Shown here one piece after another: positions 1 through 64,000 of a stretch of DNA of 64,000 nucleotides. Where the stretch lies: contig NC_054741.1 of the NCBI RefSeq assembly GCF_018143015.1, positions 66,402,754-66,466,753 on the forward strand. The letters are read 5' to 3'. This DNA comes from Lytechinus variegatus (taxonomy: Eukaryota; Echinodermata; Echinoidea; Temnopleuroida; Toxopneustidae). How positions within the stretch are numbered: position 1 is the stretch's first letter; every line of letters starts with the position of its first letter. The notes beneath the pieces are model-generated. The model was given only the letters and a program-made list of their open reading frames with translations. It did not search any database and was not told where the DNA came from. Both the position numbers and the translations under genes were made by a program.

Positions 1-208
1 AATAAAGAGAGGAAAGAATGGATGGGGAAGAAGAATGAAAATTATTGCGAAAAATAAGGAAATAGATAATAAAAATTGTTTGCGAGTGTTAGAATTATCA
101 ACACTCTTGTTATGACCAAGTATAATGGAGGTGGAACGGAAATATATCTCTTTTAGCTAACAGATTTGGCAAAGGGTAGATGAGATAACAAGTGGAATGC
201 CTCTGGCC

Positions 209-1449
209 GTCTCACCTGCATCACGCAGTTCAATATAGCAGCAGTGCTGACTTTGAATACTACTCTAACTTGCACAAGATGTTCAGTGATACATGGTTAC
301 TCTTATGTCCACTTTTTATGAACTAGACCAATAAACTTACAGAGATATGATGGTTATTCAACAGATACACCCAATTCGGCCAAAGTTCATTGACCTTTAA
401 CCTTGGTCATGTGACCTGAAACGCGCACAGGATGTTCAGTGATACTTGATTACTCTAATGTCCAAGTTTAACGAACTAGACCAATAAACTTTCAAAGTCA
501 TGATGGTAATTCAACAGATACCCCGATTCGGCCAAAGTTCATTGACCCTAAATGACCTTTGACCTTGATCATGTGACCTGAAACTCAAACGGGATGTTCA
601 GTGATACTTGATTACTCTTATGTACAAGTTTCATGAATCAGATCCATAAACTTTCAAAGTTATGATGGGATTTCAACAGATATCCCCAATTCGGCCAAAG
701 TTCATTGACCTTTGACCTTGGTCATGTGACCTGAAACGCGCACAGGATGTTCAGTGATACTTGATTACTCTAATATCCAAGTTTAACGAACTAGACCAAT
801 AAACTTTCAAAGTTATGATGGTAATTCAACAGATACCCCCTGATTCGGCCAAAGTTCATTGACCCTAAATGACCTTTGACCTTAATCATGAGACCTGAAA
901 CTTGCACAAAATTTTCAGTGATGCTTGATTACTATTATGTCTAAGTTTCATGAATCAGATCCATAAACTTTCAAAGTTATGATGGGATTTCAACAGATAT
1001 CCCCAATTCGGCCAAAGTTCATTGACCCTAAATGACCTTTGACCTTGGTCATGTGACGTGAAACTCAGGCAGGATGTTCAGTGATACTTGATTAACCTTA
1101 TGTCCAAGTTTCATGAACTAGGTCCATATATTTTCTAAGTTATGATGACATTTCAAAAACTTAACCTCAGGTTAAGATTTCGATGTTGAATCCTCCAACA
1201 TGGTCTAAGTTCATTGACCCTAAATGACCTTTGACCTTGGTCATGTGACACGAAACTCTAATAGGATGTTCAGTAATACTTGATTAACCTTATGGCCAAG
1301 TTTTATTAACTAGGTCCATATACTTTCTAAGTTATGACATCATTTCAAAAACTTAACCTCAGGTTAAGATTTGATGTTGACGCCGCCGCCGCCGCCGTCG
1401 CCGTCGGAAAAGCGGCGCCTATAGTCTCAATTTGCTTCGCAGGTGAGAC
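209..1449. repeat. TIR-bounded minisatellite with DR1-like motifs
   Basis: Imperfect repeats of roughly 140-190 bp with the order CCAAAGTTCATTGACC, TGACCTTTGACCTTGGTC, GATGTTCAGTGATACTTGAT, TATGTCCAAGTTTCATGAAC. Intact TGACCTTTGACCTT cores lie at 553, 706, 870, 1033 and 1225; a mutated one is at about 391. The block is bounded by GTCTCACCTGC at 209-219 and its reverse complement at 1439-1449, and a GCC-rich stretch lies just inside the right end. It looks like a non-autonomous DNA transposon with internal tandem repeats. Confidence 0.75.
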
Positions 1450-2871
1450 AATAAACGGGAAATCGGAATAAAATTCATCAAAATCTGATGAACTGTATTT
1501 AATCGAGTAGTTAATGTAATAATGACACTGAAAGAACTAAACTAGTAAGCAGGTCCAGTTCGATTTCAAGTAAAAGTTATATTTGTCTCAAACTATTTCA
1601 CACATTTTATTACCATGATTACACCGCAAAAATTTATTTCATGATATAATTTTGTCCTTAAAAAATTATGACAAAATATACAGGCCTTTTTCGAAATGAT
1701 TGAACCGTATAACTAATTTATAGATCACACTTTGGACATGAAAGCTTCGAGTCCGAATGCCCCCTGAATAAGAATAACACTGACGCGCACCTTACCCCAC
1801 ACCCACACAACTGCCCTCACCCACGACTACAGCCGCAAACACCGTCATCCTCATCCTCAGTAGCATGATTTCACACTACAATTCTCGCTGACAAACACAC
1901 AAATCACATCACGTTTCTCGCTCTAGATGGTCCAGATAGGAAGACAATCCTATTATTTATATACATTTGAATGGAATATACAGATTAAATGCTCCCTAGC
2001 TTATCAATTCATTACACAAACATTTCAATTTTGGGATTAAGTCATAAAGTATCTTCACTTTATGTTTACATGAATTTTTGACAAATGCACTGTTGATAAT
2101 GAGCTCGAAATTTTCTGAGATAAAGTTTGTGAAACTGAACAATGTAAATTTGAATGGTGTGTTGAATGCTATAGTGACATGGCTCAGATGCGGCTCTACT
2201 CCCCATTGCATAAATTTAAATTAAAAAGTAACACTTCCTATATGACAAGTGTGATTCGAATTGCTTGGCTGAAGATTACTGATGTGTAATTTTCCCCAGG
2301 CTCCTGACGGAGATACACATGGAAAAAATAATAAGGATTTGAATGCATTACCAGCATGCTCAATCAGAACTTTTCGTTCATTAGGGTCATAAATTAGTAA
2401 CTCTGGTACAAAGGCAGATGAGAAAAGATATATTGATTTTGCAGGAAGATATTGCCTCTTTGAAAATTATTTACATGAAAATCAATTAATCTAACATGCC
2501 AATAATAATAGTAAACTAGAACTGCACATCTATTTTCCTGTATTTACGTGATCTATTATCTCCTGGGCATACAAAAATTACGGACTGCTGTTTTCAACCC
2601 ATTGCCTTATTGACGGTGACCATCGTAGAATCAAAGTAGATAAAATTAATGGATTGACCGATGAATGTCCATTTATTTGTAGGTACCTGGTAAGATCACA
2701 CTCGTGTGGGACGCGCTCTATCGCAATTCTATCAATGAGATTGATTGCATTTTCAAATACTGAGTGTGTTGGTACTTAAGCAAGACTTTTAGTAAGACGA
2801 AGCCCCATCAGGTCCAATAAATGAACTCCATCGATGATGGCTGTGGTACCACTCTACTGCAATTATTTCAG
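1450..2871. other. No gene seen; 3' flank of copy A
   Basis: AT-rich sequence without a coding signal. The short reading frame at 1996-2211 has no recognisable similarity or codon pattern. Confidence 0.5.
2672..2677 (-). terminator. Candidate polyadenylation signal of copy A
   Basis: AATAAA on the minus strand about 200 bp after the stop codon. It is a frequent hexamer in AT-rich DNA, so this is only a candidate. Confidence 0.3.
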
Positions 2872-2872
2872 T

Positions 2873-2956
2873 CTACTCTTTCCGTTTGCTAATGACGTAA
2901 AGAGCGGCGGGTAGGGTGAACGTGCAAACGTCAGCAACAATAAATGCAATGGTCAC
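2873..2956 (-). CDS. SLC43A3-like: Copy A coding exon 9 (last)
   Basis: Residues 518-544 and TAG. Acceptor after TATGCAG. It encodes the last membrane segment ([20 protein letters not shown]) and a short basic tail. It aligns residue for residue with the last exons of B and C (FIVADV, LIVADI). Too short for a simple ORF screen; found from the phase-0 acceptor and homology. Intron 8 (2957-5995) is lengthened by nested repeats. Confidence 0.84.
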   Translation of the reverse strand: MTIAFIVADVCTFTLPAALYVISKRKE

Positions 2957-5900
2957 CTGCATATAGAGTATGAGATAAACACATATAAGGAATCTTATTT
3001 TTTACATTATCATCTCATAAAATAAATATAGGAAGACTATCTTACTTATAATAGGCCTCTTGAATAAGTTCCATGGACATGTCGTATGCAGTACGCATGG
3101 AAATAACAAGCTTGCCAAAGGCTTGTTTGCAGACAGTATTTGACCAATTTGACAATTTAAGATGAACGTTGGTACCAACGAGACACACACATTCCCCCAC
3201 ATACATATGTGACCTACCAATCCCAAAACCACCAATAAGTCGCCTTTTTCGGACTGCTCGGAAGTTCCAGTGATATTACACAGTATGCATTCTCATGCTT
3301 TAGTGAACCCCAAACTTCAAACTTTATTTCTCCTTAGTTTTTGTTACCTTATTTTTTATTATCTTTGGTCAATTTCAACAAATTATATATCATTTGGAAG
3401 CTTAGGAAATGAATTTTCAAGCTCAATAAAAATCTCAATATTCATTTTGGTCGACTTATTGTTGGTTCCGGGGTGGCAGGTCACAGCCTACATGGACATA
3501 AATAAATAAACCCCTCAAAAAAAGTTTTGCAACTCAGTTTTGGGGATGATATCTTTTTGGTTAATGAAGTATAAAAGATGAAACTGGTATCATTAGAAAG
3601 CTAAATTATTCTTCTTTACAATGACATGCCATTTGCTGTGATTAGTATACGTAATCATGGAATTTGCAGTCACCCTGAACATTGAGAAAAGTCAGAAGTG
3701 AAATGTTGCAAAATGCATTGATTTCTAACAAGAGTCTCCATTTCTATAGAATTTCCACCATGCAGGTGGCAGTGAATGCACTCGGTCCATCCTCGAAACA
3801 ATTGGAAATTCGCTATTGAAAACGACGCATTTTGCAACATTTCATTTCTAACATTGCTGCGCATTATCATGTCTGTGTATTTCATGATAACACTAGCATT
3901 ACAAATGACACATGATTGTAAAGAAGAATAATCATGCTTTCTAAAGATATCACTTTTACACATGATGATGGCACATTAAGAAATTTATTACCACTCAAAC
4001 TTGCAGTTTGAGTTGCAGAACTCAAACATGACATGGCAACGAATTTTGCAACATTTCATTTTTTCATTGCTGCACTTTAAAATGTCTGTGTATTTCATGA
4101 TAACACTAGCATTACAATCATTTCCAATGATACCACTTATCTATAGGCTTATGTCGAAAGGGTGGGTGCTGTCGCATTAGGGTGCGTCAACGCGAACGCG
4201 AAGATTCGTCCAAAGCCCCCCCCCCCCGGTTTGGACGAAAGGGTGTGTTTAATAATAATGAATAAATAAATACAAATATTTATAAGAAAGCTGAACAAAC
4301 AAAAAAGACGAGTGATATGTAACCAAATTTGCATAGGAACATAAATCATCATATGGCACAAACATTCTTTTTAAGGCAAAAAAAAAACAATGACGGCATG
4401 CTGCATGAGGATTTTTCGGTGGGAATGTTTTATGGTGTAATATTGATACATGTAAAAATTATGACTGATTTCAAGATTCTTTCAAATAAAAAAAAGTAAC
4501 TTACCTTCAATGTTATACTTTGCATGTGTGTATTTATTACAAAGGAAAACATTCGTATACCTGGAAATATTTGGTGTCCCCCAAATTATAAAACTTACGG
4601 CAGATGTGTCCTGGAAAGGCAAGGCCAAAATTGATGTCAGGTCAGCATTCACAACGTTTAACCCTTCAGACCCTACCTTACTATATTTTACACTTGAGAC
4701 CCTGCCTCAGTATATTTTGTGAGATGTATCTGTTGTGTATGTGTGCGTGTTGTGTGTATGATAATAATAATAATATGTGCGTGTTGTTTGTATAATAATA
4801 ATAATACTTTTGATAATAAAAATAATAACAATAATAATAATAATACTTATAATAATGATAATAATAATAATAATTTTCACCCCAAAGAGTGAATTTATGG
4901 AAATGAATTTGGAGTGAAAAATTGGCGCCAAGTGGCTTATTGCAAGGGTGGGTATCTGATTTTATTATCATTATTATTATTATTCTTAGTTGAACTTTTC
5001 TTTCTTTTCCTCAAATTGTCAATGCTTTAAATGATTGAAAATCCACTATTTTACGTGCAAATTGGCAATGTTTGACAAAATACCTTATATTCAGCTTTCT
5101 TATAAATATTTGTATTTATTTATTCATTATTATTAAACACACCCTTTCGTCCAAACCGGGGGGGGGGGGCTTTGGACGAAAGGGCGCGTTCCAGTGAACG
5201 CGACGCGACGTGGCGCTCCTAACGCACCCTTTCGCCCAAACCGGGGGGGCTTTGGACGAATCTTCGCGTTCGCGTTGACGCACCCTAACGCGACAGCACC
5301 CACCCTTTCGACATAAGCCTATCTATATGATGATGGCACACTAAGAAATTTATTAGCACTCAAACTTGAGTTGCAGAACTTTTTTTGAGGGGTTTATATA
5401 TATTCATGTAAACAATTTCAAGGGAGATGTATTTTCTGATTTAAATGTACAAGAAACTGTGAAGAAGAATAGAAAGAAGACGAAGAAGAGGAAGGATGAG
5501 GAGGAAATGAACGTGAAAACGAGCAGAGGTGAGTAGAAGGGAGTAAAGAAGAATAAATGGTTACACTTCGTAATTCCGAAGGTTCGTAATTCCGAAGGTT
5601 CGTAATTCCAAAACACGTAAATTACCTATACCTCGATATTCGTTAATCTGAAAACGTAAAAGGGTTCGTTAATTCGAACATTTGCGGCGTTATTCCGAAG
5701 AATCGTTATTCCGAAAACAAAATAAGGTTCGTTAATCCGAAAACAAAATAAGGTTCGTTATCATTTAGCTTTCGGACTAATGAACCTTCGGAATTACGAA
5801 CCTCATTGCGTTTTCGGATTAACGAACCTTCGGAATTACAAACCTCACTTCGTTTTCGGACTAACGAACCTTCGGAATTACGAACCTCATTTCGTTTTCG

Positions 5901-8900
5901 GACTAACGAACCTTCGGAATTATGAACCTTCGGAAATACGAATGTGTGCGGAATAGATTACCCTATTCCTTGAATAAATGATATTTCCATCTTACCCAGA
6001 AAGGGTCATCATCGAGGTATCTTTGTAGTAAGATGAAGATTGGGTATTGAAGGAAGGTGAAGAATCCACTCATGGTTCGCATGGCGCCGTATACACTCGT
6101 GAAATACTTCATTGGAAATCTATGACGTCAAAAAATGGAGTAAACTAGTGTAAGCAGTTTGTTCAACATTTCATATATAATCATTAATATGTTACCACAT
6201 ATGCTATGGAATTCACCAACCGGTGAGCAATGGCATATTTAAAGGGACCAAGAAAGGGGACACGTGCCCAAGAAGCCACTTTCAGGGCCCTCAAAACAGC
6301 AACAACGAAAGTTGGCAAGGAATAGGCAGATAAAGACAGGAAGGATAAACCTTTAATGTTTTATTTCATCAACAACCAATAATATAAAGCTAAAATGTTA
6401 GAAATGAAACAGATGTCAGCGTTTTGATTACTGAGTTCAACATATAAAAAAAAGTTTTCAACTTACACTACCGCCACAACCGCTGACCCAACTCCAAAGA
6501 GTAAAGACTTCATCACCAGAATAAAGATAAAAGTGAGATACTGGAGTTGAAGGCTTGGAATCAAAAGGCATATTGAGTAACCAATGGATGCCAGGGTTGT
6601 TATAGCCAGAGGAAGACAGCTATCTCGCATCTCTGCATAAGGACCTCTTCTTTTTTGTTTTTCTCCTGAATGACATTGATCACGGAATAGTTTTAATATT
6701 TGTATAGTACTTGACATATCTGTAATATAACGTTTAAGTTTTCGTCAGCTAACCTTCGACTTCGTTCTTACACTGATTAGCACAGAATGAACGTACCCGG
6801 GCCTTCAACGTTGGATCAAGTTTATGTTTTTATCAACGTTGTATAGACATTTGCAGGTAGCCTTGTATCACGAATGGAAGTGTATACGCGTGCAACGATG
6901 TTTACAACTTATCTGCCAACGTTTGCTAAATGTTGGCTGAAACGGCAATTATGACGCTGATTCAACGTCATGTCAACGTTATTTCGACTTAATTTTAAGT
7001 GAATATAGGCCTACCTTGTCTGATTATTAAAGAAATCATAAAAGCTCAAAATACCTACAAGCTTATACTTACTTTTAGAACAAGAGATGGTGTTTCTGTC
7101 CATGAGAAGGCCACCAAGAGGACCAACGATTAAGATGAAGAATTGTGTGATTGCGAAGACGTTTATATACCAACTCACTGTAGAGGAGAACGAAATGGTT
7201 CATACCTCGTGGCATAATACAGTGGAATTGATTTAATATGATCATAATGGTGATGTTGATTATGACGGCGATGGTGGTGATGATGGACATGGTGGCGGTG
7301 GTAATCATGCTAATGGTGATGACATTATGATTGTGGTGGTGATGGTGATGACTACAGACTACAGTAACGATGTTCATATTTTACTGAGTTACTTTACATA
7401 TAAAAGCATATAAAAATGGTTTTTAGTGTTGAGCACCAATTCCAATGACCGTACATGCAGATTTAGCCATGATTTCAGATTTAATGCAAACAAGGGCGAA
7501 AGCATGGATTGGTAAATCCGTTTTTGTAATGCAATGAAATTTACAAGTCATGCAAGAGAAAATATGGTTCATGCTGCAGGAGTCCCTTTATCCAAATATA
7601 CACCATTTGTCATATCTTTAGGTTTTACTTACCGAGATCTTCATCGCCATTGGACAATCTTGTTAAGAAAAAGTTGAGTGTTCCAAAGGTAAAGAGAACA
7701 CCCGTCTCCAGGAATGCTTGCCAAAAAAGCAGTAGAAAAAATGGCACTGACAAGAGACATGAGCAAAGGCTACCAAACTCTTTCTCCTTCCGTTCTTCAG
7801 TCTCGCAAACGCCATCTTCATTCGTTTCGCTTCTCGTGTCCATGGAAAGAGACAGCTGGCTCGTTTTTCGACTTCGTTTAAACCTTTCTCTGCGTGCCGA
7901 TAGCTCACTAGTCTGTCTGTTGTACCCATTTCCATCCACCCCTTCGCTGAATGGGTCCTCGATGTACCCCTGGTTATCGTAAGCACTCTTTTCCGTTGCC
8001 TTTGGAGAATTCCTGGGTGTCCCACATGTGATGAGTCTATAGCCGTCTGGAAGTGGCCAGGGGATGTACTTAGTAGGGAGAATAAGGAATGTATTGATGT
8101 TGAGGAGGACCACCGATCCGGCCATGATGAAGAAGAGGAGATTGATAGAAAACCCAGCATCATGCACAATCTAGACAGTAAACATGGTAAAAGAAATGTG
8201 GTTATACAAAAAAAATATTAAGAGACACATTCTACTTGCCGTAGTTACCTGTCGCCCTGCAATAAAACCTCTTCCCAACACACTCAATCCATTATTTATT
8301 ACTGTTTTCCATTTTCTTCATTCTTTTGACAGTTCGTTAGGCACATCTATTTTCTAGTTAGAAGTGAATCCCCATCATCAATTTTCTATCAATTAGATCT
8401 GGATTTGATGGAATAAGTAGCACTGTGGTAGCTGACCGAAAAAAAAGACAATGCTCCGAAGAGGAACGCATTAGTTATTGTTTATGCTAGGTTCACACCA
8501 ACGCCGCTTTGATGGCGCTTTAAAGCGGCGTGCAAAGCGGCGGCAAAGCGTAACAAAGCTTAATTAAAGCGTAAAGACCGTAATAGAGCATGAGAAGGCT
8601 TTGAGCAATTCGGGACATTCGGCAAGAGCGCCAAATTTTTTTAAACAGTTTAAAAATTTGAGGCGATCTGTCACGGATTGAGAAAAGCGGGGAGAGCGTA
8701 TTAAAGCTTATCAAACCGTCACAAAGCTTATCAGAGTCGTAGGAAAGCATAACAAAGTTTAAGAAAGCTTGGTTCCAAGCGGTGACCCCACTTTTGATAC
8801 TTTGCCCATAGGCCCTACAGTTAAGGATTCGTTCAGCCTGATTTTACCACTTACAGACCATTGCAAGAAGTACTTATAACCCCAAAACCACTGAATGTGA

Positions 8901-11900
8901 TTTTGATATTTTTGGATCAGCTACTAAATGAAGAGTTGGTCTTTTCAATGAAACAAAAAATAAAAAAAAAACCCGACCAGAAGTGTACCGGGCATTTTTT
9001 TATGGGACACCCTGTATAAAACATAATAAAATGGAAAAGGCAATAGAATAAAAAAAATAAATGAATAGAAAAACTCTGTTTAAAACTCCAAGTTTTCCAC
9101 AAAGTTTTTTTTTCTATCTATTTTTTTATTATATCTAATTTTTTAATTCTACAATGTTTTATATTTTATTTCCTTTGTTTTATTTTCTCTTTTAATAAGG
9201 GTTATTTATCTCACATATAAAATTGATTTTCTTACTAATTTTTAAATTAGTAAGAAAATTTGTAATTATTTGTAATAATCAATTTAACAAAAAAATGCGT
9301 ATTTAAAAAATCTTCAATCGCACATGTCTAAATTTCGAATTCTGCAACTTGATTCCTTTAAATTTTCACTCCTCATTTACAATAGTAGTATTATCTGATT
9401 TTTCATTGGTAAAAAATCAATAGAGTCTGTATTCATAATTTTTAGAAGCAGATGAAATACATAACAACAATAACATCAATAATAATGATAATAATAACAT
9501 ATTCTCAAGAACACATAATACAACAATTATTTCAAACTTATATTAAAAATAAACATAGTCTGCACATAGGAGTATATTCTTATTTCCAGACACAAAAGTC
9601 TTTATCTTCATCATATGCTTCTGAAAATATCTGAGCCACGTCTTTCTTGACTCAATCAGGAAGTGCCACCCCAGCCATTCTTTGTCGCCAGTCAACAGCA
9701 CCCACTGGAAAGTATTCTCAGAGATGATCTCTCTGATGTCTGGCATCCATTGGCGAGGTTTCCCCCTTACAGGTGGTTGCGGAACATCTTCCCAGTGAGG
9801 TCCACCTCTCCTGGCCCCTAGTGCGAAGCTGTGCTCTTCATCTTCGTGGTCCACCGCATTGGCTGCCAGCGCCACCCTCTTCCGCAGCAGGTTGTGGAGC
9901 ACCACAGCAGTCTCCACCAACGCTGTGACGTTATCTACCTTCTGTTCCAGTATTCCCAACAGGCACCGGAACCTGTTGGTCATGATGCCAAATGCATTCT
10001 CCACCACTCTTTTCCCCCTTGAGATCCTGTAGTTGCAGATCCTCTGTTCATCTGTCTTCCCTCTTCTGCTGTATGGCTTCATCATGTAGCTCATCAGGGC
10101 AAAAGCATCGTCACCTAGAATGAAGTAGGGAATATCAAGCTGATTTTCTCAAGGGAGAGGGCATGATGGGGGCAGCCCTATGGACCCATCTTCTAGGCAT
10201 TCGAAACGCGTGTCATTTACCTCACACCTCAATCCAGATGAACTTGTACTCTGCATCTACCAATGCCAGCAGTGGTATAGAGAAGAAGCCCTTATAGTTG
10301 TGGTAGAGACTGTCTGTGATTGCTGGATTCTTAATGGCTGTGTGCTTTCCATCCAAGGTACCAATTGCATGGGGGATATTCCATCTCTGTTCAAACTGCT
10401 GGGCAAGGGTGCTCCATGCTTCAGGGGTGGTAGGTATGTTGAAGACCTCATCTTTATACGCCTCTACAATGGCCCTGCACACTCCTGGAATCAACTCTGA
10501 TATGGAGATACCACATCTGAAACCATATGCCAGTGATCTGTAGTTGTCCCCAGTGGCCAGATGTCTCAAGGTGATTGCTAGGCCAGCGGACAAAGGGTGC
10601 ATTGCTTCTGGATGACTGGTGCAACTCTCGCAAGGATCTCATCGAATACCCCAGGGGTTACTCTGGTGAACATTGTGAAGGCAACAGGGTCCTCTAACCG
10701 CGGTTGTTTGTTAAAGAGGATAGTGTACTGGCCATACTGCTGTCTTCTTTCTTCAGTGAGCCATGGCCTGGTCCAGCAGCACCTGATGAATGGTCTTCTC
10801 CCTCCTGCTGGTAGTTCAATCTCCTCTTGTCTTTGCTGTTCTTTCTCTCTCCTCTGCCTCGAGGGCTATGAAGTAGTTATATAGCAGAGAGACAAAGATC
10901 ATGTCTACATCATAAGATGGTTCAAAGTCTGGTAAATATTGAACTTCCATATCTTGTTCTTCTGCCAATGATGTAATGATTTCGTGTATCTGCTGCATCT
11001 TTATATACTCTGGATCAGTGGCGGGATGCAATCATAATCTCGAATTTTGTCATTTCGTAACAGAGCTTGACAGACCCTATCAATGCACAAGAGATCTTGA
11101 TAATCGTATCAGAGCGTTATTTAAAGCGTGATAAGCCCATCAAAGCTTATCAAAGAGTAATAAAGCATATCAAAGCGTGATTTAAAGCGTGATAAATCCT
11201 CATCAATCGGCATCATAGCGTGAGAAGCCGTAGCGATTCGGGAAATAATTTGTCGCACAAGCGGGAACGAACTTCGTATCAGAGCGTATCAGAGCTTATC
11301 AGAGCATAACATATCTTATGAGATCGTGAGATTTTTTTAAAAGTAAAAAAAAATGACGCCGAATTGATCGCCGATTTAAAGCGCGGCATTCGCCGTTGGT
11401 GTGAACTTAGCATAAGGCCTACTGGTAAGGTCCAACAAGTTTATTGTCATGAGCATGAAATCAAAGCGCCATTGTATTGTTATCGTAGTATAATGATGAT
11501 TCGATGTTGCAATTGCAAAGTGTAAGCGCGCCACCTTGTGTTGGTCTCTTGGCCATGGTTATTAAAGACAGTAACTCGTAACCTCAAAGTTGTCTAGTTT
11601 ATTTACTTCTTTTACCCTAAATTGTGCCTTATAAACCCATGGCGCAGGGCATCTCCAGCAACTCTTATTCACTGTGCACATAACGCTACTCACCAATTTA
11701 CAATGGAGTACAAAGGAAGATCATTCCAAACTAAAATTGCAAATTTCAATCCAATATTTATAAATCATCCTTTAAAATCTTATCTTGTTTTGGTCCGCAA
11801 CCGTAACATTATAAATTGATTGACAATCTATAAGAGAATTTAGATTAGAAGGCTATTGAAGGCAAAATGAACAATATGATTAGGAAACAAGACATACATT

Positions 11901-12770
11901 CTGAAATGTGGATTTCAGATCAGAGGTGCGCGGTTCAGCTATACGATCCTTTTCTGAATTTTCTTTACAAACTTAGATGTCAAAAATGATGTCATGGTTT
12001 ACATTTAAACTACTAGCAAAACAAATGACCTAATTGCAATTTCAAAAGCATAATCAATTATAAGAATTTGTCATTTTGTATTTTAAGAATGATATTTTGT
12101 TGTTAACTGTTGGTGTGCTGAAATTATCCCACCTTTGCAACGAAGAACATAATGACAGATCCACCATACATAGCGTTGATTAGGGTAATAATAGTAGATT
12201 TCTGACCTTCGAACAGGTTCCCAATCTGCTTTTAGGAAAAAAAAAACAATCATAAACATGACAGACAGACTCTGTGCTGTTATTCTTACATTCATGAATA
12301 TAACAGTTAAAAGCAACATAACTTGTTTACTCATGAATTATTTGAAATGGGTATCAGACATTTTTCCCCCTGAAATTCGGTATCAACGTGGAGGGAGTCT
12401 AACTAGAAAGACTTTTTTTCGGTTATTGGCCATTCTGGGACCTGTAACACAAAACTTTGCAATCTTCGTGCTACATTTTTTTTACTGATTGCATTGACTA
12501 AAATATACAATTAATGGTGAAAATCAAGCGTACGATTAATCGCTAACTTTTGTTATTAGAAACAAGAACATCGATGATTTGACTGTAATTATGGCCAATT
12601 GGCCCATTAGACGAACATGATAATGTTACACAATGTGGGCGCTACAAGGACTGTCTTCAATTTGCGGATTTGAATTACCGTTCTAACTAAACTGCAATGT
12701 GCCTTGGTTGCCAAAGAGCTCAAAGTGGGATTGTATGGGAAAGTGAGAAGAAGAAGAAGAAGAAAAGGAG

Positions 12771-12802
<32 letters not shown>

Positions 12803-15800
12803 AAGAAGAAGAAGAAGAAGAAGAAAAAGAAAGAAGAAAATGAAGAAGACTGAAGAAGAAGAAAAAGAAGAAGAACAATCGAAGCGTAATCGAAAAATAT
12901 AAAGTGCAATCTGATGAAGATGAACAACGAAAGACGCCACAGACGCTTAACATAATGGAAAGAGCATCACCCCAGGTGGGTGTTTCATAAAGCTGTTCGT
13001 AAGATACGAATGACTTAACGCACGACTGGTGATCCTTTCTTATGCTATGTGATATCCCTATGTATAGATTTATGACCATAGAGCATGTTCCAGTCCTGCG
13101 TAAAGTTGTGCGTAACTTTACGAACAGCTTTATGAAACACCAACCAGGGATACAACGATGTTAGAGTAGAAAGAGCGCAATTTTAGAACTTGTTCCGGGC
13201 GCAAGTGATTTACATTGATGAGACAATCTCTAGGCCTATAACTTACTTGTATAAATTCTAAAATCATTCATCCCTGCAAAATACAATTTCATGTAGTAAG
13301 AGAATATTCAATGTCAGTATATTAGTTTGTATATAACTTTGAGACAAATCCATAAAGTGAATTGTCGTGAATAAGTTGAAATCGGCTACAAACGGACAGG
13401 GGCCTAATAGCAAATCTGCGTTTCAAAAACCGATTAAGGTCGACCACAGTTTTTATTGAAAAATGACAGATAGTTGGTGTGTTTCTAACATTACTAACCT
13501 GCATAGAAGAGAATAGCATGATGACACCTCCAATTGTAAAACAGATAGTTCCAGGAAAAACAAGAATTGAGTACGTCGGGGAACTGAATGCCATCAAGAT
13601 GTAGCCAACAAGCATCAGGATACTAATGGATATATTTGGTTGGAAAAGGGAAATTGGAGATGGTTAAAAGAGAAATACAACTGCCATGACTGTGTACGCC
13701 TAGTTGATAGAGGACAACCAATGCACTCAACCGAAATAAAGACAAGAAACAAAAAAACAATAAAAAATGTTGAGTTGAAATAGAAATTTTAAAGAAGTAG
13801 AAGTAGTAAATAAAAAAATTATATGTCTTTCTCAACCATGATTATAACCAAAAGCGATTCAAGGGTACTTTGATATGAGATAAGATGGTCAAAAATTTAG
13901 TCCGATCTATTTCTAGAGCTGTTATTCATATATTTTAAAATAATCTCCCCACTCTTATTCTTGTTGTCTGGTTCCATTTTCCCCTTTGTTATCCCTTGCA
14001 AAATACGCATAATACACTTCAATGATTGGCTAAAATGCTAATGTTTTATTCATGTCCTCAAGCATTGAACATTTTTTTTCTGTTCCACAATTCTTAACGA
14101 TATCTGTGCTAAGTGTCTTTTCTTTTTGACTCTGCGAAGTTCAACTTTTTGAAAAACAATAGCAAGACTAATTATTATGTTTGCAGAATTGATGTCCGGA
14201 ATCACGATTTCTGAGAATTGAGCAGAAAATCTTTGAGGGAACATCGGCACCAAACTAATGGCATTCCATACGAATAAAAGAAAGTTAAGTTCAATTTGGT
14301 ACTTTGAACTCACTTGCCATTGTAATGTGTTTGCTGGGGTTCGGCGTCGCAGTCACGTCGGGTCGCATTTATGTTATACTACGAAAACCTCAATTTCCGT
14401 ATTTCCAGAACAGTCTTTTCCTGATCCAAAATAAATCTAAGATCTGACTGACATAATATTTTCTCAAAAAATAATGCAGTTTTTCGTAGAACTAAATTGT
14501 TCAATTTGAATGCCTCATGCACGTCCTTGTTAAATCTGTATTTTAGTTTTATTGTCAAATATCAGGGGTAGATGTGGACTTGTTTAGTAACGACAAAACT
14601 GCATCAAATCTAGGCCAAATATGGTCAGAGCGGGATAAGACCTTTGATACCGCAGGTGCCTGCCGGCTGGGAAATTTCCGATGTAGGCTAGGTAATTGGG
14701 TGTTGAAGTTAAAAGTTAGGCCTGGGCCTACTGATTTTTTTTGACACCGCTATTTCATCTTCATATGAATCAATACAATTATCTGCATTTTAAAAAATAA
14801 TTTAAAAGTAAGTAATGTTATTCGATTTGGAATGATACCAGTATCTAGATTTGATTTGAATTAAATTTATAGTGCTACAAATGCAAGTTGAATGGAAGGA
14901 ACCAGTGCTGTATCGGCTCCTCATTGCTTCTTGCGCTGTCCAAGAAATCAGCTTTTCACGGAGCTTTCGGCCTGACATGCTTGAAGAACCCTGACAACAA
15001 CGTTTAGTTTTTATTTTATCGGAAACCCACCTCATGACCAGACGTGACAATCTGGTACCGTAGTGATCAAATAGAAAACCAACGGGGAACATGCACGCAG
15101 CCTGAACTGCCACGGCCACCGAGAAGACAAGTTGAATACGACTCTCCTGCTCTGGGCAAGACTCCACGATGTCTGTATCACGGCTACGGTTATAAACAGC
15201 GGTAGTACCGATGATCTGTAGTTAGGATGACAACAATACAGATACAGTTGTGTGCTGGAGATCAGAGCTAGGCAGGGGAAGAACATTCTGAGGCTGTATG
15301 AATAATGAATACCTAATTCAAACTTAGATATCAATGATCTTGCTGGAATCTTCAGAATATAATTACACTGTATAGTCGAACAACCGACCTTTTAATTTAG
15401 ATATACGGGAGCTAGTCTAGAGAACGTTAGGATTTAATTAATTTTTAATTCCCATCGAATTCTGGAGGCAAATGTTGATCGACATGACCTCTGTTTTACA
15501 ATATGAACTCCTCAAAAATACAATAATATGCTGCTTTTTATCATGATGAAAGATACATATTCCATGATAGAATATGTGTAATGTCTATCTTCATTTCGAT
15601 TGTGGAAAGCAATTATGTATTTATCACTGATGTGTATTTTCAGGCTAGCCTCACAGAAGACTATAAGAAAAGTTTCAACTCTGCACGACAATTTGCCTCT
15701 TACCTCTGTTGAAGATGTTGAGTTTTCGCTGCTGCCGTAGCATAGGTCGCTGAAATATCCAAGTTGTATGTAGACGAAGACAAGTGAGGGCCAGCCAAAG

Positions 15801-15886
15801 ATGATACCTCCGTGTATTAGATTCTCAAAACAGACAAACACCAGGGCCAGAAGGCGCTCCGTGACCAAGACGGCCTTTATCACCAT
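2873..15886 (-). CDS. SLC43A3-like: SLC43A3-like MFS transporter, copy A (complete, 9 coding exons)
   Basis: Joined exons 15886-15704, 15215-15031, 13622-13499, 12225-12133, 8170-7633, 7177-7073, 6665-6467, 6119-5996 and 2956-2873 give 1635 nt, 544 aa plus TAG, with all phases agreeing. Seen: [11 protein letters not shown] near residue 30 in TM1; a major facilitator loop motif G-x3-D-x2-G-x-R at 107-116; [11 protein letters not shown] at 231-241 before a long polar loop (about 242-325); GLLMDRN at 397-403; [11 protein letters not shown] in exon 7. These match the SLC43 family and vertebrate SLC43A3 best (human is about 490 aa; this one has a longer central loop). SLC43A3 is a plasma-membrane facilitative purine nucleobase transporter; SLC43A1/A2 carry large neutral amino acids, so substrate is inferred only. 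Sequons at N55 and N70 fall in the predicted first extracellular loop. Copy B lies upstream in the same orientation. Untranslated exons were not resolved. Confidence 0.88.
3508..5395. mobile_element. TIR element in intron 8 of copy A, with a nested insertion
   Basis: AAACCCCTCAAAAAAAGTT at the left end recurs inverted at 5369-5395. Inside, left and right halves share further segments (GATGATGGCACA near 3963 and 5331). No transposase seen, so probably non-autonomous. It is interrupted by the element at 4145-5320. Confidence 0.65.
4145..5320. mobile_element. Nested foldback element with 6-bp target duplication
   Basis: Long inverted ends: AGGCTTATGTCGAAAGGGTG at the left returns inverted at the right, and the arms continue through a C/G homopolymer tract and the GTTTGGACGAAAGGGTG motif for about 140 bp. 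ATCTAT flanks both sides (4139-4144, 5321-5326), as expected for a target-site duplication. An (AAT)n stretch lies inside near 4757-4875. Confidence 0.7.
5561..5950. repeat. Direct and inverted GGTTCGTAATTCCGAA repeats
   Basis: The left half repeats GGTTCGTAATTCCGAA-like words, the right half repeats the complement TTCGGAATTACGAACC, so the block can fold into a hairpin. It lies in intron 8 of copy A, ending about 45 bp from exon 8. Confidence 0.65.
5996..6119 (-). CDS. SLC43A3-like: Copy A coding exon 8
   Basis: Residues 476-517, 124 nt. Acceptor after GTCATAG, donor GTAAGA. It encodes [15 protein letters not shown] and FLQYPIF, matching the FPSEHFG and LLQFPIF region of SLC43A3. The upstream three quarters is nearly identical to copy B exon 8, including the adjacent intron. 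Confidence 0.87.
6467..6665 (-). CDS. SLC43A3-like: Copy A coding exon 7
   Basis: Residues 410-475, 199 nt, entering in phase 1 and leaving in phase 2. Acceptor after CATTCAG, donor GTAAGT. It encodes a basic linker and two membrane segments including [11 protein letters not shown], close to the LPLQYLTF region of human SLC43A3. Confidence 0.86.
7073..7177 (-). CDS. SLC43A3-like: Copy A coding exon 6
   Basis: Residues 375-409, 105 nt, phase 1 at both ends. Acceptor after CTCTACAG, donor GTAAGT. It carries [14 protein letters not shown] and the [11 protein letters not shown] motif typical of the SLC43 family. Confidence 0.85.
7633..8170 (-). CDS. SLC43A3-like: Copy A coding exon 5 (central loop)
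   Basis: Residues 196-374 plus one base, 538 nt. Acceptor after TGTCTAG; donor GTAAGT. It encodes one transmembrane segment, [11 protein letters not shown], a polar Ser/Arg/Glu-rich loop of about 85 residues, then two further membrane segments ending in NGDEDLG. Copy C splits this exon with an intron. Confidence 0.87.
8482..11415 (-). mobile_element. PIF/Harbinger-type DNA transposon in intron 4 of copy A
   Basis: Ends read TTATGCTAGGTTCACACCAA at the left and its near-perfect inverse at 11394-11415. Subterminal zones (8520-8770 and 11040-11340) are packed with short words such as AAAGCGTAA, AAAGCTTATC and TATCAGAGCG, as expected of transposase binding arrays. A broken HARBI1-like gene lies between. 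The outer TTA/TAA are complementary, so the exact target duplication cannot be fixed by eye. Confidence 0.78.
9543..11031 (-). pseudogene. HARBI1-like DDE nuclease, broken
   Basis: Fragments in different frames: 11031-10816; a stretch about 10770-10590 with RPWL and QQYGQY motifs; 10602-10222 with [28 protein letters not shown] and [17 protein letters not shown]; and 10094-9543 with [11 protein letters not shown] and [13 protein letters not shown] precedes the last fragment. These are the order and motifs of the PIF/Harbinger nuclease, with the three acidic residues of the DDE triad visible (GTLDG, GDDAF, VVENAF). Frameshifts and stops between the pieces, and material missing after YKFIWIEV, make it non-functional. 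No Myb/SANT-type partner gene was seen. Confidence 0.85.
12133..12225 (-). CDS. SLC43A3-like: Copy A coding exon 4
   Basis: Residues 165-195, exactly 31 codons. Acceptor after AAAAGCAG, donor GTGGGA after GCAAAG. It encodes [20 protein letters not shown], equivalent to the NLFGxxxSTI segment of the SLC43 family. The correct frame is fixed by junction phase 0 on both sides. Confidence 0.83.
12745..12880. repeat. (GAA)n microsatellite
   Basis: Purine-rich GAA/GAAGAG run in intron 3 of copy A, with interruptions. Its minus strand gives spurious Ser/Phe-rich reading frames. Confidence 0.85.
12979..13142. mobile_element. MITE-like foldback, family shared with 33669-33849
   Basis: GGTGTTTCATAAAGCTGTTC at the left end and its inverse at the right end; total about 164 bp, no coding capacity. 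Contains ACTGGTGATCCTTTCTT, also present in the copy in gene B. Confidence 0.75.
13499..13622 (-). CDS. SLC43A3-like: Copy A coding exon 3
   Basis: Residues 123-164, 124 nt, the same length in all three paralogues. Acceptor after CCATTAG, donor GTTAGT after ATGCAG. It encodes TM3 and TM4 ([27 protein letters not shown]). Confidence 0.85.
15031..15215 (-). CDS. SLC43A3-like: Copy A coding exon 2
   Basis: Residues 62-122 plus two bases. The acceptor follows CTACAG; the donor is GTGGGT after ATGAG. It holds [14 protein letters not shown], shared with copy B, then TM2 and the loop motif [13 protein letters not shown]. Confidence 0.85.
15704..15886 (-). CDS. SLC43A3-like: Copy A coding exon 1
   Basis: Codons 1-61, ending in phase 0 before a GTAAGA donor. 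The ATG at 15886 is the first in frame before the TM1 motif GWPSLVFV and aligns within a residue or two of the chosen start of copy B. It encodes TM1 and the start of the extracellular loop (NST sequon at 55). Confidence 0.82.
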
Positions 15887-17203
15887 GGTGGTCGATTTTC
15901 AGCTCTTTTCAATTTGAAATCAATTCTGGTTTTTTGAGAAGATTTGAAAAAAAATGAGGCCACTGATTTTAAAGCCTGAAATTAACATCTGTATATTAAA
16001 ACACAAAAAAGTTATATAAAAACTTCGTTCACATCTTACATAGATAGCTAAAATAGAAAGTAATTCGTACGTACTTAAGTTGTCAAACCTTACCTTCGTG
16101 CGAAACAAAACCGGAATTTTTCAGTTTGATTTTCAACCACTTTTTAAAAAATTAGCATCGCTTGTATTTGTAATTCACGATTAAGCATGAATGAGTGTTC
16201 ACATTTTCATTCTACCTGGCGTTACAATTAAATATCCAAGCCGCCAAGTTGACGCCAACTCTCTTAGAAGTACAGAATATTATCTATAAAAGTGAAGCAA
16301 ATTTATAAGGGAACTACCTGAAGAAAATGCCGCCGCATGTATTACCTATAGGCATGATAGGAGGAACGTTTGGAAACCGGCTCATGTGAGGAACCGAAGA
16401 TGAAAGTAAGGTGAGGGGATGGGGGGGGGGGGGGTAGGAGAGGTATTTAACAATGATTGCTTTTGAACCACACAAAATGCACTAACGGGTCATTGCTAGT
16501 TGAATTCGCCCATTGGGTTAATCCTACTCATTGAGGCTTACTATCTTTCCGACTGAAGGCCCCTGACGTGAAATACATAAATTATTTTCAATGCATTGGT
16601 CGGATTAATACTGGAATGTGATGATCAACTATTTTTCAGCCGGATAGAGAGGATGCTCATCTTTAACAATAGTGGAGAAATTGTTTTGAAAAGGCTGAAT
16701 ACCTTGCCCGGGGCATATTGTCATCTATTTAGGTGAGGGATAAACGCAATTGCTCTGATCAAACATGCCATGGACAACGAACTGCATATATGCCGATCAG
16801 ACATTGGGAAAGTAATGGTTGGTGCATAGCATATTCATTTAAGTTTGATATAAACGTGTTTTTTAAAGCTTGTGTGTTATAATAATAATATAGGCGATGT
16901 TCCTGTTTCCCACTCTAGCTTGTCGTATAAATTAACATATTAACATCACGGCAAATGTTCTTTAAAGTTAATTTTCAAGTTCACGCCCAATTATAGTATA
17001 GGCTGTACTTTTTTTAAATATATTAATTCATAGAACGTGTAGAAAAGAAACTTATTAAATGTTACACGAAGTTTCATGCTAAGGAATTGATATAATAGGC
17101 ACATGAAAATGATGCATGTGTGAACTTTGTAACTATAATCTATTCACCACAATGACGTCACTCGTCTGTTTTGACAAAAATAGCTTTTGTACTGCACCCC
17201 GAC
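15887..17203. other. No gene seen; 5' flank of copy A
   Basis: AT-rich sequence that should contain the promoter and any untranslated exon of copy A; neither can be identified. A long poly-G run lies near 16421-16435. Confidence 0.4.
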
Positions 17204-17344
17204 GGGCCCGTTTCATGAAGAGTTATACAACTTTTGTAACTTTGCCATTATGGCTCTCAGCAGCCAATCAAAAATCGAGGTTACCATGGTAGTTACCATT
17301 ATGGCAAAGTTACAACAGTTGCAACTCTTTATGAAACTGGCCCC
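17204..17344. mobile_element. Short foldback element (MITE-like)
   Basis: Left GGGCCCGTTTCATGAAGAGT pairs with the right AACTCTTTATGAAACTGGCCCC; arms continue through AACTTTGCCATTATGG. About 141 bp. Confidence 0.75.
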
Positions 17345-18884
17345 AGTCAAACAGTATGACAAAGATATTTTAGAATGTCTACATACCCTATTATACTAAC
17401 CGTGGAGGTTATAGGGGATGATGAAGAACCGCTTTCCTACGATTTTTCAAACGATGAAAAAGTACCAAAGTATGAAACGCTATAAAAAAAAAAGTGGGGC
17501 GGATTGGTCATATTTAGTATTTGTATGTATTTTATGATTGTTTGTACCTGATGATGGGTTAAATAAATTGAATTGAATAGATATATACGACTGCCAATTT
17601 ATAAAAAATACAAATGTACGCACATTTACAATTCAAATTCAATTTTGCATGCTGGGATCATTTAATATAAATTTGATAACTGCTTGTATAATGTCTGAAT
17701 AAAACTAGATTGCCATTTTACGTATTTTGGACTGTGGTAATTGCATTGCTTTCATTTTCAATTATCCCACTATCTTCTGAATTGTGTAATTCCCATAGGC
17801 TTTAAAAAGACACCGGCCATGCAGTTTCAGCAAGCCCTCGTGTTAATTTTGGATATTCGGCAGGAGATGGTTTCGAGTTAATATTGTGGAATTCTAGAAA
17901 GTGTTTTCACAGTTCAACACAATCATGTCAAGGATGATGTTGAGTTCTGTTCAATCTGGCGTGCGTGGGAATGTAGTTGTTTAAGTTGAAATCTGCGTCA
18001 TATTAAGCAACGTTTTGTTCAGGATCAGAAAAGGGCAATTTCTTTCTTGTAGCTCCATTGGTGTTATAGGTAAAGCAAAATGAGAATGGCGGATTTTTTT
18101 CCGATTCGATTCTTACTGAAATGCAACATGTCTAAAAAAAAAGCGAAATGAATTAGATTTGAGCATCCCAGAGAAAATACAAAAAATGATAATTATTGTT
18201 AGATGTCTCCGGAAAAAATGCTTTGGATCACGTTTTGGTCTTCCATGCCAAAGGATGAAACAGACATTCCTGTAAAGACTGAGAAATATTCAATTGATAA
18301 AGGTCATCAATATTATGGACGTTGATTGTTCTATTTTACAGTCAGACAGCAGGTCCCTATGCTATTGAGCAAAAAGGCCAGATTAATCCAAATCATCTCG
18401 TGGCTGAATCCTCCTCCTTGCAAAATCTCGTGATTCGTGAGATTTTCTTTCTCTAAGAATTTACCTGTTTTAATCTCAAGTTAAATGAAATATTATTGCA
18501 CCATCAGATAGAGTAAAAGTTACTCTTTCATATTGGTCATTTATTTTGTATACAATATTTTGTTAAATAAGTAAATTTCTGGCCTGAAAGTGTGCCTCAA
18601 AACAGAATTTTCTTCCTCTGTTTTCTTTTGCAAATTGTGCAAAACTTTTTATTTTGAGCCTCAATGATATCTATATCACCATAAAGCTGAACTTCTGTAC
18701 TTTCTCACAATGCCACTCTTGATATGCGGCACCTTTTAATCGGGTCAAGATCACATGCACTTTTCCCACCAAGGTAAAAGACGAGATTTCTGAAATTTTG
18801 TACTTGCATGAATCCAGAGTCCTGATTGGCTGGATAAGGTTCACAAAACAACAGGCGCGGGGTAGTTGAGGAGATTACCACATG

Positions 18885-19050
18885 GCAGGGGCCGCGGAAC
18901 CGGGGGGGGGGGCTTCAGCCCCCCCACTTTTTCCAAAACCGTGTACAAAAACGCAAAAATGACCATACGATTGTGATTTTTAGCATGGTCAGCCCCCCCA
19001 CTTTTGGCTCAGCCCCCCCCCCACTTTGAAAACCGTTCCGCGGCCCCTGC
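18885..19050. mobile_element. Short TIR element with C/G tracts
   Basis: GCAGGGGCCGCGGAAC at the left end, its inverse at the right, with several CCCCCCCACTTTT words inside. Non-coding. Confidence 0.65.
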
Positions 19051-19600
19051 ATGGGAAGTGTGACCTTCCCACGAACCCAGGCACTGGAATCGTTGGAATT
19101 TGCCACTGGGTGGTCTCTTTGACCAATCAGAATGCAGTATTCTTGTTTTCAAACTACTTTATGTACTTGGCAAATAAAAAGTGTGATCTTGACCCGATTA
19201 AACCAATTCTTATTTTGAAACCTATATCATTTCAAAGCATACATATTCAGCTTTATCATGATATAAAAATAATTTGGGCTCAAACATAAATAAAGTGTGA
19301 AAATAGCAGATTTTGTCAGGTAAAAATATTTATTTTGTAGCATATTTTAGATCAAAATTTTAACCTATATAACAAAATCTTTGAATATATCCAAACACAT
19401 GACCTGAAAGAATGATTCTTCTTTACAATGGAATTAAAATCATGAAATTCGATGCACAATTAGAGCAGCAATGACTGAATGAAAAGAGGTGTTTCGGTCC
19501 GCATCAAGCTCATTAAATATGCAAAACAACTCAAGTCATGAATATCACTTGGATGAAAGAAGCCACTTTCTTGGGACCTGCAGTCTGACTGCTTTCACCC

Positions 19601-20008
19601 TAAATTGTAGGAGAACGGAACGCCCAGTCAGATTTTTTTTTCGTATATGTAAGAATGAAGTTAATTTCTGTCTGGGAGATGGTTTCCTGTGAATTATGAG
19701 CCTACTGGGCATGCCCCTTTAAAGTGTAGGAGAACGGAACACCCAGTCAGATTATGTTTTTTCTTATTTTTTGTTTTGTATTTGTAAGAATGTAGTTAAT
19801 TTATATCTGGGAGATGGCGTCCTGTGAATTATGAGCCTACTGGGCTTGCCCCTTAAAGTGTATTAGAACGGAACGCCTAGTCAGATTAATTTTTCTTTGT
19901 TTTGTATTTGTAAGAATGTAGTTACAGTAATTTCTGTCTGGAGATGGTGTCCTGTGAATTATGAGCCTACTGGGCTTGCCCCTTAAATTGTAGGAGAACG
20001 GAACCCCT
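19601..20008. repeat. Tandem repeat, about three units of 119-134 bp
   Basis: Units begin at about 19601, 19720, 19854 and 19984 with TAAA(G/T)TGTAGGAGAACGGAA and contain GAATTATGAGCCTACTGGGC. Length varies mainly through T-rich runs. Confidence 0.8.
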
Positions 20009-22503
20009 ATTGGTGTTTGATGGTCATGATGATTCTGTTCAGATTTAAAATGATTTTCTACATGCAGCTGTGTACGAATAAAATGAATCGGGAGAAAGGA
20101 GCTGAAACGTAATGACCCATTTTCATAGTGTTTACCTAAATCAAATATATTGATCTTTTTTCCTTTGGGAATATAGTATCGAGGCCATAATCCCATTGTT
20201 ATCCAATCATAATACAACCGGAATGAAGTCTTTATTATTTTGATTATCATTATTGTCAGTTATCAGAAAGTATATGGGCTATCTTCAAACCCATTTCTCT
20301 ATCGGATGGCGATTGAAGATTAATGCAATGCCATTCAAAGGAGTTTGGTGCTACGTTGGGGGTATCGATGCATGTCTTGAATATAACGACCTTTGACATT
20401 TTGATTTGAATTAAGGGATCGCATTCAACTACATATCTTCTAATAATAGGGATAATAATAGAATGATAGAGTGTATTTGTGGGTGTGTACATGTGTGTGT
20501 AAGGGGGGGGGGGTCTCGCGCCCCTTCCACTTTTCCAACCGATTATACTTTGCCACTCATCGCTTGCATTCGAAGGATGTGCCAACGTCATCTAACATGT
20601 CTATAGTAACAGTATTGTGATTATTGCTTTCGTAAATGTACTGACGCAACAGTATGACTTTATTCTGTATGCTATTAACAATGCGTTTTTATTATCATAA
20701 ATGGTACCGGCGCTGTCTGGGACGTGCGAATGTCGCAACCCGGACTTGTCTAAACATTCAAATATATATTTCAAATGAATCTATTTACATGATATCAATG
20801 AAAGAGGGGTTCATTGAACAACATAGATCATGATGATTCTATACGGAGTGTTTGTGGTAAAGAGGTTACATATTTCTGAATTGTGACGATCCTTTGATGA
20901 TTTTTCATCCGCGTATAAGCAGAGATAGAACTTTGACAAAAGGAAACCACATAGAAATCATAATCAACCCATTTTCCGAATAACAATTTCAGAGCGAGCG
21001 AATAAACTTTTGGGAAAACAGAATGATCAAATTTGTTAGGAAAAGGACGTAATCAATATAATTTGTTTTGAAATAAATGTAATTAATGAGACATTTGACA
21101 ATTTTTACGATTTTCAATGTACATGTATACATGTAAACATGTAAAATGATGTATAGTATGCTGCTTTACACGGGTGGTAAAATGGGTACCGCGTTAAAAA
21201 CAATTAGGAAGGAGCAAAACAAACCAGCTTTCTTTTTTTTTGAGGGGGGGGGCAGTTGTTTTTGAGACTCGAGGATCTGGAGTAAGCAATTGTAGGAACA
21301 TATATACAAAATGAAAATTACAAAATCTAAAATAACTTTAAGACTTCCGTGCTCCTTCACCCCCCCCCCCCCGCTGATAATGGTAAGCTAAGATGCACAA
21401 AAAAATAGAATTTAGAAATCAAAATGCACTTTTTCTCACTCAAAATGCACAAAAGTCTCTAAGTTCGTATAGAAATAAATCAAACATAAAATCGAAATGT
21501 ATATCAAAAAACAGGAAACTGAAAGCGAATTAAAGGAAACAAAAATAGACAAAACATAACAATGAAAAATTAATTGAAGCATTGTCGAACTTACCGATAA
21601 TATCTTTCAAGATGTAGGTATAGGAAAGGAAGATCAAGGTTACTTCTTCTTACCCATGCAGGCCAAGTTATGTTACATGATGAGCCGGAGGAAATCATGT
21701 CATGCTATTCATATCAACCCATTTCAATCATGGGCTCTCCTTTTTTGTTGTCAGGAATGCATATTTGCTCGACTCACCAATGAATTTGTTCAGTTGGTTG
21801 CACGGTTTAGGTTCAAAGAATCCGATCCAGGTTTCCAGTCATGCTTCAGATATGTCTTTTGAATAGGTATGATGGCAAAACAAAGTCTGAAAACTCGTAC
21901 ATCGAGGCAGAGTCGTGTAAATGACGGAATATGATCAGGCGGGGGAGTGCAAGAATGGGGATGATTTTTTTTAAATCAATATTTGCGCCACAGACGTGAG
22001 AGAGTTTAACCATTGGGCATTTTAGCAATAAAATTGAAGACGCTTTCTATAACGCAGGGGATGTTATTTGTTTGTATTTATTTGATTTATATTTTGTTGA
22101 AAATGAAATAAATGAATTTTCAAAAGCGCTTTGACAAAGCAATCTCTGTCGAAAATCGGTGAATCAAGCATGTCAAGGTAGCAATGTCCTCCTGGACTCT
22201 GGACGAACGACATATGCGAATCTTAAAACTGTGGCGGCCTTCCGTCTTGGATTGGGTCCTGGATGTTGCGGGGGTGGGGCTGTCCCTTGCCTCTATCACC
22301 TTCATCAAATGATGACCTAGCATCCCTTTATTGCGAGCGGTTTCTTTATAAGAGACCTGGGCTTGTTCCGTTTTCCCACAATATATGGGGGGGGGGGGAG
22401 AGTTGAGAGGTAATGTGAATTGGTAATTTCTATTGATTGAAGCTGTATATTCTCTATGGGAATGCTTAGAAGTCAACTGAGATTCAATTAATTACACCGG
22501 TTG
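20009..22503. other. No gene seen
   Basis: Sequence with several G or C homopolymer runs (20506, 21245, 21361, 22388). Short open frames, the longest 20250-19837 overlapping the tandem repeat, show no recognisable protein. Confidence 0.4.
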
Positions 22504-22517
22504 GAGACGATGATTTT
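22504..22517. repeat. LINE target-site duplication, left copy
   Basis: GAGACGATGATTTT, identical to 27839-27852. The T run that follows makes the inner boundary uncertain by a few bases. Confidence 0.8.
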
Positions 22518-22525
22518 TTTTTCTT

Positions 22526-25500
22526 TTAAAATAATTTTATTAATAAAAAATCACATACAAAGCATGAAATATTTTCTTCAACAATACTGTTTTCAAAAAT
22601 ACACAAATGTTTACTTTTACAACGCTTCTCTATTTCTAAACGATTACAAATCAACCTTTTGAATAAACAAAGTATTCCAAAATCATGAATTCTACAATTC
22701 CGACTTTCTGTTCGAATAAAAATTGAATAAATAGCATACCTTGCATACATGATTAGAAGATTCAAAACTCTATGCTTTTTGTTTCGTAACTCATATCCTT
22801 TTGTCATAGTAGCAACATTAAAATAAAAATTAATGCCTACAACTTCATACACAATGCTACTAAATTGTTTCCAGAATAATTGTGTTTTTTTACAAGTCAC
22901 AAATAAATGTACGCTGTCTTGAATTTCATTGTCATGTGAACATAAAGGATTATCTATTAACTTCCATTTATACAAATTATATCTATGGGGTAAAATATTG
23001 TGTAATAACTTATAATTAAACTCTGTTATTCTATTTTCTTTGACAGTTTGTAAATTAAATAACCATACAGATTTCCAATCAATCTCTTCTTGTAAAATAT
23101 TTTCCCATCTTTCTTCAGCTTTAAGTTTAATACTTGTCTTATTCAAAATCATGGTGTAAAATAACTTTGAACCTCTTTTCCTATTTACATTCATCAAAAC
23201 ATTCTGTGTAATATATTCACTCTTAGGTTGCAGAATCTCAAAATATAACTCAAACTTATTCCTTTTCCAAACATTTGGTATGGCATTCATTACAATGTTA
23301 TACTCTTAATGCATACTTTTTTCCAAATAAACCTTCCATTTCCTTTAATGATTTGAATTTGGAATCTAAAATAATGTCTTTTACCTTAAGAATTCCAATA
23401 TCGAACCATCTTTTAAAAAACAATACATTTCCATTGTGATCTTTTATTTTCGAATTAAACCACAGATTTTCCTTCTCGATCTGGATATTCTGAAAACCTG
23501 ATTTATCTTGAACAGTTTGCTTAAAATTAAACCAAGCGTAAATGATCGCTTTATAATAATATGGCATTTTCATTTTGTCTATATGTACTTTAATTTCTTT
23601 TTCTGTACAATTACTATGTAATACAAAATCAAATCCTCCATATTGAGAAAGATAACTATCAATAATTGTACTAAATTTCGATTCTTTGTTATTATAGTAA
23701 TACAAAATCCACTTCAATAAAAAGCTTTGGAGTAACATATTCAAATCTACCATTTTGAGTCCACCTAGATCACATTGCTTACAAACAACCTTTCTCTTTA
23801 CTTTATCAATCTTTCCATTCCAAAGAAAAGAGAACAATAAGGAAGTTAAAAGCTTTACAACCTTCTCTGGCATTTTAATCATTTGAGCATTATACAAAAT
23901 TTGAGAGATAAGAAATGTTTTGATTACAAGTATGTTTCCTATTAAAGTTAGGTGACGTGCATTCCATGATTTAATCAAACGTTCTACTTTCAATATTTCC
24001 AGCTCCAGTTCAAATCGGAGAGATTTTGTTCATCTCCTCCAAAATAAACGCCTAAAATTTTGACATTTGAATTAGTCCAAGGAATGTTTTTGACGTTTTC
24101 ATTAACTGAACCATCTTTTAGATTTATTATGGAACATTTTGTTTTATTCAAATACAATCCTGAAAAAGAACTATACTTTTCTACCTCGTTAATAGCTTTG
24201 TGTAAAGCAAGAGTATCATTAACGAATATTGATGCATCGTCTGCAAACTGCAAAATTTTGATTTCAACTGATTTAAAAAGTTTGATACCTGTAATTTCTG
24301 GGTCATTTCTTATCTTGACAGCTAATACTTCTTCAGCCAGGATGAAAAGCAATGCCGAAAGGGGGCACACCCTTGGCGCACACCTCTCGATATACTAATA
24401 TTTTCTGTTAGCCATCCGTTAAATGTATGTTAACAGAACTTTTTACATTATTATAAAAAGTTTTAACCCATCTGCAAAAATCATCTTTAAATCCATATCT
24501 TTGCAAACATTCAAATAAAAAATCTCGACTGAGGCAATCAAAGGCTTTTCTAAAATCGGTCAGTAACGCTATTCCTCCTTTGGCATGGTTTTTAACGTAA
24601 TAGAATATATCCTCAATTAATCTAACGTTTTCAGCTATACTTCTTCCTTTTATATAACCTACCTGGTTATCTGAAATTAATGTAAATATCACCTTTTGCA
24701 ATCTTTGAGCAATAACTGAAGCTGCAATTTTATAATCATAGTTTAGGAGGGAAATAGGTCTCCAATTTCCAATCTAGATTTGTCACCTTTTTGTACAATA
24801 ATTTTATAATGGCTTGTCTTTGGGAGTTTGATAATTCGTTACACTCAAAACTTTCATTTAAAACAGGCAAAAGTAGAACTTTAATTTCTGTCCAAAATAT
24901 TTGATAAAATTCTATATTGAAACCATCACTCCCCTATTGACTTATTTTTTTTCAAAATCAAATACAGCTTTTTTGCACTCTGATTCAGATAAAATTCCTT
25001 CACACATATCAGCTAAATCGCTAGATAACTTTGGAAGTTGTAAATCAAGAAAATATTCTGCCAAGTCTTGACATTCTTTTGACTTATATAATTCTGAATA
25101 ATATTTATACACATACTTTCTAATGTGTTGCTGATTTTTTATGCTTTTACCTTTATCGTTACGTAATAACAAAATAGAATTATTATCAATATTTCTCTTT
25201 TCTAATGACATAAAATATCTTGAGCACCTTTCACCTTCCTCAAACCAATTTACTCTTGACCTAATAATTGAACCCATACATTTTTGTTTATATATTTTTT
25301 TCTAATTGTTCAGTAGTCTGTTCATAATCTTTTATAATCTCTTCATTGTTATCATTTTTTGAGTTCCAAATTTTTTCGTTCAGCTTTAAGAGTTTTTCTT
25401 CTAATATGCCTTCGTCCTTTTCTTCTTTTTTCTTATGTTTTGCATATCTAATGGAGTATTCTCGTATTCTTATTTTGCACAATTCCCAGGTTTGACGCCA

Positions 25501-26473
25501 GGACATTGATAATTCTGTCTTTTCACGGACTAGATCGCCTATGATTTGTCTAACCTCTTCACAATAATCATTGTTTGTTAAATAAATTTGTATTCAATTT
25601 CCAAACACCTGGACCTTTATTCGTTCCATTAATTTTGATTGTAATGGTGATAGCGTTATGGTCACCATTGACTACTGGTCTTATATCAGTTTTAAGTACT
25701 TAACTTCTTAAATCTTTACTAATTAATATTATATCAATTCTTGATGATATTTGCAAGTATTTATTACGCCACGTAAATTGTCTTTTATCGACGTGAACCT
25801 TTCTCCAAATATCGATAAGATACATTTTTTTCATAAGCTGTTTTAGGGAACAAGGAGTTTTGTATTTGCTTCTTACATTAAATGTGTCAATACTTGGATT
25901 TAATACGCAGTTGAAGTCTCCGCATAAAATTAAATGTGATTTTTCGTCATCTGGACAAAACTTTTGTTTCAATATATTGTAAACATCTCTGAAAAATGCC
26001 TCTCTTTTTAAATGGATATTTGGTGCGTAAATATTAACAACTACTTATTTAATCCATTGTATTTCACATTCTACAATAAGGAACCTTCCAGCACAATCTT
26101 TATGTTCTGATCTATATTTTATCTCAGTCTGTCTTTTAAGCAATATTGCTACCCCACGTGCGTTAGTATTGCCGTGGCTGAAAAACACCGGACCATTCCA
26201 CTCATTTCGTATAATGTTTTCGATATCTTTAGTCCAATGAGTTTCCTGAATTAAAACAAAATCAGCAGCTTGTTTTTTAAACCATTTAAAACACATTTGT
26301 CGTTTCAATTTGTTTCGTAGTCCGTTACAATTCTGGGAAATTGCTAAAATGGACGTAGTCATGTTTGAGATGTTCTTCGTTAGCGTTCCATCATTCATCA
26401 TCCTTTCATCACAACTTTTTTTCATTTTTACGTTTTCGCTTTCTACATTTTCGAGCACGATGTGGATCAGCAA
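22526..26473 (-). pseudogene. LINE ORF2 (endonuclease, reverse transcriptase), multiply broken
   Basis: Domains in order: AP-endonuclease (ISQNCNGLRN, IQETHW, ARGVAILL, CGDFNCVLNP) at about 26380-25700; linker; reverse transcriptase with GYIKGRSIAENVRLIEDI, LLTDFRKAFD and LQFADDASIF at about 24700-24100; C-terminal region with PLCSHD...HLFVTC near 22990-22890. Breaks seen: in-frame stops near 26042 and 25698, and frameshifts near 25575, 25285, 24950, 24410, 24372, 23990 and 23295. Endonuclease nicks target DNA and RT copies the RNA in intact relatives. Active-site FADD and GDFN are still readable, so decay is fairly recent. Confidence 0.85.
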
Positions 26474-27588
26474 TCGCTTGATTTACTGCGTCTACTGTAG
26501 CTTCAGTGAGCTCATCCTCGGTGTTTACTTCTGATTCATCTGATTCAGAGGAGGAAGATCGCTCAATGTATTGTGTGATCTTACTTTGGCCACCAATGGT
26601 TGGCGCGCTGTTGCTACGCGATCTGAACTCGGCCAAAGCTCTTACGACTTGACGAGACTCATGACTGACCGCCGTAGGCTGTCGAGAATCGCGACTCTTG
26701 CCTTTTGTCGCCGTTTTCGGTCGTGTTAGGGGTGCCGATGACGTAACACCGTGGGGTGTGGCCGATTCAAGCGTTGCTACCGGATCGCGTGTGGATATCT
26801 GTGAAGTGGTATAAGGTGTTCCTGTTTGCGTGGTTACCATCATAACTTCAGCTGAACCGTCTGCTCGGAATGCGTTTGTCTTCGGAGTGGGTTGTTCTGC
26901 TTCGGGGCACCTACTTTGCATGTGACCTGGTTTTTTTGCAAGACCTGCAAACTACTTCATGGCTACATTTGGAGCGATGGTGCCCCTCTTTTAGACAATG
27001 GGAACAAATGACCTCTCTCTGTGCATCAGGTTGCCCGGCTTGGAATGCGCGGGCTTTGAAGCTCTGAAAGCGCATAAATCTCGGGAGGGGCTGGGGAGGG
27101 GGGTCGATGTAAACAACTCGGTCTCCTGTGAAACATTGGGTTAATTTTCCATCAACTCGGAGTTTGGGATACATTATGGGACCATTGATTTTCAGATTCA
27201 TCCTTTCAAACTCATCTGAAATGACGTTCTCGTGAACTGATAAAGGAATGTCCTTTATCGTGACGCGGAGAGCGTTGTCTGCTTGATGTGGTAGAAAGGG
27301 GTTCTTGTCGTACACTCTAACTGAAGTGTTTCTAATTTGCATACCTTCTGTGATCAGTCTTATTCTGTTTTGGCGTTCGTTTATGTACAGGCACCAGAGT
27401 CCACCTACTTTCTGGATCCCATGAATATCTTTGGATTCAACTGTCTTACAGATAGCTTTATACATTTCTTCTAGCTCTACCCTTCTTTCACCAGGAATGT
27501 TATTATGCATCACGAAAACTGGCTTACCTTGCCCCTCATTCGGGACTTGTGGTGGCGCCGCCACAGATGCGTAGTTTGTAGCATGCAT
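26409..27588 (-). pseudogene. LINE ORF1 (nucleic-acid binding, zinc knuckles), frameshifted
   Basis: The first piece, 27588-26911 (225 aa), starts at MHATNYASV, has a middle resembling an RNA-recognition fold, and a CX2CX4HX4C knuckle (CSHCLKEGHHRSKC). A second knuckle begins at CRSCKK and is cut by a one-base frameshift in a run of seven A residues near 26930; the other frame (26921-26409) continues with a Ser/Thr-rich, then basic C-terminus. It would bind the element's RNA. The end of ORF1 and the start of the ORF2 reading frame overlap or adjoin near 26410-26470. Confidence 0.8.
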
Positions 27589-27838
27589 GATGTTTTACAA
27601 CGTAGCAGTCCAAGTCTCCAATATTGGCCAGTTGAGGTGAAATTTCGTATCTCGAAATATGTCAATATACTGTTATTAATGGCTATTTACATCAAAGTAG
27701 ATGATAACTTCATATATGACAAACTTACAGATGAGTTTCACAGTAGAATATGTTCGGTTCTTCAGGTTGAAAATCACAAAATTAGATCAGTTTCGGGAGC
27801 GAGAAATCAGTCGCGTGCAACTGTTTACTGAGCGCCCT

Positions 27839-27852
27839 GAGACGATGATTTT
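27839..27852. repeat. LINE target-site duplication, right copy
   Basis: GAGACGATGATTTT, identical to 22504-22517, marking the 5' end of the minus-strand LINE. Confidence 0.8.
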
Positions 27853-29331
27853 AATAATTTAATGTATGACAACGGTCATAATTATAAATCATCATTCAGC
27901 ATCTCCTATACAGGGTTATCACAATAAGCCTGTTCAAGATTATTAACTGCGCACGAGCAGAAAGAGGTCATTTGAGATAAACCATGAAGGTGGCTTTCAA
28001 ATTCTCTGACATAGGCATTTGTGATTTGATGATTATTCATGTATTCCTTTCAAAATATTAATTTTATCATATTCAAGCTGAAGAGTATAAATAGAGCCTT
28101 CATAATCACTGGTATTTGACAGTAGCCTAAACAATAGTCAAATGTGCCAAAGGCAGACAATAAAACAGATTTCCAAACTTTATCCCTGATGTACTATTAT
28201 AGTCACCTGGTCTATACAATGCCTTTTGTTCTTAGAATTTGACTACTCTACCGGTAAAGCTTACGCAGCATCTACATTTGAAAATGATAGTGCTTATCCT
28301 AATGAAAAATCACAAAGGTCATTGAGAATAGTTGATCATGAGCTAACCGTGAACTGGCTTATTAACACCGTCTCCAATTATCCAGACTTATATTTGCATT
28401 CTTAAAAATCAATTAAGTTGGTTTTCTGATCATTTTCGAGAGGAGCGCGAGGAGTTCGTCATCCGACTACGACCTGAGCCAGCATCGAAGTGACAAGCTA
28501 TATCATTGCAAAACTCCGCTATTTATAGTCTCCGAGAGCTGCCTTACGCAATGCGTTGCGTCCGGCGATCATTGAGCTCTCACCTGGCTCTCACTATAGA
28601 GCGTTTTGTACTTTCCACCTCTTTAGCTCTTACGCACCAAATGACCATGTCCATTTTAATTTGACATACACACCCTCACACACGCGCAAACAAACATACA
28701 CATACAAGTTGTTCTTTTGATCACTAATTAAACATTTTCTTTGTTCATTCATATTTGTTTACCATAACAGAAAAGGGAACAAAAAGCTCTGAATATAGGC
28801 GGTCGTATACCAGTGACTGCCCGTCATATCAATAGTCTCTCTTTATCAAATCCTAACACTGAAGGTGTGTGTCAGAAAAGTGTTAGAATTGCTAGCACAA
28901 ACTGTTGAGAAGACCCCATGCGTGTATGTATGTAAACATGGGGGTATATTTAATTTCATCTAAGCGTTAATCTAAAAATCTGCCTCTATTATCGGTCTTT
29001 TTTAAGTCAAAAGAAGTTCCTTTTCACACGCAAATCTTGAATCATCATTGTATTGATGATTGCAGTTCGTCTTTAGAACCATCGGACCTTTCTCACGCTC
29101 ACTCGAAAACTGTGATTTGAATTCGAATTCCGAGCGAAGGCGGTATGTGTCCTTGGTGACTTGTCAATCAAATCACTGCATTAATACGATGAGTGCATGG
29201 CAATTGTATTATCTACGGAAGTGCTAGAAAGGACACGAAAGCTCCGCCCCTCAAAAGATGTTTTGGAAGTCAAGCCTTTCACACGTAAAACTTGTACCGT
29301 AATTTGAGAATTAACCTCCGGAGTAGAACTA
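27853..29331. other. No gene seen
   Basis: 3' flank of copy B and beyond, AT-rich. Words such as CCTTTTCACACG near 29020 and TTTCACACGTAAAAC near 29276 resemble the ends of the adjacent foldback at 29332 and may be remnants of the same family. Confidence 0.4.
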
Positions 29332-29650
29332 CCGCCCTTTCACACGGTAAAAAAATCGTGATTTTAATGATGATTCCAGTGAAAAATAAGGCTAATGACG
29401 CATAAGTTAGCACGTGTGAAACCAAATTAGAACATGATTAGAATTATAAATCAGTCAAGATTACACAGCAATTATCAGTACAATGATTCAAGATTCAAGT
29501 GTGAAATGGCCCTTCGAATTTGTCATTTTGATTAGCGTTCGTGATTCTAGTTTGGTTTCGCACGTGCCAAAAAATTCGTAATTAGCCTTATTTTTAACTG
29601 GAATCATCATTCAAAAATAATTACGATTTTTTTTACCGTGTAAGGGCGGG
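29332..29650. mobile_element. Foldback element (MITE-like)
   Basis: CCGCCCTTTCACACGGTAAA at the left returns inverted at the right end (TTTACCGTGTAAGGGCGGG); arms of about 60 bp including ATGATGATTCCAGT. About 320 bp, non-coding. Confidence 0.75.
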
Positions 29651-29745
29651 AAGGCATTACAAGTTACACATTCTATACTATTTTCTTCAATATTCTACAT
29701 TGACGAAATAAATGTATCCTTCAGAAATAACGCATGAAGACTTAA

Positions 29746-29751
29746 TTTATT
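29746..29751 (-). terminator. Candidate polyadenylation signal of copy B
   Basis: AATAAA on the minus strand about 300 bp after the TAA of copy B. Candidate only; the hexamer is common here. Confidence 0.25.
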
Positions 29752-30052
29752 AAACTTTCAAAAGTAAAAGATATATGATTTCCTTAAAAAAACAACACTT
29801 GAAACCGAAGAAACATCATCATTAATCATGTGTGAATTATGAAATAATCAGAGAGTTTGAAAATATATCAAAGGAAATGGAAAAGGGGCAAGAAAAATAT
29901 GAAAACAGTCATGACAGTTCTAAACTTTTTATATCATTTACTCACCAATTGAACTATTTATCTTATAATTTTGAGGATTAAATCATGCACAAGAAATACA
30001 TCGGTGCTTGCATGTACTCATTACTATGGTCTTCATATGGTTGAAGAGATAT

Positions 30053-30154
30053 TTAGTTCTCCTTTTGGTTTCTTGATCTCGACCTACTACGGAAGTATAG
30101 TGTAGCCGGTAGGACCAGTGTAATCACATCAGCCACGATGAATGCTATGAATAC
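30053..30154 (-). CDS. SLC43A3-like: Copy B coding exon 9 (last)
   Basis: 33 codons and TAA. Acceptor after TATACAG. Last membrane segment [19 protein letters not shown] followed by a tail rich in Arg-Ser pairs, longer than in A. Confidence 0.84.
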   Translation of the reverse strand, partial: VFIAFIVADVITLVLPATLYFRSRSRSRNQKEN

Positions 30155-33100
30155 CTGTATAAATGGAGGAAACAGTATGGAGCATAGTTACAGATATAAC
30201 CTAAGTTATAGTAGGGGGGAAACGTGGCATTTTATTGGTAGTATCCCTGATACCCCCCCGATATTTGAATGATATGGGTAATATAAAGTTACAAGACCCA
30301 TGCAGAATATTCTTTTTTATACTCTTTTATTCCCCCCTTTTCTTTTCTTGTTTCTCCCATCTTCCTCCTCCTCCTCGAAGGCTTATATTTTCACCAATAG
30401 GAAATTTAATTGGAAATGTTATGAAAAGTTAACTTTTATTAAAAAAGGGTATTTATATTGACTCATACTACATGTGAAGTGAAAAATAGAGGGTGAAAAT
30501 TTTGTAGTAAGATTGCTGTGCAAAAAACGACTAAATGATTGATTAAATACACATTCAATTTGCTGTCAATAATTGACAGAAACTATTTTGTTTAGTAGGC
30601 TAGCTACTAGGGATTGATCGGAAATTGTTTCGAGAATGAAACAGAAAATAAAGATTTTGTGTTTATCAAATTAATAAATTAACATCAGGATACATATATA
30701 TGAAGTTTAGCTCACATGGGTTTTCGTCGAATGGATTGTGAGTCTTTACTGGAATGTTTGGCCAACATCTTTCTGTGACGTTAAGAGTACAAGAGCGCAA
30801 GGTAACGATATACCCTTGAATTTCTACAAATATTCTACGTCAAAGTATGGACCTGACTTTTTAAAAGTGTACTCTTTAACAAACAAGGGCCATTTACACA
30901 AAACTCTTCTTTTGGCTTTTACTGGTTGCACAACCAAAAGTTATTTACTTACCCAGAAAGGATCATCATTAAGATAATTCTGGAGTAAGATGAAGATTGG
31001 GTATTGGAGGAAGGTGAAGAATCCACTCATGGTTCGCATGGCGCCGTATACACTCGTGAAATACTTCATTGGAAATCTGTGACGTCAAAAGGAAACCATA
31101 GTGATGTCATTTTCAAAGCAGTGTCTACAAGAAAATTTGATCTCATCTTGTATTTTGATTCTGGTTTCGATTTCTTAACATTACCTTCTGTGCAGAAATG
31201 TTGGGTAAAATAGTTGTACAAACATTACCCACTAAGCGTTTTTTCTCGGGTTTCGCTCTCCTTTATTTCGTAATATTTTTAAGTGTATTTTTTTTATATA
31301 CTGAATATATTGAATTGTTGCTTTTTTCATATTCTATGTTTGTTTTGTAAACTGAAAAATATTTTTTTATCTTTGTATGTGCACTTTTTATGCGAATAAA
31401 GAAAACATTGGATTGAATAAAATATTGATTTTATTAGGTAGGTCAACGGTCCAGAAAAAAAAAAATTCCGTTGACAAAGCAACTTAAAGTGTGACCCCCA
31501 TTACTACGTAATTGTGTTAAAACTATCGACATGGGACATTGAAGTTATGATACCAATGTAACCAGAGGGTACTTTATTTCATAACATAGCAGGACGACTT
31601 ACACCACGGCAACGACAGCAGAGCCGACGCCAAAGAGCAGAGATCCAACAATCAGGATGAAAATAAAGCTTAGATACTGGAGTTGAAGACTTGGAATAAG
31701 AAGACAGACGGTGTAACCAATGGAAGCAAATGTAGTGATCGCCAGAGGAAGACAACTATCTCGCATGTCAGCGTATGGGCCTCTGGTTTTAGATTGTCCT
31801 GGGGAAAAAAATCACACAAAAATCTGGTGTCCGTTTGGTAAAGAAATGTGGGATTATGGAATATTGCCATTCCGATAGCCATGATGATTTGGCTTATCAG
31901 CCAATCAAAATCAATGTTTAATTCTAAGCTACTATAGTTGCAAAATTACCTTAATCGTAATTTCTTTATTAAACGGACCACAGAGCTTGAATTCCAATAA
32001 TCAAAGTATCAAACGGCAACAAATAAATATACTGCAACTGACATCATAAACAAGCCATCGAGAAGTAGGTCGTCCCAACATTAATATGGTCTCATTATCT
32101 CCAGAAAATTGGATAAATTGTTTATCTTAATATTGCCTAACGTCTAAAATGAACATGAGTGCTATGGTTGGTGGTTCCCCTAATAAGAAGCAACAGGACT
32201 GTCTAGTATTTCATGAAGAGTCTTGTCAGTGATTGCCACTCAATGTTCTATTCCAATCATCCACCCAGCAACAATGACTTAAGTAACTTACAATGATATC
32301 AGGGGAAAACCACTGACTATTTTGTTTATGAAATACTCCCTCGATCAGACATAATATTGAAGGGGCGCCACTGATCTAACGTGTATAAGGGCCATGGAGG
32401 GAATCCGGTGTTAAAAACCCGGCAATGGCATTTCTATGAGCAAATCATTTTGTCTACACTGTTTTTTTTTCTTCACATATTAGTACTTCTCTTCTTTTCC
32501 TCCCTTTTCGTGTGCGTCTTTTCCCACCACCAGTCTTAGGTAATTTAGGGTTATAATCACTTTTAAGACAGCATGAAGTCGAGAGTTTGTTCCTGTCCAT
32601 CAGAAGACCGCCAAGGGGACCGACTATCACGACGAAAAATCGAATGATAGAAAAAACGTCTGTGTACCAGCTCACTAGCATGCAGAGGGACGAGAATAAA
32701 CAAATAGAACTGAAAAATTGCATTACCATATGACTCATTAAAGGGGAAGTTCACCCTGAAGAAAACTTTGTTGTAAAAATAGCTGAAAAAATAGTAAAAA
32801 ATATTGTTGAAGGTTTGAGGAAAATCTGTTAAAGAGTAAAAAAGTTATTAGAGTTCCAAATTTGGGATTTGTGACGTCATAAACGAGCAGCTGCCCCATG
32901 TGTTATGTAATATAAAATGTATGAATTTCAAATTCTGTATGGTTCCTGATGACTTAATTTTGTTTTCTTTTCATGATCGGGTGTGCAATGATTTGTCTAT
33001 TGATATACAAAAGTTACAGTGATTTTTTTTTTCAATTTTCTGAGAAAATGACATTTCATTGATTTTTTACCATTCGCTATGTAGGAATGCTGCTCGCATA

Positions 33101-36100
33101 TGACGTCACAAATCAAATAATTGAAATTCTAATAACTTTTTAATTATTTGATGAATTTTTCTCAAACCTTCGGCAATATTTTTTATTATTTTTTCTGCTA
33201 TTTTTACAATAAACTTTTTGTCAGGGTGAACTTCCCCTTTAATACTGGCATCCAAAGGCGCAAGGCCCGTACAAGTAAGACCTACAATAAGTTTACTTTG
33301 TTTTGTTGGGAATCCGAGAAACCATGGCAGTAGTATACTGCTGTGGTGGCTTTCTACAATACCAAGTAAGTACTGGTCATGAGCCTTTGGATGAATTGCA
33401 ATAATACCTACTTTATTTCAGGAAATTATTTCACAATTGTTCCAACAAATATAGTGCCTATCGAATTTTTACAATAATAAAACGGTCACCGAAAGTGAAG
33501 GGCTTGCTGAAGGGACATTTCGTTTAAAAAGACCCCTCGGTCCACCTTTTCTTTCCACCAGAAACTTCATTGTTGAGAGAGAAGGATGATTTATAACATC
33601 CCTAATTATTCTAGAACTTTAAAGACATTACCATTGAAAAAAAATGATTAAAAAATCTCAGTCTCCTGAAAGGTATTTCAGAAAGCCGTTCGTAAGTTAC
33701 GAGCGACTTTGCTTGCGACTGGTGATCCTTTCTTGTGGTAAATGATACACACCTTATTTTCATTGGTGTTGATTTAGGTCCTAAGAAAGGCTCATCGGTC
33801 GTTCGAAAAGTCGCTCGCGACTTGCAGACAGCTTTATGAAACACCCACCAGAATCTATATTTCGTTCGAAATTCATCAGAGTTGTTACAGATACTCACCC
33901 AATTCCTCATCGCCGTTGGATAATCTTGTTAAGAAGAACGTCAGGGTTCCAATAGTGAAGACCATGTCAATCTCAAGAAACGCCTGCCAGATAAACAACA
34001 AAATAAACGGAGTCGACACAATACATGAGCTGAGGCTTCCGTATTCTTTGATCTTTCGCTCTTCGACATCAGAGATATCGTATTCTGGTTTGACTGATTC
34101 TTCCTGGGACCTGTCGGTCTCTCTGCCGATGTCCTCGCTGGTGGAGTTCACTCCATCGAGTCTGTAACTCCCATTGACACCTGTTATCTCCGAGTCAGGG
34201 TTACCGACGTACCCTCTGTTGTAGGTACCCTCTAGGTCTTTCACCTCCAATGTGGCCTTTGTGGTAGGCCTACAGCAGGTTACCAGTCGGTATTTCTCTG
34301 GGAGAGGCCAGGGAATGTACTTGGTGGGAAGGAAGAGGTAGGTGTTGATGTTTAGAAGAATCACTGACGCGGCCATAATGAAGAAGAAGATGTTGATGGA
34401 AAACCCTGAGTCGTGCGCCCTCTGCGTGGAGTAAAGAAAACAAGCTTGTTTCTGATATTTTTCCACAATTTGCTCAAAAAACACAATTCACATAATATCA
34501 GAATTTGCCTGCGACGATAATGTTTTCGGCGAAGATACAATTTAGATATGTAATTTTCCTTTTTATTCTGTTGAAATCTTATCATTATCATCTGTACCTT
34601 CAAAGGCATGATCCATGTTGCAACCTATTTGGTCACTTGAATTAGGGAAAATAAAAGTGATATTTGAATTTGCTATCATTTGGCATCATCTTTAAAACGC
34701 ACTATGCAAATCCAACACGTATTATTATTATCATTATTATTATTGATTTTTTCATCATCAAACAAGTGTAACAAAAGTTGACCTCACCTTTGCAATAACA
34801 AGCATGATGATAGCTGCTCCGTACATAGCATTGATTATTGTAATAACGGTAGACTTCTTTTTTCCAAAAAGATTCCCAACCTATGGAAACAAAATAGAAT
34901 ATAATTCAATTGTTTGCGAAATGAAGGTCATTGTGAAGGCGTTGAAAAAAATTGAGAAATGCAGTGCGATAGCTAGGGGCTGGAATTGTGGGATAGACTC
35001 TAATTACATCTTTATTCATGTATTTATTTACCTACACATTTTGTTCTGTTCAATGAAACTGTTCTTCCCCAATTATTTACATGTATGATTGACTGATTGA
35101 GCATTCTTCATATTTTTGATAAATCTGTATCAGTAATCTCAGCAGACTAAATTGGTACAACCACAATGCCTTAAGGCCACCGCACACCTTACGACCCGAC
35201 CGGTCGCCGACTGGCTTGCGACTGGGTGAGGGGAGAGGTGACGTCACAGCGCTGGTCATCTTCACAGTCGCAGACCGGTCAGAGACAAGTCGCAAGGAAA
35301 ATCGGAAGGATTTGACATGTTGAATCCTTATGACTGGATCGCAAGCTCAATCCAACCTCCAGCCGATCAGACAGCAGAGTTGCATAACGCGTATTATGAT
35401 AAACAACGAGCACACGCAGCAGTAAGCGCAATTTCTCAGATGCTATGCCAAAAAGCAAAAAGCGCATGCGTGAGTCGCAGATCGGATCGCAAGGTGTGCG
35501 GTGTCGAGTCTTATGACTGCCTTGCGACTCATCTTAAGGCCACCGCTCACCTTATGACCCGACTGGTCGGCGACTGGCTTGCGACTGAGTGAGGGGAGAT
35601 GAATCGCAAGGCAGTCATAAGCCTCGGCACCGCACACCTTGCGATCCTATCTGCGACTCACGCATGCGCTTTTTGCTTTATGGCATAGCGTCTGAGAAAT
35701 TGCACTTACTACTGCGTATGTGCGTTCTTTATCATAATACGCGTTATGCAACTCTGCTGTCTGATCGGCTGGAGGCTGGATTGAGCTTGCTATCCAGTCA
35801 TAAGGATTCGACATGTCAAATCCTTCCGATTTTCCTTGCGACTTGTCTCTGACCGGTCTGCGACGCTCAGCTGACAAGAGCTGTGACGTCACATCTCCCC
35901 TCACCCAGTCGCAAGCCAGTCGGCGACCGGTCGGGTCTTGAGGTGTGCGGTGGCCTTAAGGCTCATGAAATGATCTGATCGGTCTAAATTAGTTTCAGAA
36001 TTTGAAGTCTGAATGAATTCTTCTCATATACAGTCATTATGGTAATTGTAGTCCCCTTCTTTCATAGTGTCATGAACGTTGGCCTGTATGTTGTAACATC

Positions 36101-38932
36101 TAGAATTGCCAGTAGAACTATCCATGTGTGGATAGGACAGGATATAGATTTGACGTGCCCCCACCTTATTTTGCCACTATTTTCCCTATTTTATGAGATG
36201 TTTACCCGTTTTAAGTGATAAAGTGAAAAGGGTTCGTGTCAATAACTTAACAGATAGCTTCGTCCTTTTTGGTTAAAAATAGTTATTGTTTTCCCTTTTG
36301 GGTGAAAGAGCAGATTTTCATATTTCCGTGTCAAAATGTTCTAAGGATACTGACCCATATTTTGTGCACCATCTTTCAAGAAGACATGTATGAGCCCCAA
36401 ATTTTATGGAGCAGGGAAGGTGGGTATACGGGCAATGATTTTATGTTTACATTCTTAACAACCATCATACGGTAACACGTGCTGGCATCATAGGAAGAGG
36501 GGGGGGGGGGGGGCAAAGACATAGTCGTATAGAAGTGGTACCAAGATCGTACATACATCGTACAATATTCGGGAGAGCATCGAATGGTAGCCAAAGTGAC
36601 ATTATCTCAGTAATCGCACAGAGATCATACGATGCCCGTACAACACTGTATCATGACTCCGTTAAGGGCAACGATCTTTATGATTCGCAGTTTTTTTTAA
36701 CTCCACGCTAAAGAAGACCGACTGACCTGCATAGAAGAGAATAGCATGATGACCCCACCGATGGTGAAGAAGATGGTTCCAGGAAAAACAAGAATGGGGT
36801 ACGTTGGAGAACTGAGCGCCATCAAAACGTAACCAATCAGAAGCAGAATACTGTAGATATTAAAGGCAGGGGGTTGGGTGTGAACTAAGTTTTTTTTTAA
36901 TCTTCTTCTTACAAACATGTTCTGGTAAATTGCTGTATTATAATGGACAGGCTAATGAAGTGCGAGCCGAATGTTTTAAAATGAGAAAGAACTATACCAA
37001 CAGAAATGTTCTTAAGTTTATTTTTCAATACCCATTTTATCGTATCAGATTTTTTGAAATATGGTCTCTGGACTGGAAAGATAATAATTGTGGTGAATAG
37101 AATCTCCGACAATGGTATATACAAACAAAAATGATGGACGATATATAAAAACAGGGTAAGTATAATACGTATTTCAAACATACAAATGTTCGGACGACTC
37201 TAAATCCAGCCTTTGCAAACATGCGGATCTACAATAGGTAGTATTTTACTATGAAGTCATGCTGCAATTACATAAAAAAAAAACGATCAAAAATATGCCA
37301 TTCAAAATAATGCAATATATTTCATCAGACTGGGGTCAGTATTGTTCATATGACGGCAACACATTCCTTGGAATCCACCAGCAGGACTAAATTGAATTAT
37401 GATTTATAATCATCTACACGGATTTCGATTATTCCAGGGACTTCTTAAAAATGAATTTGATTGACATGATGGGCTGTATTTGATCTGAATTGAATCGTAA
37501 TATGATGTTTTTTTTTTCGTTGAATCATTTCATGAATTCTAATTCATTTTATTTATTAATGACTCGGGTAGATTGATAAACTGTGTGTCCCTGGACCACT
37601 GTGACATAATTACTGTGATTGATGGTATATCTACCTCATGACAAGTCGAGATAATCTGGTACCGAAACGATCAAAAAGGAACCCAACAGGAAACATGCAG
37701 GTTGCCTGAAGAGCAACAGCGATCGAGAACACCAGCTGAAGACGACTCTCCTGTTCCGGACACGACATGAGTCCTTCTTCCATACCGAGACCGTCAGTAG
37801 CGGTGGTGGTACTGATAAGGCTGAACTGAAGATATAATTCGCGATATATTTTGATGATGTTGATTATGACGTCAGTTGCTAGTATTCGCAATCAAAACGA
37901 GGACGGATTCTGCAATATAGTAAATCTATTGAAAATGCCCGTCAAATCACAATAGACAGCTTGAAAGCCTTTGTCGGAACTTGGTGAACCGTCCCAAGAT
38001 TTACAGCTGACGAAATAAATGCAAATACGTCGTTAGTCCAGAGTCTAGGACGACACTACTGTTTTGGTTCATCGCTATTCGACAAAGGCTTCTTTGGCAT
38101 GAAGGGCTTTCGACAATAGATTTTTTACGTTCCAAAAAGCGTCTGCATAGTGATTACAAAAACTCCCTAATTTAATGGTGGTGACGAAAGAAAGGTGGTG
38201 ATGACGATGATGCTACTGATGATGATAATGATAATAACCGTTATGCTGATAACGGTAGTATGATAATGATGGAGTGTACGGCGAAATGAAGAAGTATGAT
38301 GATGAAGAAAAAGAAAATGATGAATATAGTATCGATGAGGATAATTATATTCAGGATGGTAGCCATATAGGCCTTTTCGAAATGGTATATATATCTAAAT
38401 GTGTAAAGTCAATGGCCAAAAGGCGTGGTAGTGTTTCTCGTTCTCCTCTGCCGTTTGTGTTGTCTTACCCTGGGGCCTAATGCTAATGATTCTAATAGTA
38501 TTAAAAAGTAGATAGGAGGCTCCCTGTTTTTAAAAATACTTTTTAATCCTCCTACATTTGGATATGCATATCAAGTTTACAGTTATATTAAAAATAATGT
38601 TAAGCTACTGAGTGTATAACAATAGCAAAGCAACGACTGATCATTACTTTTTTTTCTCATACATGAAAATGAAGTACATGTAACATAACAAGGGAAATGA
38701 TAAATATGATAAAGGGAAATAATAAATATGACGCCTTATGGTATCCACTTACGTCATTGGAAGTTAATGTTGCATTTTCACTGCTCTCGCTGCAGAGGTC
38801 ACGAAAATAGCCAAGCTGTAGATAAACAAAGACGAGTGATGGCCAGCCGAACACGACAGCACCGTGTATGAGATTCTCCAAGCACACCAATACCAAAGCC
38901 ACGAGTCTCTCAAATGATATCCAGATCTTCAT
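30053..38932 (-). CDS. SLC43A3-like: SLC43A3-like MFS transporter, copy B (complete, 9 coding exons)
   Basis: Joined exons 38932-38753, 37825-37635, 36850-36727, 34880-34788, 34421-33899, 32674-32561, 31798-31603, 31076-30953 and 30154-30053 give 1647 nt, 548 aa plus TAA, all phases agreeing. Motifs match copy [11 protein letters not shown] in TM1, GFLFDRFGTRLSR after TM2, IPWPLP at 232-237, GLLMDRN at 393-399, SLQLQYLSFIF in exon 7. Exon boundaries are in the same places as in A, so the two are tandem duplicates. The polar loop after IPWPLP is unlike that of A and is rich in Glu/Asp/Ser. The start was placed at MKIWISFERL to match A; an in-frame ATG 14 codons upstream (38974) is the alternative. 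The role is inferred as SLC43-type facilitative transport (nucleobase for SLC43A3); substrate unproven. Intron 3 contains a 790-bp foldback. Confidence 0.88.
30953..31076 (-). CDS. SLC43A3-like: Copy B coding exon 8
   Basis: 124 nt. Acceptor after GTCACAG, donor [21 protein letters not shown] and FLQYPIF are the same as in A. The sequence at 30984-31090 matches A with two differences. Confidence 0.87.
31603..31798 (-). CDS. SLC43A3-like: Copy B coding exon 7
   Basis: 196 nt, phase 1 in and phase 2 out. Acceptor after TCCCCAG, donor GTAAGT. It encodes [19 protein letters not shown] and SLQLQYLSFIFIL. Confidence 0.85.
32561..32674 (-). CDS. SLC43A3-like: Copy B coding exon 6
   Basis: 114 nt, phase 1 both ends. 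Acceptor after ATGCTAG; the donor GTGATT is weaker than usual but in the position homologous to A. Contains [11 protein letters not shown]. Confidence 0.82.
32742..33238. mobile_element. TTAA-flanked TIR element in intron 5 of copy B
   Basis: AGGGGAAGTTCACCCTGA at the left and its exact inverse at the right, flanked by TTAA at 32738-32741 and 33239-33242. 497 bp, no transposase. TTAA targets are typical of piggyBac, but as the flank is palindromic other families are possible. Confidence 0.72.
33669..33849. mobile_element. MITE-like foldback, family shared with 12979-13142
   Basis: AAGTTACGAGCGACTTT and its inverse AAAGTCGCTCGCGACTT form the arms; the right end GCTTTATGAAACACCC is the same as in the copy of gene A. 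Lies in intron 5 of copy B, about 50 bp downstream of the exon 5 donor. Confidence 0.7.
33899..34421 (-). CDS. SLC43A3-like: Copy B coding exon 5 (central loop)
   Basis: 523 nt. Acceptor after CACGCAG, donor GTGAGT. It encodes [27 protein letters not shown], an acidic polar loop, then membrane segments ending in NGDEELG. A MITE-like repeat ends about 50 bp past the donor. Confidence 0.87.
34788..34880 (-). CDS. SLC43A3-like: Copy B coding exon 4
   Basis: 93 nt, phase 0 on both sides. Acceptor after CCATAG, donor GTGAGG after GCAAAG. It encodes VGNLFGKKKSTVITIINAMY. Confidence 0.84.
35171..35960. repeat. Long inverted repeat (foldback), about 790 bp
   Basis: The left arm, about 35171-35533, and right arm, about 35598-35960, are near-complementary throughout. 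Matching landmarks are GGCCACCGCACACCTTACGA / GGTGTGCGGTGGCC, ATAACGCGTATTATGATAA / TTATCATAATACGCGTTAT, and GCGCATGCGTGAGTCGCAGAT / its inverse. The 64-bp centre itself resembles the outer terminus (CCACCGCTCACCTTATGACC). It sits in intron 3 of copy B. Reading frames inside it are shadows of the palindrome. Confidence 0.85.
36727..36850 (-). CDS. SLC43A3-like: Copy B coding exon 3
   Basis: 124 nt. Acceptor after TCTACAG, donor GTCAGT after ATGCAG. It encodes ILLLIGYVLMALSSPTYP and [14 protein letters not shown]; about 80 percent identical to A exon 3 by eye. Confidence 0.86.
37635..37825 (-). CDS. SLC43A3-like: Copy B coding exon 2
   Basis: Residues 61-123 plus two bases, 191 nt (two codons longer than in A). 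Acceptor after ATCTTCAG, donor GTAGAT after ATGAG. It shares [14 protein letters not shown] with copy A and carries [16 protein letters not shown]. Confidence 0.85.
38753..38932 (-). CDS. SLC43A3-like: Copy B coding exon 1
   Basis: Codons 1-60, phase 0 at the GTAAGT donor. TM1 with [19 protein letters not shown], then an NAT sequon at 53. An upstream in-frame ATG at 38974 would add 14 residues; it has no counterpart in copy A. Confidence 0.82.
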
Positions 38933-40768
38933 TTTATCGATATTTCTTCGGTTCTGGATCTGTGTCGGAAACAATAGCGTATTTTCGCAATCAATAACTC
39001 AAACGTTTTCTGCATCGCACCAATTTTTTGGAAATGCGGGTCAAATTTGTACAGCTAAGAGGTTTTAGTCGAAAGATGGTTAATTGGGACAGCAGATCGT
39101 CCGAAGATTCGGCACCCGGGACGAAAATTGCAAACATGCCGTCTGTCCAGGACGACACTGCTGATTTTAATTAATTCACCAATTTTCGACAAAGGCTGTT
39201 ATATGTCATTGAAGGGCTTTTTCTCCCCATTATTCTGAACGGATTAGAGCCACTGTAATTTCTTGGAATATTTTATGGGCGATAGCCCCATGCACCCCCA
39301 CCATTCGACGCCAATGGTAACGCTAGTGGTATACATTGAAATAATCATGAGCATGTTTCAGGCATCCTTTTATAGGTTTACAATCTACCTTAGATGGCAT
39401 GCAGTGCTGTTTGAAACCTCACAAAATGGAATGATTTCTAAAACAATTTCAGCAGTGTACATGACTTAACAAAAGTATGCATTTAGCTTCATGGAAATAC
39501 AATTTCCTATATTGTTTCTTCAAATTAATTAATTATTGGGTAATAAACGATATTTTTGTTAATTGTCTGATTCCGAGAGGCAGGCAGTACCCTCTTCGGA
39601 CCTGGTAATTGTCAAACCTGCTCATCAAATTGGGCACTTTTACATAAATTCCACAAATGTGCTTAGCAAGTATTCAGATTTAATCTAAAGTATTCACAAA
39701 ATGATTGTACGGCTCTATCGCTTAGTTCTACCGCTATTGTATTTCCTTTACTTGAAGATTATATACTCTCCCATCCTTGCGAGGAAAAATAATTTTTACA
39801 CTTACACCGCTCAGCTATATTTTGTTTACAGAAATCAAGACGAAAACTAAAAAAAAAAGAAATTGAAAGAAAGTGGCCAATCCGACTTTCAGAAATAGAT
39901 GTTAACAGTGATGCTTTGGAAGTGCTGAGCAAATCTTCATATTACCATGATTACCATAATTACATTATGGGATCAAACGAACAATCTATCACTTCAACGT
40001 CATGATTTTGTGGGAGCTTTAATGCATTTGATCGTCCATTATGAAAGGGACAAGGGTGCTCCTCTCATGTATGACAAGAGATAACTAATATTATTTATAT
40101 AGCTGAATACATAACACCTAGCTCGAGGCATTGTCATTCACCCATTCGGAATTATTTGGATTCCGAATTTGCTATTCAAAGTCTTAAATGGGGTCAAAGT
40201 GTACATATTTAAAAAATAAAAGAATACAAAACGGTACACGAATTTATGCCACCTCATCTATAATACAATTTTTGAGGACCAGATGGAATGTCAAAACAAG
40301 TTAATCCCTATTGTAGTATTGTGTATCCTTTAAACTCTGGTGACTGTTCGATATCAAACTTGCTTAGCCCTGCCTATAAAACATTCTGATGATAACAATG
40401 TAATTACCACCTCAGTGATACCGACCCAAACCCCACTCATACATAACCCACACACATCCATTAAAGCATATGAACATGAAAAGATGCATCATGATGTATC
40501 AGCAACGTTGCATTTCTCATTTCTGTGACAAACGCCTAACGAATCAAAGAACCAATCGACGTTTATTGTAAGCATGTCAAACCAATATGCCACACCCACT
40601 TTGAGCAGCATCGGTTCAAGACTAACCTACTCATAAAGTTCGTAGTTCCTCACACAGGGTGCCTCATTTTGATTATGTGGTTTCATGATACATACGCCTA
40701 AAATGGTATTTTCGCTATTATTTACACAGTAAAAACGCTATATAATTGATTTTATACAACGCTGCTTA
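38933..40768. other. No gene seen; 5' flank of copy B
   Basis: Should hold the promoter of copy B, which cannot be placed. A segment at about 39087-39225 resembles 37985-38115 in intron 1 of copy B (shared ACGACACT, TTCGACAAAGGCT, TGAAGGGCTTT), a dispersed repeat. Confidence 0.4.
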
Positions 40769-41019
40769 CACACTAAGAAATAAAGTTTCAAAATTGAACC
40801 CCGAAAGGTTGATGCAAAATCATTTGGGGTTAAAAAACGGAACCCTGCGGTTGGGGTTCACCCTGCGGGTGCAAAACTGCACCGTCCCCTAGGGGTTCAA
40901 TTTAAAATTCAGGGGTGCAGTTTTGAACCCGCAGGGTGCAAAAATGAACCCCAACCGAAGGGTGCTGATTTTTGCATCAACCTTTCGGGGTTCAATTTTG
41001 AACCTTTATTTCTTAGTAT
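40769..41019. mobile_element. Foldback element (MITE-like)
   Basis: ACTAAGAAATAAAG and AAAATTGAACCCCGAAAGGT at the left return inverted at the right; a GAACCC(C/T)GCGG-rich interior pairs as well. About 250 bp, non-coding. Confidence 0.8.
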
Positions 41020-42554
41020 GTACCGTATGAACCTCATAGTAGTTGTTTAAAAAATTAGGAAAGTGTTCTATATCTTCAACAACAAAGTTTAATTCTTTTT
41101 TATTTAATCTTCAACATGTTCAACGAATTAAGCTTGGATGTTTAATCAACTAGTGTGGATCATATACAGCGTTGGATGAAATTTTAAACAGCATTTTATT
41201 GTATATTACATCAGTCACATCGCAATACTGGCCGATAGACGAAACCAAAACAAAGGATATGCTTGCAAATATTACGACTTTCAACGAAGATCAAACAGCC
41301 ATCATAATTCAAAAAGAAAATGCCACTATAGGCCGGATTTTTTTTATTGCTTATGAAACGTTTTATTATCGAGAATATTCTAATAGGGCAGGAGTTCCCT
41401 ATAAAAGTTGTTCGAGCTGAATTCCCACAAAATTGTTACTAAACATTAAATTTTCCAATCTTTAAATCGTTTACAAATGGCTTACATTATCATACTTAAT
41501 TTCAATAAATAACTTTAAGTCAATATATTGATAAACGATGAATCTTGCTTAGAACTATTCCTATTTTCTTTTACATTGCTCCATTTTTTCTCCTTTATAA
41601 CATTTCAATTCTATTCTTGTCTGAATAATTCTTCTCAAAGGATCGTTGCATCTGGAAGGCAATTTATTCATCATCATGTGAAATTTGAATCCAAAGGCAA
41701 TCAACTGCATATTTTGAAGAACAATTCTGGTTGATCAATCTTTTAATCAAATTGGATATGCAACAATAAGGATCTTTGTTGGCCATTAACTTTTTACAAT
41801 CGATTTAAAACAGTACAGGGTTCAACGTCTGACTGAAAGTATTTTTGTGATGTATTGTTATGTTTGCAATACCAAATATGACAATGGTCAAGTCATTTTT
41901 ATGACATCCAAGAATCAAATTTTATTTTGGTAGCTCACTGTTAAAAATAACCCTGATTTTATAGCAAAAACAAGATTTTGAAGAAAGCAATAACACAATC
42001 ATTCTGTAAATTCATAGAACGGAATTTTTTCTGCAATTTAACAGAACAGGTCTGTTGGGGAAAAGGGTGTTTTATAAGAAAGTTGTAAGGTTCAATGCAT
42101 CAAATACCAATTGCCTGTAATTTTACATGATATAATGTAACTTTACGCAATCTGGTAAGATTACAGGTGTTCTCGAGACTCATGCTGCAGGAACTTTTTT
42201 TTATTTGAAAGATTTTCAATGACGTGCATGATGTATACATACTTCTCCGGTTCTGATTCATATCAGGGTTGATGCACTTCAATTCCAAGCATCAAAGAAA
42301 TCGGATTTTCCCTTTCACAGTTGTAGGAACACCACCGACAATTTTGCAATTGACACATGATAAATGGAGCGTGGATCATGATCAATTAATCTACCTCACC
42401 CGGTTCCTCAGACCATATCAAAGGCAATGATGAATTGTTTTGTGAATTTACAGGCGATTTGCAAAGGTCGAAAACAGAGGTTCTGATCTGATATAACTTC
42501 TGTAATATTTGGAATATGTAGATTTTCATAATGCTGTAATATTCATACTCCCTT

Positions 42555-43586
42555 CAGGCGCGGATCCAGGAGGGGTCCGAGCCGGCCCCGGCCCCCCTAT
42601 TTTTTGACAACCTGCAGAAAAAAGTGTATTCTTTAACTTGATAGAAACTATGAAAAACAGAAAGAAAAGTACGAAAGAGGTATCATACCCATGATGTGTA
42701 ATTTACATCCTCGTATCGGCCCCCCGACCCAGAAAGGAAAAAAAAAGTGAGGGGAAGAATTGGAAAATAGATTATATATACAAATTTTCGCTCGCGCTTC
42801 GCGCTCGCACTGCCTGTGTAATGAATCCCATTCAAGAGGATTAAATGGCACTTATATATCCAGTTCTGAAATCAATTTGCACAATATTTTAGCTTGCATA
42901 TCAAGCTTTCATTATTTTGTTTGATTTACACAAATTGTTTATATATATCAAAATTTTCAGCTCGCGCTGCGCGCTCGCATTGTTTGATTTGTGAGTTACT
43001 CTTTGGAAATTCTTTCCAAAATTTGTCAAAATGCTCCTTTATCATATCAGTATATAAACAAATTAAGCTCGTGCTTCGCACTCGCATTATTGTTTGAGAC
43101 ACACAGCTTGTTCGCGCTTAGACTGTCCAGTTTTCAGGTAGGAATATCAGAATATTGAGCTCGCGCTTCGAACTCTCATTATTTAAATGGTGATACTTGT
43201 ATCCTCTTCATAATCACTAAAAAACAGTCCTAATTGAGTCCCTTTTCACGTTACTATAATAGAATTTCGGCTCGCGCTTCGCGCTCGCATTGTTTAGTTG
43301 GATACTTATTTTTTTTCATGATTATACAATCTCCTCAGAAACTTTAGGTCTAAGGACATAAAATATCAAAGAATTTGAGCTCGCGCTCGCATTATATATT
43401 AAGACCGCATGAGATATCTTATCTTGTTTATAACAATGAAAAATAACATATACTTAAAACTTCAGTCTTTAGTTAGGACTACCCCCAAAAACCAACAAAA
43501 AATCAGATTATAGAGGCCAATCGAGAAAAATGTTGATGAAAATATTTGTTGGCCCCCCCTATTGGCAAAAGCTGGATCCGCCCCTG
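42555..43586. mobile_element. TIR element with repeated GCTCGCGCTTCGCGCTCGC cores
   Basis: Ends GCGCGGATCCAGG and CTGGATCCGCCCCTG are inverted copies. Inside, GC-rich palindromic cores of the form GCTCGCGCTTCGCGCTCGCAT recur roughly every 100 bp (near 42787, 42960, 43068, 43160, 43271, 43379), separated by AT-rich sequence. Non-coding. Confidence 0.75.
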
Positions 43587-45225
43587 CCCTTCAACAAAAG
43601 AAAAAAAACGTTGTACGATGAGAAAGAAAATCTCACCCGGGGTTCAAAATCATCATGATCTAAACATGCTTTTCTGTTTGGATTTCACTTTGATTGCATC
43701 ATTACTTCAAGACCGTTGCCACTAATCGAGCAAATGCACCCAAATAGTTTCAAATCTGTGTGGTCAACATTTCTTATTCTTAACTTTCCTGTTTTTCTTA
43801 CCAATCTTGTCTGTCCCAACGGGATTGGCCATTGAAAAATGCTTTACTTTGGAAGTGAAATGGAAAAATAGAATACAAAAATAATAACATTAAAGAAAAT
43901 TATAGTGTCCGAAATCGACCAATTTAAATGTCTGCCTATCATATCCATGCAAAATTTCCCACTATAATAGGCAAACAGGGATAAATGGGTTATTTTTATT
44001 CAATATTAAAAGAAAATCACTATAGTCATCTTTGCATTATAAATCCAAAGCAAGGTCGAACCATCCTTGGGCGAAAAGAAAAGAATATTTTAATTGAACC
44101 ATAAATCAGCCGTTCATAAACGCAGGAATGGGTTTATGTGCAAGTGATCATTTCATATATCGTGTACAAAACAGATGAACAAAGTTGCTACCATTTAAAC
44201 GATTTAGTTCGCCTGGGTGTGGATTGTCACTCAGTGGGATGAAACTTTGTAAAAACTGAATGGAGGACGTACTGGATATATAAACAAATTAATGATGGTT
44301 TATACTAAAAACAAAATAATAATAATGATAATAATAGCCAATTTTTATAAAGCGTTGGCCCAAAGCGCGTTACAGCATATTATTACTCCGGTCATTGGAT
44401 TCATTTCAATCAAGCACGAAAAATGCACAATGTCCACTCCCTGGGGAGCATTCCTTGCATTCATCGCAGCCACATTATTATGACGCTGGCAAAATCAAAC
44501 ATACAATATCTTTCGCATCCTACCGGGTACAAAATGATGCGGCCCTATGTTCATTTTTATAAAATCAAAATCTATGTGATATTGTTATCTCATTATATTG
44601 ACCGATTGCTTAACATCGGTAAATAGTAATGATTGAAGGGATACTATGATGTTGGTGTCTGATTGTCATTTATGTGGTGTGATAATCGGGAACGATGCAA
44701 GGGTACTGTATTGTAATTTCAAAGGTGAAAATGCGTCCTTAATGTGACATCATTTTTCCTCAAAGAAACAAGTTGGGATTTATGATTCATGCATGGTCGT
44801 GGGAAGCGGGTCATTTTTAAAATCCTTTCGATATAGTGCTTATTACGTCTTTTTTGTTTTCACTTTTCCCTTCCCTTTTGATCAGAAATTGTATGATAAG
44901 AGAGGGTCGTCCGGTGCCCCAAACTCTCAACGCTCCGAGTAGACAATGATTTGAGTATATGATCGACTTTTTGAATCCTGACTAAAAAAAAAGGCAGCGT
45001 GGACTTTTTTCTTCTTAATAGTCACAACGCGAGCCAATGCTTCAATGGATGATAAATATAAATTAATTTTACTAGTAATCGATTGAGCATTACCAGATAA
45101 TCCTGGCCATTTATTTCATAAAACATCAATGACAGAATATAGCTAGAAGCCTATTTGGAACCACATTTTATTAGAAAAAAATATGTTCAAGTTCATTTAT
45201 TTCTACATTAAAGAATTGCAAAATA

Positions 45226-45620
45226 TCATCATCATCTTCGCCATCACCACCGACACCACCACCACCACTACCACCACCACCACCATCGTCATCATCATCA
45301 TCATCATCATCATCAACCCTCATCTAACATCATCCACTACTTCCTCCATCACCACACCACCATCATCAATAATCTTCATCACCACTATCACCACCACCAA
45401 AAACAATAACAGCAATGTCATTATCATCAACGTCATCATCATCATCATCATCATCATCACCACCACCACCAACAACAACAACAACAGCAACGGCACTATC
45501 ATTATCATTAACAACGTCATCGTCATCACCATAAAAAAATAGAATTATATTCATCAGCACCAGCGACGTCATCGTCATCATCAGGAGCAACAGCAGCATC
45601 ATCATCATCACCACAGTTAT
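45226..45620. repeat. (ATC)n / (CAC)n microsatellite cluster
   Basis: Runs of CATCATCAT and CACCACCAC with interruptions over about 400 bp. Confidence 0.9.
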
Positions 45621-45892
45621 CATCTTCGTAAGTTTTTCTTTTAGTCATTAATGAATGTGAGCAATTAAAAAAAAACGCGTTATATACAAGACGGTTCTAT
45701 TACAAGATGAGATCGGTTGTTTCTATATTTCTTTTTTTTTCAAATTCAAGCAGCAATGTGCAGTGGTCATTAAAAATAAATCTAAAATACATTTGTTTAA
45801 GCTCTAAACAGATTTAAAGCTACCAATCTATTAGCATAATCATTCATTTGTATGAGTGGTAAATCAATGGTTCGCCACATCACTTTGAAACG

Positions 45893-46075
45893 TTGATATC
45901 ATCTTTATCATCATCTCTCATCATCTTTATCATCATCTTTATCATCATCTTTATCATCATCATCACTATCATCATCATCACTATCATCATCATCATCATC
46001 TATCATCATCATTATCATCATCTTTATCATCATCTTTATCATCATCATCATCACTATCATCATCATCATCACGTA
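45893..46075. repeat. (ATC)n microsatellite
   Basis: ATCATCATCTTT units and CATCATCACT variants over about 180 bp. Confidence 0.9.
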
Positions 46076-47224
46076 CATTCTCACCCTCCTCCTCCTCCTC
46101 AATATTACCACGATAAATCAAATCCTTAAATTACAACCTACCTGAGGTCTTTTCGATGAGATCAAAGTTTCCCTGTAAAATGGTGACGCAATACATGTAT
46201 GTTAGTGAAGTTCTGTGTGATGCAAACTTTGTAGTGGGTCGACGTGCACCTTCACCCAAAATTCTTAAATAGCCCAAGTTTGTTCCCTATAGTATATTTC
46301 ATTGAACTTTATGGAATAGTCATATTTGTGTTTGCGGACTTCTTGGATGAATGCTTGTATACTCACAATGTCCAAGCGAAAAGGGACCGCAAATGTCATG
46401 CATGAGATATCTCCAAATAACTTGTTTGGAATATAATTGGCAATCTATATGAAAAGTCATAAAAATACTTCAAACTCTATTCACGAGGTTGCTACTTTCC
46501 TACTCCAAATGTTTGGAGTAAACATAAAGGACAGGGATTCTTTTAACCCGATTCGTCACGGGCAAACAAACAGTGCCCACATATTGATAATATTTAGAGC
46601 AAAACTAAAAAAAGGAAAAGAAAATGCCCCCGAATTATGGGTAGATAAATGCGTAAAGTCTCATTCATAATTTGAGTTGCCTATAAAGGCACACTAAGTT
46701 GATAGCAGGAAATGATCAATTTCAAAATCACAATTTAACCATCAATTGATACAATATTAAACTTTTTACCCCACGTTTTCTATCTTCTTCTTTTCTATTA
46801 CATTCACACAAATACGCGCTCCCACACACACCACAACATTGGGCAATACGAATAAATCCACTCAAATAACATAACAAGCTAAACACACACCCGCGCGTCT
46901 AACCATCTTCCAACCAAAACGCATATATTAATTATCATTACTAAATTTATTTTTATGTTATCCTCCTCCTCTCTTCCTATTTTATCACTGTTATCATTAC
47001 TATTATCATTATCACTATATTTATAATTATGGCGGTAGGCCTATATTTATGAATTTTTATATGAAGTAGGTATCACTAGTATTCTTTCATCCATAAAAGA
47101 TGTTAAATTGTATATAAATGAGGATGAATGTGAGAGTTATATAAAATATTTTTATTATTTTTGTTTATATTGTGAAATAACGGTTCCATTTTCTATGGAG
47201 TAAAATGAAAGAGAGAAAACCCCA

Positions 47225-47350
47225 TTATTATCATCATTATCACCACCTCCACCACCATCATCATGCACATCATCATCATCATGATCATCATCATCGTCGT
47301 CGTCATCATCATCATCATCATCAATATATTATCATCGTCACTGTCATCAT
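47225..47350. repeat. (ATC)n microsatellite
   Basis: CATCATCATC-type run with CACCACC and GTCGTCGTC interruptions. Confidence 0.85.
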
Positions 47351-47462
47351 CACATGGTAGTTTCTTATGAATAAACCATAAAAATACATTTCCACATGTA
47401 AACACAATTTTCGTGTACTTTACTTTTTAATATATACTCTTTTATCTTCTCAATCCGTATTG

Positions 47463-48469
47463 AAGGTCAAGTCTACCAAAGAAAAATATTGATTTGAATC
47501 AATAGTGAAAAATCAATAAGCATAACGCTGAAAATTTGATCAAAATCGGATGCAAATTTAGAAAAGTTATGAAAGTTTAAAGTTTCGTTTATTTTTCAGA
47601 AATCAGTTATATGCACAACTCAGTGATATGCAAATGTTCAAATGAGAGAGTTCATGATTCATTTTGTTTGAGTTCTACAATATTTCAGTTTTTACAGATT
47701 TGACAACAAGGACCATCTAAACCGAACCACAAAATTGATAAAGAAATAGTAATTGCATATTTTCAGGTGGGAACATAAGACTTTGTTTCATATGACAATG
47801 AGTAAATTAAGATATTTCATATTAAGGGATACAAAAGAAATAATGAATAATTATCACCATAATCCCGTATACCATATACGTTTCAATACACTCATTTAAG
47901 GGGGTTCGCTGATACTTTTAATTTACATTGTTTATATTTTGATATACATGTACTCTTCTCAATTTAAATTAGAATTACATCTGTGTATTACTACTCTCAT
48001 ACCCATCTCTTCTGTCTTCATCGTCCCTCACCCTCTTTCCCTACTCTATTGTATCCCCCTTTCCCCTTATCTCTACACTCTGGTCATCCTTTCCTTAATC
48101 TGTCTAGTTACCCAAAGTGTTTGTATTTTTATTTGTAAACAATATATTTATACTGTTTGATTGCTATATACCATGTTATCATTTTATTGTTATATTTTGT
48201 AAATCCAATGCAATTCAGTCTAAATGGCTGCGATATGTGGATATTCTAATAAAACCTTAAACCAAATGGGTGATGTCATTAGCCCTCTCATTTGCATGCC
48301 GACATACAAGGGTGTGAACATAACGTTTTTGTAAAATTAAGCAAAACGATAAAATTATCATAACTTTTTTTTATTTCACTTCCGATTTTGATGAAATTTT
48401 CAGTGTTACGCTTGTTGGATTTTCTCCTTCGATTCAGACCAACTTTTTGTCGGGTGGACCTGTCCTTTA
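47463..48469. mobile_element. Foldback element, family member 1 of 3
   Basis: Left AAGGTCAAGTCTACCAAAG and right GGTGGACCTGTCCTTTAT form inverted ends, with GATCAAAATCGGATG / CCGATTTTGATGAAATTTTC inside the arms. About 1 kb. Confidence 0.7.
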
Positions 48470-49063
48470 TACTAGCTTAGCATATCATCGTAAAACATGT
48501 TCATAACATAATAATACATCAATACCACATTTTATAATCATGAGATAAATAACATAAGTCGATGGGAATGCATTGGATGCTTTGTGCACATATACCCTGT
48601 GAATATACTCTTTAGAGTTCACATTCCAAAATCAATTATAGATTACACAGATATTAGTTCACCTCCTCGCATATTGCGTAACGCCCGAATCACTACACGT
48701 TTGATTTCTATTGTAAAACAGTTAACATTGAAAAACATTCCATGTATGCAAACACCAATAATAAAAAAAGGGTTAAAGATGAACAAAAAGCTCGTAAGAA
48801 CAACTAAAACAATATAAAATCATAAAACAATTCAAAAGAAAAATGAGACGAGAATACACCAAGGTAATCCATTGAAAACTGTCTCTAGATCTCTTGAGTT
48901 ATTGTAGATTCGCAGCTATATTTATGTAGGCCTGTAGGAGTTATTGCATAACAATTATGGTACGAATGAAAAAACAGTCAGCTGCTGATGCAATATCATA
49001 TGGGTAATCTACTCGATTTATAAAAATACTGTTACCCTGCTATTACAAAGTAGATAGGAGCGT

Positions 49064-49672
49064 TTAAAGGTCAAGTCCACCCCCCCCCAAAAAAAAAAAT
49101 GTTGATTTGAATAAATGGAGAAAAATCAAACTAGCCTAACGGTGAAATTTCATCTAAATCGGATGTAAAATGAGAAACTTATATGACATTTTAAAGTTTT
49201 ACTTATTTTTCAAAAATTCAGTGACATGCAAATGAGACAGTCGATGATGTCCTTCACTCACAATCCTTTTGATTTTTATCGTTTTAATTATTAAATATTT
49301 CATTTTTACAGATTTGAAATAAAGAAACAACTTGACCGAACCATATTGTATTAAACAATGCCAATTCCTTCCACATGTTCAGGGAGGAATCATTCGTTGT
49401 TTCACATGACAATGAGAAGAATACTAGAATATTTCATATAACAAAATACAAAAGAAATAGTGAGTGGATGACATTATCAGTCTCCTCATTTGCATATCGA
49501 CCAGGATGTACATATAGCTGTTATGTGAAATTTAGCAAAACTTTAAAATGTCATAACTTATTTTTTTTTATTTTACAACCGATTTTGATGAACTTTTCAG
49601 TGTTGTGCTTGTTGAATTTTCCCCTTTTTATTCAAATGAACTTTTTTTGTTGGGGTGGACTTGTCCTTTAAA
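49064..49672. mobile_element. Foldback element, family member 2 of 3
   Basis: TTTAAAGGTCAAGTCCACCC and its inverse GGGTGGACTTGTCCTTTAAA at the two ends; arms include AATCGGATGTAAAATGAG / TTTTACAACCGATTTTGATG. Confidence 0.78.
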
Positions 49673-50418
49673 GATGGACGCTCAAAACAATCTGGCTGGT
49701 TATACCAGGGACGTGTCTCCCTCTCACGTCCCCGGTTATACGAGACTCCGTCACCTATTCCAGATTGACACTAGCAAACATGAAAACTGAAAACATGCCA
49801 TAGTGCTAGAGTGAAAGCTAGAGTCTTATGACCTTTGTCGAATTTAACACAACTGAGTACATTATATTAACAACTAAAACAAAAACAATTGCTTCGGATG
49901 ATGAACAGATTCAGTTTTCAGGCAACAAAGTGTGCAATGATGATTTACAAAATAAACCATATTATCATTTACTGAAATAGACAAATTAACCACATGGTTC
50001 AAATCAAACAACCTGTTGACGATTACATGCAAAATAAATATGTCATTTTTAGAATAATCCTCTGAACGATGAAACAAAATTAACTAGACAGATTTCAATC
50101 ATGAAAGTGCTGATATTGATGAGTTTCAATTGTCGTTTCTGTTTTCTATAATGTAGCACTCATCTCAGTAAAGTCACTTTAAACATTTCATAAAACGGAT
50201 CTTTTACTTGTGATTTGTATTATTGTTACCCTGCCTGTTTTTCAACTTTCAGGATAATATTAAGTTACGGCAAGTATTCGTCAAATGTTTAATTTCATTG
50301 ATATATCTTTATATTCAATAAAACAATCCCGTTTTCAAGATATTAGTTTTTTACATCTACCCTGTAAATAAAATAATATATAGTGAAATAACATTACATC
50401 AGTAGAACAATTACCTTT

Positions 50419-50962
50419 TAAAGGACACGTCTACCCCCACAGATGGTTAATTTGAATAAAAAGAGAAAGAATCGGATGTAAAATATGAAAGTCATGACAT
50501 TTTTAAAGTTTCACTTAATTTCACAAAACAGTTGTATGCACATCCTGGCTGGTAGGCAAATGAGGGGGACTTATGACATCATCCACTCACTATTTCTTTG
50601 TATTTTGTTGTATAAAATATTCAAATTTTCTCCTCATTGTCAAGTGAAACAACGATAAATTCCTCCATGAACATGAAAAATAAGCATTGTTTAATACGAT
50701 ATGGTTCAGTCAAGTTGAACCTTACTGTCAACTCTGTAAAAAATGAAATATTATATAATTTAAACAAGAGTAACAAAAGAAATAGTGAGGGACATCATTG
50801 ACCATCTCATATCACTGTTTTGTGAAAAATAAGGGAAAGTTTAAAATGTCATAGCTTTTTTTACTTTACATCTGAGTTTGATGAAATTTTCAGCGTTATG
50901 CTATTTTGATTTTTCTCTATTTATATTCAAATCAACATTTTTCTGGGGTGTACTGGACTTTC
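50419..50962. mobile_element. Foldback element, family member 3 of 3
   Basis: AAAGGACACGTCTACCCCC at the left and GGGGTGTACTGGACTTT at the right; same internal words (ATCGGATGTAAAATATGA; GATGAAATTTTCAGCGTTATG) as the two copies upstream. Confidence 0.72.
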
Positions 50963-52858
50963 AATTTGAAATTCCGCCCCTAAAGATGTAAATGAGTGCA
51001 AGCTCCCTAAATGTTTAAAATAGTGGCAGCAGAGTTCGCATTCTATTTTGTTATAGCCATTTTCTATCTTGTAAAATATAAAATTATGATTAAACATTCT
51101 TATTCTCTGTTAGGCCTATCATGTTCTACGAATAACATAAATATTTGGAAACTGCACTGAGTGACTTGATCTATGTATGATAGTTTTACTCTTTTCATTT
51201 TAAATTTAAACGTTGTCCACAAAGTATTCTTTTATTTTTTGTCATTTCATTTCCAGCATACAAAATGAATGAATGCGAAATCACCAACAAAAACAGTTTT
51301 ATTTAATTGGTAAGCGTGACAGGTATTCATCCCTTGAAAACGCTTGTGCAATGTCGAAAGCGCGCGGGAATGGCGGCCGGGTTTCTGTTAGAGTAACATT
51401 TAAGTAATAATATTTGTTGTATCTTTTAACTAGAACACTGCTAGCATTATCAGATAATTCAGCCAAATAATATCAGAAATGTCTTGTGTAAATTTACTTC
51501 CATTTTCGACTTCGGCCATAACACTATATCAACTGGTCAAATATCGGCATTTTGCTTTAACATACCCACCCCTGTTTTTTTTTTACGCAGCACCGCCCGG
51601 TCGCACCCTGGATTTAAAAAAAATCATCAATTTTTTTTCTTTCACACAAACTTAAACATGTCAGAACGAGTATTCAATCAACTCTACGCAGTTTTTTTTA
51701 ATAAAAATATAGCATTCAATAATATAGAAAATGCATTAAAATATACCACAAGTATTCATTTAGATTCTAAGTACAATATAAAATGTATGTATACATGTAT
51801 ATATAATTCACAATAAACGCAAATGCTATTTCCGGTTTCAATTTAAAATTTCATGCCATGTTTGGAAAATACAATAGATCATCAATTTCCTCAATATCAT
51901 CATCTGGATTTAAATAAAAAAACTTTATAAAATCAGGTATGTGATTTGATCACAATATGAACCATTATAATGCGCTAAATAAAGACAGAACAATGCGCTC
52001 ATTATAGCGCTTAGAGCTATCTTTTTTTTTTTTACTCTTCTTTCTTCGTTGTATGTTTGCTTAATTCTTAATTAAGTCTTTATGCTCATTCTCCTCTATT
52101 ATTTGCTCAAATACAGAGTTAATGTAAACAGATTATGTTGGTCATGAATAGAATACCGAAGTATGACGTCATCACTTTTTCAATTTTCCATTTCTGCATT
52201 TTGATAACATAGTTTGGTAGAGCATGACAAAATACCTCCACTACCAAAATTTGGCGCGAATCGGTCTATTGGGGCCTGAAATATGACCTCATGAATACAC
52301 AATTAGCCGCATTGAAGTCATTATATACCTGGTTCCTAACTTTATTCTATCATGCTATACCAAAATATGGTATAAAAAGGCAGAAATGCAAAAAAAAGTT
52401 TTGCGACGTCATCACTTTGATACTCTCATACGAGTTGGAGTTCATCGTTTTTATTTATTTTCATCTCTCTCATTATGAAATATACACCGTCTTTGTTTAT
52501 ATGCAAAAAATAAACGTAATGCCTGAATATTTTCACATGAATATCGTGAAATACGCGGGACAAAACGGCGTCCGGGGTATAAAGGGTTATACGGGACGAG
52601 GGACTAATTGCTGAAATACGGGACTCTTCCTTGATATCAGGGACGTCTGATGACCCTGGTAGTCATTAATGCTGTGTGGGAAACTAATGAAACCATAATC
52701 AAAACATATGATAGTTATCATGACAATAACATTGACATTAACCTAATTTGCAGCGGATTTTACGAGCAGTTGTATTAACAAATGGAAATCAGAAAAACTA
52801 ATTTTTAACAGGAAGAAAGCAAATAAAAATGATCTGGAAAGGCGGATGGACTATAAAA
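50963..52858. other. No gene seen; 3' flank of copy C
   Basis: AT-rich sequence. Open frames at 51484-51816 and 52291-52614 (plus strand) show no recognisable domain. Confidence 0.4.
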
Positions 52859-52981
52859 CTAAACATTAACTTGTTCGGTGGCAGACATCCGGCCAACTTT
52901 GGCCTGCTTCTTGACGAAGTACCAAATGTAGACCGGAAGAGCAAATGTTGTGATATCAGCAACTATTAAGCCTATTATCAC
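52859..52981 (-). CDS. SLC43A3-like: Copy C last coding exon
   Basis: 40 codons and TAG. Acceptor after CATGCAG. Final membrane segment (VIIGLIVADITTFALPVYIW) and a basic tail of about 18 residues. Confidence 0.8.
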   Translation of the reverse strand: MIIGLIVADITTFALPVYIWYFVKKQAKVGRMSATEQVNV

Positions 52982-55900
52982 CTGCATGTAACAAAAACAA
53001 GGGGTAAAGACAGGAAATGAAAAATATTAAGAAATGACGGGGATTGTCATCTTTTTATCATTAATATAGGCATACCTCGAAAGTTCAAGGTTCTTGAAAT
53101 GGATATGATTGGGGCACACGAAAAGTTCAAGTGATTGTCTTATCTGTCTCGTAGAACAGAATACATATAAAACTTTGGTACTTTTACCGTCCACGCTGAA
53201 TGATCTTGATTTTCATTTGTTGTTTTTATTCCAATCCACCTTCATATTATCAGAATTACATAGACCCAAGTTCAGAAAGGATGTTTAATTGCCGTTTCAT
53301 TCAATTGTTAATTTATTGAAATTGTTTAAAATGTGAATTTAAAAATTTGTGTCACCAATGTTACCACTATCACTATAGGATCAATATTATAATGTGGGGG
53401 CATAATATACAATTTGAAAAGGGGATAAACCAAATAATTCAGTATTACAGAGTAGTATCTAAAGTAAGGCAACATAATTATCCAAGAATTGCATTTTCTT
53501 ATATGTTTCACTATTATCACTGTTATTTCATTTTTAACATACATGTTCTTATTTACAAACCATGAACAAATAAAGATATTCTATGAAAAGCGTTTTCAAA
53601 TCAGCATGCGTTACTTCTGAAAAAAGAAGACTCGAGGGCTCAATATAGGCGGGACAATAGACTGGGTTTTTTTTAGGGGGGGGGGGACTAAGCAAAATAA
53701 TGAATAAAAATCGAAACAGCAAAAGCAACAATGTTAAAAATCTGGTTTAAAATACACCTAACTAGCCAATAGGGTGTATTTTTATTTTATTTTTTTTTAC
53801 AAATACTGATGAATTGCTAAATGAGGAAATTAAAAATAAAAAAGACACATACCTTTTCATAAACCTATCCTCCAATTAGCCGCCTAAGAGTAATGCGGAT
53901 AATTCAATAAAAATTGCGTTCATAAACTCCGAAAATAAGCCGCATTATTTTTACGAGCGCCCGTCCTGAAAAAGGCGGATAATCGCCATGACAACTGGAC
54001 GCGCCCCCTCCGATGCGGTTGTGTTGGAAAAGGGTGACCTTGTGACCGCACCATGGCAATTATCCGCATTATTTGGAAATGCGTTCATAAACTCAAAATC
54101 TTGTCCCGATGCTGCTATTATGCGGATAATAGCAGCATCAGAGTAATGCGGATAACTCTTGTCCTCCTCCAATTTTACGACCAAATTATGCTGCTATTAT
54201 ACCCTTTTCATAAACCTATCCTCCAATTAGCCGCCTAAGAGTAATGCGGATAATTCAATAAAAATTGCGTTCATAAACTCCGAAAATAAGCCGCATTATT
54301 TTTACGAGCGCCCGTCCTGAAAAAGGGGGATAATTGCCATGACAACTGGACACGCCCCCTCCGATGCGGTTGTGTTGGAAAAGGGTGACCTTGTGACCGC
54401 ACCATGGCAATTATCCGCATAATTTGGAAATGCGTTCATAAACTCAAAATCTTGTCCCGATGCTGCTATTATGCGGATAATAGCAGCATCAGAGTAATGC
54501 GGATAACTCTTGTCCTCCTCCAATTTTACGACCAAATTATGCTGCTATTAGCCGCCTAATTCATTTTAATGGGGTTTATGAAAGGGGTATTAGCCGCCTA
54601 ATTCATTTCAATGGGGTTTATGAAAGGGTGGGATGTTTGGAAGAGATGTTCGTTAGCTACGCATGAATGGTAGGATAGGAATAAAAAAAAAAACTGTTAA
54701 AGATGATTTAGCACCAAGAAAATGTTCTGGTTGTTTGTAGTCTTATAAAATCGTTGCGAATAGGGTAATGAAAGCATCTAATTACTCACATAGGAAGGAT
54801 CGTTTTGTAGGTAGTTTTGTATCATCCTAAAGAGAGGAAATTGAAGGAAGGCGATGATACCTCCGAGAGTGCGAAACGATCCAACAAGGGTAGAGAAAAT
54901 CTTCATAGGAAATCTGACGTAAAAATAACACACACACTTTATTGTCACCCAATCGCTTACTTCCATCACTGCTTCACTCATGTAACGATCATCGTATTGT
55001 CACTTATTTACCAACTGATTATCAAATTTGTAATGTATTTCGATACTATTGAATAATATTCTGAGTGGGCTTGTGACGTTGTTATTTTTTGTTTGTTGTT
55101 AAGTATGTAATTTTCAGTCATTTAGTGTATTTAAAATGCAAATCCCTTTTTTAATTTGCTTAATAGAATTTCTATTTTTTTTCTCGTTCTGTAATTGAGC
55201 ATGCGACTTTTTTATGGATCGGATGAAAAAACGAATTGAAGTTGTATTTCTATTTTGACGGCAGGGGAACAACGGGACGTCATCCATGATTAGCGCATGC
55301 CCCCCCCCCGCGCAAAACAGTCAGCATAATACTCACATGATAGCCGTGGTGGCAGAAAGATAACCCCATAGGACGGACATGACAATTAGAACGAGGGTAA
55401 AAGTTACGTATTGCACATGGAGGTGAGGCACAAGAAGACATGCCGAGTAACTGATGGATGTGATGGTTGTTAACGCTAGAGGGAGACATATATCCTTCAG
55501 GTCATCAAACGGTCCACGGCTTTCACCTGAGGTGTAACAATTGTTATAATAGCGCTGATATTTACTTCAATACTTTTTTTTTTCATTCCAGTAGTAAATA
55601 TTTCTATTGGGCCATTCATCATCTCTGTTTATTAAAGGGTATGGGGTGTAAACTTGGATATTACTTAGACCTGAATACTGCAACATCTCTTGCTGCCAAG
55701 TTCTCATTTTCCTCCTCATCTTCTTATTCTGCTTTTTGTTCCTATATTGTTCTACATCTTCTCCCCCCTCCTCGTTCTCAGCAGGGGGTGGGGGGCAATT
55801 ACCTCCCAGAAATTTTCACAAAATTCACCAAAAGTGAACACGAAATCCATTTATTTCACATTAGAAAATGCAAAAGCACCCCAAAGACCATGCAGCTCGG

Positions 55901-58900
55901 TCGCTTTGCTTCCATTTTTTTATGTCTCCTTCGAAAAATATTATGCATCTTGCATAAGATTTTCCCACAGAAAAAAATCTGCTACAGTCATGCGTATAAT
56001 ACTGAAATCAAACCTCTATTACTTTGGCAATACACCATGACCTTTATCAGAGTAGGTTAGCAGGCCAGGACGAAGCCTTCTTCCTTCTATTCTCTATCAA
56101 AATATCACTATCACTATCAAAATCATTGAAAATATGGGATTCTTCTATTACAAAATGGAAGAAAGTAGATATATTTGAATTCAAGTCTGAAGTTCTGGGA
56201 GTCATGTCGTTACTTACAATATATTGCATATAGTAGTGATAAGAACTTTCACACAAAAGCACTTATCTGAAACAATTATCAGAGTAATATTGGGAATTCC
56301 ATGTATCTAAAAAAGGATAAAACTGCAGAAGAGTTGCTTTATTTTGAGCCTATAGTGAGACACAGAGATTGACGTGCAAAAGCAAAGTTACATTCCTTTA
56401 TAATATGTTGTTGACAGCACGAGCGGAAATCCCGGGGGGTGGGGGAGACAGGGATGACGTGTCCCCCTACCAAAAACAATAGGGGGACACAATATCAAAT
56501 GTCCCCCCTACTATTTTTTGTCTTTTATGATGGAGAAAAAAAATAATTTCACAATCGAAATAATACACGTATTTTGGACTAAATGACCTTACATTTTGGG
56601 TGATAACCTTTTATTTCTTTATTTTTTGCTTGTCAAATTTTTCAGGCTCTGGCCCCTCCTACCTCTAGGGACAGATTTCCGCCCATGGTTGACAGTGGCT
56701 ATTTCGAACAACACGCATGCAACAGTGATTTTTTTAATGGCCCATTTGCTAACCTTGTCTTTCTTGGTCATATTGCTTCTATGAAGAATGTTTAAAATCA
56801 ATTTACCGTTGACCAATGTAGTGAATAAGGCAGTCGGGTGATGCGCTAATCTAAGTATGACTATAGTTCTTCATTGATATGAATATATACCTACCATCCC
56901 CTTTTCGACATAATTTGACTTTGTTGCGATCCATAAGAAGACCGAGTGGTTGACTTAAAAACACCGGAATTATTTGCAGCAGGAGAAAAACATCGGTATA
57001 GCCACTTACTGTACAAATGAAAAGGAATACAAAATAAATAGGCATCCGAGAAAGATGCAGCTTGATCTAAATTCTCCAGTAGATCACACGTTTTTGTGTG
57101 CGTGTTTTTTTTGGTCAATGTATGCTTCTTCCATCGTCTATTTTATTATACATAAACCAGGTAAATTATGTGGACCTTATTAGAAAAGAATATGAGTGTT
57201 ATGTCCTAAAAAAGTGTTAAGTAGGATTACTCTGTGGTTGGAAAGTGCATGGACCTATCCACGGAGGATTATTTATTGTTACTGGGGGTGCTGTGACAAT
57301 GCTCGGAACCCCAGTAACAATAGATTAATCCTCCGTGGATAGGTCCATGAGTGAGAGCGCAATCTGTCAACATGTTACATAATCACAGTCGAAAGTTTGC
57401 CATAATAATGAAGGTGGTAAAGGAAAAAAATATTATTTACAAAAAATGCACATTTAAAGTAGAGGATTGAATTTGGAAATTATATTTCAGTTGTCGGTCA
57501 TAAGATGAATTTGGTACAATCTATACAAGGATAGTAGATTTCCAATTTCCTTTTTAACATTCATAATCACAAGTCAATTAAACGGTATTTCTCTGCAATA
57601 AATTATTAACTAATACAATTCCAGTCTAAAATGCTTTATAATATTATTTATCATTATTATTATCACTTGAATACTGTATAATTTCAATAGGCCTGCATAT
57701 CAAGCAACAACTACTATTGCTTTTACTATACTACCACCAAACCCTTTCCCTCTAAGAACTTGAAAATAAATGGCAGCTTACCAACTCTCAAATCACCACC
57801 AGCAAGTCTTGAGATGTGTGAATTAAAAGTACCAAAGAGGAATAAAACATTAAGTTGTATGAAACCAAACCAGTGGACGACCAGCCAGAACAGAAGGGAA
57901 GTGACACAGGCTCGAAAGTTGGGGTACCTCTGGCGTTTTAAAGATTCTCCCCACTCTTGGATATCTGTATGGATGAAATGAGATCGTATAAACTGTTGAA
58001 TGTAGGGCAACTAAGGGGGAGGAGGAGAGGAGGGGTGAAGGTCTTTTCCTAGCTTAGATAATGTGGCCACACTCCCGCTAGTATTAACATTTTTTTGTGG
58101 AAGAACACAGAAATTACACTTAAAAAACAATACATAACGTGGCATAAGCTCGTCGATTATAACCAACATGATACATGTATTTGATTCATGACTGTAGCAG
58201 ATTTCAAGACATACAGAGAAAGGGGGGATATTGAAGCACTGTTACCTTAAAAGACAAATAATTAGCTGTTAGCAACATAATTTCTGTCTAATTATAATCT
58301 AAAAGTAGCACCGAGATAAAATTCGGATAAAATTCATTCTGGCTTGCAACGTTTACTCATGTAAGCACGTCACGTTTTGAGTCCCTACGCAAAAACGCGT
58401 CCTCTAAGAGTAGGATCTACACTTTATTTTGCACGCCGGTAAATCACCAAAAGTCACAGTTTTGCAAATACGTGACATGTGTCTTTAAGCATCCTTACCC
58501 AACAGTATTTCAAGATTTTTTAAAATCGCAAGCGCTTGTTAGTAAGACTAATTATGACGTCACACACATTTACTCCAAAAGCTCCAAAAAGTAGTGGCAA
58601 AATAGTCATTTCTTGACTGGTTGCCAGCCAAACCAAAGGAGAAGAAGAAGATGAAGACCAAATTACACCCGCGATGATCGCAATGTACATGTATATGCAG
58701 TGAAACATGCAGAATTTGGTTGATACTTTTGTTGATACTTTATCACATACAAAATACTTACCAGATCAGCTACTTTTACAAGCCTGCACCTTGACATATC
58801 ATTATCATTATAATCATCAAAAGGTCAGGTGTTTTTCACTATAATTCTGCGATGTTCAAGTCAGCAATTTATGAAAAGGTTCTATCTTGGTCAGCCTTAA

Positions 58901-60505
58901 AATGGCGTTGCTAAACCCGAAATAATTTACCATGAAAATGAGATTGTTTCTTGATTGTGGTGGATTTCCCGTCCGGGCATGACCCTTTGGCTTCGTCCGT
59001 GTGTCCTAGATCGTGGGTGCCCCTCAGGTGACCAGACTTCCTCTGCTTGCTGATATCGCCATATCCCGATGAAGGCTGTTCCCGTAGGCACGTCCCAAGG
59101 CGGTATCCGTCTGGAAGTGGCCATGGGATACGTTTCTTTGGCATCATGACAGTGTTGACGAGCATCAAAAGTGTAATCCCGGCAAGGAAAATGAACGAGT
59201 GTTGAGCAGGTATGCCGTGATCATGAGCTATCTGAGAGACACAAGACAAGACGCAATGGCATAGGAACCAAAACAACGTTGTAAGAAAAGGTTATACAAT
59301 TCAGGCATAATGAATGTGATAGCTATAACCCGTCATGAGCATGGTGACTCGTTGATAGAGAGATCACATCAAAGGTGGGATTGATGATAGAGAAACCACA
59401 AAGGAGAAGGGTGACACCAGGTTATTGATGGGGATATTGAAGCTATAGGTAATATTTTTCTTCAGAAAATCCCAATTTATAATGAAATTGCATAGTCATG
59501 CAGGCTGTTTTCAATGACCCCCTTCCCCTATCTTCTCTTTTTCTCCTTTATTTTGATATTTTAAACAATCATAGAGAGCAATCTTTCGTATTTTACGCAT
59601 TGGAAATGAAGAAAAAATGTCGCACTATGATTTGCAGGGTCGCGGTAGCACTGAAAAAGAAAAACCAAAAGGGTAATTCGTAAAGAGGCAACATGGTTAC
59701 ATAAAATCACTATCACCATTTAATATGCCACATTCATACCGACGCACCTGACTGAAGACCGACTAAAATGTATACGATATTGGTAATGGCATGCCGGGCA
59801 GTTGGGAGTTCGTTGGCGTGACTCTAGCATTGTCCTAAATACAAGCATTCTTTTGAATTGAGTAAACCTAAATTAATTTTTACATTTATTTGTGTTTTTT
59901 CTTTGTCCATCTCACCTTGAGAAGAAAGAATACGATGACTGATGCACTGAGACATCCATTCAGCCATGACATCACTGTGGACTTTCCTCTACCAAACAGA
60001 TTACCCACCTGTGATAAAAGCACGCGGAAGAGTATAATGAACATGATCTCTATAAAAAAAGTTGTTGGATATCAAATTAAAATACTTATGAATGGTTTAT
60101 ACTGCATTAATCTCATAGGTATAAACATCATACATATCAGGTCACGTTTGACGGCGGACATCGTACGATCCCTTCGCGATTTGATATACGATGTAAGGGA
60201 CATCGTAAGTGGTTATACCTTTACGACATGATCTAAATATGTATGGTGCTGCCGTCTCCTCACCCTCGATCTAGACACAATCGTAATATACTTTACAAAG
60301 ATCGTACGATTTTCTTGCGGGTGCTGTACGAAGATGTCACTCTGAAGAAGGTCTTCAGAAAACATTTAGAAGAAAATTCACCTGTTGGTTTGCGGTGAGG
60401 AGAACACTGCCGCATGATGTCAGGATGATCATGGCAGGGAATAATAAGAATGAGGATTTAGGAGTAGCCACTGCTAGAAGTATATAACTCACTAAACAGC
60501 CAACA
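52859..60505 (-). CDS. SLC43A3-like: SLC43A3-like MFS transporter, copy C (5' part outside or missing)
   Basis: Exons 60505-60382, 60008-59916, 59231-58931, 57964-57782, 57008-56895, 55526-55337, 54913-54790 and 52981-52859 join in frame to 416 aa and TAG. They correspond to exons 3-9 of A and B. The first exon begins with the third base of a codon, so upstream exons must exist; exons like A/B 1-2 were not seen between 60506 and 64000. Motifs: [44 protein letters not shown] (human SLC43A3 has a similar LLQFPIF...QNDPFY). C is the most diverged copy, has a shorter central loop, and its loop exon is split by an intron (58930-57965). Either a full gene running off the window or a 5'-truncated one. 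Facilitative transport role inferred from family. Confidence 0.8.
53852..54628. mobile_element. TIR element with a 351-bp tandem duplication
   Basis: CCTTTTCATAAACC starts units at 53852 and 54203, exactly 351 bp apart and nearly identical. The right side ends in two partial repeats of GCCGCCTAATTCATTT with GGGGTTTATGAAAGG, the inverse of the left end. Inside are short hairpins (GCTGCTATTATGCGGATAATAGCAGC). It lies in the last intron of copy C. Two identical-looking reading frames (54184-53951, 54535-54302) are duplicates without a known domain. Confidence 0.8.
54790..54913 (-). CDS. SLC43A3-like: Copy C exon equivalent to A/B exon 8
   Basis: 124 nt as in A and B. Acceptor after CGTCAG, donor GTGAGT. 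It encodes FPMKIFSTLVGSFRT, FLQFPLF and QNDPSY. It does not share the near-identical tract of A and B. Confidence 0.83.
55337..55526 (-). CDS. SLC43A3-like: Copy C exon equivalent to A/B exon 7
   Basis: 190 nt, phase 1 to 2. Acceptor after CCTCAG, donor GTGAGT. It encodes DICLPLALTTITSISYSAC and HLHVQYVTFTLVLIV, the counterpart of [10 protein letters not shown]. Confidence 0.78.
56895..57008 (-). CDS. SLC43A3-like: Copy C exon equivalent to A/B exon 6
   Basis: 114 nt, as in copy B. Acceptor after GTACAG, donor GTAGGT. It encodes VSGYTDVFLLLQIIP and QPLGLLMDRNK. Confidence 0.8.
57248..57349. repeat. Hairpin-forming inverted repeat in an intron of copy C
   Basis: Arms of about 41 bp (CATGGACCTATCCACGGAGG... 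and its inverse ending CCGTGGATAGGTCCATG) around a loop of about 20 bp. Confidence 0.8.
57782..57964 (-). CDS. SLC43A3-like: Copy C exon equivalent to second part of A/B exon 5
   Basis: 183 nt, phase 1 both ends. Acceptor after CATACAG, donor GTAAGC. It encodes two membrane segments (LLFWLVVHWFGFIQL; LFLFGTFNSHISRLAGGDL). The LAGGD end matches the MAGGD of human SLC43A3. The acceptor choice is the best phase match; others upstream are possible. Confidence 0.75.
58931..59231 (-). CDS. SLC43A3-like: Copy C exon equivalent to first part of A/B exon 5
   Basis: 301 nt, phase 0 to 1. Acceptor after TCTCAG, donor GTAAAT after TTCATG. It encodes [29 protein letters not shown] and a basic, His-rich loop (KQRKSGHLRGTHD). 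Confidence 0.8.
59916..60008 (-). CDS. SLC43A3-like: Copy C exon equivalent to A/B exon 4
   Basis: 93 nt as in A and B. Donor GTGAGA after CTCAAG, acceptor after CACAG. It encodes VGNLFGRGKSTVMSWLNG. Confidence 0.8.
60382..60505 (-). CDS. SLC43A3-like: Copy C exon equivalent to A/B exon 3
   Basis: 124 nt as in A and B. Acceptor after TTTCCAG, donor GTGAAT after CAACAG. It encodes two membrane segments (VGCLVSYILLAVATP; LTSCGSVLLTANQQ). Confidence 0.78.
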
Positions 60506-63119
60506 CTGGAAAAGAAAGTAAAAGATACAGTTAATATAGCAAAGGTGATAGAAAACATAATTATGCATGAAGGAGACCTCATTTTCCTCATTACGTCCAC
60601 CTGGATACAAACCTAATGCATATCAAATAATTAATAATGATTAACACCGGGAATTAGCATTATCGGTGGAAGTGGAGTGGTAATATCAGGCAAGGATCCA
60701 CGTTGGGGAGCAACAGGGGCACTTTTCACCCTTTGGAGGCCCTCTTTATGTGTCAGAACATTTCTCGACGAGAACGTGCCATAGATGGTGGAGACTTTTT
60801 TTTACCCGAATTTAAATATTTTGTCCCTGGTTGAATTGACCCGTGGACAACATATTTCTTGGTTGTCATTTTTCCCCACAAGACTACCCATGAGTAGTAT
60901 TATATTATATTGTAAAAGTAAATTTTGCTGGGTTCATTTACTTAATCTGTACTCTTACATTTGGCTCTCCATACTTTGTTGTTTACATTCAACTTGTTTA
61001 TTTCCATTCCAACTCATCTCGTCCATCCTCACAGTCTACAAATATTGTCATGATCTCATCTTTCATTCCATCTCCACAATACATCTCACATAACAACACA
61101 GGTTCATTGCATTTAATTCTTTTATTCAGTTTCCCCTCAGTCATGCTTCCTGGGTTTCCATTAGCTTTCCACTCCACATGGTCTTATTGTTTAATTCTCA
61201 TTAGGATTCAGTTTAACTCATGATCACCCTTCTCTATTCTCTGATTGGTTCTTATTTTTAAATAGGGTTAGTTCATTTCATAGTTCATACCATTTTCCTT
61301 GTATTTGATTGGTTGATTTCTATGATTATCCAATGTGGGTACATTGGCAGAACTTCCCAAAAGATTAGATTGGGAAGTAAAGCCAGTGCTTCATCGGAGA
61401 CTGAGTTTATGAGTTTGGAAGTGTACAAACGGTCATGTTACAATATTAGTACCACAAAACAAATTGAAACAAAGTTTCTCGTTTGTTTGGGCAGCAGAAA
61501 GTTGTGAAAATGGCAGATTTTTCTTCCATGGAATCACTTCTTCAGTTGGTTTGGTCATTGAGTCACTGTGTTATCAGGTCAGTAAAATTTATTGAAAATC
61601 TACAAAATTCGCGAAATCGTGAATTTCTTAAATATTTCGTCTAATTGCAATGTCTCGTCGGGGATTCCATATAGAACCATGTTAACTCTCCTCTAGTCTG
61701 ATATGCAGACTCTGAATAACTGGTGAGGTGGGATCTTAGCGCGCGAAGCGCGCTGCTGCTGGTTTGCGAAGCAAACCAGCTTGAAAGGGCGAGCGAAGCG
61801 AGCTATATTTCAGAGCCACAGCAGACCTAGTCTTCTATGCAGACTCCTTGAATCAGCTGTGATACACATCACACACAGCAGATGTGGGTCTACATTTGCA
61901 GACTAGCTCTACTCTGCATTTATGGGCATTTACATGTATGTAAGGATTAATCACTTTCTGCGTGCTACCCCCTACTATATCCAATTCCGCTATTTCTTGA
62001 TATAGTTTTTCTTACATATAAGTTGTACTTATACTTTTAATGATTATGTATTGTTTGCATTTTTAAATATATGTGTAGGCTACTGGACCCCTCGGAAGAA
62101 CAGTTAAAGGCTGCAGAGGGCCATTAAGCGGACAAGTTGAACAATAAAGAAAGAAAGAATAAATTAATAAATGAATGAATGAATGAATGAATAAATAAAT
62201 GGATGTATGAATGAATGAATAAATAAATGAATAAATAAATAGATAAATAAATAAAATAACAGATAAATGAATAATTGAAAAAGTAATAATTATGAAGAAA
62301 TAAAAAATCAAAGATAATAACGAAGAATAAGGCATAACATGAGATTGATGGAAAATGTGAATAACATTCTCCCATTTTAATTCGACAATGGGCTGTTATC
62401 CTGGAGACGCAATACACGAAACATTGTGAAATTGCGCCCCAAATGTGCATGTTTGGTAGAGAATTTATAACAAGTTTAAAGGTTTTATAGTGTTTTCCCT
62501 TTTTTTTTAATAAGAAATACATTTGCATTGTATAATCGTTATGAATTTTTCAAGTTTTAAAAATGTAGGGGGACAAATCGATGTTTGCCCGGATATTATC
62601 GCTGGGGGCAACCACCCCGGGCGACCACATCCCCTGCCCCCCCCCCCCCCGATAAACACCTCTGCTTGCGTGTCTGCATACCGAGATCAATGGTTTTGTT
62701 TTTTTTGCAAAGACTCGTGAGCATTCAGCGTAAACTATAGAGTTGTTCGATCCACAATACAGATATTTCAACTACTGATCAACAAATCTGACCTTCCGTC
62801 CCTGGTTCACATTTACTTCCCTTACTTTCTTTAGCTTGGGTAATCATGAAAATATATTGTGAGTGACCACAAAAAAAACAGCAGTAGTAAGTGACGTAAC
62901 TATCCAATCAGCTGACAAAAAAAAAACCTTGGGAAAAGGAGAAAAAGGATTATGTTATATCATCTATATTATATTATATTGTATTTTTCATAACTTTATG
63001 AAACATTATGATGTGTTATCATTCCTGGTGCTCGCATTGTCCATTTGATGAGCTATATAATCATTTTGAACTAAAACATCCCGTTCTCAAGTCAATATAC
63101 ACCAAATATATTTTGGTGT
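60506..63119. other. No gene seen; 5' side of copy C
   Basis: Expected to be intron upstream of the first visible exon of C if the gene is complete. Exons like A/B exon 1 or 2 were looked for and not found. Contains small palindromes at 61739-61806 (GCGCGCGAAGCGCGC, GGTTTGCGAAGCAAACC, GCGAGCGAAGCGAGC), an (AATGAATAAATA)-like run at about 62140-62330 and a C run at 62638-62650. Confidence 0.4.
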
Positions 63120-64000
63120 ATATAAAGTCAATTGATCTTGGCCATGTGACCTGAAACTCGCACAGGATGTTCAATGATACTTGATTACTTTTATGTCCAA
63201 GACTCCAAGTTTTATGAACTAGACCAATACACTAACAGACTTATGATGGTAATTCAACAAATACCCCTAACATGGCAAAGTTCATTGACCTTAAATGACC
63301 TTTGACCTTAGTCATGTGACCCGAATCTCGCACAGGATGTTCAGTTTTGATTACTCTTTTGTCCTAGTTTCATGAATCAGAATCCATTGACTTTCAAAGT
63401 GATGATGGTGTCACGCGCGTAAAACATTCCCATAGACTTGTGTGTTAAAATGGCACTTTTGAAAAATTCATAAAAAATAAATGTGAAATTAGAGGGTGAA
63501 ATGTTTACTACCATTGGATAGGATATATATCTGGCATTCCATATCTGACCAGGAAAGGGTACCGTAGCCAGCTCATTTTAAAAATAAATCGCCATTTATG
63601 AAGATAACTATGAATGGATCAAATTTATCGACTGAAACAGTAAAATAGCCCTAATTAGTCCGCCAGTCAAAAAAATAGTTCCAAGTCACTTATTTATCTT
63701 CCCAATTCGGGCGAAGGAAGTTCAGTAGTTACCATTTCTAGAATCAGTGTTAGATTTTGAATCATATTCATACATTTTTGTCAATCAGCAACATCAAATT
63801 GAAAAAAAATCGAATGGGTTGGGTCGAACGAATATCTTGAGCCCTCCTGATGTAATTAGGCTCATGGCACCTGATGGCATTCACAAATACCCTCTACTTG
63901 GCCAAAGTTCATTGACCATAAATGACCCTTGACCTTGGTCTTGTGGCTTGAAACTCATGACGGATGTTGATTAACTTTATGTCCAAGTTTCATGAACTAG
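63120..64000. repeat. DR1-type repeat related to 209-1449, interrupted
   Basis: GTGACCTGAAACTCGCACAGGATGTTCA near 63146, an intact TGACCTTTGACCTT at 63296 and a mutated one at about 63923 continue to the window end. The stretch from about 63410 to 63880 (TCACGCGCGTAAAACATTCC...) breaks the pattern and looks like a separate insertion. Confidence 0.65.

Follow-up and report, generated by a model that had tools for sequence, protein, structure and literature searches.

The window analysed here is a 64,000-nucleotide stretch of Lytechinus variegatus DNA (contig NC_054741.1, positions 66,402,754 to 66,466,753 of assembly GCF_018143015.1), and it carries three related genes, all on the minus strand. 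Gene A (2873-15886) is a predicted SLC43-type transporter gene of nine exons (15886-15704, 15215-15031, 13622-13499, 12225-12133, 8170-7633, 7177-7073, 6665-6467, 6119-5996 and 2956-2873). Its joined reading frame is open and its inner exon edges carry AG/GT; the start codon of this model, which was built from the DNA letters alone, was picked by eye. Gene B (30053-38932) is a tandem paralogue of A, arranged head-to-tail with it, and its nine predicted exons (38932-38753, 37825-37635, 36850-36727, 34880-34788, 34421-33899, 32674-32561, 31798-31603, 31076-30953 and 30154-30053) likewise join into an open frame with AG/GT inner edges, a model supported by alignment with A and D. A third and more distant family member, gene C, spans approximately 54784-60612 as judged from matched frames, without an exon model. 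Its exon-8 equivalent lies at 54918-54784 and shows about 47-50% amino-acid identity. Additionally, a DNA search of the genome (869.6 Mb in 33 contigs) with the exon under study returned a third A/B-like paralogue, gene D, on contig C14, where the exon is 75% identical. D shares the nine exons of A and B; its last exon was trimmed at 9774374, with no stop codon located.

The protein predicted from gene A matched the structure of the equilibrative nucleobase transporter 1 (PDB 9l38, E 4e-68, in stretches 19-261 and 324-537), that of the large neutral amino acids transporter small subunit 4 (PDB 9jbs, E 2.6e-46) and the Pfam family MFS_1 (E 2.7e-15). Both solved proteins are, we take it, members of SLC43, and the similarity of A to these structures spans both halves of the MFS transporter. 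Single-exon pieces of A, B and C searched alone in Pfam matched no family. Judged by this similarity, A is a predicted member of the SLC43 transporter family, as is B by its alignment with A; the sequence leaves the substrate class, nucleobase or amino acid, unassigned. The two genes arose by an old tandem duplication of an SLC43-type transporter gene.

Various repeats and mobile elements are distributed among these genes. Transposase-like frames occupy 9543-10865 on the minus strand, within intron 4 of gene A, and the part at 9543-10148 matches Pfam DDE_Tnp_4 (E 3.9e-14). Between A and B, retrotransposon remains extend over 22526-27594 on the minus strand, with a Pfam RVT_1 match at 24408-24773 (E 8.1e-20). 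The frames at 23298-24029 and 26911-27594 in this interval gave no match, and a single non-LTR element is the presumed source of the frames of 22526-27594. Intron 8 of gene A contains inverted repeats of about 100 bp with 92-96% identity (4143-5322 and 5570-5950), together with a cluster of short GTAATTCCGAAGGTTCGT-type repeats on both strands. Beside the exon-8 equivalent of gene C, a 348-bp segment is duplicated in tandem (53852-54550, 98.9% identity), and a related repeat family with a spacing of about 150-160 bp, its members about 70-83% alike, is present at both ends of the window (267-1380 and 63132-64000).

In exon 8, a tract of copy A at 6027-6133 and its partner in copy B at 30984-31090, both on the minus strand, differ at only 2 of 107 positions when compared directly within the window. 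These two mismatches, at 6050 and 6122 in A, are both A/G on the plus strand, and the sequence-only reading that first drew attention to the exon had named the same count and sites. Of the tract, 93 bp are coding and belong to exon 8, and 14 bp (6120-6133) form the end of the upstream intron 7, so that the match does continue into the intron, as had been claimed. The remainder of the exon (5996-6026 in A, 30953-30983 in B) is diverged at 8 of 31 positions, one fewer than the nine or so counted earlier. The boundary inside the exon is thus abrupt, as that reading had it, at 8/31 against 2/107 differences, and the exon-side edge falls at the onset of the A-B differences. On the intron side, the tract reaches to the end of homology, which falls in a T-run common to both introns at 6130-6133; past 6133 only 10 of the next 50 intron bases are alike in an ungapped comparison. 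The two copies of exon 8 are in direct orientation, about 25 kb apart, and the tract occupies the same exon position in both genes with diverged flanks on both sides, as in an in-place replacement.

Across the whole coding sequence, the silent sites of A and B are near saturation (pS 0.676, dS 1.74). Taken exon by exon, exon 8 stands apart with a pS of 0.257, the values of the other eight lying between 0.51 and 0.79. When whole codons are compared, exons 3, 7 and 8 show nucleotide identities of 82.1%, 73.2% and 92.7%, respectively; the earlier estimate by eye for exons 3 and 7 had been about 75-80%. To compare the tract with the rest of the gene, as the sequence-only reading had proposed, silent differences were counted over 340 A-B codons (28 in the tract, 312 outside), after gapped columns, differing amino acids, Met, Trp and stops were dropped. 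The tract is far less diverged, with 1 of its 28 silent codons differing against 174 of 312 outside (Fisher 1.9e-8), which favours conversion, and in the remainder of exon 8 the count is 5 of 8. A run of 28 codons with at most one difference was not reached in any of 100,000 permutations, where the longest such run was 27, and a run of 20 codons with no difference occurred in 4e-5 of permutations. Windows of the same length, 28 silent codons, placed off the tract (261 of them, mutually overlapping) gave a lowest count of 9 differences and a median of 15. Exon 3 is the least diverged of the other exons (12 of 32 silent codons), and even at its rate one difference or none in 28 codons has a probability of 3.4e-5. 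A scan for a second conversion tract elsewhere in the coding sequence found none that was significant (best P 0.21). Exon 3, with identical runs of 27 and 20 bp, had been a candidate and was rejected on this result. The tract itself holds just 18.7 silent sites (pS 0.054, 95% range 0.001 to 0.298), and its age is therefore poorly bounded.

Gene D served as the control for local rate, being the one gene on which this comparison is based. At the tract silent codons, A differs from D at 12 of 24 and B from D at 11 of 24; in the rest of the gene the counts are 180 of 293 and 152 of 277, so the tract is somewhat lower in both cases (Fisher 0.28 and 0.40). Because D differs at these codons, exon 8 is not frozen at silent sites in general, and the earlier view that silent sites are preserved beyond what purifying selection alone would give is supported. 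A, B and D have identical codons at 12 of the 24 tract positions that can be compared, from which it follows that mild constraint contributes. Where the three genes encode the same amino acid by codons that are not all alike, A equals B in 11 of 12 cases within the tract against 51 of 183 outside (Fisher 1.6e-5). Since the tract had been chosen after being seen, the pattern of A equal to B at variable codons was also scanned gene-wide, which gave P 0.0017 with one exception allowed and 0.0028 with none, the most conservative figures of the analysis. Furthermore, a GENECONV-like run test of A against B, of the type suggested by the earlier reading, was performed on the 746 columns polymorphic among A, B and D at all codon positions; the tract forms a run of 20 sites with one mismatch, which none of 20,000 permutations reached.

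The intronic part of the match carries less weight than had been supposed. The match is present, and yet the last 15 bases before exon 8 of D also agree with A at 10 and with B at 10, the highest value among the nine upstream flanks, the other eight of which match at 3 to 9 of 15 (the exon 1 flank not being an intron). This suggests, as far as these flanks go, some ordinary splice-site conservation before exon 8. The near-identical intron end also contains the palindrome TGACGTCA, at 6123-6130 in A and 31080-31087 in B, which is absent from D at this place. In the remainder of exon 8 (A 5996-6026, B 30953-30983, and D), silent states are shared between B and D, with 1 of 6 silent codons differing, and not between A and D, with 6 of 7 differing; these counts show how widely small samples can vary.

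What is observed, in summary, is a patch of low silent divergence that lies in place in exon 8 of both genes; it is bounded on one side within the exon and on the other by the end of homology. An in-place patch between diverged flanks is the signature of non-reciprocal repair that copies from a paralogue. We estimate at roughly 0.85 the probability that ectopic gene conversion between A and B made the tract, in one event or more, and the identification of a gene-conversion tract by the sequence-only reading is thereby supported, through the silent divergence of the tract against the rest of the gene and through the D control. In this process, A and B would have diverged for a long time after the tandem duplication, until a repair event in one copy took the other as its template. 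This would have overwritten about 107 bp, namely three quarters of exon 8, counted from its 5' end, together with 14 bp at the end of intron 7, up to the unrelated introns. Repair may have proceeded by strand invasion, with resynthesis that stayed within the conserved exon and perhaps stopped in the T-run at 6130-6133.

As to the direction of transfer, B agrees with D at both A-B tract differences, and for this reason both residual differences are most simply explained as changes in A. Placing them in A still does not name the donor, and third-position GC gave no separation of donor from recipient (0.58 for A and 0.61 for B in the tract, 0.49 and 0.52 outside). The A/B-like sites among the matches listed in the DNA search of the genome were A, B and D, all of which were scored; in that search, counts for repeats and large families are to be read as at least the numbers returned. 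A tblastn search (E up to 1e-3) of the sequence flanking the window, 50 kb to the left and 50 kb to the right, found no further A/B-like donor copy; 5,000 bases of these flanks read N.

The rival readings account for the same patch in other ways. One version, which overlaps with the preferred reading as a variant of conversion, holds that A and B exchanged sequence repeatedly over a long period, instead of once and recently, so that the core of exon 8 stayed alike and its edges decayed. Decay of the edges under long-term conversion has been reported in Drosophila duplicates (PMC2588116); here, the edge is sharp and not graded (8/31 against 2/107), no second significant tract was found in the coding sequence (best P 0.21), and we regard the version as unlikely. 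It is very unlikely that the patch reflects a silent-site constraint common to A and B and not to D, such as splicing enhancers, an overlapping antisense transcript or a regulatory site. The 12 of 24 tract codons shared by all three genes agree with such a constraint, as do the 10 of 15 bases matching D before the exon and, for a regulatory site, the presence of TGACGTCA in the intronic part of the tract. We take TGACGTCA to be the textbook CRE palindrome, and its position at the intron end of the tract is probably due to chance. Against shared constraint, about half of the tract silent codons in D are unlike those of A and unlike those of B, and the change within a single exon is abrupt (1/28 against 5/8 silent codons). 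Antisense coding was considered separately and rejected: a plus-strand frame does span the tract in both genes (a stop-to-stop length of about 38 codons in A and more in B), but its A-B likeness ends with the tract.

An assembly or polishing error, by which the exon of one copy was written from the reads of the other, is highly improbable. Such an error would have to produce a patch of 107 bp with two differences, beside unrelated introns and with its end inside an exon that is 26% different over the rest of its length, whereas a collapse or misjoin would be expected to bring the flanks along; moreover, the genome is assembled in 33 contigs, and that of the window measures 84.6 Mb.

Ectopic gene conversion between A and B also has to be considered in the light of the little homology available to it. 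The usual homology requirements do not favour conversion between copies with near-saturated silent sites and unalignable introns. That the repair found its template in an island of imperfect homology no longer than about 120 bp, with silent sites near saturation and introns unalignable, is a tentative proposal that we place on the doubtful side. A study of a Dlx gene pair of Capitella teleta cites a need for at least 50 bp of homology, a minimum of 100 bp used by others, and much shorter tracts in yeast (PMC3199776).

Gene conversion is reported in that Capitella pair, a very similar case (PMC3199776). The Dlx genes are inverted, tail to tail, and encode a homeodomain, whereas A and B are transporter genes in direct orientation with their exons about 25 kb apart; its authors also give shorter tracts of uncertain meaning, where A and B show no second significant tract. 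Interlocus, or ectopic, conversion of duplicates is described in Drosophila in two reports (PMC2588116, PMC3924832). As in those duplicates, an unexpectedly low divergence between paralogues is the sign, found there by identity runs with permutation or by conflict between gene trees. In the Drosophila set of one of them, synonymous divergence between duplicates is very low overall (PMC2588116), whereas that of A and B is near saturation save for one patch. Among the matches listed for the gene-conversion and sea urchin literature, there was no mention of SLC43, a statement about those matches and not about print at large.

The A/B tract is very probably an ordinary example of an already known process, correctly read, and it leaves the general picture of gene conversion unchanged. 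As a case of ectopic conversion it is clean and small; the transporter duplicates concerned are old and in tandem, and a third paralogue provides the internal control. In practice, exon 8 would mislead the dating or tree-building of A and B, and probes or primers designed on it would hardly separate the two genes. If the repair was templated on such a short island, exons kept alike by selection would act as isolated conversion islands long after the duplicates should have escaped exchange.
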